Shown piece after piece: positions 1 to 64,000 of a stretch of DNA of 64,000 nucleotides (positions within the stretch are counted from its first letter, which is position 1; each line of letters begins with the position of its first letter). Both the position numbers and the translations under genes were made by a program. Below the pieces are notes generated by a model. The model was given only the letters and a program-made list of their open reading frames with translations. It was not told where the DNA came from and did no database searches. This DNA is from Rosettibacter firmus (GTDB taxonomy: Bacteria > Bacteroidota > Ignavibacteria > Ignavibacteriales > Melioribacteraceae), in NCBI RefSeq assembly GCF_036860695.1, contig NZ_JAYKGJ010000002.1, positions 626,001 through 690,000 on the forward strand, given 5' to 3'.

Positions 1-1784
1 GACTTGATGATTGGATAGAAGTTTATGATGACGAACGACTTGATATTAGAGATAAAAATTTATTTATAGAATTAACAGTGTTTCCACAAAAGTTTTATCA
101 AGAAAATTCTCTAATTACTAAAGGTTATCAGTTTGGTATAAAACAAATTAAAGAAGATTCTTTGAGTTTCTACATCAATTCATATAGAAATAGTTTGAAA
201 ATTAAATTACCAGATGATTGGTACAATAAATGGCACAAAGTAAAAGCAATTTATGATGGTAAAGAAATGTCAATCATAATTGATGAGAAAGTATTAGGTA
301 AAAAAGAATATAGTAGAGAAATAAACTCGTTACACTATCCAGTTAATATTGGGAGAGATTCATATCGTAATGATGATCAGCATTTAGGATGGTTGTCAAA
401 TTATATATTCGATGAAGTAAAATTATCCGATAAAATTAATGGCGAGCCTATCTTGTGGATAAAATTTGATGAGATTAAAGAAGGTCAGGATTACTACACA
501 TATGGAATAAGTCCTTTCTGTATAAATGGAATGGTTACTGCAGATAGAAAACCACAACCAGAACTTTGGCAGGCTAAACACAGCATGTCACCAGTGAGAT
601 TTTATTCTGTTAATCTTTCAGAAAGAAAATTCAAAGTTGTAAATAAAAATTCATTTACAAATCTTAATTACTATGACTTTGAATGGCTGTTGTATAAAGA
701 TGGAGTACTTGAATCATCAGGAAAATTCGACATAAACTTATTACCACAACAAGAAAAAGAAATAACATTGCCCATTCCTAAAAATTTAGATAATAATTCT
801 GAATATGTTTTAGAAATATCATGTAAGCAGAAATACGACGAACCATTCAAGCCAAAAGGTTTTGAAATTAATTTTGAACAGTTTGTACTTAATAAAAAAG
901 AGTTACAAGTTCATAACAAAAAAATAGATAATGCAAAAATTATTGAAGAGGATTCAATAGCATATTCTATAAAAATTAATGAAAACACATATCAAATAAA
1001 CAAACGAAGTGGTGACCTGAAATTAATTCGTAAAAATAACCCAATTATTTTGTCGATGACTGCTAATGTATGGCGTCCACCAATATCAAATGAAAAAGTA
1101 GATTGGGGTAAAGCAGAAGCAGAAGATTGGTATAGAATGGGATTGAATGAAATTAAAAATGAAGTAGAGGAAATCAAAATAGATACGATTAATTCAATGA
1201 TCAAAGTAAAATTAAACACTACTTTTTCTCGAACAAGTGATATTGTTATAAACGAGTTTACTTATAAATTTAACGAAAGAGGAGAAGTAGATGTTAAGCA
1301 CTTAATGATTCCACTTGGATATTTTAATGTAAACTGGTTACCATGTATTGGATTAAAGATACATGTTCCTGATAATTATAAAAATCTTACATGGTATGGA
1401 AGAGGCCCAATAGAAAATTATCCTGATAGAAAAACAGGTGCAAAGTTAGGAATACATAAGATTAATATAGATTCGTTAATGAATCCATATATAGAACCTC
1501 AAGAATATGGAAATTATTCTGATGTAAGATGGTTTGAATTAAAGAATGCTTCAGGTGAAGGAATAAGCATAATAGCTAAAAAGCCTTTGCATTTTTCTGT
1601 AGTTCCTTATTATAATCTTGATAGATCCAGATATACTTTTCAACTAAAGAAAGATGATTATTTAGTAGTTCGACTTAATTATAATATTACAGGTGTTGGA
1701 GATACACCAAATCCAGCAATGCCGCAATATAGGGTTTATCCAGAAATTTATTATAGTTCATTTACTCTAATTCCAATTTATTAA
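1..1784 (+). CDS. Beta-galactosidase (GH2), C-terminal part with LamG-like insert, 5' truncated by window
   Basis: The frame is open from base 3, so the true start and the catalytic TIM barrel lie before the window; about 593 C-terminal residues are visible. The first ~150 are a LamG/concanavalin A-like sandwich. Then comes the domain that follows the barrel in LacZ-type enzymes (from about 580), and then the large beta-galactosidase small-chain domain with the hallmark WYGRGPIENYPDR (about 1393-1430) and EPQEYGNYSDVRWFEL. The enzyme should remove terminal beta-galactose. It sits directly before a TonB receptor and an endo-galactanase, so galactan-derived oligosaccharides are the likely substrate. 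Family membership is clear; substrate is inferred. The visible part shows no sorting tail. Confidence 0.85.
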   Translation, partial: LDDWIEVYDDERLDIRDKNLFIELTVFPQKFYQENSLITKGYQFGIKQIKEDSLSFYINSYRNSLKIKLPDDWYNKWHKVKAIYDGKEMSIIIDEKVLGKKEYSREINSLHYPVNIGRDSYRNDDQHLGWLSNYIFDEVKLSDKINGEPILWIKFDEIKEGQDYYTYGISPFCINGMVTADRKPQPELWQAKHSMSPVRFYSVNLSERKFKVVNKNSFTNLNYYDFEWLLYKDGVLESSGKFDINLLPQQEKEITLPIPKNLDNNSEYVLEISCKQKYDEPFKPKGFEINFEQFVLNKKELQVHNKKIDNAKIIEEDSIAYSIKINENTYQINKRSGDLKLIRKNNPIILSMTANVWRPPISNEKVDWGKAEAEDWYRMGLNEIKNEVEEIKIDTINSMIKVKLNTTFSRTSDIVINEFTYKFNERGEVDVKHLMIPLGYFNVNWLPCIGLKIHVPDNYKNLTWYGRGPIENYPDRKTGAKLGIHKINIDSLMNPYIEPQEYGNYSDVRWFELKNASGEGISIIAKKPLHFSVVPYYNLDRSRYTFQLKKDDYLVVRLNYNITGVGDTPNPAMPQYRVYPEIYYSSFTLIPIY

Positions 1785-1848
1785 GAGATGTTATTTAAAT
1801 GTGTTGCTATTATTAAAAAATTTATACAAATTTACTGAAAAGGTTACC

Positions 1849-1860
1849 GCAAACGTTTGT
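1849..1860. promoter_or_regulatory. Candidate LacI-family operator
   Basis: GCAAACGTTTGT contains the perfect 8-bp palindrome AAACGTTT (1851-1858) and is nearly symmetric over 12 bp. It lies 38 bp before the parvulin gene at 1898 that leads the glycan operon. LacI-family sugar regulators commonly bind such CG-centred palindromes. No regulator gene is in the window, so the assignment is inference. Confidence 0.4.
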
Positions 1861-1897
1861 AAATAGTTAATTTTAGAAATTTTCGAAAAATATTTTT

Positions 1898-3595
1898 ATG
1901 AAAAGTATCTCATATAAAATACTAATTACAAGAATATTAATTACTGTACTTATTTCGCAATTTATTTTTATATGTAATAAAAATATTTATGGCTTTAATG
2001 ATACACTTGCTATTATTAATAAAAAAGTAATAACAGTTAATGACTTTATAAGCTTTTATAAAGATAAATTGATTCGTTATGGTCTTAATGATACTTATGA
2101 CTTGAGATTAAAATATTTATTAAATCTCGTGAGTGATGAGTTATTAATTGCTGAAGCAAAATCACAAAACTTACACAAAACAGATAAAGCTATAAAAGAA
2201 TTAAAACGAATTCAAACTCAGGAATTACTTAATGCTTATGTTACAAAACATATTTCAAATAAAATTAATGTAACAGAAAATGACCTGAAAGATTTATTTA
2301 TAAAATTAAATACAAAAATTAAAGTACGACATCTATTTGCTCGAACAAAAGATAAAGCTGATTCCTTGTTTAAAGAACTTCAAAATGGAAAAAGTTTTGA
2401 ACAATTAGCAAAAGAAAATTTCAATGATCCAGTTCTTAAAGAGAATGGTGGTCTTCTGGGTTATATATCCATAGATGAAGTGGATCCAGAATTTGAATCA
2501 GTTGCATTTTCTATGAAAATTGGAGAAGTGTCAAAACCTGTTAAAACTGTTTATGGATATAGTATTATAAAAGTTGAAGATATTAAACAAAATCCTTTTA
2601 CAACCGAGTATGAATTTTTGAAATCGAAAGAAAAATTAAAAATGTTTGCTCGCAAACGTGCTTTCGAAAAAGCTGCTAAAGAATATTCTCAAATACTACG
2701 TGAAAATTTAAATACGAAGTTTAATCATAAATTGTTGTCAAAATATTTCCTGAACTTTCAAAATGATTCTTTGAATTTGATAGTAGAACAACCATCAAAT
2801 ATTTCAACAAATGATTTAAATAAAATTGTGGTTACATCCAAACTCGAAAATTGGAGCTTGAAAAAATTAATTAATGAATTAAATAATGTACCAGAAAAGC
2901 AAAAAAAATGGATTCATACTCAAGAAAACCTTGAAGATTTTATTGCTGGTTTAATAAATAGAAAATACATTATTAAACAGGCAGAAAAAGAAAAGCTCAA
3001 TGAAAATCCTGATTATAAACAAAAAGTAGATTATAATTTTGATACTTATTTGTTAACAGAAATAGAAAATAAATTAAAAAGTAATATCACTATCTCTACA
3101 GATTCAATAAAAGTTTATTACGAAAAAAATAAAGACCTTTTCAAAACTAAACCACAAGTAAGATTAAGTAGTATTTTATTGAATGACTCTACTTTAGTGG
3201 ATACAATTCTAAGTAACTTAAAAAAAGGAGTACAATTCGATTTACTTGCTAAAAAATACTCTATACAAAAAATAACAGCAGAGCGAGGAGGTGATATAGG
3301 TTATTTTACAAAAGAAGAATTATATGAATATGGTGATAAAATATTTTCAATGAATGTTGGTGAATGGATTGGTCCATTAATTAACGATGGAAAATTTTTA
3401 TTCCTGAAGTGTACAGATAAAAAAGGTTCTGAAATAATTCCGTTTGAACAGGCTTATCGTGAAATAGAAGAAATGCTAAAAAACTTCAGGTGGTTTAAGT
3501 TAAGAAATGAATATGTAGAATCATTAAAAAATAAGTTTAGTTATAAAATAAATAAAGATAAACTGAAGTACTTAAAAATTAATAACAACATTTAA
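1898..3595 (+). CDS. Periplasmic peptidyl-prolyl isomerase with two parvulin domains (SurA/PrsA-like)
   Basis: This 565-residue protein has an N-terminal hydrophobic export segment (about 8-27). A helical chaperone region follows, then two parvulin (PPIC) domains at about 140-230 and 419-510. Both carry the family signature of a GG..GY stretch followed by F.M..GE and a glycine-rich end. Such proteins assist folding of outer-membrane and secreted proteins in the periplasm. The stop codon abuts the start of the TonB receptor, so the two are probably cotranscribed, and a dedicated role in assembling the local receptor or secreted enzymes is plausible. It is not a strict SurA orthologue by length or layout. 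Confidence 0.8.
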   Translation: MKSISYKILITRILITVLISQFIFICNKNIYGFNDTLAIINKKVITVNDFISFYKDKLIRYGLNDTYDLRLKYLLNLVSDELLIAEAKSQNLHKTDKAIKELKRIQTQELLNAYVTKHISNKINVTENDLKDLFIKLNTKIKVRHLFARTKDKADSLFKELQNGKSFEQLAKENFNDPVLKENGGLLGYISIDEVDPEFESVAFSMKIGEVSKPVKTVYGYSIIKVEDIKQNPFTTEYEFLKSKEKLKMFARKRAFEKAAKEYSQILRENLNTKFNHKLLSKYFLNFQNDSLNLIVEQPSNISTNDLNKIVVTSKLENWSLKKLINELNNVPEKQKKWIHTQENLEDFIAGLINRKYIIKQAEKEKLNENPDYKQKVDYNFDTYLLTEIENKLKSNITISTDSIKVYYEKNKDLFKTKPQVRLSSILLNDSTLVDTILSNLKKGVQFDLLAKKYSIQKITAERGGDIGYFTKEELYEYGDKIFSMNVGEWIGPLINDGKFLFLKCTDKKGSEIIPFEQAYREIEEMLKNFRWFKLRNEYVESLKNKFSYKINKDKLKYLKINNNI

Positions 3596-6358
3596 ATGCA
3601 TATGAAAACAAAAATTATAGCATTCGTAATAGTTTTCTTTCCATACATTTTGTATTCACAAAGTACTGGTAAAATTGCTGGGAAAGTAATTGACGCCAGC
3701 ACTGGCGAACCAATTGTAGGAGCAAATATAATAGTCGAAGGAACTAATTATGGTGCTGCTACAGATATTGAAGGCGAATATGTAATTGTAAAAGTTCCTT
3801 CAGGTAATTACAATGTAATAGCTTCATACATTGGATATGCAAAAACAATAACAAAAAATGTTCAGGTATATGCTGATTTAACGACTAACCTGAATTTCAA
3901 ATTAACTCCTACTACAGTAACTCTTAATCAGGAAATTGTTGTGGTTGCTCAAACTCCATTGGTAAAAAAAGATTTAACAGCAACCGAATCAAGAGTTACA
4001 TCGGAAGAAATTAGACAATTACCACTTCAAGATCTTAGCAGACTTATCAGTTTACAGGCAGGAGTAAGTAGAGATCAAAGTGGTGGCATTCATATAAGAG
4101 GTGGAAGAAGTAGTGAAGTCTCTTATTTATTAAATGGAATAAGCATCACCGATGATTTTACAAGAACGCAAGCATTAACAATAGAAACTGAATCAGTTCA
4201 GGAACTTCAAGTAATAAGTGGTTCATTTAATGCTGAATATGGTAATGCAATGAGTGGTGTTGTGAACATAATTACCAAAACTGGGGGATCTAAATTTCAG
4301 AGTAATTTTGAAGTATGGACTGGTGATTATTTGAGTAATCATAAAGATATTTTCTGGAATATAGAAAAGATTAATCCAGTCTCTAACTATAATTTTCAGG
4401 GTTCTGCTGGTGGACCAATTTTAAAAGATAATTTAAGATATTTTGTTTCTCTAAGAAGATACCATAATGGTGGTTATATTTATGGAATTAACAAATATAA
4501 TCCACAGGGAAGATATAAATTTGTTGATGGTCAATTAGTCCCAAATCCTGGTGATAGTTCATTTGTCTCTATGAACTGGAATGATAGATGGAGTGGTCAG
4601 GGAACACTTGACTGGAATATATCAGAAGGATTTAAATTAAAAATCGATGCGTTTGGTAGTCTTGAGAAAAGTAGATTTTATAATCACATTTATAGACTTA
4701 ATCCAAATGGAGATATGGGAGGAACAAGCAAGGGTTATAGTCTGTTTGCAAATTTAACTCATCTTATTTATACAAACACTTATCAAGAGCTATCATTTGC
4801 ATATAAATTTAATGAATTTATTTCAAGACTGTATGATGACCCCTATGATTCACGTTATGTTCATCCAGATTCAATGAATGTTCCAGGTTATCACTTTTTA
4901 AGAGCAGGAACAAATCTTAATAGATTTCAACGTAATACTGAAAGTTTTATTATAAAGTGGAGTTTCACCAGCCAATTAGATAAAATTAATTTAGCTAAAA
5001 TTGGTGCAGAATTACAGTTCGATAAATTATTTTATGAAAATATTACTTTAATTCCAGAAGTATTACCTAATGGTCAACAAGTTGTTCCATTCAGACCATA
5101 TATTCAGGGGATTGAATCACCACAACACGATCGATTCAATCGAAATCCTTTTAAGTTCAGTGCCTTTATTCAAGATAAAATTGAATTTGAAAGCTTGATT
5201 ATAAATGTTGGTCTCCGTTATGATTTATTTAATCCAAATGGTAAGATTCCAGTTGATCCAAGTGATCCAAATATTTTTAATCCATTTAAGCTCGAACACA
5301 TTTATAAAGATTTGAATAACGATGGAAAAATTGGACTCGATGAACAAAGAGAAGACAATAAATTTACACTTGCAGAAAAAGAAGCATTCTGGTATAAAAA
5401 AGCATCTATAAAATCACAATTAAGTCCTCGTGTTGGTATTGCATATCCAATTACAGATAAAGGGATTATACGATTTTCATATGGAATTTTTCAACAGATT
5501 CCTGAGTACAGCCAGCTTTACTTAGGAGATCAATTTAAATTAACTTCTGCTCAGGGTATTCAAGGACCTTTTGGAAATAATGATCTTAAACCACAAAAAA
5601 CTACAATCTACGAGCTTGGACTTCAACAACAATTTTTTGAAGACTTTGCTCTGGATGTAACAGCATTTTATCGTGATATTCGTGACTGGATTTCTTCAAG
5701 TCAACCTATTCCTACTTTCCTTGCTGGAATTTCTTATTCACAAAGAATTAATAGAGACTTTGCTAATGTACGGGGTATAACATTAGCAATTAACAAACGA
5801 TTTACAAATAATTATTCATTTGGTGTTGATTACACATTTCAAATTGCAGAAGGTACAAATTCTTCGCCAGACCAAGAATTCTTTTCACAGTTAAATGGAG
5901 CTGAGCCAACTAAAATTCTTTCTCCTTTAGATTGGGATCAAACTCATACTTTCAATGCTAATTTATATGTTGGTGATGTTGACTGGGGTTTAAGTCTAAT
6001 TTTTAACTTTTACACAGGTCAACCATATACTCCAACTTACATAGCAGGAGCTTATACTGGAAGAAATGTTCTAAGTGGTCTTGCTCAAAACAGTAGACGT
6101 AAACCATCAATTGCAAGACTTGATCTTGAATTACACAAGAACTTTAATTTTTCATTTCTGGATATTCAATTATTCTTAAAAGTTTTCAATCTACTTGATG
6201 CAAAAAATCCTGTGATTGTATTCGGAGATACTGGTAAACCAGATTTTACAATTGAAGAACTTCAGGTTCGTGATTACGATCCAGGATGGTTTGATTATCC
6301 AAACTTTTATAGTGAACCAAGAAATATTTACATCGGAACAAAAATTTACTTGAAATAA
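3596..6358 (+). CDS. TonB-dependent outer-membrane receptor with carboxypeptidase-regulatory-like N-terminal domain
   Basis: This 920-residue protein has a signal peptide (about 1-21), a CarboxypepD_reg-like beta-sandwich (about 24-105, starting GKIAGKVIDASTGEPIVGAN), a plug domain (about 120-235, with IHIRGGRSSEV and GNAMSGVVNIITKTGG) and a long 22-strand-type barrel to the C-terminus. It should import oligosaccharides across the outer membrane using TonB energy. It resembles SusC-like receptors in layout, but no SusD partner is adjacent. The start follows the upstream stop directly. A second ATG two codons in (3602) is equally possible, and neither has a clear Shine-Dalgarno. Substrate (galactan fragments) is inferred from neighbours. 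Confidence 0.88.
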   Translation: MHMKTKIIAFVIVFFPYILYSQSTGKIAGKVIDASTGEPIVGANIIVEGTNYGAATDIEGEYVIVKVPSGNYNVIASYIGYAKTITKNVQVYADLTTNLNFKLTPTTVTLNQEIVVVAQTPLVKKDLTATESRVTSEEIRQLPLQDLSRLISLQAGVSRDQSGGIHIRGGRSSEVSYLLNGISITDDFTRTQALTIETESVQELQVISGSFNAEYGNAMSGVVNIITKTGGSKFQSNFEVWTGDYLSNHKDIFWNIEKINPVSNYNFQGSAGGPILKDNLRYFVSLRRYHNGGYIYGINKYNPQGRYKFVDGQLVPNPGDSSFVSMNWNDRWSGQGTLDWNISEGFKLKIDAFGSLEKSRFYNHIYRLNPNGDMGGTSKGYSLFANLTHLIYTNTYQELSFAYKFNEFISRLYDDPYDSRYVHPDSMNVPGYHFLRAGTNLNRFQRNTESFIIKWSFTSQLDKINLAKIGAELQFDKLFYENITLIPEVLPNGQQVVPFRPYIQGIESPQHDRFNRNPFKFSAFIQDKIEFESLIINVGLRYDLFNPNGKIPVDPSDPNIFNPFKLEHIYKDLNNDGKIGLDEQREDNKFTLAEKEAFWYKKASIKSQLSPRVGIAYPITDKGIIRFSYGIFQQIPEYSQLYLGDQFKLTSAQGIQGPFGNNDLKPQKTTIYELGLQQQFFEDFALDVTAFYRDIRDWISSSQPIPTFLAGISYSQRINRDFANVRGITLAINKRFTNNYSFGVDYTFQIAEGTNSSPDQEFFSQLNGAEPTKILSPLDWDQTHTFNANLYVGDVDWGLSLIFNFYTGQPYTPTYIAGAYTGRNVLSGLAQNSRRKPSIARLDLELHKNFNFSFLDIQLFLKVFNLLDAKNPVIVFGDTGKPDFTIEELQVRDYDPGWFDYPNFYSEPRNIYIGTKIYLK

Positions 6359-6372
6359 AATTGGTAAGGTTT

Positions 6373-9300
6373 ATGAAAAAAATAATTTTACAATTTTTGG
6401 TCATATTTTTTGTATCACAAATATTTTATGGACAGGTTATAAAACATAAGCCCTCGGATTTCAGAGGCGATGTAAATTATAGACGCAATTCAAATGTTGA
6501 TGGAAATAATATTCGAGCAACCATATTTAATTCTGGATACAGTGGAGATCCTTCAAATAGACCAGATTATATTGATTACGAATGGCCAAAAAATACTAAT
6601 AGAATTTACATCGCTTTAATCGAAATCTTTCTGGGTGGCGAAGTAAAAAGTAATACAGGCGAAACAATTTATCTTGTTGAAATTCCAGCAGGTAGAACAG
6701 ATCCCTCAACTGGAAATTCATGGAATATGGAGCCCGTCCCAGGATTTTTAAATCCTCAACAAAATGAAATTGCAAGAAGTGATAAACCAGATTCCTGGCC
6801 TACTGCAGTTCAAGGTGGCTGGAGAGATAAAAGATCTGATCCAATTGATCCAGGTTGGGTTGGTTCGTGGAATGGTTTTTTTGGAAAAAACATTTTTAAT
6901 GCAGACCAAGAATTTTTCTTTGTTACATCTGATGACCTTTATAAAAGACAACCATATACACCAGATACTACTGATCTAACACGTGGTGGTCTTGGACTTT
7001 TAATGGATGTTAGAACATTAGCCTGGTCTCAAGTTTTAATTAACGACGTTTTATTTTTCATTCATGATATTAAAAATGATGGAACTAAAACTATTGATAA
7101 AACATCTTTCTGCCTCTTTGTAGCAGATTGGGTTGGTGGAGATGCTCCTGATGATTATCCTTATGTAGATTTACAGACCGCAACTACTTTTCTTACTGAT
7201 GCAGATAGAATTGGAACAGAAGCTTTTGGAACAAATCCAGTTGGTGTTGCATCACTTAAATATATTGAAACTCCAGGTAATCAAGTTAATGGAATAGATG
7301 ACGATGGAGATTCTGATGAATATTCAGATTTAATAAGTAGAATTCAAAATGCTGAAACTGTAATACCTCATTTTACAGCAAATGATTTTCAACCCAGATT
7401 TATTAGACCTGGAGATAAGATTGTTCTTATTGAACCAGAAACTTTTAATAGAATAATTACTGTATATCCTCAAAACGGTGGTATAGTAAAAAGTCTTGGA
7501 AAAGATTTTTATTTACCTCCAGAAGGAATTACTCTCAACGAAGATACTCTTGCTAATGGATTTGATGAAGATTTAGATGGATTGATTGATGAAAAAGAAA
7601 CTTTGCACTTATTCCACATAAACGAAATAACACAAACAACAAATCCTGTTCGATTTATAAATTATCTTTCATTTAATGTTGGTGATACAGTAAAAAGAGG
7701 TTTTTGTGTTGCTGGATTAAATGCAGAATGGAATTATCAAAATGTTGCACCAATGATAGATGAATCTCGTGATGATGGATTTGATAATGATAATGACTGG
7801 GATTCATTTCTTGACGATAATGGTCTCGATGGTGTAAGGGGAAGCGGGGATGAAGGAGAAAAAGATGGAAAACCCTCAAGTGGCTCTGGAACAAATTTTC
7901 CGGGCGAACCAAATATAGATAAAACTGATGTAAGCGAAACAGATTTAATTGGAATTACTGCTGCACTTCAAATTCCTGATGGTACTCTTAATTTTAATAC
8001 TGCACCAGATAAAGGAATGTGGGATTTATTAATGGTTCCAGGCAAAATTAATCTTGTTCGTCAGGTTGGTGAATTTCAAACTTATGTTTCATCTGGTTAC
8101 TTCCCGATTTTACCAGGTCAACGACAAAGAATGGCAGTTTCGATTGCAATTGCTGGCGGTGGTAATACCAAAGATGCTGATATTGAAAGTGTTATTAAAA
8201 AACAACGTCAGGCAACAACTGCTTATGCTGCAGATTATCAATTTGCTCAGGCACCTCTTCAAGTTACATTAACTGCTGTTCCCGGAGATGGACAGGTAAC
8301 ATTATATTGGGATGATGAAGCAGAAAAATCTTTTGATAGATATATAAATAAAATTGGTGGTAATGGTCGCGACTTCGAGGGTTATCGAATCTATCGCGCT
8401 ACAGATGCTGCTTTCCAGGATGCTAAAGTAATTACTGATGCTTATGGTGTAAAAACTTTACTTCGTCCAATTGCTCAATTTGACTTGAAAGATGGGATTA
8501 AAGGTTTGCATCCAATTGATATTAATGGAGTTAAATTTGACCTCGGTAACGATACTGGATTAAGACATGTTTACGTTGATAGAGATGTTGTTAATGGACA
8601 AAGATATTTTTATGCTGTTACTGCTTACGATTTTGGTTATGAGCCTGCTAGAATTCCTCCAACAGAAACTCCTATTCAAGTTAATGTTTATACAGATGGA
8701 ACAATAACTCATAGTAAAAATGTAGCTATTGTAAGACCAACTTCAAGTTCTGCAGGATATTTACCACCTGAAATTGAATATCTTAAACACACAAGTGGAG
8801 GTGCAAGTGGTAATATTAATTTCAGAATTATTGATCCATCAAAAATTAAAAATGGTCATGAATATGAAATAACTTTCAAAGATACAACCTATAAAATTGA
8901 TAATAGAGATGTAATTAGAACTGTTTCGTTTTCTTTAAAAAATGTTACTGAAAATAAATATTTATTGAAAGATGATAAAAGAATTAACATTGGAGATGAG
9001 CTTCCTGTTATTGATGGATTTCAAATGAGTCTAGAAAATGTTCAGGATATTTCAATAAACAATCTTAAAACAAAATGGAATGATCCTGATATCTATTCAT
9101 TCAATTTCGATACATTTACTTATCTTACAATAAAAGGTGTTACTAAACCAAGCGATTATAAAATAATTATTGGTGAACAAGGTTTATCAACTTCGAAAGA
9201 TACAACAATACTCGGAAGAAAATTTTCAGCCATCCCTGTTAATTTCAAAGTTATAAACACAACAGAAAATAAGGAGATTGAATTTTTATTTAGCGAAAGA

Positions 9301-9864
9301 GATGGAACTGATGGTAAATTGAGTATCGATCCAGTAAGTGGAAGAGCAGATGCCATTTACTTTCTTGAAAAAGATAAGAACGGTAAAAAAACATTTACAT
9401 GGCAATTTGCACTTAATCTCAAAGGGAAAAGAAATCCTCAGGCTGGCGATACACTAAATATTATACTCAACAAACCATTCCTTTCTTATGATGTATATAA
9501 TTTCAAAATGAAAAGCTCATCAATTTCTATTGATAAAGCTAAAGAAGAATTAGATAGAATAAGAGTTGTTCCAAATCCATATGTAGCAGCAGAAACATGG
9601 GAACCAAGAAATACTTATACAAGTGGACGTGGTCCTCGCGAAATTCATTTTATCAACTTACCAGCAAAATGTACAATAAGAATTTTTAATGTTAGTGGAG
9701 CTTTGATAAAAACTATCGAACACGATTCTCCTTATGAAAATGGAACTGAAATATGGGATGTATTAAGCGATGAAAAATTTGAAATAGCATATGGAATTTA
9801 TGTCTATCATGTTGATGCCCCTGGAATAGGTCAAAAAACAGGAACCTTTGCAATTATTAAATAA
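6373..9864 (+). CDS. Large secreted/surface protein with Asp-rich calcium-binding-like motifs and C-terminal sorting-like domain
   Basis: The chosen ATG is preceded by TAAGG; an in-frame TTG 12 bases earlier would add four residues before a typical signal peptide and is less likely. The protein has about 1163 residues. Acidic stretches NGIDDDGDSDE (~7290), DEDLDGLIDE (~7567) and DNDNDWDSFLDDNGLDG (~7785) resemble thrombospondin-3/dockerin-type calcium sites. A fibronectin-III-like segment lies near 8260-8650 (VTLYWDDEAE...GYRIYRA). The last ~95 residues (VVPNPY...GIYVYHVDA) look like a type IX sorting or assembly tail. Similar giant proteins follow TonB receptors in Ignavibacteria-like genomes. 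No catalytic domain was recognised, so the function is unknown; surface glycan capture is a guess. Confidence 0.7.
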   Translation: MKKIILQFLVIFFVSQIFYGQVIKHKPSDFRGDVNYRRNSNVDGNNIRATIFNSGYSGDPSNRPDYIDYEWPKNTNRIYIALIEIFLGGEVKSNTGETIYLVEIPAGRTDPSTGNSWNMEPVPGFLNPQQNEIARSDKPDSWPTAVQGGWRDKRSDPIDPGWVGSWNGFFGKNIFNADQEFFFVTSDDLYKRQPYTPDTTDLTRGGLGLLMDVRTLAWSQVLINDVLFFIHDIKNDGTKTIDKTSFCLFVADWVGGDAPDDYPYVDLQTATTFLTDADRIGTEAFGTNPVGVASLKYIETPGNQVNGIDDDGDSDEYSDLISRIQNAETVIPHFTANDFQPRFIRPGDKIVLIEPETFNRIITVYPQNGGIVKSLGKDFYLPPEGITLNEDTLANGFDEDLDGLIDEKETLHLFHINEITQTTNPVRFINYLSFNVGDTVKRGFCVAGLNAEWNYQNVAPMIDESRDDGFDNDNDWDSFLDDNGLDGVRGSGDEGEKDGKPSSGSGTNFPGEPNIDKTDVSETDLIGITAALQIPDGTLNFNTAPDKGMWDLLMVPGKINLVRQVGEFQTYVSSGYFPILPGQRQRMAVSIAIAGGGNTKDADIESVIKKQRQATTAYAADYQFAQAPLQVTLTAVPGDGQVTLYWDDEAEKSFDRYINKIGGNGRDFEGYRIYRATDAAFQDAKVITDAYGVKTLLRPIAQFDLKDGIKGLHPIDINGVKFDLGNDTGLRHVYVDRDVVNGQRYFYAVTAYDFGYEPARIPPTETPIQVNVYTDGTITHSKNVAIVRPTSSSAGYLPPEIEYLKHTSGGASGNINFRIIDPSKIKNGHEYEITFKDTTYKIDNRDVIRTVSFSLKNVTENKYLLKDDKRINIGDELPVIDGFQMSLENVQDISINNLKTKWNDPDIYSFNFDTFTYLTIKGVTKPSDYKIIIGEQGLSTSKDTTILGRKFSAIPVNFKVINTTENKEIEFLFSERDGTDGKLSIDPVSGRADAIYFLEKDKNGKKTFTWQFALNLKGKRNPQAGDTLNIILNKPFLSYDVYNFKMKSSSISIDKAKEELDRIRVVPNPYVAAETWEPRNTYTSGRGPREIHFINLPAKCTIRIFNVSGALIKTIEHDSPYENGTEIWDVLSDEKFEIAYGIYVYHVDAPGIGQKTGTFAIIK

Positions 9865-9878
9865 ATTTTAGAGAAGCC

Positions 9879-10916
9879 ATGAGAAAAGTAAAAAATAAAA
9901 TAGTTATTCTATTAGTGATTAGTACTATGTTACTACCACTTTCAAATTACGCTGCGGGAGTTAATAAAATTGGTACTGCAGCTGCAACATTTTTAAGAAT
10001 TCCAGTCGGAGCGAGAGCCACAGGTATGGGAAGTGCTTTTGTTTCGATGATAAACGATCCTTCTGCTATTTACTGGAATCCTTCTGTACTTTCTACAATT
10101 AAATCTAACTCTTTGCTTTTAGACCATTCACCCTGGATGCCAGGAATTAATTTTGATTTTATTGGAATTGTTCTCCCATTTGAAAATTTAGGTACAGTTG
10201 GAATAAGCACAACATTTCTCTATACTCAAGAAATGGATGTTACAACACCTTATGCACCAATGGGAACAGGGGAAACATTTACAGCTTCGAGTTTTGCTGT
10301 TGGAATTTCTTATAGCAGATATTTAACAGATAAATTTTCTATAGGTGGAACTTTTAAATTTATTAAAGAAACAATTTATAACACATCTGCTTCGGGAATA
10401 GCTTTTGACATTGGTACAATTTACGAAACTCCATTTGCTGGTATTAGATTAGGTGCAAGCATATCAAATTTTGGAACAAAAATGAGAATGTATGGTGAAG
10501 ATTTGAATGTTAGAGTAGATATAGCACCAAATCAAGAAGGAAATAATCAAAGTATTGTTGGTAAACTTAATACCGAAGAGTTTGATATGCCTTTAATTAT
10601 GCGAATAGGTATTTCTGGTGAAGTTATAAATACCGATTTAATTAGATGGACACTTTCTGCTGATGGAATAAACCCAAATGATAATGCACAGAGCATTAAT
10701 ATTGGAACTGAGATTGGATTATTGAATAATCAGGTTTTATTCCGTGCTGGTTACAAAGATTTATTTCTTGAAAATAATGAAACCGGGCTGACATTTGGCT
10801 TCAGTCTAAATGATGTAAAAGTTTTTGGTGATGTATTAATTACAACAGAATATGCATATCAAAATTTTGTGCATTTAGGTAATTCTAACAGATTTACATT
10901 AATTATAAAATTTTAA
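9879..10916 (+). CDS. PorV/PorQ-like outer-membrane beta-barrel protein
   Basis: This 345-residue protein has a clear signal peptide ending near NYAAG. It continues with the PorV-type start TAAATFLRIPVGARATGMG and the DPSAIYWNPS motif, then alternating beta-strands to a terminal FTLIIKF. In type IX secretion PorV shuttles cargo on the outer membrane and helps remove or attach sorting domains; this family is often expanded near secreted glycan enzymes. Its place between the 1163-residue secreted protein and the tail-bearing binding protein fits a role as a dedicated secretion partner. It could be a paralogue rather than the main PorV. Confidence 0.75.
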   Translation: MRKVKNKIVILLVISTMLLPLSNYAAGVNKIGTAAATFLRIPVGARATGMGSAFVSMINDPSAIYWNPSVLSTIKSNSLLLDHSPWMPGINFDFIGIVLPFENLGTVGISTTFLYTQEMDVTTPYAPMGTGETFTASSFAVGISYSRYLTDKFSIGGTFKFIKETIYNTSASGIAFDIGTIYETPFAGIRLGASISNFGTKMRMYGEDLNVRVDIAPNQEGNNQSIVGKLNTEEFDMPLIMRIGISGEVINTDLIRWTLSADGINPNDNAQSINIGTEIGLLNNQVLFRAGYKDLFLENNETGLTFGFSLNDVKVFGDVLITTEYAYQNFVHLGNSNRFTLIIKF

Positions 10917-10970
10917 TAACAATCATCATGAAATCTCAATTAATTAACATAGTTATTAAATCCCAATAAA

Positions 10971-10978
10971 AAGGAGGG
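10971..10978 (+). promoter_or_regulatory. Strong ribosome binding site
   Basis: AAGGAGGG lies just before the ATG at 10982 and is near-perfectly complementary to the 16S 3' end. Most genes in this locus have weak sites, so the carbohydrate-binding protein that follows is probably made in large amount. Confidence 0.7.
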
Positions 10979-10981
10979 AGT

Positions 10982-13030
10982 ATGAAAAGAAAGACAAACA
11001 ACATTTATTCATTTATAACTTTTATCGTTACCATGTTAATTTTTAATTCAATAAGTGCACAAATGGTAACAGTAAAAATGAGAATAAATACAGCTACAGT
11101 TTTAGACACATTGCGTCCAAACCATATTGTTTTGGTTTGTGGAGAATCGCAAAAAGGAACAGATCCAGCAATTACATGGGATAAAAATACCGGCATAAAA
11201 GCAAAAAATATTGGTGGCGATTACTGGGAAGCAGAGTTTAAAGCCTATCCAGGAGATGTAATTAAATATAAATTTGTAACTTATTTTGATCTTAATACTC
11301 CTACATTTCACTGGTCTGGATGGGAAGGACCAATTGATGCTGGTTTTGCAACAGGTGATAACAGAGGATTAATAGTTGGCGATAAAGATACAACACTTCC
11401 AATTCAATATGTGAATGGCTGGGAAAATAAAGTCCAGCAATTCTGGAAACCTTTTGAAATCAAACCAGATTCAATTGCAATCTATTTCAGGGTAAATATG
11501 GGTGGTGCTAATTTCGATCCTGAAAAACAAGAAGTTGAAGTAAGAGGTGGTGCTCCACTTGGAACAGATAATCCATGGATAAAAATTTGTACTTTAAAAC
11601 GTGAAGTTAATAGTGTAAATGGAGGTTCATTCTGGTCTGGTGTAGCATATGTTGCAAAATCTGCAGTAACACCTGGAACTGTTCAGCAATTTAAATTTGT
11701 TATCAAATCTCCAGAAACATGGGAAAGTACACCAAATCGCTCCTTCACTTTCACTGAGGATATTATAAACAGTGGCGAAGTAACCATTCACTGGTATTAT
11801 TTCAATGATGTAATGCCTCGTGGCTCAAAAGTTTCAGCAAATGTTCTTTTTAGATTAAGATTGGATGCACTTGAAAAAGCTAATTTATTTAATAGAGCAC
11901 TCGGAGATAAAGTAGGAGTAACTGGTCCAAAAGGCTGGGCTTCTGGTGATTTTAATTTTGACACCGATCCTACAGTTCTCAAAATGACTTACAACCCTGA
12001 CCTCGAAGAATGGGATTTACTTGAACCATTTACTCTTTTCCCAAACGAAGTATTGAGTTATAAATATTATATTGCCTGGGATTCTTCTCGTGTTGATCCA
12101 AATAGCCCAAACTATATTCCCGGTTTACAACTTTCTAATGGCTGGGAAGAACCAGGTGTAACCGGTGGTGCAGATAGAAAATATACATTTACTGATCAAC
12201 CTGAACAGATTGTACCGGGTGATTTTGGTGCAGAATATCAATTCTTTAATAGTATTCATCCAAACGGTGTAATTAAAAATCCACTTAAACTCAAATTCAA
12301 AATTAATATGGCACCAGCTACTGATGTTGTAACAAATCCTACAAATCCACTTTTCAGACCGGGACTTGATACTGCTTATATTCAATTTGATGGAAGCTTA
12401 ATTCCTATTACTCAAGGTAAAACTATGTATGGAAGTGATAATCGTGTTATGTTGAGTGATCCTGATGGTGATATGATTTATACTGGTGAAATTGATCTAA
12501 ATCCTCCTACTTTTTATCAAGTTTGTTATAGAATAGTTTATACATCTCCTCAAGGTGAAATATGGAATGGTGGAGGTGTTCAAAAAGGAAGAAGATATTA
12601 TCAATACATTTTGCCAGTAAGTATAAATCCAGTTGTTTGGCCAGATACTTATGAACTCGCTTTAATGCAATGGAAAGCTTCTGATTTGACCGTGGAAGAT
12701 CATCCTGACTTAGGTCCAGTTACAGATATAGAGGCAGAACATGCAGTACCAACTGCTTATAAACTTTATCAAAATTATCCTAATCCATTTAATCCATCAA
12801 CAGTAATTACTTATGCAATACCAAAGACAGAAAATGTTAAGCTTGAGATTTATAATATACTCGGTCAAAAGGTAATTACTTTGTTTGATGGTCAACAATA
12901 TGCTGGAACTCATAGCATTTCATGGAATGGCAAAAATGATTTTGGACAGGATGTTACATCTGGAGTTTACTTTGTAAAACTAAGTGCTGGTTCGTTCTCT
13001 CAAGCTAAAAAAATGATGTTGATTAGATAA
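10982..13030 (+). CDS. Surface carbohydrate-binding protein: four beta-sandwich modules plus type IX sorting tail
   Basis: The 682-residue protein has a signal peptide (1-26), then four modules of about 120-150 residues (about 27-170, 171-288, 289-430, 431-575). The first begins VTVKMRINTATVLDTLRPN and the second SIAIYFRVNMGG. Residues ~598-682 form a classic sorting tail (YQNYPNPFNPSTVITYAIP ... FGQDVTSGVYFVKL). No enzyme motif is visible. The first two modules match the two modules attached to the neighbouring galactanase, so it is probably a non-catalytic surface glycan-binding protein, analogous to SusE/SusF. The stop codon is one base from the galactanase start, indicating one operon. 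Confidence 0.75.
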   Translation: MKRKTNNIYSFITFIVTMLIFNSISAQMVTVKMRINTATVLDTLRPNHIVLVCGESQKGTDPAITWDKNTGIKAKNIGGDYWEAEFKAYPGDVIKYKFVTYFDLNTPTFHWSGWEGPIDAGFATGDNRGLIVGDKDTTLPIQYVNGWENKVQQFWKPFEIKPDSIAIYFRVNMGGANFDPEKQEVEVRGGAPLGTDNPWIKICTLKREVNSVNGGSFWSGVAYVAKSAVTPGTVQQFKFVIKSPETWESTPNRSFTFTEDIINSGEVTIHWYYFNDVMPRGSKVSANVLFRLRLDALEKANLFNRALGDKVGVTGPKGWASGDFNFDTDPTVLKMTYNPDLEEWDLLEPFTLFPNEVLSYKYYIAWDSSRVDPNSPNYIPGLQLSNGWEEPGVTGGADRKYTFTDQPEQIVPGDFGAEYQFFNSIHPNGVIKNPLKLKFKINMAPATDVVTNPTNPLFRPGLDTAYIQFDGSLIPITQGKTMYGSDNRVMLSDPDGDMIYTGEIDLNPPTFYQVCYRIVYTSPQGEIWNGGGVQKGRRYYQYILPVSINPVVWPDTYELALMQWKASDLTVEDHPDLGPVTDIEAEHAVPTAYKLYQNYPNPFNPSTVITYAIPKTENVKLEIYNILGQKVITLFDGQQYAGTHSISWNGKNDFGQDVTSGVYFVKLSAGSFSQAKKMMLIR

Positions 13031-13031
13031 T

Positions 13032-15254
13032 ATGAAATTATTAGGAAAAATATTTTTAATTCTGACTCTTTTTTGTTTGAATTTGTATTCACAGACTGAT
13101 GATTTTATAAGAGGAGTGGACATTTCGTTCACTCCTCAAATTGAAGATCTTGGTGGTAAATATAAATTAAATGGTGTTGTTAAAGATTTACTGGATATTC
13201 TAAAGGAAAAAGGTGTGAATTATATTCGATTAAGAATATGGCACACTCCAAAAGATGGCTATTGTGGATTAGAAAAAACAATTCAATTTGCAAAGAGAAT
13301 AAAAGAAAAAGGTTTTAAATTTTTACTTGATTTTCACTATTCAGATTCATGGGCAGACCCAGAAAAACAAACCAAACCCGCTGCATGGTCTAACCTTTCT
13401 TTTGAATCTTTAAAAGATAGTGTTTATTCATACACAAAATTTGTACTCGAATCTCTAAGAGCTAATAATGTTCTCCCAGAAATGGTACAGATTGGAAATG
13501 AAGTCACAAATGGTATGCTCTGGCCTGATGGAAAAATCTATGATCCAACTCTTAATCAAAGTATACAATGGGTAAAGTTTGCACAACTTCTTCAAGCAGG
13601 CATTAATGCCGTAAAAGATGTTGATTCATCAAACATTAAAATTATGATTCACATTGATAGAGGTGGTGATAATAATGGCGCAGTGTATTTCTTCAATAAA
13701 TTAAAAGAACAAAAAATTAATTTTGATGTAATTGGGCTTTCATTTTATCCCTGGTGGCATGGAACTCTTGAACAATTGAAATATAATTTGAATGATTTAT
13801 CAACAAGATATAATAAAGATATTATTGTTGTTGAAACAGCTTATCCATGGACATTAAACTATCAAATCGATAATCATGGAAATATAGTAGGACAAAATAC
13901 AAAATTATTACAGGGTTTTCCTGCTTCGTTGAAAGGACAAAAAGATTTCTTAATTATTCTAAAAAAAATCATAAAAGAAACAAAGAATAATAAAGGGAAA
14001 GGATTTTTTTATTGGGAACCAGCTTATATTTCTGTACCACCAATTGGTTCATCATGGGAAAATTTAACACTTTTTGGTTTTACAAATTCAAATCTCGAGG
14101 CTGAAGCACTTTCATCAATAGATGTTTTTCTTCCTGATGTAGATTATGCAACTATAAATGTTAAAATGAGAATAAATACTTCTACATTAAATGATACATT
14201 AAAACCAAATGGAATTGTTCAATTAAGAGGAGAAGTAAAAGGAAAAAGTTCAAGTTTATTACCAAGTGGTGAAAGAATTACCTGGGATAATCTTTCAGAA
14301 TTAATTTTCAAAAATATTGATGGAGATAATTGGGAATATACATTTCAAATGTATGAAGGAGATACTCTTGAATATTCAATTTGGACAGGTCATACAAAAA
14401 CTAAATATACTTATTTGAGTGGAGGCTGGGAGGGTCCTGTTATTCCTTTTGATAATAGCAATAAAAATTATCGATTATTTATTGCAGGCAAAAATGATAC
14501 AATACTTCCTGTTCAATATTATAATTCTTCAAAAAGTAAAATTTATCAGTACTTTTCACCATTCAAACAGAATAATGATTCAATTGGTATTATGTTCAGA
14601 GTCAATCTCGCACATTTGATGAGCAAAGGAATTTTTGATCCTGCGAAAAATGGTCCAGTTGTTGTTCGAGGGGATTCAATCGAATCAGAAGGAATTCTTT
14701 CCTGGAATAGAAATAAATTAATCTTAAAAAGAGAAGAACCGAGTGTTGCAAATAATTCATTCTGGTCTGGAATTGTCTATTTTCCAAAATATTTAATTCA
14801 AAAAGGACGTAAAATTCATTATAAATTTTATATAGATAATGCACCATTCAATGGCTGGGAAAATTCAATACCAGATCGATATTTTTATTTTCCTTCAGAA
14901 GACTCAACATTAGCATGGAAATTTTTTAATGATAAAAATTTGATCACAGATATAAAAGAAGACAAATCTTTACCTGATGATATAAAACTATATCAAAATT
15001 ATCCTAATCCATTTAATTCAAGCACAACAATAAAATATGAGCTTAATAAAGATTCTTATGTATCTCTGTGTATTTATAATTCTCTTGGTGAATTAGTAAA
15101 AGTCCTTGATAATAAATTCATTAAAGCTGGTTCTTATTCAATTCTCTGGGATGGAAGAGATGATAATGGTATTTACGTACCTTCTGGAATATATTTCCTG
15201 AATTTAGTAGCAAACGAAAAAAGACTTGTTAATAAATTAATTTTATTAAAGTGA
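13032..15254 (+). CDS. Arabinogalactan endo-beta-1,4-galactanase (GH53) with two binding modules and sorting tail
   Basis: This 740-residue protein has a signal peptide (1-20) and a GH53 TIM barrel (about 24-368). The opening FIRGVDISFTPQIEDLGG and LRIWHTP are characteristic. The likely acid/base is Glu157 in QIGNEVTNGMLWP and the nucleophile Glu268 in VVETAYPWT. Two beta-sandwich modules follow (about 374-515 and 516-640), homologous by eye to modules of the preceding gene. A YQNYPNPFN sorting tail closes the protein. It should cleave beta-1,4-galactan, the side chain of rhamnogalacturonan I, at the cell surface. This gene gives the strongest clue to the substrate of the whole locus. Confidence 0.92.
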   Translation: MKLLGKIFLILTLFCLNLYSQTDDFIRGVDISFTPQIEDLGGKYKLNGVVKDLLDILKEKGVNYIRLRIWHTPKDGYCGLEKTIQFAKRIKEKGFKFLLDFHYSDSWADPEKQTKPAAWSNLSFESLKDSVYSYTKFVLESLRANNVLPEMVQIGNEVTNGMLWPDGKIYDPTLNQSIQWVKFAQLLQAGINAVKDVDSSNIKIMIHIDRGGDNNGAVYFFNKLKEQKINFDVIGLSFYPWWHGTLEQLKYNLNDLSTRYNKDIIVVETAYPWTLNYQIDNHGNIVGQNTKLLQGFPASLKGQKDFLIILKKIIKETKNNKGKGFFYWEPAYISVPPIGSSWENLTLFGFTNSNLEAEALSSIDVFLPDVDYATINVKMRINTSTLNDTLKPNGIVQLRGEVKGKSSSLLPSGERITWDNLSELIFKNIDGDNWEYTFQMYEGDTLEYSIWTGHTKTKYTYLSGGWEGPVIPFDNSNKNYRLFIAGKNDTILPVQYYNSSKSKIYQYFSPFKQNNDSIGIMFRVNLAHLMSKGIFDPAKNGPVVVRGDSIESEGILSWNRNKLILKREEPSVANNSFWSGIVYFPKYLIQKGRKIHYKFYIDNAPFNGWENSIPDRYFYFPSEDSTLAWKFFNDKNLITDIKEDKSLPDDIKLYQNYPNPFNSSTTIKYELNKDSYVSLCIYNSLGELVKVLDNKFIKAGSYSILWDGRDDNGIYVPSGIYFLNLVANEKRLVNKLILLK

Positions 15255-15263
15255 GTGTAAAAT

Positions 15264-17828
15264 ATGTTTAAGAAAACTTTATTATTTCTTTTTATAATTT
15301 TCTCGGTTATATATTCTCAAAGGAATGAAAATAATATCTATGTTGATAAAGATGGTATACTTAGATGGCAAAATACAGATGAAGAAGTAAGATTATTTGG
15401 AGTAAATTATACCACACCATTTGCTTATGCTTATAGAGCTCATAAAAGATTGGGACTTTCATTAAAACAAGCAATTGATCTTGATGTTGAGCAATTCGTT
15501 CGACTTGGATTTGATGCTTTTAGAGTTCATATGTGGGATAGAGAAATTTCTGATAAAGAAGGAAATCTTTTACAGAATGAACATCTTGATTTATTTGATT
15601 ATCTCATCTACAAACTTTCACAAAAAGGAATAAAAATAATTATCACACCAATTGCATGGTGGGGAACAGCCTGGCCTGAACCTGAGTTCGAGACACCAGG
15701 TTTCTCAAGTTCTTATTCAAAAGTTGAAATGATTTCAAATCCAGATGCACGAAAATCACAAAAAAATTATTTGAAACAAATTATAAATCATTTCAATCCT
15801 TATACTAAACTAAAATACAAAGACGAACCATCAATTATAGCAGTTGAAATTATTAATGAACCACATCATCCAGATGATACATCACTTGTTAGAAAATACA
15901 TAAATGAAATGTATGATGCATTACGTGAAGAGAATTTCACTAAACCTATTTTTTACAATATTAGCGAAAGCTGGAGTGATTCACAGGCTCAAGCAGTTTG
16001 CAACTCTAAAGTTGAAGGTGTTTCATTTCAATGGTATCCCACAGGTTTAGTTCACAATAAAATTTTAAATGGCAATTATTTAATTAATGTTAACAAGTAT
16101 AAAATTCCATCTGAAAATATTAAAGGATTTAATCAAAAAGCAAAAATGGTATACGAATTTGATGCTGCTGACATAGGTTCTTCTTTTATGTATCCAGCAA
16201 TGGCAAGAAGTTTTAGAGAAGCAGGAATGCAATTTGCAACTATGTTCGCTTACGATCCTTCTCAAATTGCATGGAGTAATACTGAATATCAAACTCATTT
16301 TCTAAATCTTTTATACACACCTTCAAAAGCCATTAGTTTGATGATTGCCTCGAAAGTATTTCATTATTTGCATAAAAAATCTTATGGAGATTTTCCTCAA
16401 AATAACAGGTTCGAAAATTTTAGAATTAGTTATGAAGAGAATTTAACAGAATTAAATTCACCAGTAGAATTTATTTATTCTAATTCTACACAATCTCTCC
16501 CTGTTTCTCCAGATAGTTTGATTTTGATAGCTGGTACTGGTAATTCGAAAATTATTAATTATGACGGAACTGGAGCATACTTTTTAGAAAAAAAAGAAAG
16601 TGGAATATGGAGACTGGAAGTATATCCAGATGTTTTATGGCTCAGAGATCCTTTTGAACAAACAAGTACAAAAAAACAAATCGCAAAACTTTTCTGGAAT
16701 GAAAGAACTATAAAAATATTTCTCCCTGAACTAAAAGAAAATTTTAAAATCATTCCTTTAAGCAGTAATCAAAAATCTTTTTATTCATTTAAAAATGAAT
16801 TTAAAGTTAAACCAGGAATTTATTTGCTTTGTGTAAATAATCTGGAGTCTAATAAGGTCAAGAAATATTTAAATCGTAAAAAATTTTTAGATGGTTTATA
16901 TACTCCAGAATTTAAGAATGATCTTCCTGTTGATGTAGTGAATAAAACACCGCACTATATTTTAGTTAATGATTATCAAAAATTTCTTTTTGAAATTGCA
17001 TCTAAAGAAAACATTGAAGAAGCAGCTTTGTACATAAGAAGATTAGGATGGAGAAGATTTCAAAAATTTATTCTAAAAAACACACACGGCTTTAATTATG
17101 TTTTAAGTGATTCACTAAACTTATTAAATGCTGGCGACCTTGAATTCTGTGTAACAGCTAAAATTAATAACAAAGTATACACATTTCCTGATGGCAAAGA
17201 AATTAGTCCAGATGATTGGGATTTTTACTTTGATAATTTATGGAAGACAAAAGTTTTAGATAAAAATACACCTGTTGAATTATTTAATGCATCAAGAGAT
17301 TATAAAGATTTAGTTTTTCCACAATTTACAAACTCAACAAGATTTTTTGTTGATTACAATAATGGTTCTACAAGTGAATTAAGCACAATTAAAATATCAG
17401 TGCAAACATCTGGCAAAGATGAATTTCCATTTGGATTTCAATTAAACCTGAGCACAATATTAAATTCTATTAAAAGCAATCTATCTAATTACAAAACAAT
17501 TATTCTAAAAGCTCGCACATTGAATGATGATAAACTTAAGATGAAAATTAATTTTATTACTGATGATGGCAAATGTTTTCAGAGTGAAACTGAATTAAGC
17601 AAGTTAATGGAAGAAAAAGTTTTATCATTAGATGATTTCAAAAAAGGATCTTCTTTAATCCTTCCATTTTCATATCCAAAATTTCTACCAAAAATTTGGA
17701 ATAATAATTCACAATCAGAAAATGAAAAGTTGACTTTAGATAAAGTAGAATTTCTTCAGTTTATAATTGATAAAAATGAAAACAAACCAGACCACACTTT
17801 TGAAATAGAAAGTTTGATAATAAAATAA
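15264..17828 (+). CDS. Secreted GH5-like (clan GH-A) glycoside hydrolase, unassigned subfamily
   Basis: This 854-residue protein has a signal peptide (1-19). The TIM barrel spans about 24-360: LFGVNYTTPFAYAYRAH near strand 1, RVHMWD near strand 3, Glu199 in VEIINEP (acid/base) and Glu298 in MVYEFDAADIG (probable nucleophile). About 490 further residues contain beta-rich segments I cannot name. It ends without the sorting tail seen on its two upstream neighbours, so it may stay in the periplasm. Clan membership is well supported; the substrate is not, although its position last in the galactan operon suggests arabinogalactan or a linked mannan/galactan fragment. Confidence 0.75.
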   Translation: MFKKTLLFLFIIFSVIYSQRNENNIYVDKDGILRWQNTDEEVRLFGVNYTTPFAYAYRAHKRLGLSLKQAIDLDVEQFVRLGFDAFRVHMWDREISDKEGNLLQNEHLDLFDYLIYKLSQKGIKIIITPIAWWGTAWPEPEFETPGFSSSYSKVEMISNPDARKSQKNYLKQIINHFNPYTKLKYKDEPSIIAVEIINEPHHPDDTSLVRKYINEMYDALREENFTKPIFYNISESWSDSQAQAVCNSKVEGVSFQWYPTGLVHNKILNGNYLINVNKYKIPSENIKGFNQKAKMVYEFDAADIGSSFMYPAMARSFREAGMQFATMFAYDPSQIAWSNTEYQTHFLNLLYTPSKAISLMIASKVFHYLHKKSYGDFPQNNRFENFRISYEENLTELNSPVEFIYSNSTQSLPVSPDSLILIAGTGNSKIINYDGTGAYFLEKKESGIWRLEVYPDVLWLRDPFEQTSTKKQIAKLFWNERTIKIFLPELKENFKIIPLSSNQKSFYSFKNEFKVKPGIYLLCVNNLESNKVKKYLNRKKFLDGLYTPEFKNDLPVDVVNKTPHYILVNDYQKFLFEIASKENIEEAALYIRRLGWRRFQKFILKNTHGFNYVLSDSLNLLNAGDLEFCVTAKINNKVYTFPDGKEISPDDWDFYFDNLWKTKVLDKNTPVELFNASRDYKDLVFPQFTNSTRFFVDYNNGSTSELSTIKISVQTSGKDEFPFGFQLNLSTILNSIKSNLSNYKTIILKARTLNDDKLKMKINFITDDGKCFQSETELSKLMEEKVLSLDDFKKGSSLILPFSYPKFLPKIWNNNSQSENEKLTLDKVEFLQFIIDKNENKPDHTFEIESLIIK

Positions 17829-17836
17829 TTTTATTG

Positions 17837-17926
17837 AATCCCTTTCATATTTCTTTTTTAGTTCTATTGAATCACTTGCATAGTCTAAGTATATTAACAT
17901 ATATAATTATTTATCAGAAAGGGATT
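17837..17926. repeat. 10-bp inverted repeat spanning the purC leader
   Basis: AATCCCTTTC (17837-17846) is the exact reverse complement of GAAAGGGATT (17917-17926). The second arm contains the purC ribosome binding site. A TATAAT hexamer (17902-17907) lies in the 70-base loop. In RNA starting upstream of both arms the pairing would hide the purC site. This may be chance. Confidence 0.3.
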
Positions 17927-17930
17927 TTTG

Positions 17931-18827
17931 ATGGGAATTAATGTTATCACAAAAACAAATTTTGAAAATCTAAAATTCTTCAAAAGTGGAAAAGTACGTG
18001 ACATTTATGATTTAGGTGAATATTACTTAATTGTGTCTACCGATAGAATCTCTGCATTTGATGTTATTATGAATGAAGGAATTCCATATAAAGGTGAAGT
18101 TTTAAATAGAATTTCAGCTTTCTGGTTTGATTTTACTAAAGATATTATTGATAATCATTTAATCACAACAAATGTTGATGAATATCCAGATGAATGTAAA
18201 CCTTATAAAGAAATTTTGAAAAATCGTTCGATGCTTGTTAAGAAAGCTGAATTAATTCCACTTGAATGTATTGTTCGTGGTTATATTACAGGATCTGGTT
18301 GGAATGATTATAAAAAAACTGGTTCAATTTGTGGTATTAAACTTCCAGAAGGATTGGTAGAATCTGAAAAATTACCAGAACCAATTTTTACTCCATCAAC
18401 AAAAGCAGAAATTGGTTTACACGATGAAAACATTGATGAAGAAAAAGCAATTTCTTTGGTTGGAAAAGAAACATTCAATTTCTTAAAAGAAGTTACTATC
18501 AATATTTATAAAAAAGCTTCGGAATATGCACTTCAAAAAGGAATTATAATAGCCGATACAAAAATGGAATTTGGTTATTATGATGGGAAAATAATATTGA
18601 TTGATGAACTGCTCACACCAGATTCATCAAGATTCTGGCCACTGGAAGAATATAAAAAAGGAGTATCACAAAATAGTTTTGATAAACAGTATGTTCGTGA
18701 TTATCTGCTATCAATTAATTTTAATAAAAAGCCACCAGCACCACCATTACCAGAAGAAGTAATATTTAATACAAGTAAAAAGTATCAAGAAGCACTTTAT
18801 AAGCTAACAGGAGAAATAATATCTTAA
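17931..18827 (+). CDS. purC: Phosphoribosylaminoimidazole-succinocarboxamide synthase
   Basis: SAICAR synthetase joins aspartate to CAIR in de novo purine synthesis. Family motifs are [44 protein letters not shown] and TPDSSRFWP. At 298 residues it belongs to the longer form of the family. The ATG at 17931 is chosen because AGAAAGGGA sits 8-15 bases upstream; an in-frame TTG one codon earlier is less likely. A TATAAT (17902-17907) could be its -10 element, but no well-spaced -35 is seen. The stop overlaps the next start (TAATG). Confidence 0.95.
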
Positions 18828-19117
18828 TGTTTCCCATTCGAATTAGTAAATATGATAACGATAATCTTTTAATATTATGGGATGATAATCACGAACAAAA
18901 AATTAAATTTGCAAATCTTCGCTATTTATGTCCATGTGCTATTTGTGAAACTGAGCGAATAGAAAATGGTAAATCATATATACCAATTTATTCAACAGAG
19001 CAAATAACTATAAAAGAAATTAAAATAATTGGGAATTATGCTTTGAATGTTGTATGGAATGATAATCATGATACTGGTATTTATGATTTTCCTTATCTAA
19101 GACAATTATCTGGTTAA
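18827..19117 (+). CDS. DUF971 (gamma-butyrobetaine hydroxylase N-terminal-like) small protein
   Basis: This 96-residue protein shows the DUF971 pattern: an opening beta-hairpin (ILWDDNHEQKI), LRYLCPCAICE with the cysteine cluster, and a closing VWNDNHDTGIYDFPYLRQL. In eukaryotic gamma-butyrobetaine hydroxylases the equivalent fold binds zinc through such cysteines and histidine. Free-standing bacterial copies have been linked to iron-sulfur protein handling, but the role is not settled. It is coupled to purC by a one-base overlap and precedes pgsA by 14 bases. Confidence 0.8.
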   Translation: MFPIRISKYDNDNLLILWDDNHEQKIKFANLRYLCPCAICETERIENGKSYIPIYSTEQITIKEIKIIGNYALNVVWNDNHDTGIYDFPYLRQLSG

Positions 19118-19131
19118 TACTTACACTTATC

Positions 19132-19728
19132 ATGGTACTACCAAATCAATTAACTGTTTTAAGAATTATTCTCACACCAATTTTTTTGTATCTATTTCTG
19201 TATGGTGAAAATACCACTCTACAAATTTCATTCGTAGTTTTCATTATTGCAGCAATTACCGATTGGTATGATGGCTGGCTTGCACGTAAATTTAATTACA
19301 TTACTGAATGGGGAAAATTTTTAGATCCATTAGCAGATAAAATTTTAACTTCTGCTGCTTTTATAGGTTTTGTATTAGTTAATGTACTTGAATTGTGGAT
19401 GGTAATTTTAATAATAATTCGAGATATATTGATAACAGGTATAAGAATTTATGCAGACTATAAAAAAGTATCTTTTTCTACCAGTTATTCAGCTAAATGG
19501 AAAACTTTTTTACAAATGTTCTTTATTTATTATTTGTTATTCATATATACAATAAAAACTATTGATTGGATATATACAGGTAGAGAAAAATTTTTTAACC
19601 TGCTTCTTCACCCACTTTTAATTTATTACTCAATGCTTTTTATAACTTTATTTACTGTTGTAACTGGAATTACTTACATTTACACAAATAGATTATTGAT
19701 TAAGCAATTATTTGGAGTTAAAAATTAA
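19132..19728 (+). CDS. pgsA: CDP-diacylglycerol--glycerol-3-phosphate 3-phosphatidyltransferase
   Basis: This 198-residue membrane enzyme makes phosphatidylglycerophosphate, the first committed step to phosphatidylglycerol. The CDP-alcohol phosphatidyltransferase signature is complete: DGWLARKFNYITEWGKFLDP followed by LADK, with the three catalytic Asp residues. It is preceded by the typical MVLPNQLTVLRIILTP start and has about five membrane segments. The next gene encodes the phosphatase for its product, and the two overlap by 17 bases. Confidence 0.93.
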   Translation: MVLPNQLTVLRIILTPIFLYLFLYGENTTLQISFVVFIIAAITDWYDGWLARKFNYITEWGKFLDPLADKILTSAAFIGFVLVNVLELWMVILIIIRDILITGIRIYADYKKVSFSTSYSAKWKTFLQMFFIYYLLFIYTIKTIDWIYTGREKFFNLLLHPLLIYYSMLFITLFTVVTGITYIYTNRLLIKQLFGVKN

Positions 19729-20176
19729 TTTCATCGAAAAAATATTTGGTTCTGGTTTTTATACTGGTTATATTAGAAAGGCGAGTGGTACGTTTGCCAG
19801 TCTTTTAGCAATTTTTATTTTTTTAATCCCGGGCTTTGAAAATCCCACACTAATGATTTTTTTAATAAGCATATTTATAATAATTGGTGTTGATATAGCA
19901 ATAAAATTTGAAAAAGTTTATGGAAATGATCCAAAAGAATTTACACTGGATGAAGTAATTGGAATGTGGATTTCTTTACTTTTTATACCCAAAAAAGTTT
20001 GGTACATATTTATGGCTTTTTTAATATTTAGATTTATGGATATTGTAAAGCCATTTCCAATTCGAAAATCGGAATCATTAAAACATGGATGGGGTGTTAT
20101 AATTGATGATGTACTTGCAGGTATTTATACTTTTATTATTATTCAAATAATATTTAATTTATTGAACAAAAACTAA
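19712..20176 (+). CDS. pgpA: Phosphatidylglycerophosphatase A
   Basis: This 154-residue membrane protein removes the phosphate from phosphatidylglycerophosphate. PgpA family features are SGTFASL near the N-terminus, LDEVIGMW, FRFMDIVKPFP and the closing HGWGVIIDDVLAGIY. The start is the TTG at 19712 inside pgsA. No in-frame ATG precedes the conserved region, so a non-ATG start is required, although its Shine-Dalgarno is poor. The overlap makes translational coupling to pgsA likely. Confidence 0.9.
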   Translation: MELKINFIEKIFGSGFYTGYIRKASGTFASLLAIFIFLIPGFENPTLMIFLISIFIIIGVDIAIKFEKVYGNDPKEFTLDEVIGMWISLLFIPKKVWYIFMAFLIFRFMDIVKPFPIRKSESLKHGWGVIIDDVLAGIYTFIIIQIIFNLLNKN

Positions 20177-20188
20177 CTATTTACATAT

Positions 20189-21445
20189 ATGAATGCATAC
20201 TTAATTACAATTGGTGATGAAATTTTAATTGGTCAGGTTCTAAACACAAATGCTGCTTATCTGGGCGAACAGTTAATAAAAAATGGAATCAAAGTTATAG
20301 GTTCAAGTGTTCTTCCAGATGATGAAAGTAAAATTCTTAAAGAATTTAAAAGAGTATTTAAGTTAAGTGATATCATAATTGTTACTGGTGGATTGGGACC
20401 TACACATGATGATGTAACAAGAAAATGTATAGTAGAATTTTTTGAGACTGAGCTTATTTTGAATGAAGAAGTTTTAAATGATATTAAAAAATTTTTTGAA
20501 GTCAGGGGAAGAGAACTAACAAAAATTAATGAAGAACAGGCACTTGTTCCTAAAATTGCTGAACCAATTAGAAATACTCGTGGCACTGCTCCTGGTATAT
20601 GGATAGAAAAAGATAATAAAATTTTTATAGCAATGCCCGGTGTGCCTTACGAAATGAAAAACATGATGGAAACATATGTATTACCTAAATTGATTAATAA
20701 ACTCGAGCACAAAGGCACAATTATATTAACAAGAAATTTGCTTACTACCGGAATCCCAGAATCTACTTTATTTAGTAAACTTGGAAATATCGATGAGTTA
20801 TTAAATGGAGCAAAACTTGCATTTCTTCCTAATCAATTTGGTGTTAGATTAAGAATTACAGTCGAAGAAAAAGAACAACAAAAAGCAATTTCAAAATTAG
20901 AAGAAGTTGAACAAAAAATACGAAGTATAATTGGAAAATATATTTATGGAAAAGATGATGATACACTTGAAGGTGTTGTAGCAAAATTATTAATCGATAG
21001 AGGATTAAAACTTGCTGTAGCTGAATCATGTACAGGTGGTTTAATTACACATCGTTTAACAAATATTAGTGGTAGCAGTAACTTTTTAGAAAGAGGCGTA
21101 ATTGCTTATAGTAATGCAGCTAAAGTAGAAATCTTAAAAGTTGATGAAGATATAATTTCAAAATATGGAGCAGTTAGTCTCGAAGTAGCAAGACAAATGG
21201 CAGAAGGAGTTAAATCAATTAGTGGAACAGATATTGGCTTATCAACTACTGGAATCATGGGTCCTACAGGAGCTACTCCTACTAAACCTGTTGGTTTAGT
21301 TTATATTGGAATCTGTGATGATAAAATTTGTACAGCAAAAGAATTTAGATTTGGAGATGATAGAATATTAAATAAAGATAGAACTTCTCAAGCAGCACTT
21401 GAAATGCTAAGAAGATATCTATTAGGAATATCTTACGATGATTAG
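20189..21445 (+). CDS. cinA: CinA family protein (competence/damage-inducible; NMN amidohydrolase-type)
   Basis: The 418-residue, full-length two-domain CinA has an N-terminal molybdopterin-binding-like domain (ITIGDEILIGQVLNTNA, VTGGLGPTHDD, MPGVPYEM) and a C-terminal PncC-type deamidase domain (about 255-415) with AVAESCTGGLITHRLTNISG and GIMGPTGATPTKPVGLVYIG. Family members deamidate nicotinamide mononucleotide and hydrolyse ADP-ribose, recycling pyridine nucleotide. The neighbouring thpR, recA and recX form the well-known cinA-recA gene neighbourhood. It overlaps thpR by 8 bases. Confidence 0.93.
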   Translation: MNAYLITIGDEILIGQVLNTNAAYLGEQLIKNGIKVIGSSVLPDDESKILKEFKRVFKLSDIIIVTGGLGPTHDDVTRKCIVEFFETELILNEEVLNDIKKFFEVRGRELTKINEEQALVPKIAEPIRNTRGTAPGIWIEKDNKIFIAMPGVPYEMKNMMETYVLPKLINKLEHKGTIILTRNLLTTGIPESTLFSKLGNIDELLNGAKLAFLPNQFGVRLRITVEEKEQQKAISKLEEVEQKIRSIIGKYIYGKDDDTLEGVVAKLLIDRGLKLAVAESCTGGLITHRLTNISGSSNFLERGVIAYSNAAKVEILKVDEDIISKYGAVSLEVARQMAEGVKSISGTDIGLSTTGIMGPTGATPTKPVGLVYIGICDDKICTAKEFRFGDDRILNKDRTSQAALEMLRRYLLGISYDD

Positions 21446-22007
21446 AACATTTATTGCACTGGAAATACCAGAAGAAGCACTTGAAAAGATAGTAAATATT
21501 AAAAATCAGTTGATTAATGATTATGAAAAATTAAAATGGGAACCCTTAAACAAATTACATCTCACTTTAAAATTCCTGGGCGATACCGAAGAAAATATTG
21601 TACCGAATATATGTTCAGAAATTGAAAAACTATTAAAAAACTATGATATATTAAATCTATCTTTTCAAAAATTTGGTTTATTCATAAAAGATAAAAAACC
21701 AAGGATATTATGGATTGGATTAAATGATAATGATAAACTTATTAAATTAGCAAATGAAATTGATGAATTAATTTCAAAATTTGGATACCTGAAAGAAAAA
21801 AGAAAATTTACACCTCATATTACACTATTAAGAATTAAAGATAAAGACGAAAAATTTTATAAAGATTTTTATAAACTTACAGAAGTAGAAATTCCAGAAA
21901 TTAATTTTAATGCTAACAAAATCACTTTTTTTAAAAGTACATTATTAAAAAGTGGTTCAGTGTATGAGCCATTAAAAAGTTTTTATATAAAAAATAAAGG
22001 AGAATAA
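21438..22007 (+). CDS. thpR: RNA 2',3'-cyclic phosphodiesterase (LigT-like)
   Basis: This 189-residue member of the 2H phosphoesterase family has both catalytic HxTx motifs: HLTLKFLG (about residue 41) and HITLLRI (about 126). It hydrolyses 2',3'-cyclic phosphate ends of RNA. The opening [13 protein letters not shown] is typical. It sits between cinA (8-base overlap) and recA (2-base gap), as in many bacteria, which suggests one transcript. Confidence 0.92.
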
Positions 22008-22009
22008 AA

Positions 22010-23062
22010 ATGTCGCTGGATAAAGATGCAAGAATGAAAATATTAGAAGATACTATTGCTAATCTTGAAAAAACTTATGGTAAAGGAACGATAATGAAAC
22101 TTGGGGATGGAGTAATTAATAAAGTAGAAGCAATCTCTACAGGTTCATTATCGCTTGATTATGCACTCGGGATAGGTGGTGTACCCAGAGGAAGAATCAT
22201 CGAAATTTTTGGTCCTGAATCATCTGGTAAAACTACTCTTTGCCTTCATATCATAGCCGAAGCTCAAAAAAAGGGTGGTCTTGCTGCATTCATTGATGCC
22301 GAACATGCACTTGACTTAAATTATGCAAAACGTCTTGGCGTTGATACTTCAAATCTTTTATTATCACAACCAGATTTTGGTGAACAGGCTCTTGAGATTG
22401 TAGATACTTTAATTAGAAGTAATGCTCTCGATGTAATTGTTATAGACTCTGTTGCAGCATTAGTGCCTCGTACAGAAATTGAAGGTGATATGGGCGATCC
22501 TCAAATGGCTGTGCAGGCAAGATTAATGTCGCAAGCTCTTAGAAAAATTACAGGGGCTATAAGTAAATCTAAAACTTGTGTGATATTTACAAATCAATTA
22601 AGAAGTAAAATTGGTGTTATGTTTGGAAATCCCGAAACAACTACAGGTGGTAATGCACTTAAATTTTATGCATCGGTTAGATTAGATATTAGAAGAGTTA
22701 ATGCAATTAAAGATGGTAATAATGTAATTGGTAGCAGAACAAAAGTAAAAATTGTTAAGAGTAAAGTTGCCCCACCTTTCAAAGAAGTTGAATTTGATAT
22801 TCTTTATAACGAAGGAATTAGTAAAGCAGGTGATATTATAGATTTAGCAACAGAACACGGAATTCTTAAAAAAAGTGGTGCATGGTTTACTTATAAAGAT
22901 GAACGATTCCAGGGTCGTGAGCAATTGAAACAACGAATGCTTGAAGATCCAAAATTTTTTGAAACACTCGAAAAAGAAGTAAGAAGTGTTCTTGGAATGA
23001 CAAACGGTGAAACGCAAGAATCTACAACTGAACCTGAGACAAAAAATAAAAAAACTAAATGA
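22010..23062 (+). CDS. recA: Recombinase RecA
   Basis: This 350-residue RecA carries the Walker A motif GPESSGKT (68-75), the Walker B region [13 protein letters not shown], loop-2 residues in [21 protein letters not shown], and the acidic/lysine-rich C-terminal tail. It forms the ATP-dependent strand-exchange filament and co-activates SOS. A good site (AAAGGAG) precedes the ATG at 22010. No SOS box is visible because the gene lies within an operon, only two bases after thpR. It overlaps recX by four bases (ATGA). Confidence 0.98.
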
Positions 23063-23691
23063 TCATAACATCAATTAAAAAAAAAGGGAATAATGTTGAA
23101 ATTCAATTTGATGAAGGTAAACCAATATTACTTGATCATAGAGTAGTAATCGATAATGGTTTAAGAAAAAACGATGTAATTACAGAAAGTAAAAAGAATG
23201 AATTATTACATTTAAATGAAAAATTCATAATAAAAAATACAGCATTAAAATTTATCTTAAGAAGATTGCATTCTGTTCAGGAATTAAAGAATAAATTATT
23301 AAAAAAAAATTTCAATAAAGAGCTGATTAATGAAGTTATAAACGAATTAATATCAAAAAATTATTTGAACGATTTAGAATTTTGCAAAGCATATTTTGAA
23401 GAACGCTTCGTAAGAAAAAAAATAGGAATAAATAAAATAAAGTTAGAATTACTAAAAAAAGGTGTAGAAAAAAAAATAATAGATGAAGTAATAAATGAAG
23501 CAGATGAGAATGCATCTTTAAACAACGCTTATGAAGTAGCAATAAAAAAATTGAGATTAATCCAGCATAAAAAATTAGATAAACAAAAAAAACAACAAAA
23601 GTTATATTCATTTTTAGTATCGAAGGGTTTTCAGACAGATATTATTTTAAAGGTATTAAAAAAATTAAATCTCGATGAAGAAGCTTTGTAA
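23059..23691 (+). CDS. recX: Regulatory protein RecX
   Basis: This 210-residue protein has the three-repeat helical RecX architecture (segments like [31 protein letters not shown] and [20 protein letters not shown]). RecX modulates RecA filaments. The ATGA overlap with recA means coupled translation. The sequence is very lysine-rich, in line with the AT-rich genome. The conserved position directly after recA supports the call beyond the weak sequence conservation of the family. Confidence 0.9.
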
Positions 23692-23852
23692 ATTTTGTAG
23701 ATAGAATCATTATATGTATTTTTACACCTAAATTTTGAAAAATTTCTCATTCTTAATTAAAAACCTTAAAGCTAATTCTAACTGGCACTTTAATGGTGAA
23801 GTCTATTATTAAATGTAAAGAAAGAATTAATTATTTTTCATCGTAAAATGAA

Positions 23853-23877
23853 AGGCCACTTTGTGTGGTCTTTTTTT
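23853..23877 (+). terminator. Rho-independent terminator before guaB
   Basis: AGGCCAC pairs with GTGGTCT (one G-U pair) around the loop TTTGT, followed by seven T. It lies 160 bases after recX and 42 bases before guaB, so it either ends the recX transcript or acts as an attenuator in the guaB leader. Nothing else was recognised in the 228-base gap. Confidence 0.7.
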
Positions 23878-23919
23878 GTTTATTAGGAATTATTAATATT
23901 TATTTTTCAGGAGGAATAA

Positions 23920-25398
<1,479 letters not shown>

Positions 25399-25429
25399 TA
25401 AAATATTCTGTTGCATTTAAGGTGTCATG

Positions 25430-26722
25430 ATGTTTAAAGTTCTTATTCTGGCGTATTACTATCCTCCAATGGGTTTAAGTGGAGTTCAACGTACACTGAA
25501 ATTTACTAAGTACATGCCAAAATTTAATTGGCATCCAACTGTTATAACTACAGGAAATGCTGCTTATTATGCCCACGATTTTAGTCTTTTAAGAGAGGCA
25601 GAAGAAGCTGGTGTTAAAATTATAAGAACAGATTCTTTTGATATAAACTCTATAATTGGTAAAAAATTTCATACTGTAAATGTTCCTAAAGAATTCTTAA
25701 GAAAGATTTATTCATATTTTTCTAAAATCCTTTTTATCCCTGATAATAAAAAATCCTGGGCAAAAAAATCTTACGCAATTGCTAGAGAATTGTTACAAAA
25801 AGAAAAATATGATGTTCTGTTTGTTACCTGTCCACCTTTTTCCAGCTTTATTTATGCAGCAAATTTAAAGAAGGAATTTAATATACCATTAATTGTAGAT
25901 TATAGAGATTTATGGTACGAAAACCATTTTTCATTTTATCCAACTCCTTATCATAAAAGAAAAAATAAAAAATTAGAATATAATTCCTTAAAAGCTGCAG
26001 ATAGAATTATTGTAATAAATAGAAGGATAAAAGAAAAATTACTTACTGATTATCCATTCCTTACATATGATGAAATTATAATTATTCCTCATGGTTTTGA
26101 CCCAGAAGACTTTAATATTAACATAGATGATTTAGTCAAAGAAAAAACTAAAATGAGATTTACTTATTCTGGTCTTTTCTATGAGAACAATACACCAAAA
26201 TACTTTTTAAATGCTTTTAAAAAACTTTCGATTGAAAGACCAGATATTACAGCAAATATCGAACTTGAATTTGTTGGTTTAATGAGAGATGAGTACATAA
26301 AATTAATTAATGATCTAAAATTAAATGAGTTTGTAAAAATTTATGGCTATCTTGAACATAAGGAAGCAATAAAAAAAATTATGAGTTCAGATATTCTATG
26401 GATGATGGTAGGAAAAAATGTAAAAAATGTTGATACAATTTCAACAAGTAAATTATACGAATATTTTGGAACACGAAAACCTATTCTTGGATGTGTACCT
26501 AATGGAGCAGCAAAATCTGCTTTGATAGAATATGGGGCTTCATTTATAACTTCTCCAGATGATGTTGATGAAATAAAAGAAAAAATAATTGAAATTCATT
26601 CTCTATACAGTAATAATATGTTACCAAAACCTAACGAAGAGTTTGTTCAAAGACATAATAGAATTTTATTAACTGAACAACTTATAACACAATTCCAATT
26701 TAGTTTAAAGGATTTACCATGA
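25430..26722 (+). CDS. Glycosyltransferase family 4-like protein
   Basis: This protein of about 430 residues has a GT-B fold. The N-terminal donor of the pattern YYYPPMGLSGVQRTLKFTKY is typical of GT4 enzymes, and the C-terminal Rossmann half contains IIPHGFDPEDF, LYEYFGTRKPILG and DDVDEIKEKI. It probably transfers a sugar to a cell-surface glycan; donor and acceptor are unknown. Two ATGs are adjacent (25427 and 25430); AAGGTG at 25419-25424 suits the second better. Its stop overlaps purD by four bases. Confidence 0.8.
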   Translation: MFKVLILAYYYPPMGLSGVQRTLKFTKYMPKFNWHPTVITTGNAAYYAHDFSLLREAEEAGVKIIRTDSFDINSIIGKKFHTVNVPKEFLRKIYSYFSKILFIPDNKKSWAKKSYAIARELLQKEKYDVLFVTCPPFSSFIYAANLKKEFNIPLIVDYRDLWYENHFSFYPTPYHKRKNKKLEYNSLKAADRIIVINRRIKEKLLTDYPFLTYDEIIIIPHGFDPEDFNINIDDLVKEKTKMRFTYSGLFYENNTPKYFLNAFKKLSIERPDITANIELEFVGLMRDEYIKLINDLKLNEFVKIYGYLEHKEAIKKIMSSDILWMMVGKNVKNVDTISTSKLYEYFGTRKPILGCVPNGAAKSALIEYGASFITSPDDVDEIKEKIIEIHSLYSNNMLPKPNEEFVQRHNRILLTEQLITQFQFSLKDLP

Positions 26723-27993
26723 AAGTTGTATTAATAGGTTCAGGTGGAAGAGAACATGCTCTTGCATGGAAAATTTCTCAAAGTAAACTACTCGATAAAT
26801 TATTTATAATTCCAGGAAATCCAGGTACAAAACAATTAGGCGAGAATGTTTTAATTGATCCTAATAACATTAATGAGATTGTTAGATTTTGTGTGGATAG
26901 AAAAATTGATCTTGTAGTGGTTGGACCAGAAAAACCTTTGATAGATGGAATAGCTGATGTTTTAATTGGTCAGGGAATAAAAGTATTTGGTCCAACAAAA
27001 AATGCAGCACGAATTGAAGGCGAAAAATCTTTTGCAAAAGATTTAATGAAGAAATTTAATATATCAACTGCCAACTATGAAGTATTTTCAAGCGAACAAT
27101 ATAAAGAGGCACTTGAATATTTAAGTAACACAAATTATCCCATTGTAATTAAAGCAGATGGTATTGCAGCAGGGAAAGGAGTGGTTATTTGTGATGATTA
27201 TAAATCTGCTCAAAATACAATAGAAGATTATTTCATAAAATCGATACTTGGCAATGCAGGTAAAAAAGTTGTTATTGAAGAATTTATGAGTGGTCAAGAA
27301 GCATCTGTGTTTGCAATTACAGATGGAAATAATTTTGTTTTACTTCCTCCTGCTCAGGACCATAAAAGAATTGGGGAAGGAGATACAGGTAAAAATACTG
27401 GTGGCATGGGAGCATACGCTCCAACACCTTTTGTAAACGATAAATTAATGGATGAGATTTCTAATAAAATTATAAAACCTACATTAAATGCATTAAATAT
27501 TACAAATAATAAATATGTTGGCTGTTTATACTGCGGTTTAATGTTGACAGATGATGGACCTAAGGTTGTGGAATTTAATTGTCGCTTTGGAGATCCAGAA
27601 ACTCAAGTAATCTTGCCACTCCTTGAAGGAGATTTTCTTGAATTGCTTTACTCAGCAGCATCAGGTTCTATAAAAGAATCAGTATTTTATAACGGAGGAG
27701 CATCTGTCTGTGTAGTAGCTGCTTCTAAAGGTTATCCAGATAAATATGATGTAGGTAAAGAAATTTTTGGATTGGACTTAATAAATGATAAAGATATAAT
27801 TATTTATCATGCAGGAACTAAAGAGCAAAATGGTAAAATTCTGACCAATGGTGGTAGAGTTTTAGGCATTACATCTATATTAAAGGAAAATAATCTATCT
27901 TATGCAAAACAAAGATGTTACGAAGTTCTTTCAAAAATAAACTTCGATGGTATTTATTATCGTAGAGATATTGCTGATAAAGCTTTAAAATAA
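26719..27993 (+). CDS. purD: Phosphoribosylamine--glycine ligase
   Basis: This 424-residue ATP-grasp enzyme of de novo purine synthesis shows GSGGREHALAWKI at the start, the ATP-grasp region IVIKADGIAAGKGVV, EEFMSGQEASVFAITDG, PPAQDHKR and EFNCRFGDPETQ. It makes glycinamide ribonucleotide from phosphoribosylamine and glycine. It overlaps the preceding glycosyltransferase by four bases and ends 7 bases from a convergent HIT-family gene; no terminator hairpin is visible in that gap. Confidence 0.96.
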   Translation: MKVVLIGSGGREHALAWKISQSKLLDKLFIIPGNPGTKQLGENVLIDPNNINEIVRFCVDRKIDLVVVGPEKPLIDGIADVLIGQGIKVFGPTKNAARIEGEKSFAKDLMKKFNISTANYEVFSSEQYKEALEYLSNTNYPIVIKADGIAAGKGVVICDDYKSAQNTIEDYFIKSILGNAGKKVVIEEFMSGQEASVFAITDGNNFVLLPPAQDHKRIGEGDTGKNTGGMGAYAPTPFVNDKLMDEISNKIIKPTLNALNITNNKYVGCLYCGLMLTDDGPKVVEFNCRFGDPETQVILPLLEGDFLELLYSAASGSIKESVFYNGGASVCVVAASKGYPDKYDVGKEIFGLDLINDKDIIIYHAGTKEQNGKILTNGGRVLGITSILKENNLSYAKQRCYEVLSKINFDGIYYRRDIADKALK

Positions 27994-28000
27994 TTACTTA

Positions 28001-28351
28001 TCAACCTGGAGGCCAGTTCATTTTTCTTCCACCAAGTAAATGTAAATGCAAATGATATACTTCCTGGCCAGCATCTGGACCACTATTTATCACAATTCTA
28101 TAGCCTGATTCACTAATCCCAAAATCTTTTGCGATTTTATTTGCTGCATCAAATAAATCTCCTAAAATCGGAGCATGCAATTTCCCATTAATATCTTTTG
28201 TAGTAGTAATCTCTGTAATTTTAGGGATAATCAAAATATGAACAGGAGCTTGTGGTTTAATGTCTTTAAAAGCAAGTACAGTATCCGTTTCGTAAACTAT
28301 TTCAGCAGGAATTTCTTTACGAATTATTTTTGCAAAAATTGTTTCTCCCAT
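28001..28351 (-). CDS. HIT-family (histidine triad) nucleotide-binding protein
   Basis: This 116-residue protein of the HINT branch has the family opening ([18 protein letters not shown]), [18 protein letters not shown] and the catalytic triad [12 protein letters not shown], ending in WPPG as Hint proteins do. Members hydrolyse adenosine phosphoramidates and related AMP conjugates. It lies 3 bases after the sigma-54 activator on the same strand, so the two are probably cotranscribed; no functional link is known. Confidence 0.92.
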
Positions 28352-28354
28352 TTT

Positions 28355-29707
28355 TCACCTCTTTTCTATTCCATACTTTTTAATTTTATTATATAAATGA
28401 CTTCTTTGAATACCAAGTAATTCTGCAGTTTTACTTATATTCCAGCCATTTGATTCAAGCTGTTTTATAATAAAAGCTCTTTCTGCTTTTTCTTTGAATT
28501 CCTGGAATGTATTTGTTGTACTAAGAATATCATCAATCCTTGTTACAGTATTGGAAATATATTGATTAACTTCTCTGGGAGTTATCACTGTAGCTGATTC
28601 CATTATTACAACTCTTTCTATAAAATTTCTTAATTCTCTTACATTCCCTTTCCATGGCAAATTTTTTAGTATTTCAATAGCATTAATATCCCATGTTTTA
28701 ATAGGGAATTTATTTTTTTCACAAATAATTTTTGTGAAATGTTCAATCAGCAATGGAATATCTTCTTTTCTTTCTCGCAGGGGAGGTATATGAATTGGAA
28801 TTACGTTTAATCTGTGATATAAATCTTCTCTAAAATTTCCTTTCTCAATCTCTTTTTCTAAATCTTTATTAGTAGCAGAAATTATTCTAACATCAACTTC
28901 AATTTTTGATGAACCACCAACTCTTTCAATTTTTCCTTCTTCAATAGCACGAAGTACTTTTGCTTGTGCCTGCAAACTCATATCACCAATTTCATCTAAA
29001 AAAAGATTACTACCATTTGCTAATTCAAATTTTCCAATTCTTTGCTTAATTGCACCAGTAAAAGAACCTTTTTCGTGACCAAATAATTCTGATTCAATTA
29101 ATTCTTGAGGAATGGCTGCACAATTAACTTCGATTAATTCTTTATGAGAACGATTACTTTGTTTGTGAATTTCCTGGGCAACGAGTTCTTTTCCAGTTCC
29201 ATTTTCTCCAGTAATTAAAATTCTTGCATCGGTTTTAGCTACCTTTAAGATTGTCTCAAGAATTTTTTGTATTGCTGAGCTTTTGCCTATAATTTTTTCT
29301 TCTGAGCTTACAACACTTTTTAACTTTTTGTACTCTTTAACTAAATTTGATTGTTCATAAGCATTTCGAACTGAAATTAATAGTTTGTCTCTATCAATTG
29401 GCTTTTCCAGAAAATCAAAAGCTCCTAACTTTGTAGCCAGTATTGCATTTTGAATATTTGCGTGTGCGGAAATAATAATTACTTTTAAATCAATATTTTT
29501 TTCGTTCAACCAGTTTAAAATATCAAAGCCATTTTTATCTGGCATTTGAATATCAAGCAGTAAAACATCATAATCACCGTGCTCAATTTTTTGCATTCCT
29601 ATATTCGAATCAGTAGAGTAATCAACTACATAATTTTCGTACTCAAGAATCATTTTAATTGATTCACAAATTTCTAATTCGTCATCAATTATCAAAATTG
29701 ATCTCAT
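28355..29707 (-). CDS. Sigma-54-dependent response regulator (NtrC family)
   Basis: This 450-residue protein has three domains: a receiver (1-120, phospho-acceptor Asp52 in LLLDIQMPD), an AAA+ sigma-54 activation domain (about 138-370, Walker A GENGTGKE at 167-174, sigma-54 contact loop GSFTGA at 214-219, Walker B LFLDEIGDM), and a C-terminal Fis-type helix-turn-helix (about 405-447). It should activate sigma-54 promoters when phosphorylated. The contact loop has Ser for the usual Ala, a tolerated variant. No cognate kinase is adjacent. The start overlaps the preceding stop (TAATG). Confidence 0.93.
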   Translation of the reverse strand: MRSILIIDDELEICESIKMILEYENYVVDYSTDSNIGMQKIEHGDYDVLLLDIQMPDKNGFDILNWLNEKNIDLKVIIISAHANIQNAILATKLGAFDFLEKPIDRDKLLISVRNAYEQSNLVKEYKKLKSVVSSEEKIIGKSSAIQKILETILKVAKTDARILITGENGTGKELVAQEIHKQSNRSHKELIEVNCAAIPQELIESELFGHEKGSFTGAIKQRIGKFELANGSNLFLDEIGDMSLQAQAKVLRAIEEGKIERVGGSSKIEVDVRIISATNKDLEKEIEKGNFREDLYHRLNVIPIHIPPLRERKEDIPLLIEHFTKIICEKNKFPIKTWDINAIEILKNLPWKGNVRELRNFIERVVIMESATVITPREVNQYISNTVTRIDDILSTTNTFQEFKEKAERAFIIKQLESNGWNISKTAELLGIQRSHLYNKIKKYGIEKR

Positions 29708-30396
29708 TAGTAAATCCTTATAAATAGTAACTGATAAATTTTCAATATATCTGATGGGAGAATATTTTTTTTATTTCTTAATACATTACCATATAAACTA
29801 CCAAGATAATTAATTAAAATATCACGCATATCATAACTACCATCAATAAAAATTGCATCTTCAATTGTTTCTACAAAAATACCTATTAATTTAGATAAAT
29901 TAAACGAGCCAGTATTATAGGATAAAAACGCATTCCCGAAAAAGTGAGAAAGTTTATCTTTATCACCAGATTCAGTTCTTGGAGAATCAAAGAATAATTT
30001 TTGTGGGAGATTATTTAATCGTTTTTTAAAAACTTCATTTGGTGGAGAAGGGAGAGGAATAGCTAATTGAATATCAAATAAAAAACGAAGTCTAATTTTC
30101 TCAAAAGGTAAGCATGAAAATGTCAAACATAAAAGTGCTTCGGATATATCATTATTAAAAAATTTTAATGCTTTTAAGTAAATTGAATCCACAAGTTGTG
30201 TATGATTTATGTTTTCTTTCAGGTTTTGAAATTCTACAGAACTTATGTAATCTGATAAGTAATGCAGACCACCATAAAAATTTTTTTCATATAATTTTTG
30301 TGAATAGACTTGTTTAGTAAAAATATTCAAAACAATAAAAGTTGTTATTAATAACATTACATAATTTGAATTTAGAATTGAATATAATTTATTCAT
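29707..30396 (-). CDS. Putative membrane or exported protein, VanZ/YfiM-like features
   Basis: This 229-residue protein has an N-terminal hydrophobic segment (about 12-30) serving as signal or anchor. The C-terminal half contains DKLSHFFGNAFLSY, then ETIEDAIFIDGS and DILINYLGSLYGN. An Asp-Lys-x-x-His motif followed by a D...N..G segment is reminiscent of the VanZ/YfiM-type families, whose biochemical role is poorly known. This resemblance is by eye only. It is coupled to the downstream sigma-54 activator (one-base overlap), which may point to an envelope-related signal. Confidence 0.55.
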   Translation of the reverse strand: MNKLYSILNSNYVMLLITTFIVLNIFTKQVYSQKLYEKNFYGGLHYLSDYISSVEFQNLKENINHTQLVDSIYLKALKFFNNDISEALLCLTFSCLPFEKIRLRFLFDIQLAIPLPSPPNEVFKKRLNNLPQKLFFDSPRTESGDKDKLSHFFGNAFLSYNTGSFNLSKLIGIFVETIEDAIFIDGSYDMRDILINYLGSLYGNVLRNKKNILPSDILKIYQLLFIRIY

Positions 30397-30586
30397 ACAA
30401 TTTTTTTAATTCAGGAATAAAAGAATAATCAATAAAATCTTCTGGCATTTTGAATTGAGAATGTGTAACAGTTTATAATTTATAATAGATTGTTTGCATA
30501 CTTTACAAATGATTTCCTTAATAAATTAGATTTTCTTAGAACTCAATTTTGTTCTACTTTAAACTTCATATTAATCTCAACAATTT

Positions 30587-31168
30587 TTAATCACAATAAA
30601 GTTTATTTTTCATTATATATTCTTTTACTTTGGGCGGAACTAAAAAATCAATTGATAAATTATTTTTAACTCTTTCACGAATATCTGTCGATGATATTTC
30701 AATAGTAGGTGTATTAAGTATAATTGCTTTTTCAAAATATTTATGTTTTTGTTCTACTTCTTTATCTATACTTCTTTTCATTACAACTAATTTTGCTAAA
30801 TCAAGAATTTCATCTGGCTTATGCCATTTATCAAAAACAATTAAATTATCATAACCAATTATTAGTTCTATGTAATTGTAAGATTTTTTTAGCTCAACAA
30901 TAGTATCATATGTATAAGAAATTGTTCCTTTTCTTATCTCGTAATCATTTATTTCAAAGTATGGAATATTTTCTATTGCAAGTCTCAGCATATTTAATCT
31001 ATGAACTGGATTTGATGAATTTTGATTTGTTTTATGTGGTGAAATAAAACATGGTATAAAAATTATTTTATCCAACTTTCTTTGTTCAAAAACATATTGT
31101 GTTGTTATTAAATGTCCTACATGAACAGGATCGAATGTACCACCAAAAATCCCTATTCTTTTATCCAT
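30587..31168 (-). CDS. nadD: Nicotinate-nucleotide adenylyltransferase
   Basis: This 193-residue enzyme makes deamido-NAD from nicotinate mononucleotide and ATP. The nucleotidyltransferase signature is at the N-terminus (GIFGGTFDPVHVGHL), with FIPCFISPHKTN, and the ISSTDIRERVKN substrate motif near the C-terminus. The start lies one base after the PrsW-like gene, so they form one transcript. The 190 bases downstream hold no gene I can support beyond a doubtful 19-codon frame. Confidence 0.94.
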   Translation of the reverse strand: MDKRIGIFGGTFDPVHVGHLITTQYVFEQRKLDKIIFIPCFISPHKTNQNSSNPVHRLNMLRLAIENIPYFEINDYEIRKGTISYTYDTIVELKKSYNYIELIIGYDNLIVFDKWHKPDEILDLAKLVVMKRSIDKEVEQKHKYFEKAIILNTPTIEISSTDIRERVKNNLSIDFLVPPKVKEYIMKNKLYCD

Positions 31169-31169
31169 A

Positions 31170-32123
31170 TTAACCTGATTTATAGTTTGACAATAGTTCT
31201 TTTAATTTAGCTCGATTTTTTTCAATCTCAATTTCATAAAAATCTTTTTTTGTTCCTTTTGAATTTTTATAATGTACTTTATTAAATGCAAGATTAATGG
31301 CAGTTCTAAAATATTTTTTACGAATTTGTTCATCAATCCATCCTTTACGAAATCTTGATTTTGAACTTATAATGTTTATGTGAGATTCGGGAATAATATC
31401 TATTTTAGTTTCTTCCAGTAATTCATTTATTATAATTTCTTTTTCTCTCTTCAAAGAATATATAAAAATAGATACAAATAATATTATAAGTAAAATCATA
31501 AATAAAAATCCAAACAATAATGTTTCCGATTTACTAACCGATAAATTCCACATAAAATGAATTAAGATAGATAGAAGAATACCAAAAACAGGATATAAAA
31601 TTTTTAATGAGTAAGAAGAGAATTTTATCATTCCCAATGATGCACCAAATATTGAAGTTGAAATACAATGCATAACAGCTGAGAAAGAAGATCTTAATAA
31701 AATAAGTATAATTAAAATCTCAATTGTAGTACCAAAAGTAATGAAGTAAATAAAATTTTCTGTCATACCAAATCCAAGTCCAATTGCACCGCCGTATACT
31801 AATCCATCTGTAAAATTATCAAATTTTGTTGAACGAAAACTATAGAATAGAAACAATGCTTTTGATATTTCTTCTGCAATAGGAGCAGCTATTATGTTAG
31901 ATAATATTGAACTGCTAATTGTTGATTTGGATAAAATTATTACTAAAGATGAAATTAAATAATTTCCGAGAGCTCCGAAAAATATCGCTCCTAAAGCTCC
32001 CCACAAAAAATGTAATAATACATAACTTAATGGTTCACGTTCATATTTATCCATATACCATAACATAACTAAATACAATGTCATTGGTAATATTGATGCC
32101 AGTAAAGAAGTATATAGAAACAT
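31170..32123 (-). CDS. PrsW-family intramembrane metalloprotease
   Basis: This 317-residue protein has about eight membrane segments. Family motifs line up: PIAEEISKALFLFY (the metal-binding EE..K helix), DGLVYGGAIGLGFGMTEN, AVMHCISTSIFGA with a His, and SILIHFMWN with another His. PrsW-type proteases cut membrane anti-sigma factors or act in envelope stress. The C-terminal ~75 residues are a charged cytosolic tail. No anti-sigma factor gene is adjacent, so its substrate cannot be named. Confidence 0.85.
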   Translation of the reverse strand: MFLYTSLLASILPMTLYLVMLWYMDKYEREPLSYVLLHFLWGALGAIFFGALGNYLISSLVIILSKSTISSSILSNIIAAPIAEEISKALFLFYSFRSTKFDNFTDGLVYGGAIGLGFGMTENFIYFITFGTTIEILIILILLRSSFSAVMHCISTSIFGASLGMIKFSSYSLKILYPVFGILLSILIHFMWNLSVSKSETLLFGFLFMILLIILFVSIFIYSLKREKEIIINELLEETKIDIIPESHINIISSKSRFRKGWIDEQIRKKYFRTAINLAFNKVHYKNSKGTKKDFYEIEIEKNRAKLKELLSNYKSG

Positions 32124-32216
32124 TATAATTTAACCTTATTAAAATGAAAAGGGTTTTTCTTGATTATAAAAATCATCATGAGTATATTTTGAAACAAATT
32201 TTTGCTCTTTGTTAAA

Positions 32217-32714
32217 ATGATAATAAAATATACAAATTTTTCTGACGGTATACATCTAATAAGTTTTAACGAACCAGTAGAAAATTTAGGTTTGGACGAA
32301 TCATTTTTTGGTAATGTATTAGTCAACTGTAGAATGGATAAGTCTATTCATCAAATAGTTATTGATTTTGATGTTGAAGCAACATCACATTTAATTTGTG
32401 ATAGGTGTAATTCTGAATACGATGCAAAATTGACTAATCACTTTCAGATGAGTTATCTATTTGTAAGAGATGCAAAACGATTAGATGAATTCAATGTAAA
32501 ATATTTATCGCCAGACGAAGATAAAATTGATATTGATCAGGATGTTTTTGATTATGTTGAATTAGCAATACCGATGAAAAAATTATGTAGAGAAGATTGT
32601 AAAGGTTTATGCCCAGTATGTGGAACAAACCTAAATGAAAAACAGTGCGATTGTCATTTAAATACAAAAAATGATATTTGGGAACCATTAAAAAAATTGA
32701 AATTCAATAATTAA
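32217..32714 (+). CDS. DUF177 (YceD-like) zinc-ribbon protein upstream of rpmF
   Basis: This 165-residue protein has paired cysteines HLICDRCNSEYDA and CREDCKGLCPVCGTNLNE followed by CDCH. This is the pattern of DUF177/YceD proteins, which almost always precede rpmF and are linked to 23S rRNA maturation or accumulation. The ATG at 32217 is chosen; an in-frame TTG five codons earlier adds residues unlike the family start. Its promoter must lie in the short divergent gap with the PrsW gene. Confidence 0.88.
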   Translation: MIIKYTNFSDGIHLISFNEPVENLGLDESFFGNVLVNCRMDKSIHQIVIDFDVEATSHLICDRCNSEYDAKLTNHFQMSYLFVRDAKRLDEFNVKYLSPDEDKIDIDQDVFDYVELAIPMKKLCREDCKGLCPVCGTNLNEKQCDCHLNTKNDIWEPLKKLKFNN

Positions 32715-32727
32715 AAAGGGTTAAAAG

Positions 32728-32907
32728 ATGCCTAATCCAAAACGAAAGATGTCTAAGAGTAGAAGAGACAAGCGCAGGACTCACTATAAAGCAACTATAC
32801 CTACCTTAAGCCGCTGTTCAAATTGCGGAGAATTAAAGTTGAGTCATAGAGCATGTCCAAATTGCGGTTACTACGCCGGCAGATCGATGTTCGTACCAGA
32901 ATCATAA
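32728..32907 (+). CDS. rpmF: 50S ribosomal protein L32
   Basis: This is a 59-residue gene found by direct reading. It begins [17 protein letters not shown], then has [16 protein letters not shown], and [12 protein letters not shown] near the end. Cys30, Cys33, Cys43 and Cys46 make the zinc ribbon. Length and motifs match bacterial L32. AAAGGG stands about 8 bases before the ATG. It lies 13 bases after the DUF177 gene and 13 before plsX, the standard order leading into fatty acid genes, tying ribosome and lipid synthesis. Confidence 0.97.
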
Positions 32908-32920
32908 GTAATTAAATTAA

Positions 32921-33964
32921 ATGATAGAAAATCAATCAGACATCAAATGTAGAATTGCAGTTGATGCTATGGGGGGCGATTATGCCCCTTTAAATGTTAT
33001 TCTTGGTGCACTACAAGCTTATAATGAATCTGCTGACTTTGAACTGATCCTTGTAGGCAATAAAGAAAAAATTCTTCAGACTGCAAAACAAGAAAAAATA
33101 GAATTAGATGAAAATTTAATTTATCACGCACCAGATGTTATTGGTATGGATGAAACTCCTGTTACAGCTATTAAATCTAAACCAGAATCATCTATAGTTA
33201 TAGGTGCCAAATTAGTTAAAGAAAAAAAAGCTGATGCATTCGTAAGTGCTGGTAATACTGGTGCTGTGATGGCTGTTTCAACTTTAATTATGGGTAGAAT
33301 TAAAGGCGTAAGTAGACCAACAATTGGAGCAACTTTTCCTACTGAAAAAAATAAATATTGTATTGTTTTTGACGCAGGTGCAAGTGTTGATAGTAAACCT
33401 CAGCATCTATATGAATATGCTGTCTTAGGTTCCATCTTTGCAAGAGAAATTTATGGTATTCCTAATCCTTCTATTGGTATTCTAAGTGTTGGCGAAGAAG
33501 AATCCAAAGGAAATGAACTTGTATTTTCTACTTATAAATTATTGAAGGATTCTAATTTAAATTTTTTTGGTAATGTTGAAGGAAGAGATATATTAAAAGG
33601 AACTGTGGATATAGTCGTATGTGATGGTTTTGTTGGAAATATAATACTCAAATTTGGAGAAAGTGTTTTATCGCTATTAAAAACAAAAATAAAGAATTAT
33701 GCAAAGAAGGGTTTATTAAATAAATTAAAAGCACTTGTTGTTAAAAGTGTTTTGAAAGTTTCTTTAAAAGATATGGATTATCAATACTATGGAGGTGTTC
33801 CTTTACTTGGTGTTAATGGAATTAGTATTATAGGACACGGTTCAAGTTCTCCACTTGCAATTAAAAATATGGTGCTGAGAGCAAAAGAAATGTACGAAAA
33901 AAAATTAATACAAAAATTTCAGGAGGCTATTACTCAAAATGCAAAAATCTCACAAACCTATTAA
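32921..33964 (+). CDS. plsX: Phosphate acyltransferase
   Basis: This 347-residue PlsX makes acyl-phosphate from acyl-ACP for phosphatidic acid synthesis. Motifs are IAVDAMGGDYAPLNVILGAL, SAGNTGAVMAVS, DAGASVDSKPQHLYEYAVLG and CDGFVGNIILKFGE, ending with GVNGISIIGHGSSS. It is the first enzyme of the fatty acid cluster and overlaps fabH by 26 bases. Confidence 0.96.
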   Translation: MIENQSDIKCRIAVDAMGGDYAPLNVILGALQAYNESADFELILVGNKEKILQTAKQEKIELDENLIYHAPDVIGMDETPVTAIKSKPESSIVIGAKLVKEKKADAFVSAGNTGAVMAVSTLIMGRIKGVSRPTIGATFPTEKNKYCIVFDAGASVDSKPQHLYEYAVLGSIFAREIYGIPNPSIGILSVGEEESKGNELVFSTYKLLKDSNLNFFGNVEGRDILKGTVDIVVCDGFVGNIILKFGESVLSLLKTKIKNYAKKGLLNKLKALVVKSVLKVSLKDMDYQYYGGVPLLGVNGISIIGHGSSSPLAIKNMVLRAKEMYEKKLIQKFQEAITQNAKISQTY

Positions 33965-34946
33965 TGCTACCATAACTGCAGTTGGTATGTATGTACCGGA
34001 AAAAATATTAGATAATAAATACTTTGAATCCATTGTTGATACAAGTGATGAATGGATAACAACACGAACAGGTATCAAAGAAAGAAGAATCTTAGAAAAC
34101 GGTGGAACAAGTTTTATGGCTGTTGAAGCTATAAAAGATTTAATGAAAAACTTTCCTTTAAATCCCGAAGAAATTGATTTAATAATAGTTGCAACAATAA
34201 CTCCAGATATGTTTTTTCCATCTACAGCATGTTTAATCCAGGAAAAAATTGGAGCTAAAAATGCCTGGGGTTTCGATTTATCTGCGGCTTGTTCTGGTTT
34301 TTTATTTGCACTACAAACTGCAGCAAGTTTTATAGAAAGTGGTAGATATAAAAAGATTCTTGTTGTAGGTGCAGATAAAATGAGTAGCATTACAGATTAT
34401 ACAGATAGAAATAATTGCATTTTATTTGGAGATGCTGCATCTGTTGTTTTGGTAGAACCAATTGAAGACTTAAATTATGGAATTAAAGATTCAATTCTTT
34501 ACTGTGATGGTTCCGGAAAAGATACTCTTTATATGAAAGCAGGCGGTAGCCTTTTTCCAGCTTCTCAAGAAACCGTTGCAAATAGATGGCATTATATTTA
34601 TCAGGATGGTAAAACTGTATTTAAAGCTGCAGTTAAAGGTATGGCTGATGTATCTTATGAAATTATGAAAAGAAATAATTTGACTTCTGATGATATAGCT
34701 TATCTTGTACCTCATCAAGCTAATATGAGAATTATTGATGCTACAGCCGAAAGAATGGGTATTTCAAGAGATAAAGTAATGATAAATATTGATCGATATG
34801 GAAATACAACAGCTGCTACTATTCCTTTATGTTTGACAGAATATTATAAAGCTGGTAAATTGAAAAAAGGAGATAATTTAATACTTTCTGCTTTCGGAGC
34901 TGGTTATACCTGGGGTGCTATTTATTTAACCTGGAGTTTAGATTAA
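33939..34946 (+). CDS. fabH: 3-oxoacyl-[acyl-carrier-protein] synthase III
   Basis: This 335-residue initiating condensing enzyme joins acetyl-CoA (or a branched starter) to malonyl-ACP. The catalytic triad is present: Cys118 in DLSAACSGFLF, His in VPHQANMRI (near 258) and Asn in YGNTTAATIPL (near 288). AGGAGG at 33921-33926 precedes the ATG at 33939, which lies inside plsX. One base is shared with fabD (TAATG arrangement). Confidence 0.96.
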   Translation: MQKSHKPINATITAVGMYVPEKILDNKYFESIVDTSDEWITTRTGIKERRILENGGTSFMAVEAIKDLMKNFPLNPEEIDLIIVATITPDMFFPSTACLIQEKIGAKNAWGFDLSAACSGFLFALQTAASFIESGRYKKILVVGADKMSSITDYTDRNNCILFGDAASVVLVEPIEDLNYGIKDSILYCDGSGKDTLYMKAGGSLFPASQETVANRWHYIYQDGKTVFKAAVKGMADVSYEIMKRNNLTSDDIAYLVPHQANMRIIDATAERMGISRDKVMINIDRYGNTTAATIPLCLTEYYKAGKLKKGDNLILSAFGAGYTWGAIYLTWSLD

Positions 34947-35860
34947 TGGGTAAAAAAGCATTTATTTTCCCCGGTCAGGGTTCTCAATATGTTGGTATGA
35001 CTAAAGATTTATATGAAAATTCTATAGAAGCAAAAGAAATGATTCAAACTGCTGAAGAAGCAGTTAATATGCCATTATCTCAAATTATGTTTTATGGTCC
35101 CGAAGAAACATTAAAACAAACAGAGATTACTCAATTAGCAATATTTTTGCATAGTGCAATTCTTATTGGATTGATAAGAACAATCCAGCCCGATATGGTA
35201 GCAGGACATTCATTAGGAGAATATTCAGCGTTGTTTTCTGCAAATGCAATCCAGTTTTATGATGCTATTAAACTTGTGCATTTACGTGGAAAAGCCATGG
35301 CAAAAGCAAGTTTAGAAAATAAAGGAACTATGGCTGCAATTATTGGACTATCACAGGATAAGTTAATTGAAATTTGTGAAATTGCAGCAAATGATGGAAT
35401 AGTTCAATGTGCTAATTTTAATTCTCCAGGTCAAATTGTAATTTCTGGTTCGGTAGAAGGTGTTCAAAAAGCAATGCAATTAGCTAAAGAAGCTGGAGCT
35501 AAACTTGTAAAAGAACTTGTAGTTAGTGGTGCATTTCATTCTCAATTAATGAAAAATGCTCAGGAAAAATTTGCTGAATCTCTTTCGTCTGTTAATTTAT
35601 ACGATGCTAAAGTTCCTGTTTATGCAAATGTAACAGCAAAACCTGTTCAAAATAAAGAAGAAATTAAAAAATTACTTTTTGATCAGATCGTAAATCCTGT
35701 TAGGTGGGAAGAAACTATAATTAATATGATAAATGATGGAGCTGATGAATTCTATGAAATTGGTCCGGGTAAAGTATTACAGGGTTTGGTTAAAAGAATT
35801 AATCCAGATGTTAAAATTTTTGGAATAGATAAATATTCTGAAGTTGAAAGGTATATTTAA
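34946..35860 (+). CDS. fabD: Malonyl CoA-acyl carrier protein transacylase
   Basis: This 304-residue transacylase loads malonyl groups on ACP. The nucleophile is Ser89 in AGHSLGEYSALFSA; the opening FIFPGQGSQYVGMTKDLYE and the catalytic His in SGAFHSQLM are intact. It overlaps both neighbours by one base, so translation of fabH, fabD and the following cysteine-rich gene is tightly coupled. Confidence 0.96.
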   Translation: MGKKAFIFPGQGSQYVGMTKDLYENSIEAKEMIQTAEEAVNMPLSQIMFYGPEETLKQTEITQLAIFLHSAILIGLIRTIQPDMVAGHSLGEYSALFSANAIQFYDAIKLVHLRGKAMAKASLENKGTMAAIIGLSQDKLIEICEIAANDGIVQCANFNSPGQIVISGSVEGVQKAMQLAKEAGAKLVKELVVSGAFHSQLMKNAQEKFAESLSSVNLYDAKVPVYANVTAKPVQNKEEIKKLLFDQIVNPVRWEETIINMINDGADEFYEIGPGKVLQGLVKRINPDVKIFGIDKYSEVERYI

Positions 35861-36477
35861 TGTCAAATCAATTTGAAAAGAAAATTAATGGACTTTATAT
35901 TGATCCAATTATTTTCACACATAAATTTGTTAACCGTTGTGATGTGTGTATTTGTTCGGGTGAATGCTGTTATTATGGTGTTTATACCGATAAGAAAGAA
36001 TATGAAAAAATTCTTTCTATAAAAGATCAAATAATATCTATTATGGATGATTCACAATGCAAAGATCCAGATAAGTGGTTTGAAGAACCTGAAGAAGATA
36101 AAGATTTTGAATCTGGAATTGCAATAGGCACAGAAGTGTACAATGGTAAATGTGTTTTTCTTGATAAACAGGGTTTTTGTACACTTCAAAAAATTGCATT
36201 AATGAATGGTGAATATAAATGGAAATACAAACCTTTATATTGTATACTATTTCCACTTGTAGTTTATGAAGGTGTACTTACTATTGATGATGACCATTTA
36301 AGTAGAATGCATTATTGTAATAAAATTCAAAATCAGGTTTCTACTGTTTTTGATGCATGTAAACATGAACTTTTACATTTACTTGGAGAAAAAGGTTATC
36401 AAGAACTTCTGGAATACCGTAATGAATATTTTAATCAAATAAAAAGTGAGGGAATTAAAGATGAAATTACAAAATAA
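35860..36477 (+). CDS. DUF3109 family cysteine-rich protein
   Basis: This 205-residue protein has CDVCICSGECCYYGVY near residue 26, then CVFLDKQGFCTLQ, and PLYCILFPLVV, with further Cys at MHYCNK and DACKHE. The pattern fits DUF3109, a family of unknown function whose cysteines suggest iron-sulfur or zinc binding, akin to YkgJ-type proteins. It is embedded between fabD (one-base overlap) and fabG (17-base overlap), so it is expressed with fatty acid synthesis genes. No function can be stated. Confidence 0.8.
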   Translation: MSNQFEKKINGLYIDPIIFTHKFVNRCDVCICSGECCYYGVYTDKKEYEKILSIKDQIISIMDDSQCKDPDKWFEEPEEDKDFESGIAIGTEVYNGKCVFLDKQGFCTLQKIALMNGEYKWKYKPLYCILFPLVVYEGVLTIDDDHLSRMHYCNKIQNQVSTVFDACKHELLHLLGEKGYQELLEYRNEYFNQIKSEGIKDEITK

Positions 36478-37228
36478 AAAAGCAATTGTAACTGGTGGTT
36501 CAAGAGGAATTGGTAAAGCAATTGTAGAACAATTAGCACGTGAAGGCTGCAGCGTTGTTTTTACATATTTTGCCCCAAATGAAGAATTATTAAAAATTGA
36601 AGAAGAAAATGCAAAAAAGGTCGAAGCAGAATTAAATACAGATAATGTTAAGGTAATTGGATATGTTGCAGATGCATCTTCGTTTAAAGCAGCTCAGGAT
36701 ACTGTAAATTTTACTTTGGAAAAATTTGGTAGCATTGATATATTAGTAAACAATGTTGGAATAACTAAAGATAATTTATTACTAAGAATGAGTGAAGAAG
36801 ATTTTGACCTGGTTCTTAACATAAATCTAAAAAGCGTTTTTAATTATACTAAAGCAGTAATAAAAAACATGATAGCACAACGTTACGGAAAAATAGTTAA
36901 TATAAGTTCAGTTGTTGGAATTATTGGTAATCCAGGTCAGGCAAATTATGTAGCTTCTAAAGCTGGAGTTATTGGATTAACAAAATCCAATGCAAAGGAA
37001 TTTGCTTCCAGAAATATTAATATTAATGCAGTTGCCCCAGGTTTTATAGAGACAGATATGACTCGCAAATTAACAGAGCAACAAAGAGAAGCCTATTTAA
37101 ATTTTGTCCCGCTTAAAAGATTTGGTACACCAGAAGATGTAGCTAAAGTAGTTGCATTTTTATGTAGCGATGATGCAAATTATATAACTGGACAGGTAAT
37201 TTCTGTTGATGGCGGAATGGCTATGTAA
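36461..37228 (+). CDS. fabG: 3-oxoacyl-[acyl-carrier-protein] reductase
   Basis: This short-chain dehydrogenase of about 255 residues reduces 3-ketoacyl-ACP with NADPH. It has the TGGSRGIGKAI nucleotide-binding motif, NNVGITKDNLLLRM, catalytic Ser in NISSVVGIIG, YVASKAGV with the Tyr/Lys pair, and the closing ITGQVISVDGGMAM. The ATG at 36461 is preferred (GAGGGA upstream); an in-frame GTG at 36446 would add five unusual residues. The gene begins inside the DUF3109 frame. Confidence 0.95.
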   Translation: MKLQNKKAIVTGGSRGIGKAIVEQLAREGCSVVFTYFAPNEELLKIEEENAKKVEAELNTDNVKVIGYVADASSFKAAQDTVNFTLEKFGSIDILVNNVGITKDNLLLRMSEEDFDLVLNINLKSVFNYTKAVIKNMIAQRYGKIVNISSVVGIIGNPGQANYVASKAGVIGLTKSNAKEFASRNININAVAPGFIETDMTRKLTEQQREAYLNFVPLKRFGTPEDVAKVVAFLCSDDANYITGQVISVDGGMAM

Positions 37229-37290
37229 TATCAATTAAACTTAGAATAAATTTCTAAATAACCATATTTAATAACAGTAAAGGAGAAAAA

Positions 37291-37524
37291 ATGGATATCG
37301 AAGCAAAAGTAAAAGAAATTATTATGGATAAACTCGGTGTTGAAGAGTCCCAAATAACACCGGAAGCATCCTTTACAAAAGATTTAGGTGCAGATTCACT
37401 CGATATAGTCGAATTAGTTATGGGTTTTGAATCTGCATTCGGAATTTCAATTTCCGATGAAGATGCAGAAAAAATCTCTACTGTTGGTGATGCTATAAAA
37501 TATTTAAAAGAAAAAGTAAGTTAA
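37291..37524 (+). CDS. acpP: Acyl carrier protein
   Basis: This 77-residue acidic four-helix protein carries the phosphopantetheine attachment Ser36 in [24 protein letters not shown] lies just before the ATG. The gene is separated from fabG by 62 bases and followed by a perfect 12-bp hairpin before fabF, which may tune the high ACP level relative to flanking enzymes. Confidence 0.98.
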
Positions 37525-37532
37525 TTTAATAA

Positions 37533-37569
37533 AGGCTGTCTATAAATTTACATTTGATATAGACAGCCT
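37533..37569. other. Perfect 12-bp hairpin between acpP and fabF
   Basis: AGGCTGTCTATA (37533-37544) and TATAGACAGCCT (37558-37569) pair perfectly around a 13-base loop. No T-run follows, so this is not a classic intrinsic terminator. A 3'-end stabiliser, processing site or weak attenuator of the abundant acpP message is more likely. Its AGGCTGTC core recurs in the terminator at 59422. Confidence 0.6.
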
Positions 37570-37611
37570 AAAAATTAATATTATTTTATACATTGAGAAG
37601 AGAGAAACATT

Positions 37612-38856
37612 ATGAATAAAAGAAGAGTAGTAATTACTGGACTTGGTGCAGTGACACCAATAGGAAATAATGTTCAAGAATTATGGGAAGGTATAATTAC
37701 TGGAAGAAATGGGGCAGGAAAGATAACTCGATTTGACACTTCGAAATTTGCTACTCAATTTGCCTGTGAAGTAAAAAATTTTGATCCTTCTCTTTATATA
37801 GATAAAAAAGAATTAAAAAGAATGGATTTATATACACATTTTGCTCTTGCTTCTGCTGCAATGGCATTGGAAGATTCTAAATTAGATTTATCTAAAATTA
37901 ATTTAGAAAGAGCAGGTGTTGTTTTTGGAAGTGGTATAGGAGGCATTTATACATTTGAAGAACAACATAATGCATTTCTTGAAGGAGGAGTAAAACGTGT
38001 TAGTCCATTTTTTGTTCCTATGATGATTCCTGATATTGCAGCTGGCTATATTTCAATAAAATATGGATTTAAGGGTCCCAACTATGCAACTGTTTCTGCT
38101 TGTGCAACTTCATCTCATGCAATAGCCGATGCATTTATTCTTATTCAGCGTGGTTCTGCTGATGTAATGATTTGTGGTGGATCAGAAGCTCCAATTACAC
38201 AAATGTCAATCGCTGGGTTTAATGCTGCTCGTGCTTTATCTACCTGGAATGATAGATATCTCGAAGCTTGTCGACCTTTTGATAAGGATAGAAATGGTTT
38301 TGTTATGGGTGAAGGTGGTGGCGTTCTTATTATTGAAGAACTTGAACATGCATTAAATAGAGGTGCAAAAATTTATGCCGAAATTGTGGGCGTTGGTTTA
38401 ACAGGTGATGCTTTTCATATAACTGCTCCTGCACCTAATGGAGAAGGTGCAGTCCGTTCAATGAAAGAAGCACTACGAGATGCCAATGTTGATCCTTCAG
38501 TTGTTGATTACATAAATGCTCATGGTACATCTACAGAATTAAACGACGTTAACGAAACAAAAGCAATTAAAACTGTATTTGGTGAACATGCTTACAAATT
38601 AGCTATTAGCTCAACTAAATCTATGACAGGACACTTACTTGGTGCGGCTGGAGCTGTAGAAGCTATTATAACAACTCTTGCTATTGTTAATAGTACTGTT
38701 CCTCCAACGATTAATTTAGATGAACCAGATCCTGAATGCGATTTAAACTATACTCCTAAAAAAGCAGTTAAAAGAGAAATTAATTATGCACTTAGCAATA
38801 CATTTGGTTTTGGTGGTCATAATGCATCTATTTTATTTAAAAAATTTGAAGGTTAA
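37612..38856 (+). CDS. fabF: 3-oxoacyl-[acyl-carrier-protein] synthase II
   Basis: This 414-residue elongating condensing enzyme has the Cys-His-His triad: Cys164 in VSACATSSHA, His near 304 in NAHGTSTELND, and His near 340 in SMTGHLLGAAGA. The start RRVVITGLGAVTPIG and the FGFGGHNAS end are typical. GAAGAGAGA precedes the ATG. It follows the acpP hairpin and precedes rnc by 8 bases. Confidence 0.96.
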   Translation: MNKRRVVITGLGAVTPIGNNVQELWEGIITGRNGAGKITRFDTSKFATQFACEVKNFDPSLYIDKKELKRMDLYTHFALASAAMALEDSKLDLSKINLERAGVVFGSGIGGIYTFEEQHNAFLEGGVKRVSPFFVPMMIPDIAAGYISIKYGFKGPNYATVSACATSSHAIADAFILIQRGSADVMICGGSEAPITQMSIAGFNAARALSTWNDRYLEACRPFDKDRNGFVMGEGGGVLIIEELEHALNRGAKIYAEIVGVGLTGDAFHITAPAPNGEGAVRSMKEALRDANVDPSVVDYINAHGTSTELNDVNETKAIKTVFGEHAYKLAISSTKSMTGHLLGAAGAVEAIITTLAIVNSTVPPTINLDEPDPECDLNYTPKKAVKREINYALSNTFGFGGHNASILFKKFEG

Positions 38857-38864
38857 TTCAATTT

Positions 38865-39617
38865 TTGATAGTGTTAAAGAAGCTTTTTAAAAAAGACAAT
38901 ATAAAAGTTAATTTTAATCACCTGATAAATAAAAAAGCTCTTGAATCTCTATTAGGATTTAAGATTAAAAATAAAATACTATACCTCAAGGCATTAACTC
39001 ATTCATCTTTTATCGAAACACATCCAGAACTTGAAAAATCTAATGAACGACTTGAATTTCTTGGAGATTCTGTTTTAAACTTAGTTGTTGCACATTATCT
39101 TTTCGAAAAATATAGAAATGAAGGAGAAGGATTTTTAACTAAAGTGAGAGCTTCTCTTGTAAATAGAAATCGATTATATGAAATAGCAGAAAAACTTAAT
39201 CTAAAGGATTTTCTTTTATACAATGAAAAATATGTTGACAAAAATGATGAAGGTTTTAAAACAATATTAGCAGATACTTTAGAAGCACTTATAGGTGCAA
39301 TCTTTTCAGATAGAGGTTTTAATGTTGCTTCTGAGTTTATTATCAAAAAAATTATTAAACCATATGAAAAAAATCATGAGTATCTTATTGATACTAATTA
39401 TAAAGGACAATTACTTGAATTTACACATGCAAATAAACTTCAAACACCAAAATATGTAGTTATAAGCGAAGAAGGACCTGAGCACAAAAAAGTGTTTGTT
39501 GTGGATGTTTATATTGGGAATGAAAAAATGGGGACAGGGAAAGGAAAAAACAAAAAAACAGCTGAACAAAATGCATCGAGAATTGCTTTAATGAAATTAA
39601 GTAAAAATCTGGATTGA
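38865..39617 (+). CDS. rnc: Ribonuclease III
   Basis: This double-strand-specific RNase has the signature NERLEFLGDSVLNLVVAHYL, the second catalytic region DTLEALIGAIFSDRG, and a C-terminal double-stranded-RNA-binding domain (about 175-245, ending KNKKTAEQNASRIALMKL). There is no in-frame ATG before the conserved domain, so the start must be TTG 38865 or GTG 38871; the GAAGG site lies at the end of fabF. Its position after fabF/acpP is conserved in many bacteria. Confidence 0.95.
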   Translation: MIVLKKLFKKDNIKVNFNHLINKKALESLLGFKIKNKILYLKALTHSSFIETHPELEKSNERLEFLGDSVLNLVVAHYLFEKYRNEGEGFLTKVRASLVNRNRLYEIAEKLNLKDFLLYNEKYVDKNDEGFKTILADTLEALIGAIFSDRGFNVASEFIIKKIIKPYEKNHEYLIDTNYKGQLLEFTHANKLQTPKYVVISEEGPEHKKVFVVDVYIGNEKMGTGKGKNKKTAEQNASRIALMKLSKNLD

Positions 39618-39807
39618 ATTTTATTTTCTTAACTAAAATTTTTTTACACACCTATTTATTAACATATCTTAATAAATCTTGCTTAAAAGTTTATACTAAA
39701 TTTTTATTTGACTGCCATTTTTATTTTAATATTTGTCATAATGTATTCTAACCATTTTAACTATATTTACTTACTAAAATATTTAAAAATATTTAAAGGT
39801 TTTAATT

Positions 39808-42699
39808 ATGGAGTCTAATATTTTTTATGACAGATTCGTCGATAGGCATATTGGTCCAAGCGACGAAGATATTGAAAAAATGTGTAGTGTAATTGGTGTA
39901 AATTCACTTGACGAGTTAATTGATAAAACAGTACCATCCAATATTAGATTAAAAGACAAACTCGAGCTTGAAGAACCAATTACAGAATATCAATTAATTG
40001 CACGTTTAAAAGAAATAGCATCAAAAAATAAGGTTTTCAAGTGTTATATTGGTCTGGGTTATTATCCAACAATTACACCATCAGTTATTAAAAGAAATAT
40101 ACTTGAAAATCCAGGCTGGTATACTCAATACACACCATATCAAGCAGAAATTTCGCAGGGAAGACTTGAAGCATTATTAAATTTCCAGACCATGATTATT
40201 GATTTAACCAAAATGCAAATAGCAAATGCATCACTCTTAGATGAAGGAACTGCTGCAGCAGAAGCAATGTCGATGCTATATGCTTCAAGAAAGTCCAACA
40301 AAAAAAATTCTAATGTTTTTTTAGTTTCTGATGATGTTTTCCCTCAAACAATTGATGTTCTTAAAGCCAGAAGTGAACCACATGGTATTGAATTGAGAAT
40401 TGGAAAAATAAGTAATATAGAACTAACAGAAGATGTATTTGGAATACTTGTTCAATATCCAGCAGCTGATGGCGAAATATATGATTATTCTGATCTTTTC
40501 AAAGAAGCTGATTCAAAAGGAATTTATAAAGCTGTTGCTGCAGATTTAATGAGTCTTGCTGTCTTAACTCCTCCTGGAGAATTTGGTGCAGACGTTGTTG
40601 TTGGTTCAACACAAAGATTTGGTGTTCCAATGGGATTTGGTGGACCTCATGCTGCTTACTTTGCAACTAAAGAAGAATTTAAAAGACAAATACCAGGTAG
40701 AATAATTGGAGTATCTATTGATTCACATGGTAAACCTGCTTTAAGAATGGCACTTCAAACAAGAGAACAACACATTAAACGTGAACATGCAACAAGTAAT
40801 ATTTGTACAGCACAGGTTTTACTTGCAATAATGGCTGGTATGTATGCTGTATATCATGGTCCAAAAGGAATTAGAGCTATTGCTGAAAGAATTCATAATC
40901 TTGCTTCTATTCTTGATTATGGTTTGAATGCAATGGGTATTAAACAATTAAATAAAAACTATTTTGATACTTTGAAAATTTTAATGAACTCAAAAGAAGA
41001 ATTAGAAAAAGTAAAGTCAATTGCAATTAAAAATAAAATTAACTTTAGATATATTGATTCAATAACAATTGGAATTTCTATTAGTGAAGTAGATACACTT
41101 GATGATATAAAATTATTATTAAAAATTTTCGCTGAAGCTCTTAATAAAAAATTTGATGAGAATATTTTAATAAATCAATACAAAGAATTTCCAGAAAATT
41201 TGAAACGAAAAAGTAAGTATCTCACTCATCCAGTTTTTAATTCTTATTACTCAGAAACTGAAATGATGCGTTACATAAAAAATCTTGAAAGAAAAGATTT
41301 ATCTCTTACTACTTCGATGATTTCTCTTGGTTCATGCACAATGAAACTCAATGCTGCTACTGAGTTATTAGCTTTATCCTGGAGTGAATTTTCTGATTTG
41401 CATCCATTTGCACCTCTGGATCAAGCAGAAGGTTATTTACAATTATTTAAAGAACTTGAAGAAGACTTGAAAAAAATAACAGGTTTTGATGCCGTTTCAC
41501 TTCAACCAAATTCTGGTGCTCAGGGTGAATTTACAGGATTGATGGTTATACGTGCGTATCATCATAGTCGTGGAGAATCTCATAGAAATATTGTTTTAAT
41601 TCCCTCGTCTGCACATGGAACAAACCCGGCAAGTGCTGTAATGGCTGGTAATAAAGTGATTGTTGTTAAATGTGACGAATCAGGAAATATTGATGTAAAT
41701 GATTTGAAAGAAAAAGCTGAACAATATAAAGAAAACTTATCTGCATTAATGGTTACCTATCCATCAACACATGGAGTATTTGAAGAAGCTATTGTTGAAA
41801 TTTGCGATATCATACATAAAAATGGTGGATTAGTTTATATGGATGGTGCCAACTTGAATGCTCAAGTAGGTTTAACAAATCCAGCTTTGATTGGTGCAGA
41901 TGTATGTCATTTGAATCTTCATAAAACTTTTGCAATCCCTCATGGAGGTGGGGGACCAGGAGTAGGACCTATTGCTGTTGCTAAACATCTTGCACCATTT
42001 TTACCTGGACACCCAATAGTAAAAGTTGGTGGAGAAAAGCCTATCCCAGCAGTTGCATCAGCACCCTGGGGAAGTGCAAGTATCTTACCTATTTCATATG
42101 CCTATATTAAAATGATGGGAGCTGATGGTCTTACAAAAGCTACTAAAGTAGCAATTCTAAATGCAAATTATATTAAAGCAAAATTAAAAAATTATTATCA
42201 AACACTTTACACTGGTAAAAATGGTTTTGTAGCTCATGAATTAATTTTTGATACAAGAAAATTTAAACAAACTGCAAATATTGATGTAGACGACATTGCA
42301 AAAAGATTAATGGATTATGGCTATCACGCTCCTACTGTTTCTTTCCCTGTACCGGGTACATTAATGGTGGAACCAACTGAAAGTGAATCTCTGAGAGAAT
42401 TAGATAAATTTTGTGACGCAATGATTTCTATAAGAAAAGAAATTGAAGAAATCGAAAATGGAATATATAATAAAGAAGATAATGTACTTAAAAATGCACC
42501 TCACACTGCTGAAGATGTTATTAGTGATAACTGGAATCATTCATACTCTAGAAGAAAAGCTGCTTTTCCATCTAAATATGCTCTGGAAAATAAATTCTGG
42601 CCAGCTGTAGGAAGAATAAACAATGCCTATGGCGATAGAAATCTATTTTGTGTTTGTCCACCAATTAGTGAATACGAAAAAATTGAAGTAAATACATGA
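39808..42699 (+). CDS. gcvP: Glycine dehydrogenase (decarboxylating), P-protein, fused form
   Basis: This 963-residue single-chain P-protein of the glycine cleavage system has both P1 and P2 halves, each found as separate subunits in other bacteria. The opening [14 protein letters not shown] is typical; the PLP lysine lies in [20 protein letters not shown] near residue 705. It decarboxylates glycine and passes the aminomethyl group to lipoyl-H protein. The T and H proteins are not in the window. The 190-base leader is very AT-rich; no glycine riboswitch pattern was seen. AAAGG lies near the start. Confidence 0.96.
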
Positions 42700-43118
42700 A
42701 TGACGAATTAATTATAAAATGTAATTTACTTAAATCTTCCAAAAGGATTGCGGTGATTGGTATATCCCGCAATCCAGATAAAATAAGCAGGATTATTGCA
42801 GAATTTCTGGTAAATAAAGGTTATAAAGTTTATGGAGTAAATCCTGCTTTCGAAAATGCAAATGGAATTAAAGTTTATCCAAGTTTGGTAGACATTCCTG
42901 ATGATATTGATATTGTTAATGTTTTTAGAAAATCAGAAGATATTCATCAAATTATTCCAGATGTACTTACTAAAAAACCTAAAGCACTATGGTTGCAACA
43001 GGGAATTAGAAATGATGCTGCGGTTAAACCAGTAATTGATTCTGGAATTATCACAATTCAAGATGAATGTATAATGGTGTGTTATAATATTTGTAAAAAT
43101 AAATTCAATAATTTCTAA
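42696..43118 (+). CDS. CoA-binding domain protein (YccU-like)
   Basis: This 140-residue single Rossmann-fold protein of the CoA_binding type has [44 protein letters not shown] and [13 protein letters not shown], followed by ECIMV with a conserved Cys. Related domains occur in succinyl-CoA synthetase. The free-standing family is widespread, but its cellular role is not established. It overlaps gcvP by four bases (ATGA). Confidence 0.88.
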
Positions 43119-43126
43119 TTAAATCA

Positions 43127-43837
43127 ATGCTATTGGGTATAGAACTTTATTACTCGGATTTATCCGATAATAAAAATGTTTTACTTAAGGGGGAAGAAAT
43201 TCACCATTTAAAAAATGTGATGAGGCATAAAATTGGTGATGAAATTTATGTCACAAATGGAAAAGGGAACATTATTAAGTGTGTAATTGATAATATATCA
43301 AAAGATAAAGTAAACTGTAACATTATAGAAACTTATACTTTTCATAACCATTTACTTAATATTTATTTCTGCATTCCTAAATTAAAAAACAATGATCGAT
43401 TCGAATTTGCTATTGAAAAATGCGTAGAATTAGGAATTACTAATTTTATATTCTTTAGTTCAGAAAGAACAATCAAGCAAAGTATAAAAGAAGAAAGAAT
43501 TAAAAAATTATTAATATCTTCATTAAAGCAATCACTTCGTGCATGGCTTCCTGAAATAAATTATGTAAAAAATATCTCCGATTTAAATAACTACGAAGGT
43601 AGAAAAATACTACTTGAACAAAATACCAATGATTTACTTGTAGATTTTTTGTTTAAGAATAAAGATAAAATAATTAATGAAAAAACTTATTTTATTTTTG
43701 GTCCTGAAGGTGGTTTTACAGAAAAAGAAATTAATAACTTAAACTCAGTAAATTTATTACGACTTACAGAAAACAGACTTAGAAGTGAAACTGCTATTAT
43801 AACAACTGCATCATTAATAGCTACATTAATTCAATAG
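43127..43837 (+). CDS. rsmE: 16S rRNA (uracil(1498)-N(3))-methyltransferase
   Basis: This 236-residue SPOUT-class methyltransferase has an N-terminal PUA-like domain (HHLKNVMRHKIGDEI, VTNGKG), EKCVELGITNFIFFSSERT, and the knot region YFIFGPEGGFTEKEI ... LRLTENRLRSETAIITT. It methylates U1498 of 16S rRNA in the 30S subunit. The 3' end overlaps the convergent nucleoside phosphorylase by 17 bases, so no separate terminator exists between them. Confidence 0.94.
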   Translation: MLLGIELYYSDLSDNKNVLLKGEEIHHLKNVMRHKIGDEIYVTNGKGNIIKCVIDNISKDKVNCNIIETYTFHNHLLNIYFCIPKLKNNDRFEFAIEKCVELGITNFIFFSSERTIKQSIKEERIKKLLISSLKQSLRAWLPEINYVKNISDLNNYEGRKILLEQNTNDLLVDFLFKNKDKIINEKTYFIFGPEGGFTEKEINNLNSVNLLRLTENRLRSETAIITTASLIATLIQ

Positions 43838-44642
43838 ACTTTTTAATTAACCTTTCGAATTTACTTTTTGCTTTTTCAGCTGTTTCAATAACTTCATCGT
43901 GAGATAATTTTATTGAAGATAATCCTGCAGCATAATTTGTAATACACGAAATTGCAGCCACTTTCATTTTCATTATGTTTGCATAAAATGCTTCGTGAAC
44001 AGTAGACATACCAACAGCATCGCCACCGAATTTTTGTATCATTTTTATTTCGGAAGGTGTTTCATAATTTGGACCTTTTGTATACCAGTAATTGCCTTCT
44101 CGTAAAAGTATTTTTTCTTGAAGAGCAGCTTGAATTATAATTTCATTTAATTCTTCCGATGGAAAATCGAGCATTGAATTTTTTATATCAATCGATGCAA
44201 GTCCTACAAGTTCAGTTAGTTCTTTTTTAATGTTAAAAGAAATAAAAGATCTAATAAGCATCAAATCACCTGGAATAAGGTTGGGATTAACACCACCTGC
44301 AGCATTTGTTAAAATAATTTTTTTACAATTTAATTTTGCAGCTAAATGAATTGGCAATACACATTCAGAAATTTTATATCCTTCATAGAAATGAATTCTA
44401 CCTTGAACGACAAATAATTTTTTATCAGCATATTTTGAAAAATGAAGATAGCCTTTATGTCCAGGAATAGTTGAAACAGGATATTCAGGCAAATTAGAAG
44501 TTGAGATTGATTTTATAGTTTCAATTTTATTTGCAAAATCTCCTAATCCGCTTCCCAGAACAATACAAATCTCTGGTTCGAATGGGATATCATCCTTTAT
44601 TCTTTCAAGAATTTGTCTGTATTTTGAATTAAGATTAATCAT
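43821..44642 (-). CDS. Purine nucleoside phosphorylase (trimeric PNP type)
   Basis: This 273-residue enzyme has ICIVLGSGLGDFANKI (phosphate site), IPGHKGYLHF, FYEGYKISECVLPIHLA, TNAAGGVNP and GGDAVGMSTVHEA (base and ribose contacts). It releases purine bases from nucleosides with phosphate. Its start overlaps the nucleoside transporter's stop, and together with tdk and cdd it makes a nucleoside uptake and salvage operon. Confidence 0.94.
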   Translation of the reverse strand: MINLNSKYRQILERIKDDIPFEPEICIVLGSGLGDFANKIETIKSISTSNLPEYPVSTIPGHKGYLHFSKYADKKLFVVQGRIHFYEGYKISECVLPIHLAAKLNCKKIILTNAAGGVNPNLIPGDLMLIRSFISFNIKKELTELVGLASIDIKNSMLDFPSEELNEIIIQAALQEKILLREGNYWYTKGPNYETPSEIKMIQKFGGDAVGMSTVHEAFYANIMKMKVAAISCITNYAAGLSSIKLSHDEVIETAEKAKSKFERLIKKSIELM

Positions 44643-45994
44643 TAAAAGAGAATACCTGCCAGAGTTGCTGTCATTAAATTTGCTAAAGTACCACCAATGA
44701 CTGCTCTAATACCTAATTTAGCTAAATCAGCTCTTCGACCTGGTGCCAGTGGTGATATTCCACCTATTTGAATTGCAATTGAGCTAAAATTAGCAAATCC
44801 ACAAAGTGCATATGTAGCCATCAAAATTGCCTTGTCGTTAATTAAAACTTTTGTTTCAATTAATTTACTCATGTCAAGATATGCTACAAATTCATTTAAA
44901 ACAATTTTAGTCCCTATCAAACTTCCGAAATTATATGCACTATCCCAGGGAACTCCAATACCAAAAGCCAGAAACTGTAAGATAGAACCAAATATTAATT
45001 GAAGACTTAAAGGATTACCAAATTTTGAAATTAAAAAATTATTAAACCCAAATGTATTACCAACCCAACCTAAAAAGTAATTTATTAAAGCTATAAGAGA
45101 AATAAATGCAATAAGCATTGCAGCAACATTGAGTGCGAGAGTTAAACCATCTGTAGCACCAGAAGCAGCTGCTTCAATTATATTCGATGCATTTTTTTCT
45201 ACTTTTACTTTTACTGTTCCCATTGTTTCAGGTACTTCAGTTTCGGGATATATTATTTTTGAAATTAATAAAGCTGCTGGTGCAGCCATAACACTTGCAC
45301 CAAGTAGATGAGTTGCAAAAATTAATTGAGCTTCTTCTAATGGAATATTATGTGCCTGCGCAAAAGCTGAACCAAGCATTTGAATATAAGCAGCCATTAC
45401 TCCACCTGCTATAGTAGCCATACCACCAACCATAATTGTAAGAAGTTCACTTTGTGTCATTCCTTTCAAATATGGTTTGATCATTAATGGAGCTTCTGTT
45501 TGACCAACAAAAATATTAGCTGTGCAAGAAAGTGACTCGGCACCACTTGTACCCATTAATCTTGCCATTACCCATGCCATTCCCTGAACAACTTTTTGCA
45601 TAATTCCAAGATAATAAAGTACAGACATTAAGCTTGCAAAAAATACAATAGTTGGTAAAACTTGAAATGCAAAAAAAACACCAAGACTTCCTTCGTTACC
45701 TGGACCTAAACCTAAATTACCAAAAACAAATTTCGCTCCTTCTGATGTAAAATTTAAAATCAAAACAAAGAAACTACTGATAAATCTAAAAAATTCTTTA
45801 GGCCAACCAAGTGGTAAAAAAAATTTGCTTAATTGATCTCCTTTGAGAATTAAAATTGCAAAAGTAATTTGAATGAGTAATCCACTTAATACAAGTCGCC
45901 AATTAATTTTTTTCTTATTATTTGATAATATAAAAGCAATACCAATAATGAGAGCAATACCAATTATTCCACGAATTAAAGAAATTATATTCAT
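44642..45994 (-). CDS. nupC: Concentrative nucleoside transporter (NupC/CNT family)
   Basis: This 450-residue inner-membrane carrier has about ten membrane segments. CNT motifs are NIFVGQTEAPLMIKPYLKGM, FATHLLGASVMAAPAALLIS and CGFANFSSIAIQIGGISPLA, covering nucleoside and cation binding. It imports nucleosides with H+ or Na+. Between the phosphorylase and thymidine kinase genes on the same strand, it supplies their substrates; the gap to tdk is 15 bases. Confidence 0.94.
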   Translation of the reverse strand: MNIISLIRGIIGIALIIGIAFILSNNKKKINWRLVLSGLLIQITFAILILKGDQLSKFFLPLGWPKEFFRFISSFFVLILNFTSEGAKFVFGNLGLGPGNEGSLGVFFAFQVLPTIVFFASLMSVLYYLGIMQKVVQGMAWVMARLMGTSGAESLSCTANIFVGQTEAPLMIKPYLKGMTQSELLTIMVGGMATIAGGVMAAYIQMLGSAFAQAHNIPLEEAQLIFATHLLGASVMAAPAALLISKIIYPETEVPETMGTVKVKVEKNASNIIEAAASGATDGLTLALNVAAMLIAFISLIALINYFLGWVGNTFGFNNFLISKFGNPLSLQLIFGSILQFLAFGIGVPWDSAYNFGSLIGTKIVLNEFVAYLDMSKLIETKVLINDKAILMATYALCGFANFSSIAIQIGGISPLAPGRRADLAKLGIRAVIGGTLANLMTATLAGILF

Positions 45995-46009
45995 ATTATT
46001 TTCTCGGAA

Positions 46010-46582
46010 TTATTCTGGGATGTAATGACATTTTCTACATCTTGCTTCATAACTTTCTGTAGCTCCAACAAGTACTCTTTCTGAAGATAATACTTTTCTT
46101 TGAGTTCTATCGGCGGGATTACCACATACTACACAAATAGCAAGAGTTTTTGTGATGTATTCTGCAATAGCTAATAATTGTGGTATTGGTTCGAAAGGAA
46201 TTCCTCTATAATCTTGATCTAAACCTGCAACAATAACTCTTTTACCTTCATTAGCTAATTGATTGCAAACGTCAACTAATGTCATATCAAAAAATTGAGC
46301 TTCGTCAATTCCAACAACCTGAGCTTCGGATGTATATTCTAAAATTTCTTTTGCAGATTCAACTAAAATTGAAGGCATCGATTGCTCGCTATGCGAAACA
46401 ATATCACTGGTAGAATAACGAACATCGATCCTGGGTTTAAATATTTTAACATTTTGTTTTGCAATTTTTGCTCTTCGCAATCTTCTAATCAATTCTTCAG
46501 TTTTTCCACTGAACATACAACCAGCAATTACTTCAATCCATCCAATATTTTTAGGCATCAAATGAGGTGAGTGTTCAATCAT
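46010..46582 (-). CDS. tdk: Thymidine kinase
   Basis: This 190-residue type II thymidine kinase has the P-loop [18 protein letters not shown], the DEAQFFD motif, [15 protein letters not shown], and the zinc site made of CVVCGNPA and CRKCH near the end. It phosphorylates thymidine for dTTP salvage. It overlaps cdd by eight bases and belongs to the nucleoside operon. Confidence 0.96.
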
Positions 46583-46979
46583 GATTTAAATATTCCTCCC
46601 CAAATGAAAATGGAATTAGTTCTTTTAATAGAAAAGATTTTATTTCATCCTTTTGATTAATCATAACTACTTCAAGTTCTTTTCCACATAAATCTAATAA
46701 AACCTGACGGCAGGCACCACATGGTGGACAAAAATCTTCTGCATCGCTTGCTATTGCAATTGCTTTGAATTTTCTTTCGCCTTCGAGTATTGCCTGAAAT
46801 ACTGCTGTTCGCTCTGCACATATTGTTAAACTGTAAGATGAACTTTCAATATTGGCACCTAAATAAACTTTTCCATCTTCTGTAAGTAATGCAGCACCAA
46901 CACGAAATTTTGAATATGGGGCTACTGATTTTGATTTAGCTTCAATGGCTTTATAAGCAAGTTCTTTATTGGTAAGCAT
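46575..46979 (-). CDS. cdd: Cytidine deaminase
   Basis: This 134-residue deaminase has the zinc and catalytic motifs [11 protein letters not shown] (CAE form, the first Cys being a zinc ligand and Glu the proton shuttle) and [20 protein letters not shown] near the N-terminus binds substrate. It converts cytidine and deoxycytidine to uridine forms. It is the first gene of the minus-strand salvage operon; the promoter must lie in the 318-base divergent gap. Confidence 0.96.
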
Positions 46980-47183
46980 TTCGTAGAATATTTTTATTTC
47001 AAAAATAGCAGAAATACTTTTACAAAAAAAATTCTTTTTTTAAGAGTAATTCATCGATTAGTTCCGAAATCGTTTAATAAAAATTTTATGAATTAGTTAT
47101 CATCTTCAAAGAATTAAAAGAGCTTAATTCCTGATTTATCATTAGAAAATTAATTTCTCATTTTCTCATTCATAAGAATAAAA

Positions 47184-47200
47184 GATTAAAATCTTTAATC
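47184..47200. repeat. Perfect 7+7 inverted repeat, possible operator
   Basis: GATTAAA and TTTAATC surround ATC, about 100 bases before hydC. A second AT-rich pair, CTCATT (47205-47210) with AATGAG (47223-47228), follows at once. Upstream of a candidate sigma-54 promoter, such sites would suit an activator. AT-rich DNA makes chance matches common. Confidence 0.3.
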
Positions 47201-47248
47201 AAAACTCATTTTTTTTAAAAATAATGAGCTATCAAAGTCCTAATTAAA

Positions 47249-47265
47249 TTGGCATATATTCTGTA
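47249..47265 (+). promoter_or_regulatory. Possible sigma-54 promoter for the first hydrogenase operon
   Basis: TTGGCATATATTCTGTA has the -24 half TTGGCA and correctly spaced -12 half CTGTA (consensus TTGCW), matching T, G and W but with T for the usually invariant C. Initiation would fall near 47276, 22 bases before the hydC ATG. Support is partial. Confidence 0.3.
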
Positions 47266-47297
47266 AATATATGATAACAATTAAAGTGAGTGAGTAA

Positions 47298-47789
47298 ATG
47301 CATAATCATCTTTTTCAAAAATATCCTAAAAATGATAGAAGTAATTTAATAGCTCTATTGCAAGATGTTCAGGATATTTATGGTTATTTACCAGAAGAAG
47401 CATTAAAAGATATATCCGAACATTTAAATATTTCTTTGAGCAGTGTTTATGGTGTAGCTACATTTTATAATCAATTCAGATTAACTCCTTTAGGAAAAAA
47501 TGTTATTAGAGTTTGCAGAGGAACTGCCTGTCATGTAAAAAACTCTGCTAATCTTCTGATAGCTCTTGAGAATGAACTGGGTATTACTGCTGGAAAAACA
47601 ACAAGAGATAAGTTATTTACACTTGAAACAGTAGCATGTATTGGTGCATGTAGTATTGCACCAGTAATAAATATTAATGATGAATATTATGGAAGAGTTA
47701 CAGTTAAAGAAATTCCCAGGATACTCAATAAGTATCGTAAAGAAGAATTATCAAAACGTAAACAGGAACAAATCGAGAGTGCAGAATGA
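47298..47789 (+). CDS. hydC: [FeFe]-hydrogenase NuoE-like subunit HydC (first copy)
   Basis: This 163-residue thioredoxin-fold [2Fe-2S] protein is the 24-kDa NuoE type. The cluster ligands are in VCRGTACHVK (Cx4C) and CIGACSIAPV (Cx3C). The helical N-terminus (LIALLQDVQDIYGYLPEEAL) is typical. In trimeric NAD-linked hydrogenases HydC relays electrons between the flavin subunit and HydA. It is the first gene of the operon and overlaps hydB by four bases. Regulation may involve the sigma-54-like site and palindromes upstream. Confidence 0.92.
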   Translation: MHNHLFQKYPKNDRSNLIALLQDVQDIYGYLPEEALKDISEHLNISLSSVYGVATFYNQFRLTPLGKNVIRVCRGTACHVKNSANLLIALENELGITAGKTTRDKLFTLETVACIGACSIAPVININDEYYGRVTVKEIPRILNKYRKEELSKRKQEQIESAE

Positions 47790-49771
47790 AAAGTTTCATC
47801 GAAAAATGCTGCGAACAATGCTGGCATACTTCAGAAACACCATGTGAACAATTTATTGCATGTTGTATAGATGGTCCTCTTTGCCATCAAGATATTAAAT
47901 GTAAAGAAAAATTCCAGAAACTAAATTCTTCATTAAAATATTATGAACATGATATTCCATTAATTTTTATTGGAATGGGAACATGTGGTCTGGCTTCAGG
48001 AGCAGATAAAGTTAAAAAAGCAATAGAAGAAGAATTAGAAAAGTATAATATCCAAGCACAAATTATTCCTACTGGTTGTATTGGTTATTGTGCTAAAGAA
48101 CCAATTGTTGATATTAAACTTCCTGGCAAAGATAGAATTTCATATTGTGAAATACTTCCTAAAGATGTTCATGAATTAATTAAAACCACATTAATTGATT
48201 GTAACATTTATAAGAAAAAATTGTTAGGCACTTATGGCAAAGGTTCTGATGCAATCCCAAACATTAATGAAATTCCATTTTTCAAAAGACAATTAAAAAT
48301 AGTTCTGGAAAATTGTGGTGTTATAAATCCTACATCTATTGATGAATATATCTCTTCTGGTGGATTTAAAGCATTAGACAAATCTCTAAGATTATTAACC
48401 CCAGAAAAAGTTATACAAACAGTAAAAGAAAGTGGCCTAAGAGGAAGGGGTGGAGCTGGTTTTTTAACTGGACTTAAATGGGAACTTGCTTACAATAAGG
48501 AGTCTGATACTAAATATATCATATGTAATGCAGACGAAGGTGATCCAGGTGCATTTATGGATCGTTCAGTTCTTGAAAGTGATCCATTTAGAGTAATTGA
48601 AGGAATTATTATTGGTGCATATGCAATTGGTGCTTCTTATGGATATATATATTGTCGTGCTGAATATCCTCTTGCTATAGAAAGACTTGAAAATGCAATA
48701 AGAAAGTGTAAGGAATATGGATTACTTGGGAAAAACATTTTAAACAGCGATTTCGATTTTGAATTAAAAATTAAAAAAGGTGCTGGTGCTTTTGTTTGTG
48801 GTGAAGAAACTGCATTAATAGCTTCGATTGAAGGGAAAAGAGGAATGCCAAGACCACGTCCACCTTATCCAGTTGAATCTGGTCTTTGGGGTAAACCAAC
48901 TGTTATAAATAATGTAGAAACTTTTGCTAATATACCTTCAATTATAAATCATGGTCAGCAATGGTTTTCATCAATAGGAACAGAAAGTAGTAAAGGAACA
49001 AAAGTATTTGCTCTTAGTGGTAAAGTTGTTAATGGAGGACTCGTAGAAGTTCCAATGGGAATAACATTGCGAGAAGTAGTTTTTGAAATTGGCGGAGGAA
49101 TTCCTAATAATAAAAAATTCAAAGCTATTCAAATTGGTGGCCCTTCGGGTGGATGTCTTCCAGAGTCAGTCATTGATACTAAAGTAGATTATGAATCTCT
49201 TCGTAATGTAGGTGCAATGATGGGCTCAGGTGGATTTGTTGTGATGGACGAAGATACATGTATGGTTGATGTTGCAAAATTTTTCTTAACATTTATTCAA
49301 AATGAATCTTGTGGAAAATGTGTTCCATGCCGCGAAGGTACAAAAAGAATGCTCGAAATTATTGAGAGAATTCCTGTTCGATATGGAAATAGTGGAAATA
49401 AAACAGAACAACTTCAAAGATTCAAAGGCATTATTTATTTACAAAGATTAGCTGATGTAATAAAAGATACTTCACTTTGTGGCTTGGGACAAAGTGCTCC
49501 TAATCCAGTTCTATCTGGACTAAAATATTTTAGAGATGAATACGAAGAACATTTGTTTGAAAGAAAATGTAAAGCTAAAGTATGTAAAGAATTATTAACT
49601 TATGAAATTGATCCAGATTTATGTAATGGATGTGGTGTTTGTTTAAGAAATTGTCCTGCAGATGCAATAATTGGAGAAAAGAAACAACCTCATCAAATCA
49701 TCCAGATTAAATGTACAAAATGCGGTATGTGTTTTGAATCATGCCGATTTGAAGCTGTTAATGTTTATTAA
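47786..49771 (+). CDS. hydB: [FeFe]-hydrogenase flavin/NADH subunit HydB, long form with extra Fe-S domains (first copy)
   Basis: In order this 661-residue protein has: an unusual N-terminal segment with eight Cys in 39 residues (8, 9, 12, 20, 26, 27, 33, 39); an HndB/thioredoxin-like [2Fe-2S] domain (about 55-140, MGTCGLASGA and TGCIGYCAKEP); the NuoF core with FMN/NADH motif SGLRGRGGAGFLTGLKW (about 213) and cluster motif ESCGKCVPCREG (about 506); and a C-terminal two-[4Fe-4S] ferredoxin domain (CNGCGVCLRNC, CTKCGMCFESC). This layout matches electron-bifurcating hydrogenases that couple NADH and ferredoxin to H2. Bifurcation itself is inferred. Confidence 0.92.
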   Translation: MKSFIEKCCEQCWHTSETPCEQFIACCIDGPLCHQDIKCKEKFQKLNSSLKYYEHDIPLIFIGMGTCGLASGADKVKKAIEEELEKYNIQAQIIPTGCIGYCAKEPIVDIKLPGKDRISYCEILPKDVHELIKTTLIDCNIYKKKLLGTYGKGSDAIPNINEIPFFKRQLKIVLENCGVINPTSIDEYISSGGFKALDKSLRLLTPEKVIQTVKESGLRGRGGAGFLTGLKWELAYNKESDTKYIICNADEGDPGAFMDRSVLESDPFRVIEGIIIGAYAIGASYGYIYCRAEYPLAIERLENAIRKCKEYGLLGKNILNSDFDFELKIKKGAGAFVCGEETALIASIEGKRGMPRPRPPYPVESGLWGKPTVINNVETFANIPSIINHGQQWFSSIGTESSKGTKVFALSGKVVNGGLVEVPMGITLREVVFEIGGGIPNNKKFKAIQIGGPSGGCLPESVIDTKVDYESLRNVGAMMGSGGFVVMDEDTCMVDVAKFFLTFIQNESCGKCVPCREGTKRMLEIIERIPVRYGNSGNKTEQLQRFKGIIYLQRLADVIKDTSLCGLGQSAPNPVLSGLKYFRDEYEEHLFERKCKAKVCKELLTYEIDPDLCNGCGVCLRNCPADAIIGEKKQPHQIIQIKCTKCGMCFESCRFEAVNVY

Positions 49772-49787
49772 TTCAACGGAGAATAAA

Positions 49788-51518
49788 ATGGTAGAATTAA
49801 CTATTAACGATATAAAAGTAAAAGCAGAAGAAGGAATGACTATTCTTGATGCTGCAAAATCTGTTGGCATATATATTCCAACATTGTGTCATTTGAAAAA
49901 TTTATTTCCTACAGGTGCTTGTAGAATTTGTGTGGTCGAAGTTGAAGGAATGAGAGGTTTGATTCCCAGTTGCGCATATCCTGCTATGAATGGAATGAAA
50001 GTTCAAACTAACTCTCTTAGAGTAAGAGTAGCACGAAAAACCATTGTTGAACTTTTGATAGAAAATCATCCTCAGGATTGTTTAATCTGTGTAAGAAATA
50101 AAAATTGTGAATTACAGGATTTAGCAGAAAGATACAGTGTAAGAGAACATCGTTATGCTGGTGAAAAGAAAAGTCATGCGATTGATATTTCCAGCGCTTC
50201 GATGGAAAGAGATCCGGCAAAATGTATTTTATGTGGTAGATGTGTTAGAACATGTAATGAAATACAAAAAATTGGAGCTATCGATTTTACAAATCGTGGC
50301 TTTAGAAGTAATGTTACTACTCCTTTTAATAAAGGATTAAATGTTAGTGATTGTATTCTCTGTGGACAATGTATTCTCGTCTGTCCAACAGCTGCTTTGA
50401 GAGAGAAAAGTCATGCTAAAGAAGTTGTTGCTGCACTTAACGATAAAAATAAATTTACAGTTGCACAAATCGCTCCAGCAGTTCGTGCAACTTTAGGAGA
50501 AGAATATAATCTTCCACTTGGAACTAATGTAACTGGACAAATAATCACAGGTTTAAGACGTCTTGGATTTAAAAAAGTATTTGATACAAACTTCGGAGCT
50601 GATTTAACAATTCTTGAAGAAGCAACTGAATTAGTTAATCGTATAAAAAATAATGAAACACTTCCAATGTTTACAAGCTGTTGCCCGGGATGGATAAAAT
50701 ATGCAGAACAAAATTATCCTCATCTTTTAAATCATATTTCTACATGTAAATCGCCACATGAAATGGAAGGGGCAATTATTAAAACTTATTATGCTAAGAA
50801 AATGGGATTGAATCCAAAAGATATTTTCGTAGTGTCAATAATGCCATGTACAGTTAAAAAATTTGAATCAAGTAGACCTGAATTAAGTGAGAATTATTTC
50901 CCGGATGTAGATGCAGTATTAACAACACGAGAACTTGTAAGATTATTTAAAGTTGCTGGTATCGACTTCAATGATTTACCAGAAGATAATTTTGATAATC
51001 CACTTGGTGAATCTACTGGTGCCGCTGCAATATTTGGTACAAGTGGTGGGGTAATGGAAGCAGCTTTAAGAACTGCATATTATAAAATATCTGGTAAAGA
51101 ACTAAATCAACTCGATTTCGTAGATGTTAGAGGAATGAGTGGAATAAAAGAAAGTTCCGTTTCAATTAATGGAATGACAATTAATATAGCTGTTGTAAAT
51201 GGAATTGGTAATGTTAAAAAAATATTAGAAGAAGTTGAGCAGGGCAATTCAAAATACCATTTCATAGAAGTTATGGCTTGTCCTGGTGGATGTGTTAATG
51301 GTGGCGGACAACCAATACATCAAAATCCAGAAAAAGTAAGAAAACGTGCACAGGCTCTTTATGAAATAGATGCAAAAATGAAAAATAGACGGTCACATGA
51401 AAATGAGTCAATAAAAAAATTATATAAAGAATTTTTAGGTGAACCCTGTGGTCATCTGTCACATGAAATCTTACATACAACTTATATAAATCGTAAAAAA
51501 ATTCTCGAAGAAGTTTAA
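49788..51518 (+). CDS. hydA: [FeFe]-hydrogenase catalytic subunit HydA (first copy)
   Basis: This 576-residue protein has an N-terminal [2Fe-2S] (Cys34, 45, 48, 62), a His-ligated [4Fe-4S] (His94, Cys98, 101, 107), two [4Fe-4S] clusters (146-156, 189-199), then the H-cluster domain. Motif L1 is TSCCPGW (Cys298, 299), L2 MPCTVKKFE (Cys354), L3 MACPGGCVNGGGQP (Cys498, 502). The small-subunit-like tail ends in HEILHTTYI. All residues needed for H2 turnover are present. The ATG at 49788 is chosen (CGGAGA upstream); the frame is open earlier within hydB, but the family start agrees with this ATG. HydE/F/G maturases are needed but not in the window. Confidence 0.96.
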   Translation: MVELTINDIKVKAEEGMTILDAAKSVGIYIPTLCHLKNLFPTGACRICVVEVEGMRGLIPSCAYPAMNGMKVQTNSLRVRVARKTIVELLIENHPQDCLICVRNKNCELQDLAERYSVREHRYAGEKKSHAIDISSASMERDPAKCILCGRCVRTCNEIQKIGAIDFTNRGFRSNVTTPFNKGLNVSDCILCGQCILVCPTAALREKSHAKEVVAALNDKNKFTVAQIAPAVRATLGEEYNLPLGTNVTGQIITGLRRLGFKKVFDTNFGADLTILEEATELVNRIKNNETLPMFTSCCPGWIKYAEQNYPHLLNHISTCKSPHEMEGAIIKTYYAKKMGLNPKDIFVVSIMPCTVKKFESSRPELSENYFPDVDAVLTTRELVRLFKVAGIDFNDLPEDNFDNPLGESTGAAAIFGTSGGVMEAALRTAYYKISGKELNQLDFVDVRGMSGIKESSVSINGMTINIAVVNGIGNVKKILEEVEQGNSKYHFIEVMACPGGCVNGGGQPIHQNPEKVRKRAQALYEIDAKMKNRRSHENESIKKLYKEFLGEPCGHLSHEILHTTYINRKKILEEV

Positions 51519-51545
51519 AATGCTTATACATTTATTATAAACAAT

Positions 51546-53534
51546 ATGTCAGCAGGAATAGTAACAACAATAGGACAGAAATGTAAAAGATGTTATTCTT
51601 GTATAAGAGAATGTCCTGCTCGCGCAATTAAAGTGATTAATGGTCAAGCTGTTGTGATTGAAGAAAGATGCATAACATGTGGTCACTGTGTTAAGGTATG
51701 CTCTCAAAATGCAAAAAGTGTCTTAAATGATAAAGATGTGGTTATGAATGATTACTTACTAAATAATAAAACATTCGCAATAATTGCACCATCATTCCCG
51801 GCTTCATTTCCCGGTGCAGAAAAAAAATTAATCGCTGCATTAAGAAAACTTGGATTTAGTTTTGTAGGAGAAGCAACATTTGGTGCAGATTTAATTAGCA
51901 ATTATTACATAAAATATCTTGAAAAATCAGATAATAAAACAATCATCAGTAGTCCATGTCCAGCAATTTATATATGGATCGAAAAATATTTTACAGATAT
52001 TGTTGAGAATCTTGCTGAAGTAGTATCTCCTATGATTGCAATGGGAAGATATTTGAAGAAGAATTATGGAAATGATATTAAAGTAGTTTTTATCGGTCCA
52101 TGTATTGCAAAAAAAAGTGAATACCGTGATGAAAATGTTTCCGGTGCAATTGATGCTGTATTAACTTTTAAGGAATTAAAAGAAATAATTGAAGAGAATG
52201 AAATATCTTTGTCTGATCTTGAGGATTCAAATTTTGATCCTCCATTTGCCTATATGGGGAAAGCATATCCACTAACTGGTGGTTTACTAAAAACTACAAA
52301 TACACACGGAGATATTTTAGAAAAAGAAATAATAATTGTTGAAGGAAAAGATAAAGTGCAGGAGATATTAAAAGAAATAGCTGATAAAAAAATTAAATCC
52401 AAGTTTATTGATATTTTATTTTGTGAAGGTTGTATTAATGGACCCGCAATTGATTCTAATCTGAATTATTATTCAAGAAGAGAAAAAGTTATATCATATA
52501 TCGAGGATAACATAAATTCATTCGATAAAAGAGTATGGCAAAGTACACTTTTTAACAACCGAGATTTGGACCTTAGTAGAAAATTTCAACCTAAAAATCA
52601 GAAAAAGCCAGATCCTTCTGAAGATTTAATAAAATCTATTCTTGCTAAAACTAATAAGTTCAGTAAATCTGATGAATTAAATTGTGGTGCCTGTGGCTAT
52701 CCTACTTGTAGAGAATATGCAATTGCAATTGCTAAAGATTTAGCAGAAGAAGATATGTGCTTACCTTATTTAATAGAAAAACTTGAACTTGCCAATAAAG
52801 AAATTAAAGAAACACAAGAACAACTTGCTCATGCAGAAAAATTAGCTTCAATTGGTCAATTAGCTGCAGGTGTTGCTCACGAAATTAATAATCCGCTTGG
52901 TTCTATAATGATATATGCATCACTGCTTATTAAAAAGATTGGAAAAATTATTAACGAACCACAATATGTAGAAGATTTGAAATTAATATTGGAAGAAGCA
53001 AATAGATGCAAGAATATAGTTTCAAACCTTTTGAATTTTGCTCGACAAGGAAAACTAAGAATAACCCAAGTTAATGTTTGTGAAATTGTTAATGATGTAA
53101 TAAGATTAATTAAAGTTAAACAAGAATTTTCTGATGTGACTATAATTGAAAATTATAATGGTGGCAATAAAACAATAGAAGGTGATTTTGATCAGTTAAA
53201 ACAAGCATTATTAAATGTGATTATTAACGCCTGCGAAGCAGTAGAAAATAAAGATGAAAAGGTAGTAACAATATCATATGCTGATGATAAAGATAAATTG
53301 TTAATAAAAATTTCTGATACCGGTGCCGGAATTCCACCTGAAAATCTAAGTAAAATATTTACTCCTTTTTTTACAACAAAAAAAATTGGAAAGGGAACAG
53401 GGCTTGGTCTTGCCATTACTTATGGTATAATTAAAATGCACAAGGGAGATATTAAAGTTAACAGTGAAGTTGGAAAAGGAACAAGTTTTATTATTACTCT
53501 ACCAATCAAACAAAATATTTTAATAGAAAATTAA
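51546..53534 (+). CDS. Iron-sulfur sensor histidine kinase with a degenerate [FeFe]-hydrogenase domain
   Basis: This 662-residue soluble protein has four parts. First are two [4Fe-4S] motifs (Cys13, 16, 19, 23; 42, 45, 48, 52). Next is an [FeFe]-hydrogenase large-chain domain (about 75-330), with L1 reading SSPCPAIY (Cys138), L2 GPCIAKKSE (Cys186) and L3 FCEGCINGP (Cys293, 296). Third is a Fes-type [4Fe-4S] domain CGACGYPTCRE...C (380, 383, 388, 405). Last is a histidine kinase (His445 in GVAHEINNPLGS, HATPase to the end with GKGTGLGLAI). The proton-relay Cys of L1 is Pro, and L3 has two rather than three residues between its Cys. It resembles sensory group C hydrogenases (HydS) and probably senses H2 or redox state rather than turning over H2. 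Confidence 0.88.
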   Translation: MSAGIVTTIGQKCKRCYSCIRECPARAIKVINGQAVVIEERCITCGHCVKVCSQNAKSVLNDKDVVMNDYLLNNKTFAIIAPSFPASFPGAEKKLIAALRKLGFSFVGEATFGADLISNYYIKYLEKSDNKTIISSPCPAIYIWIEKYFTDIVENLAEVVSPMIAMGRYLKKNYGNDIKVVFIGPCIAKKSEYRDENVSGAIDAVLTFKELKEIIEENEISLSDLEDSNFDPPFAYMGKAYPLTGGLLKTTNTHGDILEKEIIIVEGKDKVQEILKEIADKKIKSKFIDILFCEGCINGPAIDSNLNYYSRREKVISYIEDNINSFDKRVWQSTLFNNRDLDLSRKFQPKNQKKPDPSEDLIKSILAKTNKFSKSDELNCGACGYPTCREYAIAIAKDLAEEDMCLPYLIEKLELANKEIKETQEQLAHAEKLASIGQLAAGVAHEINNPLGSIMIYASLLIKKIGKIINEPQYVEDLKLILEEANRCKNIVSNLLNFARQGKLRITQVNVCEIVNDVIRLIKVKQEFSDVTIIENYNGGNKTIEGDFDQLKQALLNVIINACEAVENKDEKVVTISYADDKDKLLIKISDTGAGIPPENLSKIFTPFFTTKKIGKGTGLGLAITYGIIKMHKGDIKVNSEVGKGTSFIITLPIKQNILIEN

Positions 53535-53548
53535 ACGAGGTTAATAAA

Positions 53549-53947
53549 ATGGAATTATCAAAAGTTAAGAAAATACTAATAGTTGATGACGACATCGATT
53601 TACTTGAACAAAATAAAATTCTACTCGAAAGCAAAGGTTTTACTGTTATAACTGCTGAAAATAGCACTGAAGGCTGGAAAAAATTTCAAGATGAAAAACC
53701 TGATGCAGCAATTGTTGATTTAATAATGGAAGAATCTGATTCTGGTTTTGTTCTGTGTTATAAAATTAAAAAAACAGAACACGGAAAAAATATTCCAGTA
53801 TTTATTCTTACTTCGGCTACTTATACGACTGGTTTTAAATTCAGTGCATCAACACCAGAAGAAAAAGAATGGATTAAATGTGATGGTATATTAAACAAAC
53901 CTGTAGTAATCGAAGAATTATTAGCAAAAATAGAAAACTTTCATTGA
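53549..53947 (+). CDS. Single-domain response regulator (first of two)
   Basis: This 132-residue CheY-like receiver has KKILIVDDDIDLLEQN (acidic pocket), the phospho-acceptor Asp in AAIVDLIMEE and the conserved Lys in ILNKPV. There is no output domain. An insertion between strand 4 and helix 4 (TTGFKFSASTPEEKEWIK) is shared in position with the receiver at 55451. It lies 14 bases after the Fe-S kinase and is its most likely phosphorylation partner. Confidence 0.88.
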   Translation: MELSKVKKILIVDDDIDLLEQNKILLESKGFTVITAENSTEGWKKFQDEKPDAAIVDLIMEESDSGFVLCYKIKKTEHGKNIPVFILTSATYTTGFKFSASTPEEKEWIKCDGILNKPVVIEELLAKIENFH

Positions 53948-53952
53948 TTAAG

Positions 53953-55428
53953 ATGAATAACAAACCAAAAATATTAATTATCGATGACGAAAAAGGCTTA
54001 AGAATTGGTACACAAAGATTGCTTGAAGAAGAAGGTTATGATGTAACTGCAGTCGAAACAGGTGAAGAAGGCATTCGAATCGGTACCAGAAATGATTTTG
54101 ATATTGCTGTTATCGATTTAAAAATGCCAGATTATGATGGTCTTGAAGTTTTGCAAAAAATTAAAACTAATCGACCACTTACTGTTTGTTTCATAGCAAC
54201 TGCATTTGCTAGTTATGAAACCGCAATACAATCAACAAGACTTGGTGCATTTGGTTACATACCAAAACCTTTTACACCAGATGAATTTCTTTACCAAATT
54301 GAACAGGGAATTAAACAGAGAAAATTAATATTAGAATCAGAAAAATTGAAAAAAGAAAGAGAAGAAAATCTTTTAGAATTAGCTTCAGAAAAATCTAGAC
54401 TGAATGCAATTATTAAATCTATAAGTGATGGAGTACTTGTAATTAATAAAAATGGAGAATTAGCTTATTATAATTATGCCGCATTAAAATTTCTTGATTT
54501 ATCTGATATAAAAATTGGAGATAAGATTCTTCCACTATTAAATGAAAAAATTGTACAAATAGTAGAAAAGATCTTTTCTTCGGAGACAATTTTATTAAAA
54601 AGTTATACAACTCAAATCGAATTAAAACCAGATAATGAATTAATAGTAGAAGCAGCTGCAACTCCAATACCACATCCAGATGGTACACTGGCAGGTGTTG
54701 TAATTGTCTTGAGTAATATTACAGAATTCAAAAAAATTGAATTAATTAAATCTCAGTTTGTTTCAATGGTTGCTCACGAACTTAAAGCTCCACTTGCTGC
54801 TGTTCAAGGTTATTTAAATTTATTAACTGATGAAAAGATCAATCTACCAGAAGAAAAAAGAAAAGATTACTTAAATCGCTCATTAATAAGATTAAAAAGC
54901 CTTAGTGATCTTGTAAATGATCTTCTTGATATTTCAAGGATGGAACTAAAAACCAAGTTTAGAGAAATTGAAGATGTAGATATTAGAGATATTATCAAAA
55001 ATTTAATCCAGTTTTTTGAAATTGATATTAAAAAAAGAGGTTTAAATTTAGAAATTAATATTGCCGAAAATTTGCCTACAATAAAAGCAGATCAGAATGA
55101 AATATCCCGTCTTATTACAAATCTCCTTAGCAATGCAATAAAATATAATAAGGATAATGGTAAAATCATTATCGACATATCATCGTCAACAAATTATTTG
55201 GAAATAAAAATTACAGATACCGGTATTGGACTGAAGCCAGAAGAAAAGTCAAAATTATTTAATGAATTTTTTAGAGCTAAAAATGAAAAAACGCGAGGCA
55301 TTAGTGGTACTGGTTTAGGATTAAGCATTGTAAAAAAAATTGTGGATTCTTATTACGGTAAAATTGATGTTGTTTCCGAATTTGGAAAAGGAACAACATT
55401 TATAATCAATTTACCTATTAACATATAA
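53953..55428 (+). CDS. Receiver-PAS-histidine kinase
   Basis: This protein of about 491 residues has an N-terminal receiver (about 5-120, Asp in AVIDLKMPDYDG, Lys in YIPKPFTPDE), a coiled linker, a PAS domain (about 152-265, NAIIKSISDGVLVINKNGEL), a HisKA dimerisation region with the His in SMVAHELKAPLAAVQGYL and a HATPase domain (NLLSNAIKYN, GTGLGLSIVKKI). It is soluble. Receiver-first kinases take signals from another kinase, so it may be a second relay stage after the Fe-S sensor. ATG 53953 is chosen; an in-frame TTG at 53944 overlaps the preceding stop. Confidence 0.88.
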   Translation: MNNKPKILIIDDEKGLRIGTQRLLEEEGYDVTAVETGEEGIRIGTRNDFDIAVIDLKMPDYDGLEVLQKIKTNRPLTVCFIATAFASYETAIQSTRLGAFGYIPKPFTPDEFLYQIEQGIKQRKLILESEKLKKEREENLLELASEKSRLNAIIKSISDGVLVINKNGELAYYNYAALKFLDLSDIKIGDKILPLLNEKIVQIVEKIFSSETILLKSYTTQIELKPDNELIVEAAATPIPHPDGTLAGVVIVLSNITEFKKIELIKSQFVSMVAHELKAPLAAVQGYLNLLTDEKINLPEEKRKDYLNRSLIRLKSLSDLVNDLLDISRMELKTKFREIEDVDIRDIIKNLIQFFEIDIKKRGLNLEINIAENLPTIKADQNEISRLITNLLSNAIKYNKDNGKIIIDISSSTNYLEIKITDTGIGLKPEEKSKLFNEFFRAKNEKTRGISGTGLGLSIVKKIVDSYYGKIDVVSEFGKGTTFIINLPINI

Positions 55429-55450
55429 AAATAAACTAAGGAGATGAAAT

Positions 55451-55828
55451 ATGGCTCTAATAGCAATTATTGATGATGATCCAGATATCATTGATGCTAG
55501 TAGTATAATCTTAAAATCAAAAGGACATACGATTATTTCTGCTTCGAATCCTGATGATGGTTACAAACTAGTTACAAAGGAAAAACCAGATTTAATTATT
55601 CTTGATGTTATGATGGATGAACCAGATGATGGATTTTATTTAGCACAAAAATTTCGTAAAGAAGGAATTACAACTCCAATCTTAATGTACACATCGGTTT
55701 CTAAAGCAACAGGCTTAGAATTTGAGAAAAGTGAAATGGTTCCGGTTGAAGATTTCGTTGAAAAACCTATTTCGCCAGAAGAACTTATCCAAAAAGTAGA
55801 AAAATTATTAAAGAAGGAGGGTAACTGA
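55451..55828 (+). CDS. Single-domain response regulator (second of two)
   Basis: This 125-residue CheY-like receiver has IAIIDDDPDIIDAS, phospho-acceptor Asp in LIILDVMMDEPDDG, Thr in LMYTSV and Lys in FVEKPISPEEL. It shares with the receiver at 53549 an acidic loop after the phospho-Asp and an insert near strand 4 (KATGLEFEKSEMVP). There is no output domain. AAGGAGATG precedes the ATG, and the next gene starts just one base after its stop, tying the signalling block to the second hydrogenase operon. Confidence 0.88.
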   Translation: MALIAIIDDDPDIIDASSIILKSKGHTIISASNPDDGYKLVTKEKPDLIILDVMMDEPDDGFYLAQKFRKEGITTPILMYTSVSKATGLEFEKSEMVPVEDFVEKPISPEELIQKVEKLLKKEGN

Positions 55829-55829
55829 A

Positions 55830-56303
55830 ATGCTGGTTTTGGAAAGAAATACTTTGACCGAAGAAATTGAAAAACTTGTTACTAAGTATGGAAAAGAACG
55901 TTCATCACTTCTTCCAATACTTCAAGATATACAAAGAAAATACAAACATATTCCAGACTTTGCTCAACAGGAAATTGCAAGACTTCTCGATATTCATCCA
56001 GTTGAAGTATATAGTGTTATCTCTTTTTATTCATTCCTTAGTACAGAACCTAAAGGAAGATACATTGTACGCTTGTGCAAAACTATTTCTTGCGATATGC
56101 AGGGAAAATCTGCTGTTGCTAAAGCAATTCAAAGAGAGTTAGGAATTAATTTTGGCGAAACTACAAAAGATAAAAAGTTTACACTTGAATATACTAATTG
56201 CTTGGGTATGTGTGATCAGGGTCCAGCAATGATTGTAAATGAAAGAGTCTATACAAAGCTAACTCCAGAAAAAGCTATCCAAATATTAAATGAACTGAAG
56301 TGA
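55830..56303 (+). CDS. hydC: [FeFe]-hydrogenase NuoE-like subunit HydC (second copy)
   Basis: This 157-residue [2Fe-2S] thioredoxin-fold subunit has cluster ligands in LCKTISCDMQG (Cx4C) and CLGMCDQGPA (Cx3C). A strong AGGAGG site (55815-55820) precedes it. It differs clearly from the first copy in sequence, so it is not a recent duplicate. It feeds electrons between the flavin subunit and the second HydA. Confidence 0.92.
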   Translation: MLVLERNTLTEEIEKLVTKYGKERSSLLPILQDIQRKYKHIPDFAQQEIARLLDIHPVEVYSVISFYSFLSTEPKGRYIVRLCKTISCDMQGKSAVAKAIQRELGINFGETTKDKKFTLEYTNCLGMCDQGPAMIVNERVYTKLTPEKAIQILNELK

Positions 56304-56311
56304 GGTGAATT

Positions 56312-57508
56312 ATGGAAAAGAAAAGAAATGGCATATTAATTTTTTCTGAATATAGTCGTGGAGCTGGGATTAAAAAAGCTTTAGAATCATCGAGAGAAGA
56401 TATTTTATTTGAACTACGCGAATCAAATTTAAGAGGAAGAGGTGGAGCTGGATTCCCAACTGCCACCAAATGGACTTTAGTTGCTGCAGCCTCGGCTGAT
56501 CAAAAATATGTTATCTGTAATGCTGATGAAGGTGAACCAGGTACATTTAAAGATAGAGTACTTCTAATGGAATATCCTGAATTAGTTTTTGATGGAATGG
56601 TAATAGCAGGTTATACAATAGGTGCTACTAAAGGTATAGTTTATCTCAGGGGTGAATATGAATACATGCTTAAATTTCTTGAAGATTATCTTGAACAAAT
56701 GAGAAAAGACAATTTATTAGGTAATAATATATTAGGAAAAGAAGGATTTAATTTTGATATAACAATTCGCTTGGGTTCTGGTGCTTATGTTTGTGGCGAA
56801 GAAACTGCTTTAATCGAATCACTTGAAGGGCATAGGGGCGAAGCACGTAATCGACCTCCTTATCCAGTCAATACTGGATTTTTAGGAAAACCGACTGTTG
56901 TAAACAATGTAGAAACTTTAGCTTCAGTCCCACATATAGTTACAAAAGGTGGTAATTGGTTTAGAAAATATGGTACTGATAAATCAACAGGCTCAAAATT
57001 ATTCTCTGTTTCAGGTGATTGTGAAAAACCTGGAGTATACGAATTGCCATGGGGAACTAAAATTTCTGAATTACTTGAATTAGTTGGAGCAAAAAATACT
57101 AAAGCTGTCCAGGTAGGTGGTGCTTCTGGAATTTGCATTCCTAAATCTCAATTCGATAGAACTCTTGCTTACGAAGATGCTGCCACTGGAGGTTCAATAA
57201 TTATTTTTAACGAAAGTAGAAATATGTTACATATTCTGAAAAATTTTATGGAGTTTTTTGTTGAAGAATCCTGTGGACAATGTACTCCATGCAGAATTGG
57301 TAATGTAAAATTATTAGAAGGAATAGAAATGATTGAAAAAGGCAATTATACTTTTGCATATATCAATAACTTGAAAGAATTAGGAAGAACAATGCAAGTA
57401 GCTTCAAAGTGTGGATTGGGACAATCGAGCCCAAATGCATTCTTATCAATCTTAGAAAATTTTAAAGAAGAAATTTTTAACGGCAACGGAGGTCAAAATG
57501 GAAAGTAG
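56312..57508 (+). CDS. hydB: [FeFe]-hydrogenase flavin/NADH subunit HydB, short form (second copy)
   Basis: This 398-residue protein is essentially the NuoF core alone: FMN/NADH motif SNLRGRGGAGFPTATKW (about 37), ADEGEPGTFKDR, CGEETALIESLEG, and the [4Fe-4S] motif EESCGQCTPCRIG (about 318) with the fourth ligand in ASKCGLGQ. It lacks both the N-terminal [2Fe-2S] domain and the C-terminal ferredoxin domain found in the first HydB. Short HydB forms are known from NADH-linked, ferredoxin-independent hydrogenases of syntrophs. It overlaps hydA by 11 bases. Confidence 0.92.
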   Translation: MEKKRNGILIFSEYSRGAGIKKALESSREDILFELRESNLRGRGGAGFPTATKWTLVAAASADQKYVICNADEGEPGTFKDRVLLMEYPELVFDGMVIAGYTIGATKGIVYLRGEYEYMLKFLEDYLEQMRKDNLLGNNILGKEGFNFDITIRLGSGAYVCGEETALIESLEGHRGEARNRPPYPVNTGFLGKPTVVNNVETLASVPHIVTKGGNWFRKYGTDKSTGSKLFSVSGDCEKPGVYELPWGTKISELLELVGAKNTKAVQVGGASGICIPKSQFDRTLAYEDAATGGSIIIFNESRNMLHILKNFMEFFVEESCGQCTPCRIGNVKLLEGIEMIEKGNYTFAYINNLKELGRTMQVASKCGLGQSSPNAFLSILENFKEEIFNGNGGQNGK

Positions 57509-59414
57509 AGGAGATTTCAGAGTACCTGTAAGTCAAACAGCTCATAAAGTAGAAATTCCAAAAGATACTTCAGGCATAGGTGGAACTGTAACAGTAGAAA
57601 TTAATGAAAAGAAAGTCTCCGTACCGTTGGGAACAACAATACTGGAAGCATGTAGACAGGTTGGAATTTCTATCCCTACTTTATGTCATCATGATGATTT
57701 ATGTATTGCAGGTGTTTGTAGAATTTGTGTTGTAGAAGTTGAAGGAATGAGAACATTGCAAGCAAGTTGTTCTTATCCAATAACTACACCAATCAAGATT
57801 AAAACTTCTACACCAACAGTAAGAAAAGCACGCAGACATATTCTCGATTTATTGTTAAGCGAACACTATGGTGAATGTTATTCCTGTTTTCGTAATGGAA
57901 ATTGTGAATTACAAAAACTTGCAAAAGAATATGGTGTTGATAATTATACATTTGGTCATGTAAATAAACCAAGATACGAAGTTGATAGATCTTCTTACTC
58001 TGTTATTAGAGATATGAGTAAATGTATTTTGTGTAAAAGATGTGTTAGAACATGCATAGATTTACAGGAAGTTGGTGTACTCGAAGCAATAGGAAGAGGT
58101 GATAATACTCATATAGGAACATTTCTTGATAAACCACTTGCTGATGTTATATGCATTAATTGTGGACAATGTATTAATCGTTGCCCAACTGCAGCATTAA
58201 GAGCAAACGATCCATCAGATGAAATATGGAAAGCAATTGACGATCCTACTAAACATGTTGTAATTCAAACAGCACCATCTCCACGTGCTGCTATTGGCGA
58301 AGAATTTGGTCTACCTGCTGGAACATCTATGACAAGAGAATTAAATACTGCTCTTAGAAGAATCGGATTTGATAAAGTATTCGATACAAATTTTGCTGCT
58401 GACTTAACAATTATAGAAGAAGGGACTGAACTCATTCTTAGGCTTTATAAAGCTCTTGTGAAAAAAGAACCTGTTGCTCTCCCTCAGTTTACTTCTTGCT
58501 CTCCAGGTTGGGTTAAATACATTGAACATTTTTATCCAGAGTATCTTGACCATATGAGTTCTGCAAAATCACCACAACAAATGTTTGGTGCATTAATTAA
58601 AACCTTTTATGCACAGAAAGCTGGAATTGATCCAGAGAATATTGTTTCTGTAGCTTTAATGCCTTGTTCTGCAAAGAAATTCGAATGCAATAGACCAGAA
58701 ATGAATTCAAGTGGTTTCAAAGATGTAGATTATGGATTAACAACTCGTGAATTAGCACAAATGATAAAAGAAGCAGGAATAAATTTACCTGAAATGCCTA
58801 AGAGTGATTTCGATTCACCGTTTGGAGAAGCATCTGGTGCAGGATTAATTTTTGGTGCTACAGGTGGTGTTATGGAAGCGGCTTTAAGAACTGTTGTCGA
58901 ATTTATTACTGGCAACAAAACAGAAGATATTTTTGAAAGAGCAAATATAATCCCATTACGTGGTTTTGAAGGTATTAGATACATGGAAATTCCTATTGGT
59001 AATAAAGTTGGACCTGTTCCAGATTTAATTAAACATTTAATTCCAGATTGGAATTGGTTGAAAGGAGCTACACTCAAAGTTGCAGTTGCTCATGGAACAG
59101 CAAATGCAAAGAAAATTATGGAAGATATCAAAGCAGGTGGAAAATTTTCTGAATGTCATTTTATTGAGTTTATGGCTTGTCCAGGTGGTTGTCTGGGTGG
59201 CGGAGGTCAACCAATACCAACAAATCCTGAAATTAGAAAAAAACGTGCTGAAGCAATTTATGCAGAAGATGAATCTCTTGAAATTAGAAAATCACATGAA
59301 AATCCGAATGTTATTAGACTCTATAAAGAATTTCTAACTGAAGGTCCTTGCAGTCATCTATCACATAAATTATTACATACTCATTATGTAAAACGAGGTA
59401 GATATATTGCTTAA
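57498..59414 (+). CDS. hydA: [FeFe]-hydrogenase catalytic subunit HydA (second copy)
   Basis: This 638-residue protein has a ~30-residue N-terminal extension, a [2Fe-2S] (Cys63, 74, 77, 91), a His-ligated [4Fe-4S] (His123, Cys127, 130, 136), two [4Fe-4S] clusters (176-186, 219-229) and the H-cluster domain: L1 TSCSPGW (Cys334, Ser335), L2 MPCSAKKFE (Cys390), L3 MACPGGCLGGGGQP. The Ser in L1 replaces the second Cys present in the first HydA. An extra ~20-residue loop precedes L3. The perfect GGAGG at 57488-57492 fixes the start inside hydB. Confidence 0.95.
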   Translation: MESRGDFRVPVSQTAHKVEIPKDTSGIGGTVTVEINEKKVSVPLGTTILEACRQVGISIPTLCHHDDLCIAGVCRICVVEVEGMRTLQASCSYPITTPIKIKTSTPTVRKARRHILDLLLSEHYGECYSCFRNGNCELQKLAKEYGVDNYTFGHVNKPRYEVDRSSYSVIRDMSKCILCKRCVRTCIDLQEVGVLEAIGRGDNTHIGTFLDKPLADVICINCGQCINRCPTAALRANDPSDEIWKAIDDPTKHVVIQTAPSPRAAIGEEFGLPAGTSMTRELNTALRRIGFDKVFDTNFAADLTIIEEGTELILRLYKALVKKEPVALPQFTSCSPGWVKYIEHFYPEYLDHMSSAKSPQQMFGALIKTFYAQKAGIDPENIVSVALMPCSAKKFECNRPEMNSSGFKDVDYGLTTRELAQMIKEAGINLPEMPKSDFDSPFGEASGAGLIFGATGGVMEAALRTVVEFITGNKTEDIFERANIIPLRGFEGIRYMEIPIGNKVGPVPDLIKHLIPDWNWLKGATLKVAVAHGTANAKKIMEDIKAGGKFSECHFIEFMACPGGCLGGGGQPIPTNPEIRKKRAEAIYAEDESLEIRKSHENPNVIRLYKEFLTEGPCSHLSHKLLHTHYVKRGRYIA

Positions 59415-59421
59415 ACCAATC

Positions 59422-59454
59422 AGAGGCTGTCCAAAATAGGCAGCCTCTTTTTGT
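59422..59454 (+). terminator. Rho-independent terminator of the hydrogenase operon
   Basis: AGAGGCTG (59422-59429) pairs perfectly with CAGCCTCT (59441-59448), with two further inner C-G pairs possible after a bulge, followed by a T-rich run. It stands 8 bases after the second hydA stop and should end the long hyd transcript. Confidence 0.88.
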
Positions 59455-59509
59455 TTACTTTAATGTATCGTATTTATATTTTTCACTCAAACATAAAAAC
59501 ATTTTTATT

Positions 59510-60970
59510 ATGCTTTTACTTCTTCCTGATTGGGCAAAAAATTATGGTGAGTTCTGGCGAGCAATTCAAATAAGAAATTTATGGTTTATTAAATTAAGAT
59601 ATCTTGTTGTAATCTTATTGATATGCTTCTTACTATCAGGTGAATTTTTATTTAAATTCAATTTTACAAGAACACAGATAATTGCCATCTCTACAATTAC
59701 TTTCTCCATTTTAGTTTATAATATTTTATTACATATCTTTAGAAAATACGTTGGATGTTCCCCAGATAAATTTAATAGCCTTCATCTTTCTTTAATTCAA
59801 ATGATACTGGATTTAATAGCATTATTATTATTGGTCTATTTTACTGGTTTAATCGAATCTCCATTATATATTTTTTTCATATTCCACATGATAATTGGAA
59901 GCTTAATACTTCCAGGTTATCTTGTTTATGTAATGGCTGGAGTAGTTAGTTTCCTGTTTACATTGTTAATAGCATTAAGTAAGATTTCATTAATAAAAAT
60001 ACATTTGATTAATGGTTTATATTCTTCTCCAGTTAATAATACATTATCATATGAGTTAATAACATTAGTCTCATTCATAATGATGTTATTTGCAAGTGTT
60101 TATTTAGCCAATAATATTGCAAGACAATTGTATCGTAGGGAACAACTTTTAAGAACATCACTTCAAAAAATTGATGAAGCTGAAAAATCAAAACAAAAAT
60201 ATATTATTGGAATTGTTCACGAAATTAAAACACCAGTAACAGCAATAAAATCAATAATAGATGTTGTTCTTCAACATTATGTTGGAGCAATAAGTAAAGA
60301 AGCAGAAGAAAAATTAAACCGTGCTAAAATTAGAACCGAAGAAACTTTGAGTTTGCTCAATAATGTTTTGAGAATATCACGACTCAAACTTTTAGATATT
60401 CGTTCCGCTGAAGAAATAGATATAAATTCTTTTATTCAAAATATAATAGAAAAACAAAATGAAAGCATTAAAGCAAAAAATATTGAGTTATTATTTGAAG
60501 ACAGAAGAAAAGTTAAGAAATTTATTAAATCTGATATGATATTATTAGAGCTTGCCTTATCTAATATAATAAGCAATTCAATAAAATATGTTAATCAAAA
60601 CGGGAGGATAGAAGTAATAATAGATGATGTTGATGATAAAATATCAATTGAAGTGTGTGATAATGGAATTGGCATACCTAAAGAAGATTTACCAAAAATA
60701 TTTAATCAATTTTATAGAGCTTCGAATATAGACAAAACAAAACACGAAGGAAGTGGTATGGGTCTGGCAATTACAAAAGAAATAATTGAAAGGTTAGGAG
60801 GAGAAATAAATGTTATAAGTCCTTCAAGATTAGCGCACGATAATTTTCCTGGAAGTTGTTTCAAAATTATTACACCGTATTACTTTAAACCTTCCACTTA
60901 TGATATTTTTGAAGTTAATCCAGAGGATTACTTATCCAGCAAAAATACTCTCGAGGGAAGCGATTCATAG
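59510..60970 (+). CDS. Membrane-bound sensor histidine kinase
   Basis: This 486-residue protein has about six membrane segments in residues 28-202 with short loops and no large periplasmic domain. A cytosolic kinase follows: phospho-acceptor His237 in GIVHEIKTPVTAIKS, N-box SNIISNSIKYV, and HATPase G-boxes DNGIGIP and GSGMGLAITKEI. The input signal is probably membrane-related or internal. No response regulator is adjacent; the NtrC-type regulator at 28355 is an orphan in the same window but pairing is unproven. Its last 56 bases overlap the convergent ispE gene. Confidence 0.88.
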   Translation: MLLLLPDWAKNYGEFWRAIQIRNLWFIKLRYLVVILLICFLLSGEFLFKFNFTRTQIIAISTITFSILVYNILLHIFRKYVGCSPDKFNSLHLSLIQMILDLIALLLLVYFTGLIESPLYIFFIFHMIIGSLILPGYLVYVMAGVVSFLFTLLIALSKISLIKIHLINGLYSSPVNNTLSYELITLVSFIMMLFASVYLANNIARQLYRREQLLRTSLQKIDEAEKSKQKYIIGIVHEIKTPVTAIKSIIDVVLQHYVGAISKEAEEKLNRAKIRTEETLSLLNNVLRISRLKLLDIRSAEEIDINSFIQNIIEKQNESIKAKNIELLFEDRRKVKKFIKSDMILLELALSNIISNSIKYVNQNGRIEVIIDDVDDKISIEVCDNGIGIPKEDLPKIFNQFYRASNIDKTKHEGSGMGLAITKEIIERLGGEINVISPSRLAHDNFPGSCFKIITPYYFKPSTYDIFEVNPEDYLSSKNTLEGSDS

Positions 60971-61757
60971 CATTCTGTGCTTTTGTATAATCTTCAAAAA
61001 AACCAAAAACAGTTGAACCAGTTCCACTCATAGATGCGTATACCGCACCAGATTTATATAAATCTTCTTTAATTTCTTTTATTTCAGGATGCCATTCAAA
61101 TATTATTTTCTCAAAATCATTAACTATTTTTTCTTTCATTAATTCATAGTTTAATAAATTATTATTTAATACTTGTTTATAATCAACAAAATCAGGTTCA
61201 GGAATTATTGATTCATAAGCTTCTTTTGTGGAAATATGAATTTTAGGATTTACAATTAAAACTGGCAATGGATTATCAATGGTTATTAATTCTAAATTTT
61301 CACCTCTTCCTTTACCAATTGCAGGCAAAGCTTTTAAAAAAAATGGAATATCTGAACCTAACTCCAAACTTATTTTGATAAGTTCTTCATAGCTTAGACC
61401 AAGATTAAATAATTCATTTAAGCAAATTAAAGTAGCTGCAGCATCTGAACTTCCACCTCCTAAACCTGCACCAATTGGTATCCTTTTAATGAGATTAATT
61501 TTTACATTTACTCGTTTATTATAAAATTTTTCGAGTAAGTTTTTTGCTTTTATTATCAAATTTTCTTCTTCATTATCTGTAATTTTTAGATTAGAATTAA
61601 ACTCGAATTTTTCTGATAATTCAAAAGTGATGGTATCATATAAATCTTTAATTGGATAGAAAAGAGTATAAATATTATGATATCCATCATTTCTTTTTTC
61701 TAATACTCTTAAACCGATATTAATTTTGGCTGGTGCTTTAATTTCTATATATCTCAT
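60915..61757 (-). CDS. ispE: 4-diphosphocytidyl-2-C-methyl-D-erythritol kinase
   Basis: This 280-residue GHMP kinase of the MEP isoprenoid pathway has the N-terminal APAKINIGLRVLEKRNDGYH, the ATP loop PIGAGLGGGSSDAAATL, and MSGTGSTVFGFF near the C-terminus. It shows the organism uses the non-mevalonate route. It overlaps the upstream homocysteine methyltransferase gene by 20 bases and the convergent kinase gene by 56 bases, so the reading frames share DNA at both ends. Confidence 0.95.
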   Translation of the reverse strand: MRYIEIKAPAKINIGLRVLEKRNDGYHNIYTLFYPIKDLYDTITFELSEKFEFNSNLKITDNEEENLIIKAKNLLEKFYNKRVNVKINLIKRIPIGAGLGGGSSDAAATLICLNELFNLGLSYEELIKISLELGSDIPFFLKALPAIGKGRGENLELITIDNPLPVLIVNPKIHISTKEAYESIIPEPDFVDYKQVLNNNLLNYELMKEKIVNDFEKIIFEWHPEIKEIKEDLYKSGAVYASMSGTGSTVFGFFEDYTKAQNAMNRFPREYFCWISNPLD

Positions 61758-62628
61758 TAAATAAATCCTTAATTGCTTTTATATGAGATGGATTTGATCC
61801 ACAGCAAGTGCCTACAAAAATAGGTTTTAAATCAAGTAAAGATTTTACAATGTTCACATAATTTTCTGGAGATATTCCACAAACAATATTTTCATCATTA
61901 TAATTACCTGCACCACAATTAAAATAAAATCCCCATCTTGGTGGTAATGAATATTTTTCTATGTATTTAATAAATGCTGAAGGCTTTATACAATTAAAAC
62001 CAATTGCAGCTGGTTCAAATGAATTTATGTATTCAACAATATCATATAGATATTCACCACTGAGTATTTTTAGATCTTCATCAAAAAACAAACTTACAAC
62101 AAAAGGAATTTTGTTTTTATAACAATGATTACAAATAATTTCAATCTCATCTTTATGGCTTTGAGTCTCATTCCAGATTATATCAACATTATTTTCCCAT
62201 AAAATATCAATATGTGTTTTGTGATTATACTCTAATTCTTTGTACGAAATTGTTCTTTCTCTTTGATAGCAATCTTCTGCAGGAGCATTTGAACCAGCAA
62301 TAATTATTTCTTTTTCACCTCGTGATTCAAAAGCAATTTCTATTGCCTTTTTAACAATATCATTTGTGTTAATATTCATATTTGATTTGTTAATTACATA
62401 TGGATTTGTTCTAAATGTATTGGTTATTATAATTTCTGCTCCAGATTTTATGTATTCATAATGTATATTTTTAACTAAATCTGGATTGTTAATGTTAGAT
62501 AATGCAGTCCACAGCAATGGATGACTTATAACACCTTTATCAATTAGCAGGCTTCCCATTGCACCATCAAGTATCAATGGTCTTTTCAATTGATTATGTA
62601 ATTTTAATAAATTTAATCTCTCACTCAT
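61738..62628 (-). CDS. Homocysteine S-methyltransferase family protein
   Basis: This 296-residue barrel protein of the MmuM/MetH N-terminal type has LILDGAMGSLLIDKGV, ITNTFRTNPYV, and zinc-thiolate motifs GFNC and FVGTCCGSNPSHI. Such enzymes move a methyl group to homocysteine. The methyl donor (S-methylmethionine, betaine or a corrinoid) cannot be told from sequence, and no adjacent B12-binding domain is present. It is coupled to both neighbours by overlaps of 4 and 20 bases. Confidence 0.88.
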   Translation of the reverse strand: MSERLNLLKLHNQLKRPLILDGAMGSLLIDKGVISHPLLWTALSNINNPDLVKNIHYEYIKSGAEIIITNTFRTNPYVINKSNMNINTNDIVKKAIEIAFESRGEKEIIIAGSNAPAEDCYQRERTISYKELEYNHKTHIDILWENNVDIIWNETQSHKDEIEIICNHCYKNKIPFVVSLFFDEDLKILSGEYLYDIVEYINSFEPAAIGFNCIKPSAFIKYIEKYSLPPRWGFYFNCGAGNYNDENIVCGISPENYVNIVKSLLDLKPIFVGTCCGSNPSHIKAIKDLFNEIYRN

Positions 62629-63755
62629 TTTTTCAAACTATCAAAGTATTTAACTGTTTCATTTATTATTCTTTCTAAATCTATCATTTGAATACATTCA
62701 AGATTGTAAGGACATTCTTTTTTCCAGCAGGGAGCACAAAATAAACCATCAGGATAGAGTTTAACACCTCTGTCATAAAGATCAATTTCTGTCCAGCAAC
62801 TTAATCCAAACCAGGCTATAACATATTTTTTTAAAGCAATTGCCAAGTGCATACCAAAAGAATCGCCAGTTATGATAACTTGTGGTATACTTTCGTAACA
62901 AGCACCTTTTCTTATACCTTCATTAGTAGGTGTATTTATTATTTCGTTTTTAAAGAAATCGCTTATGATTTTATTCCTTTCAGTATCTTCTGGACCACCA
63001 AGTAACATTATTTTAAATCTATTAAAAGAAAGGAATTTTTCTATTAATATTAAATGCTGTTCTATTGTCATTTTCTTATTAGGATAAAGCAGGGAGCATC
63101 CTGTATTAAAACCAATAACTTCATCAGTATCTTTAATACCAATATTTTTTTTATACTCATCAATAAATAATTTTTCTTCTTCAGTAAATTCAAAAACATA
63201 TTCATCACGATTGTATTCTAATTCAAATGTTTCTGCTAAAATTTGCTGACCTGTTTTTTGATTAATCTTAAACTTAAGATTATCATCAAGTCCAAGTTTA
63301 TAATTATATAAGGCACCATCATTTAAAGGTATTATTTGCATATTCTTATTAATACCAAAACCAAGTTTCTCTTTAGCTTTTAATTTCATTGTAAGAGCAC
63401 CAGCCTTAACCGATTTATCTGAATTCAAAACTAAATCGAATTCCATTTCTGTTAATATTGAAATGTTTTCATAGTCATATATAAATAATTTATCTATGTA
63501 TGGATTATTTTTCAGAATATCCGCTGAATTTTTTAGTGTTAACCAGTAAATGGTTGATTCAGGATATTTTCTTTTTATAGCCGGGAGTTGAGCAGTGGTC
63601 ATTAATACACTTCCCATTGCTTCTAAAGCAATTATGAGAATCTTTTTCCCGAATTTATTTTCATCTTTACAACCTTGCTCCAGGCAATTGTATCCTGGAT
63701 AACATGGTTTATAACCTGTAAAATTTTTGCAATCAGGTATATTTAATTTTTCCAT
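62625..63755 (-). CDS. GT9 (heptosyltransferase-like) glycosyltransferase with two Cys clusters
   Basis: This 376-residue protein has an N-terminal Cys cluster (9, 18, 24, 29 in DCKNFTGYKPCYPGYNC plus LEQGC). The GT9 opening ILIIALEAMGSVLMTTAQLPA follows, then FNTGCSLLYPNKK, ITGDSFGMHLAIAL and a C-terminal Cys cluster (CAPCWKKECPYNLEC). GT9 enzymes add heptose or similar sugars to lipopolysaccharide core. In the usual GDVL motif the Asp is replaced by Ser (GSVL), so activity is uncertain. The four-base overlap with the methyltransferase gene and the 13-base overlap with the next GT9 gene suggest one operon. Confidence 0.8.
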   Translation of the reverse strand: MEKLNIPDCKNFTGYKPCYPGYNCLEQGCKDENKFGKKILIIALEAMGSVLMTTAQLPAIKRKYPESTIYWLTLKNSADILKNNPYIDKLFIYDYENISILTEMEFDLVLNSDKSVKAGALTMKLKAKEKLGFGINKNMQIIPLNDGALYNYKLGLDDNLKFKINQKTGQQILAETFELEYNRDEYVFEFTEEEKLFIDEYKKNIGIKDTDEVIGFNTGCSLLYPNKKMTIEQHLILIEKFLSFNRFKIMLLGGPEDTERNKIISDFFKNEIINTPTNEGIRKGACYESIPQVIITGDSFGMHLAIALKKYVIAWFGLSCWTEIDLYDRGVKLYPDGLFCAPCWKKECPYNLECIQMIDLERIINETVKYFDSLKK

Positions 63756-64000
63756 AATAACTCTTCAATAAATGGTTTTAATTTATTTATAACAGATTCG
63801 TATTTAATATTATGTAGTGTAGGTTCTTCTGTAATTACACATTCAAATTTTGATTTATATGGATACCAGATCATTTCAGATGTCTTGTATTTAACATAAA
63901 GACCGAATACTGGGACTTTATATGCAGATGCCACATGGACAACCGAAGTATCTGGTGTAATTAATAAATTCAACTTGCTAATAAGAGCAGTAAAAATTTC
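63743..64000 (-). CDS. GT9-family glycosyltransferase, 3' part only (runs off the window)
   Basis: The frame is open from the window edge (EIFTALISKLN...) to a stop at 63743, so only the last ~85 residues are seen. LLITPDTSVVHVASAYKVPVF is the conserved donor-binding motif of the GT9/heptosyltransferase family. It overlaps the following GT9 gene by 13 bases. A TTG near 63971 is internal, not a start. It is probably the partner enzyme for lipopolysaccharide-type glycan assembly. Confidence 0.82.
   Translation of the reverse strand, partial: EIFTALISKLNLLITPDTSVVHVASAYKVPVFGLYVKYKTSEMIWYPYKSKFECVITEEPTLHNIKYESVINKLKPFIEELLWKN

Follow-up and report, generated by a model that had tools for sequence, protein, structure and literature searches.

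A CBM20-type tandem module pair on two neighbouring proteins of a putative galactan cluster in Rosettibacter firmus

Two neighbouring genes of Rosettibacter firmus encode the 682-aa protein A and the GH53 protein B, and their products have a common pair of modules. Judging by sequence profiles and a predicted model, both modules belong to the CBM20 superfamily. The CBM20 family is considered starch-binding. We consider it probable, though well short of certain, that a lineage of this tandem pair was recruited once from starch to beta-1,4-galactan, on A and B. If this is true, the superfamily would offer, in the clade fixed to a galactanase, a clear example from nature of ligand change, and the starch-linked sister copies would permit a residue-by-residue comparison. 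It would also caution against inferring starch from nothing more than a CBM20-like annotation. Features of the window (the whole stretch of 64,000 nucleotides that was analysed) are given in Table 1.

Table 1. Coordinates of the cluster genes and of the domains of proteins A and B in the window.
Feature	Position	Strand	Remarks
LacZ-type GH2 beta-galactosidase	3..1784	+	truncated by window start
PpiC-type prolyl isomerase of cassette	1898..3595	+	
TonB-dependent receptor	3596..6358	+	SusC-like N-terminal domain
u1167, conserved TonB receptor partner	6361..9864	+	no Pfam family
PorV/PorQ-family outer membrane protein	9879..10916	+	NF033709 187.1 bits; directly upstream of A
Protein A, 682 aa	10982..13030	+	predicted N-terminal helix/signal region, three CBM20-like modules, divergent fourth, T9SS tail
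A module 1, res. 29-158, CBM20-like	11066..11455	+	triad W66, K97, W114; fold match Z 12.2
A module 2, res. 161-277, CBM20-like	11462..11812	+	triad W199, K238, W247; profile matches
A module 3, res. 283-424	11828..12253	+	homologous to modules 1 and 2 (hhalign 98.2 and 98.3%)
A module 4, res. 434-565	12281..12676	+	mostly strands in model
A T9SS type A sorting domain, res. 591-682	12752..13027	+	C-terminal; TIGR04183 47.8 bits, cut-off 23
Protein B, 740 aa	13032..15254	+	order: GH53, module pair, T9SS tail
GH53 catalytic domain, B res. 26-357	13107..14102	+	PF07745 E 1.5e-111
B module 1	14157..14564	+	triad positions W418, S449 (Lys lost), W466
B module 2	14571..14933	+	triad W558, K598, W609; Pfam CBM_20 14.6 bits
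B T9SS tail, res. 657-737	15000..15242	+	TIGR04183 31.9 bits, cut-off 23
GH5-related enzyme, last gene of galactan cluster	15264..17828	+	PF00150 E 1.2e-7

The shared pair and its kinship with CBM20

BLASTP of A against B aligns A29-276 with B375-634 (101 of 265 columns identical, 38%) at 144 bits and E 3e-40, against a top score of 25.8 bits in 1000 shuffles of the B region. This bears out the first-pass annotation, which had noticed a shared two-module unit by eye. The motifs it listed are all present in both reading frames: VKMRINT (A31/B377), ITWD (A64/B416), WEGP (A114/B466), FRVN (A169/B522), FDP (A178/B535), VRGG (A187) or VRGD (B545), and FWSG (A217/B577). The span proposed there, 10982-14950, agrees with the unit, which ends in B at 14933. 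A second, independent BLASTP match (E 1e-22) is the common tail. Both tails exceed the TIGR04183 cut-off, which identifies A and B as T9SS type A cargo, and in the predicted model of A (pLDDT 88) the tail matches that of PorU (Z 12.1).

Within its own genome the unit is found at the A and B loci only (single-sequence whole-genome search, E <= 0.1); the family profile adds one more divergent relative, a 611-aa starch-cassette protein (domain E about 1e-12). Among 296 genomes sampled from the phylum, 54 have full or partial relatives, and among 245 sampled from the class 48 do (E <= 0.001, window genome included in both). From the hits of these searches 40 regions were hand-picked; 7 of 118 regions have no strong pair, and removal of 13 duplicates leaves 98 distinct loci for the GH13 and GH53 counts. 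Judged by titles and abstract openings of the papers listed, literature searches on a galactan-binding CBM20, on the cassette, on CBM61 and galactanase and on SusE and galactan revealed no paper on this unit.

The first-pass annotation had further proposed that the modules bind carbohydrate and form a new, unnamed CBM family. Homology to CBM20 supports the former; the latter finds no support. A comparison with HMMs of CBM families, also suggested there, gives a divided answer: Pfam CBM_20 matches 35 of the 38 aligned pairs at E <= 1, the window's two included (best E 8.2e-13), but the window copies stay under the curated cut-off of 23.3 bits (A 20.2, B 14.6 and the isolated A pair 23.2 bits). 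These low scores explain why no family was obvious by eye.

Profile-profile comparison shows modules 1 and 2 to be homologous (probability 98.9). The predicted model of A module 1 has the CBM20 beta-sandwich fold: it matches the CBM20 of a glucoamylase (2vn4) with Z 12.2 (rmsd 2.4 across 99 residues) and those of KIAA1434, CGTase and STBD1 with about Z 10-11, at identities of 14-27%. These matches come from the VIA structural list, which hardly covers modules 2-4 of A; it was used instead of Foldseek, where most chains retrieved with the whole A model were multi-domain ones and TM-scores were 0.08-0.12. For module 2 the fold is assigned by its sequence profile, which in the PDB finds the STBD1 CBM20 (E 7.3e-5) as well as CGTases and glucoamylase, and the FWSG of A module 2 lines up with FWS of STBD1. 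With the module 1 profile on its own, no CBM20 chain was retrieved from the PDB, and the assignment of this module therefore relies on the model, the homology to module 2 and single-module Pfam CBM_20 matches (12 of 30 at E <= 0.1, compared to 17 of 30 for module 2). Module 4 of A is related weakly to modules 1-3 (hhalign 4, 86 and 91%).

A truly new family, whose fold or origin would have no relation to CBM20, is very improbable. The scores of the window sequences and the fruitless PDB search with module 1 would fit such a family, but the Pfam matches of nearly all aligned pairs, the structural match of module 1, the profile matches of module 2 and the homology between the two point to CBM20, and the proposal was rejected. 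Because the window scores miss the cut-off while relatives reach far lower E-values, we file the window copies under the CBM20 superfamily rather than as CBM20 members.

Gene context, tree and binding residues

Across genomes the unit is mostly part of a protein with a T9SS tail, encoded after TonB, u1167 and PorV genes (84 of 111 loci); a PorV/PorQ relative is directly upstream of 83 of the 110 module genes having an upstream ORF, duplicates kept. The unit is fused to GH53 in 15 of 98 distinct loci, window included. The GH53 domain of B is full-length (profile 1-336 of 340, 373.2 bits, cut-off 24). None of the 15 fused loci has a GH13 amylase, against 48 of the 83 distinct unfused loci (Fisher p 2e-5, loci not being independent); in the other 35 no GH13 was seen, partly through contig ends or the 10 kb flank limit. 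These counts are based on trimmed queries, by which divergent GH13 may be missed. A GH13 label from untrimmed queries was abandoned, being wrong for many T9SS-tailed proteins and for the VWA proteins of L171 and L172. Enzymes were also considered as the N-terminal parts of larger relatives and dismissed: 8 of 10 scanned are DUF5689, BNR/sortilin-like or FG-GAP repeats, and 2 gave no match.

Seven of the 15 GH53-fused loci yield 15 further downstream proteins. Fourteen are of galactose type (GH2, GH42, lacto-N-biose-phosphorylase-type, galactokinase or aldose-1-epimerase), one is without a match and none is GH13. The GH5-related enzyme has relatives in 10 of these 15 loci. The wider family shows linkage to starch genes rather than to galactan genes. 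In two Rhodothermales loci (L199, L228) a starch-type unit has both GH13 and separate GH53-like genes as neighbours. At another starch-type locus (L087), a prolyl isomerase and a TPR protein are encoded by the two downstream genes that were scanned. The window genome also contains a starch cassette apart from the galactan cluster; it comprises GH31, GH13 and, in the position of A, a T9SS protein with AMPK1_CBM/CBM48, CBM20 and CBM53 matches.

A tree of 117 of the 123 pairs (short search, single support measure) groups all A copies with support 99 and all B copies with support 73 (95 for 13 of the 15). A and B copies together form one group of 28 rows with support 90. By topology only, this group is nested among starch-linked copies, adjoining GH13-linked ones from KSB1 and Calditrichota. 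Gene context and tree thus favour galactan as the ligand of the A and B modules. In both alpha-1,4-glucan and beta-1,4-galactan each linkage combines an axial with an equatorial bond, and the chains are curved and helical; because of this shared geometry a switch from the one to the other is chemically easy to imagine. Galactan binding by A and B is also made plausible by affinity electrophoresis of A. niger glucoamylase, in which the enzyme interacted with galactan with its CBM20 and the CBM20-less form did not (PMC4978508). The galactan was from potato and the result concerns one enzyme and one method; in the available part of that paper it is treated as non-substrate binding.

Binding site 1 of CBM20 consists of Trp543, Lys578 and Trp590 (PMC9920598, available part). 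We located this triad by motif via STBD1 and an alignment of the module 1 and module 2 profiles, that is by sequence alignment rather than superposition. For modules 1 and 2, respectively, it is complete in 13/13 and 13/13 A copies, 10/15 and 9/15 B copies, 46/47 and 44/47 GH13-linked copies, and 40/42 and 37/42 copies without a seen enzyme. In the window, A has it in both modules and B in module 2 only, with Ser for Lys in module 1. Given that parts of the triad are lost in 5 of 15 B copies (module 1) and 6 of 15 (module 2), and that in window B the Lys of module 1 is missing, binding by some B modules may be weak or absent.

The full glucan-binding triad in A could mean that alpha-glucan is still bound. 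A and B might then be tethered to starch lying with pectin in plant tissue, the galactanase profiting merely from being held near plant material. The intact triad of all A copies, the mostly starch-linked family and the ability of CBMs to direct an enzyme to a polysaccharide that is not its substrate (PMC4978508, available part) are consistent with this. We nonetheless think it unlikely: no GH53-fused locus has a GH13, galactose genes being present instead in the seven scanned, and starch is served by a cassette of its own. Also the residues around W114 differ from those of starch-linked copies. T108, near W114, is found in 28/28 GH53-linked copies against 7/47 GH13-linked ones and G116 in 26/28 against 8/47; P117 is found in 22/28 GH53-linked copies. 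WEGP as a whole was discarded as a signature of the galactan clade, since it is not exclusive: the GH13-linked KSB1 copy L165 carries it too.

It might also be argued that the pair serves mainly in assembly or as a spacer, its CBM20-fold domains docking A to B, or to u1167, PorV or the TonB receptor, with little glycan binding. A pair shared by two proteins of one cluster would suit docking, as would the eroded triads of some B copies and the repeats and DUF5689, not enzymes, before the pair in larger relatives (8 of 10, the other 2 unmatched). On the other hand, the triad is retained in nearly all GH13-linked copies, and A has three homologous modules in a row. We regard such a role as improbable.

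The SusD-free cassette and a possible route for galactan

For u1167 the predicted N-terminal part is fold-like the beta-supersandwich domains of GH94 and GH116 (VIA comparison, identity 8-11%) and the predicted tail is fold-like that of PorZ, which is also the best Foldseek match (TM-score 0.09). The tail gave no match to Pfam or NCBIfam T9SS models. A SusD family is absent from the Pfam matches of u1167 at E <= 1 and from those of 35 aligned members at E <= 0.01, and none was found in the window genome.

The cassette operates without SusD, a side result. It raises the possibility that glycan import in many Bacteroidota and neighbouring phyla uses a non-SusD partner that has no Pfam model. Mutual exclusion of SusD and u1167 across the phylum is refuted: 55 of 296 genomes carry both, 53 have u1167 only, 100 SusD only and 88 neither.

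In the reading that we hold probable, the lineage of a tandem pair of CBM20-type beta-sandwiches would have passed once from alpha-glucan (starch) systems to a beta-1,4-galactan system. Protein A, a putative SusE-like surface binder, would be exported via T9SS and retained on the cell surface, where its modules would gather polysaccharide as SusE/SusF do for starch. The pair of B, between GH53 and T9SS tail, would keep the endo-galactanase on the chain. Oligosaccharides would then be taken up by the TonB receptor together with u1167, and LacZ (GH2) and the GH5 enzyme would finish them. A wider and more tentative picture adds that this CBM20 lineage, having switched ligand once and been copied onto binder and galactanase, would be the interchangeable recognition module of a SusD-free importer made up of TonB receptor, the beta-supersandwich protein u1167 and the PorV-like protein.

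Comparison with known systems

The pair resembles the CBM20 of glucoamylase, CGTase and STBD1 in predicted fold, in motif order (RG..W, FWS, YKF-like, WE..NR) and in the W-K-W triad. It differs in the sub-cut-off Pfam scores of the window copies, in its tandem arrangement and in the predicted ligand of the clade, beta-1,4-galactan. GH53 endo-beta-1,4-galactanases are known to be paired with the galactan-binding CBM61. B likewise joins GH53 to a binding module, whereas its module is of CBM20 type; no CBM61 match was obtained in Pfam up to E 1, a library that may lack a CBM61 model.

Like SusE/SusF of the Bacteroides starch system and the SusE-like protein of the galactan PUL BT4667-BT4673, A has several modules of glycan-binding type in tandem, and its gene lies beside one for a SusC-like TonB receptor. 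Unlike SusE/SusF, A has a T9SS tail and, by inspection, no cysteine near the N terminus as a lipoprotein would have, and no SusD was found in its genome. A may work like SusE, but we do not file it as SusE. The pectic galactan PUL of B. thetaiotaomicron has a similar parts list, with GH2, GH53, SusE, SusD and SusC (PMC5238430, available part).

The starch cassette of the window genome resembles the 'sus operon' of Melioribacter roseus, Mros0764-0758. In the available part of that paper (PMC3534657) the partners are named SusD and SusE by the authors, whereas u1167 matches no SusD family. The likeness is one of parts list: both have GH31, GH13, a SusC-type receptor, partner proteins and, in addition, a secreted GH13 with CBM48.

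The shared module pair and its kinship with CBM20

The neighbouring genes A (a putative surface binder) and B (a GH53 galactanase; Pfam E 1.5e-111) are separated by a single base, and each product carries a C-terminal T9SS type A sorting domain. Residues 29-276 of A match residues 375-634 of B with an E-value of 3e-40 and 38% identity; the alignment scores 144 bits, against a maximum of 25.8 bits in 1000 shuffled controls, and every motif listed in the first-pass annotation is found. The unit of two tandem modules it had described as common to both proteins is therefore confirmed. A whole-genome search with single sequences found no third copy; a family profile search found a divergent relative in a starch-cassette protein of the same genome.

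Table. Genes of the cluster discussed here; Trp-Lys-Trp triad residues (CBM20 site 1) in A and B were placed by motif
Feature	Position	Strand	Length	Triad, module 1	Triad, module 2
PpiC-type prolyl isomerase	1898-3595
u1167 (TonB-receptor partner)	6361-9864		1167 aa
A	10982-13030	+	682 aa	W66/K97/W114	W199/K238/W247
B	13032-15254	+	740 aa	W418/S449/W466	W558/K598/W609

The annotation had also proposed a new CBM family; this is not supported, and the evidence points to the CBM20 superfamily instead. Among 38 aligned pairs, which include both from the window, 35 match Pfam CBM_20 at E <= 1 (best 8.2e-13); when modules are taken singly, module 1 matches it at E <= 0.1 in 12/30 and module 2 in 17/30 cases. 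In the window's own proteins the CBM_20 match is weak: A scores 20.2 bits and B 14.6, against a cut-off of 23.3. In the AlphaFold model of A (33 sequences, pLDDT 88), module 1 (residues 24-146) is closest to the glucoamylase CBM20 2vn4 (Z 12.2, rmsd 2.4, 99 residues), followed by the CBM20 of other glucoamylases, KIAA1434, CGTase and STBD1. The module 2 profile matches STBD1 (E 7.3e-5) as well as CGTases and glucoamylase, and in the STBD1 alignment the annotated motifs coincide with CBM20 landmarks (a G-W stretch, FWS, WKF in place of YKF, and WE..NR). Profile-profile comparison relates module 1 to module 2 (probability 98.9%, E 1.1e-17) and module 3 of A to both (98%); module 4 shows a weak relation to modules 1-3 of A, and the modelled tail resembles that of PorU (Z 12.1).

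According to PMC9920598, site 1 of the Aspergillus niger glucoamylase CBM20 consists of Trp543, Lys578 and Trp590. The full triad is present in all A copies (13/13 for either module), in 10/15 (module 1) and 9/15 (module 2) B copies, in 46/47 and 44/47 copies from GH13-linked, starch-type loci, and in 40/42 and 37/42 copies without an enzyme in view. Near W114 the 28 A and B copies from GH53-fused loci share T108 (28/28), G116 (26/28) and P117 (22/28), with W111 in 13/13 A copies; starch-linked copies are variable there.

Distribution and gene neighbourhood

Of the 296 phylum genomes, 54 contain the unit wholly or in part. Scanning named genomes yielded 77 loci, whose titles mention Ignavibacteria, KSB1, Calditrichota, Neomarinimicrobiota, Balneolales, Rhodothermales and unplaced Bacteroidetes. 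Together with 40 chosen regions and the window, 118 regions were mapped, 111 with a strong pair. Duplicates kept, a PorV-like gene plus a TonB receptor or u1167 is in view at 84/111 loci, and a PorV-like gene lies directly upstream of 83 of the 110 module genes having an upstream ORF.

Removal of duplicate contigs left 98 loci, 15 GH53-fused and 83 unfused. GH13, called by similarity to the catalytic parts of Pfam-confirmed GH13 proteins, was found at none of the 15 fused loci and at 48 of the 83 unfused ones, two of which also carry a separate GH53. Galactose genes lie downstream of the GH53 version: the fifteen further proteins scanned at seven fused loci comprise seven GH2, two GH42, two of lacto-N-biose-phosphorylase type, two galactokinases, one aldose 1-epimerase and one without a match; none is GH13. 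By Pfam, the downstream genes at L095 and L084 (LacI, GH13 with a T9SS tail, other GH13, GH57 with CBM_20, MFS transporter) form a starch operon; at L087 one of the two genes scanned encodes a prolyl isomerase and the other a TPR protein.

Several loci show other arrangements. Downstream of two KSB1 GH53 loci (L160, L163) are GH42 genes and genes of the lacto-N-biose-phosphorylase type, a hint that galactosides may be used phosphorolytically. In Rhodothermales (L199, L228) a starch-type module protein precedes separate GH53-like proteins and GH13, possibly a mixed starch/galactan locus. A genome of the window's family (G019, L139) has consecutive LacZ-GH53-GH5 genes, the GH53 with a plain T9SS tail, and neither module pair nor TonB-u1167-PorV within the 20 kb covered. 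Proteins of 1245-1333 aa with two complete pairs follow TonB-u1167-PorV at L065, L071/L171 (same contig), L169 and L172; no GH13 was seen nearby, and VWA-domain proteins adjoin them in L171 and L172. Some Bacteroidota MAGs carry 2-5 module-pair genes in a row with no TonB cassette in view (L101/L202, same contig; L209; L214). PpiC-type isomerase genes adjoin many of the TonB cassettes, perhaps as dedicated chaperones for large surface proteins.

The u1167 protein and SusD

No Pfam family was found for u1167, and 35 aligned members gave a single weak match to each of three families. For the model (pLDDT 81), a Foldseek search by itself returned nothing that matched well overall. The best VIA-align matches, with Z 16.6-17.9 and 8-11% identity, were a cyclic glucan synthase, GH94 phosphorylases and GH116; they start near residue 35 and span 251-275 residues. 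The predicted N-terminal fold is thus like the beta-supersandwich domains of GH94/GH116. The tail resembles that of PorZ (Z 11.1, 92 residues, 27% identity).

PF07980 and PF14322 detect no SusD in the window genome, with a positive Bacteroides control. Relatives of u1167 (E <= 1e-20) occur in 108/296 phylum genomes and in all 54 module-bearing ones, SusD_RagB in 155/296, both in 55 and neither in 88; SusD is present in 3 of the 28 u1167-bearing genomes of the window's taxonomic order. On gene order and modelled fold alone, u1167 may play SusD's part.

A probable switch from starch to galactan

For 117 pairs a tree was built by a short IQ-TREE search with SH-aLRT as sole support measure. In it the A copies from GH53 loci form a single group (99) and the B copies another (73; 13 of the 15 at 95). 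Together these 28 rows form one group (90), whose neighbours are GH13-linked copies of KSB1 and Calditrichota (93 and 95). The simplest history would have the unit leave a starch setting once, duplicate once and become fused to GH53 once. As reported in PMC4978508, glucoamylase with CBM20 interacts with potato beta-1,4-galactan in affinity electrophoresis and the CBM20-less form does not; such latent affinity could have offered a route for the switch. Context, tree and this interaction lend indirect support to galactan as the ligand, against which speaks the whole glucan site retained in A. On balance we lean towards a CBM20-superfamily unit redirected from starch to galactan.

The cluster itself runs LacZ, PpiC, TonB, u1167, PorV, A, GH53-B and GH5 with gaps of 0-113 bases. 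A second cassette of the genome (at C1) contains GH31, GH13, PpiC, TonB, a u1167 paralogue, PorV, a 611-aa T9SS protein (AMPK1_CBM, CBM20, CBM48 and CBM53 matches) and another GH13. The genome also has TonB-u1167-PorV sets next to a CBM9/T9SS protein with two GH3 genes and next to an ABC solute-binding protein; the locus survey (L134-L137) lists four sets besides the window's, namely starch GH13/GH31, CBM9 + GH3, ABC solute-binding and a divergent one. Starch thus has its own machinery in this genome, and the window cluster looks built for galactan. The C1 cassette resembles the 'sus operon' reported for Melioribacter roseus (PMC3534657), and the parts list of the window cluster resembles the pectic galactan PUL of B. 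thetaiotaomicron (PMC5238430).
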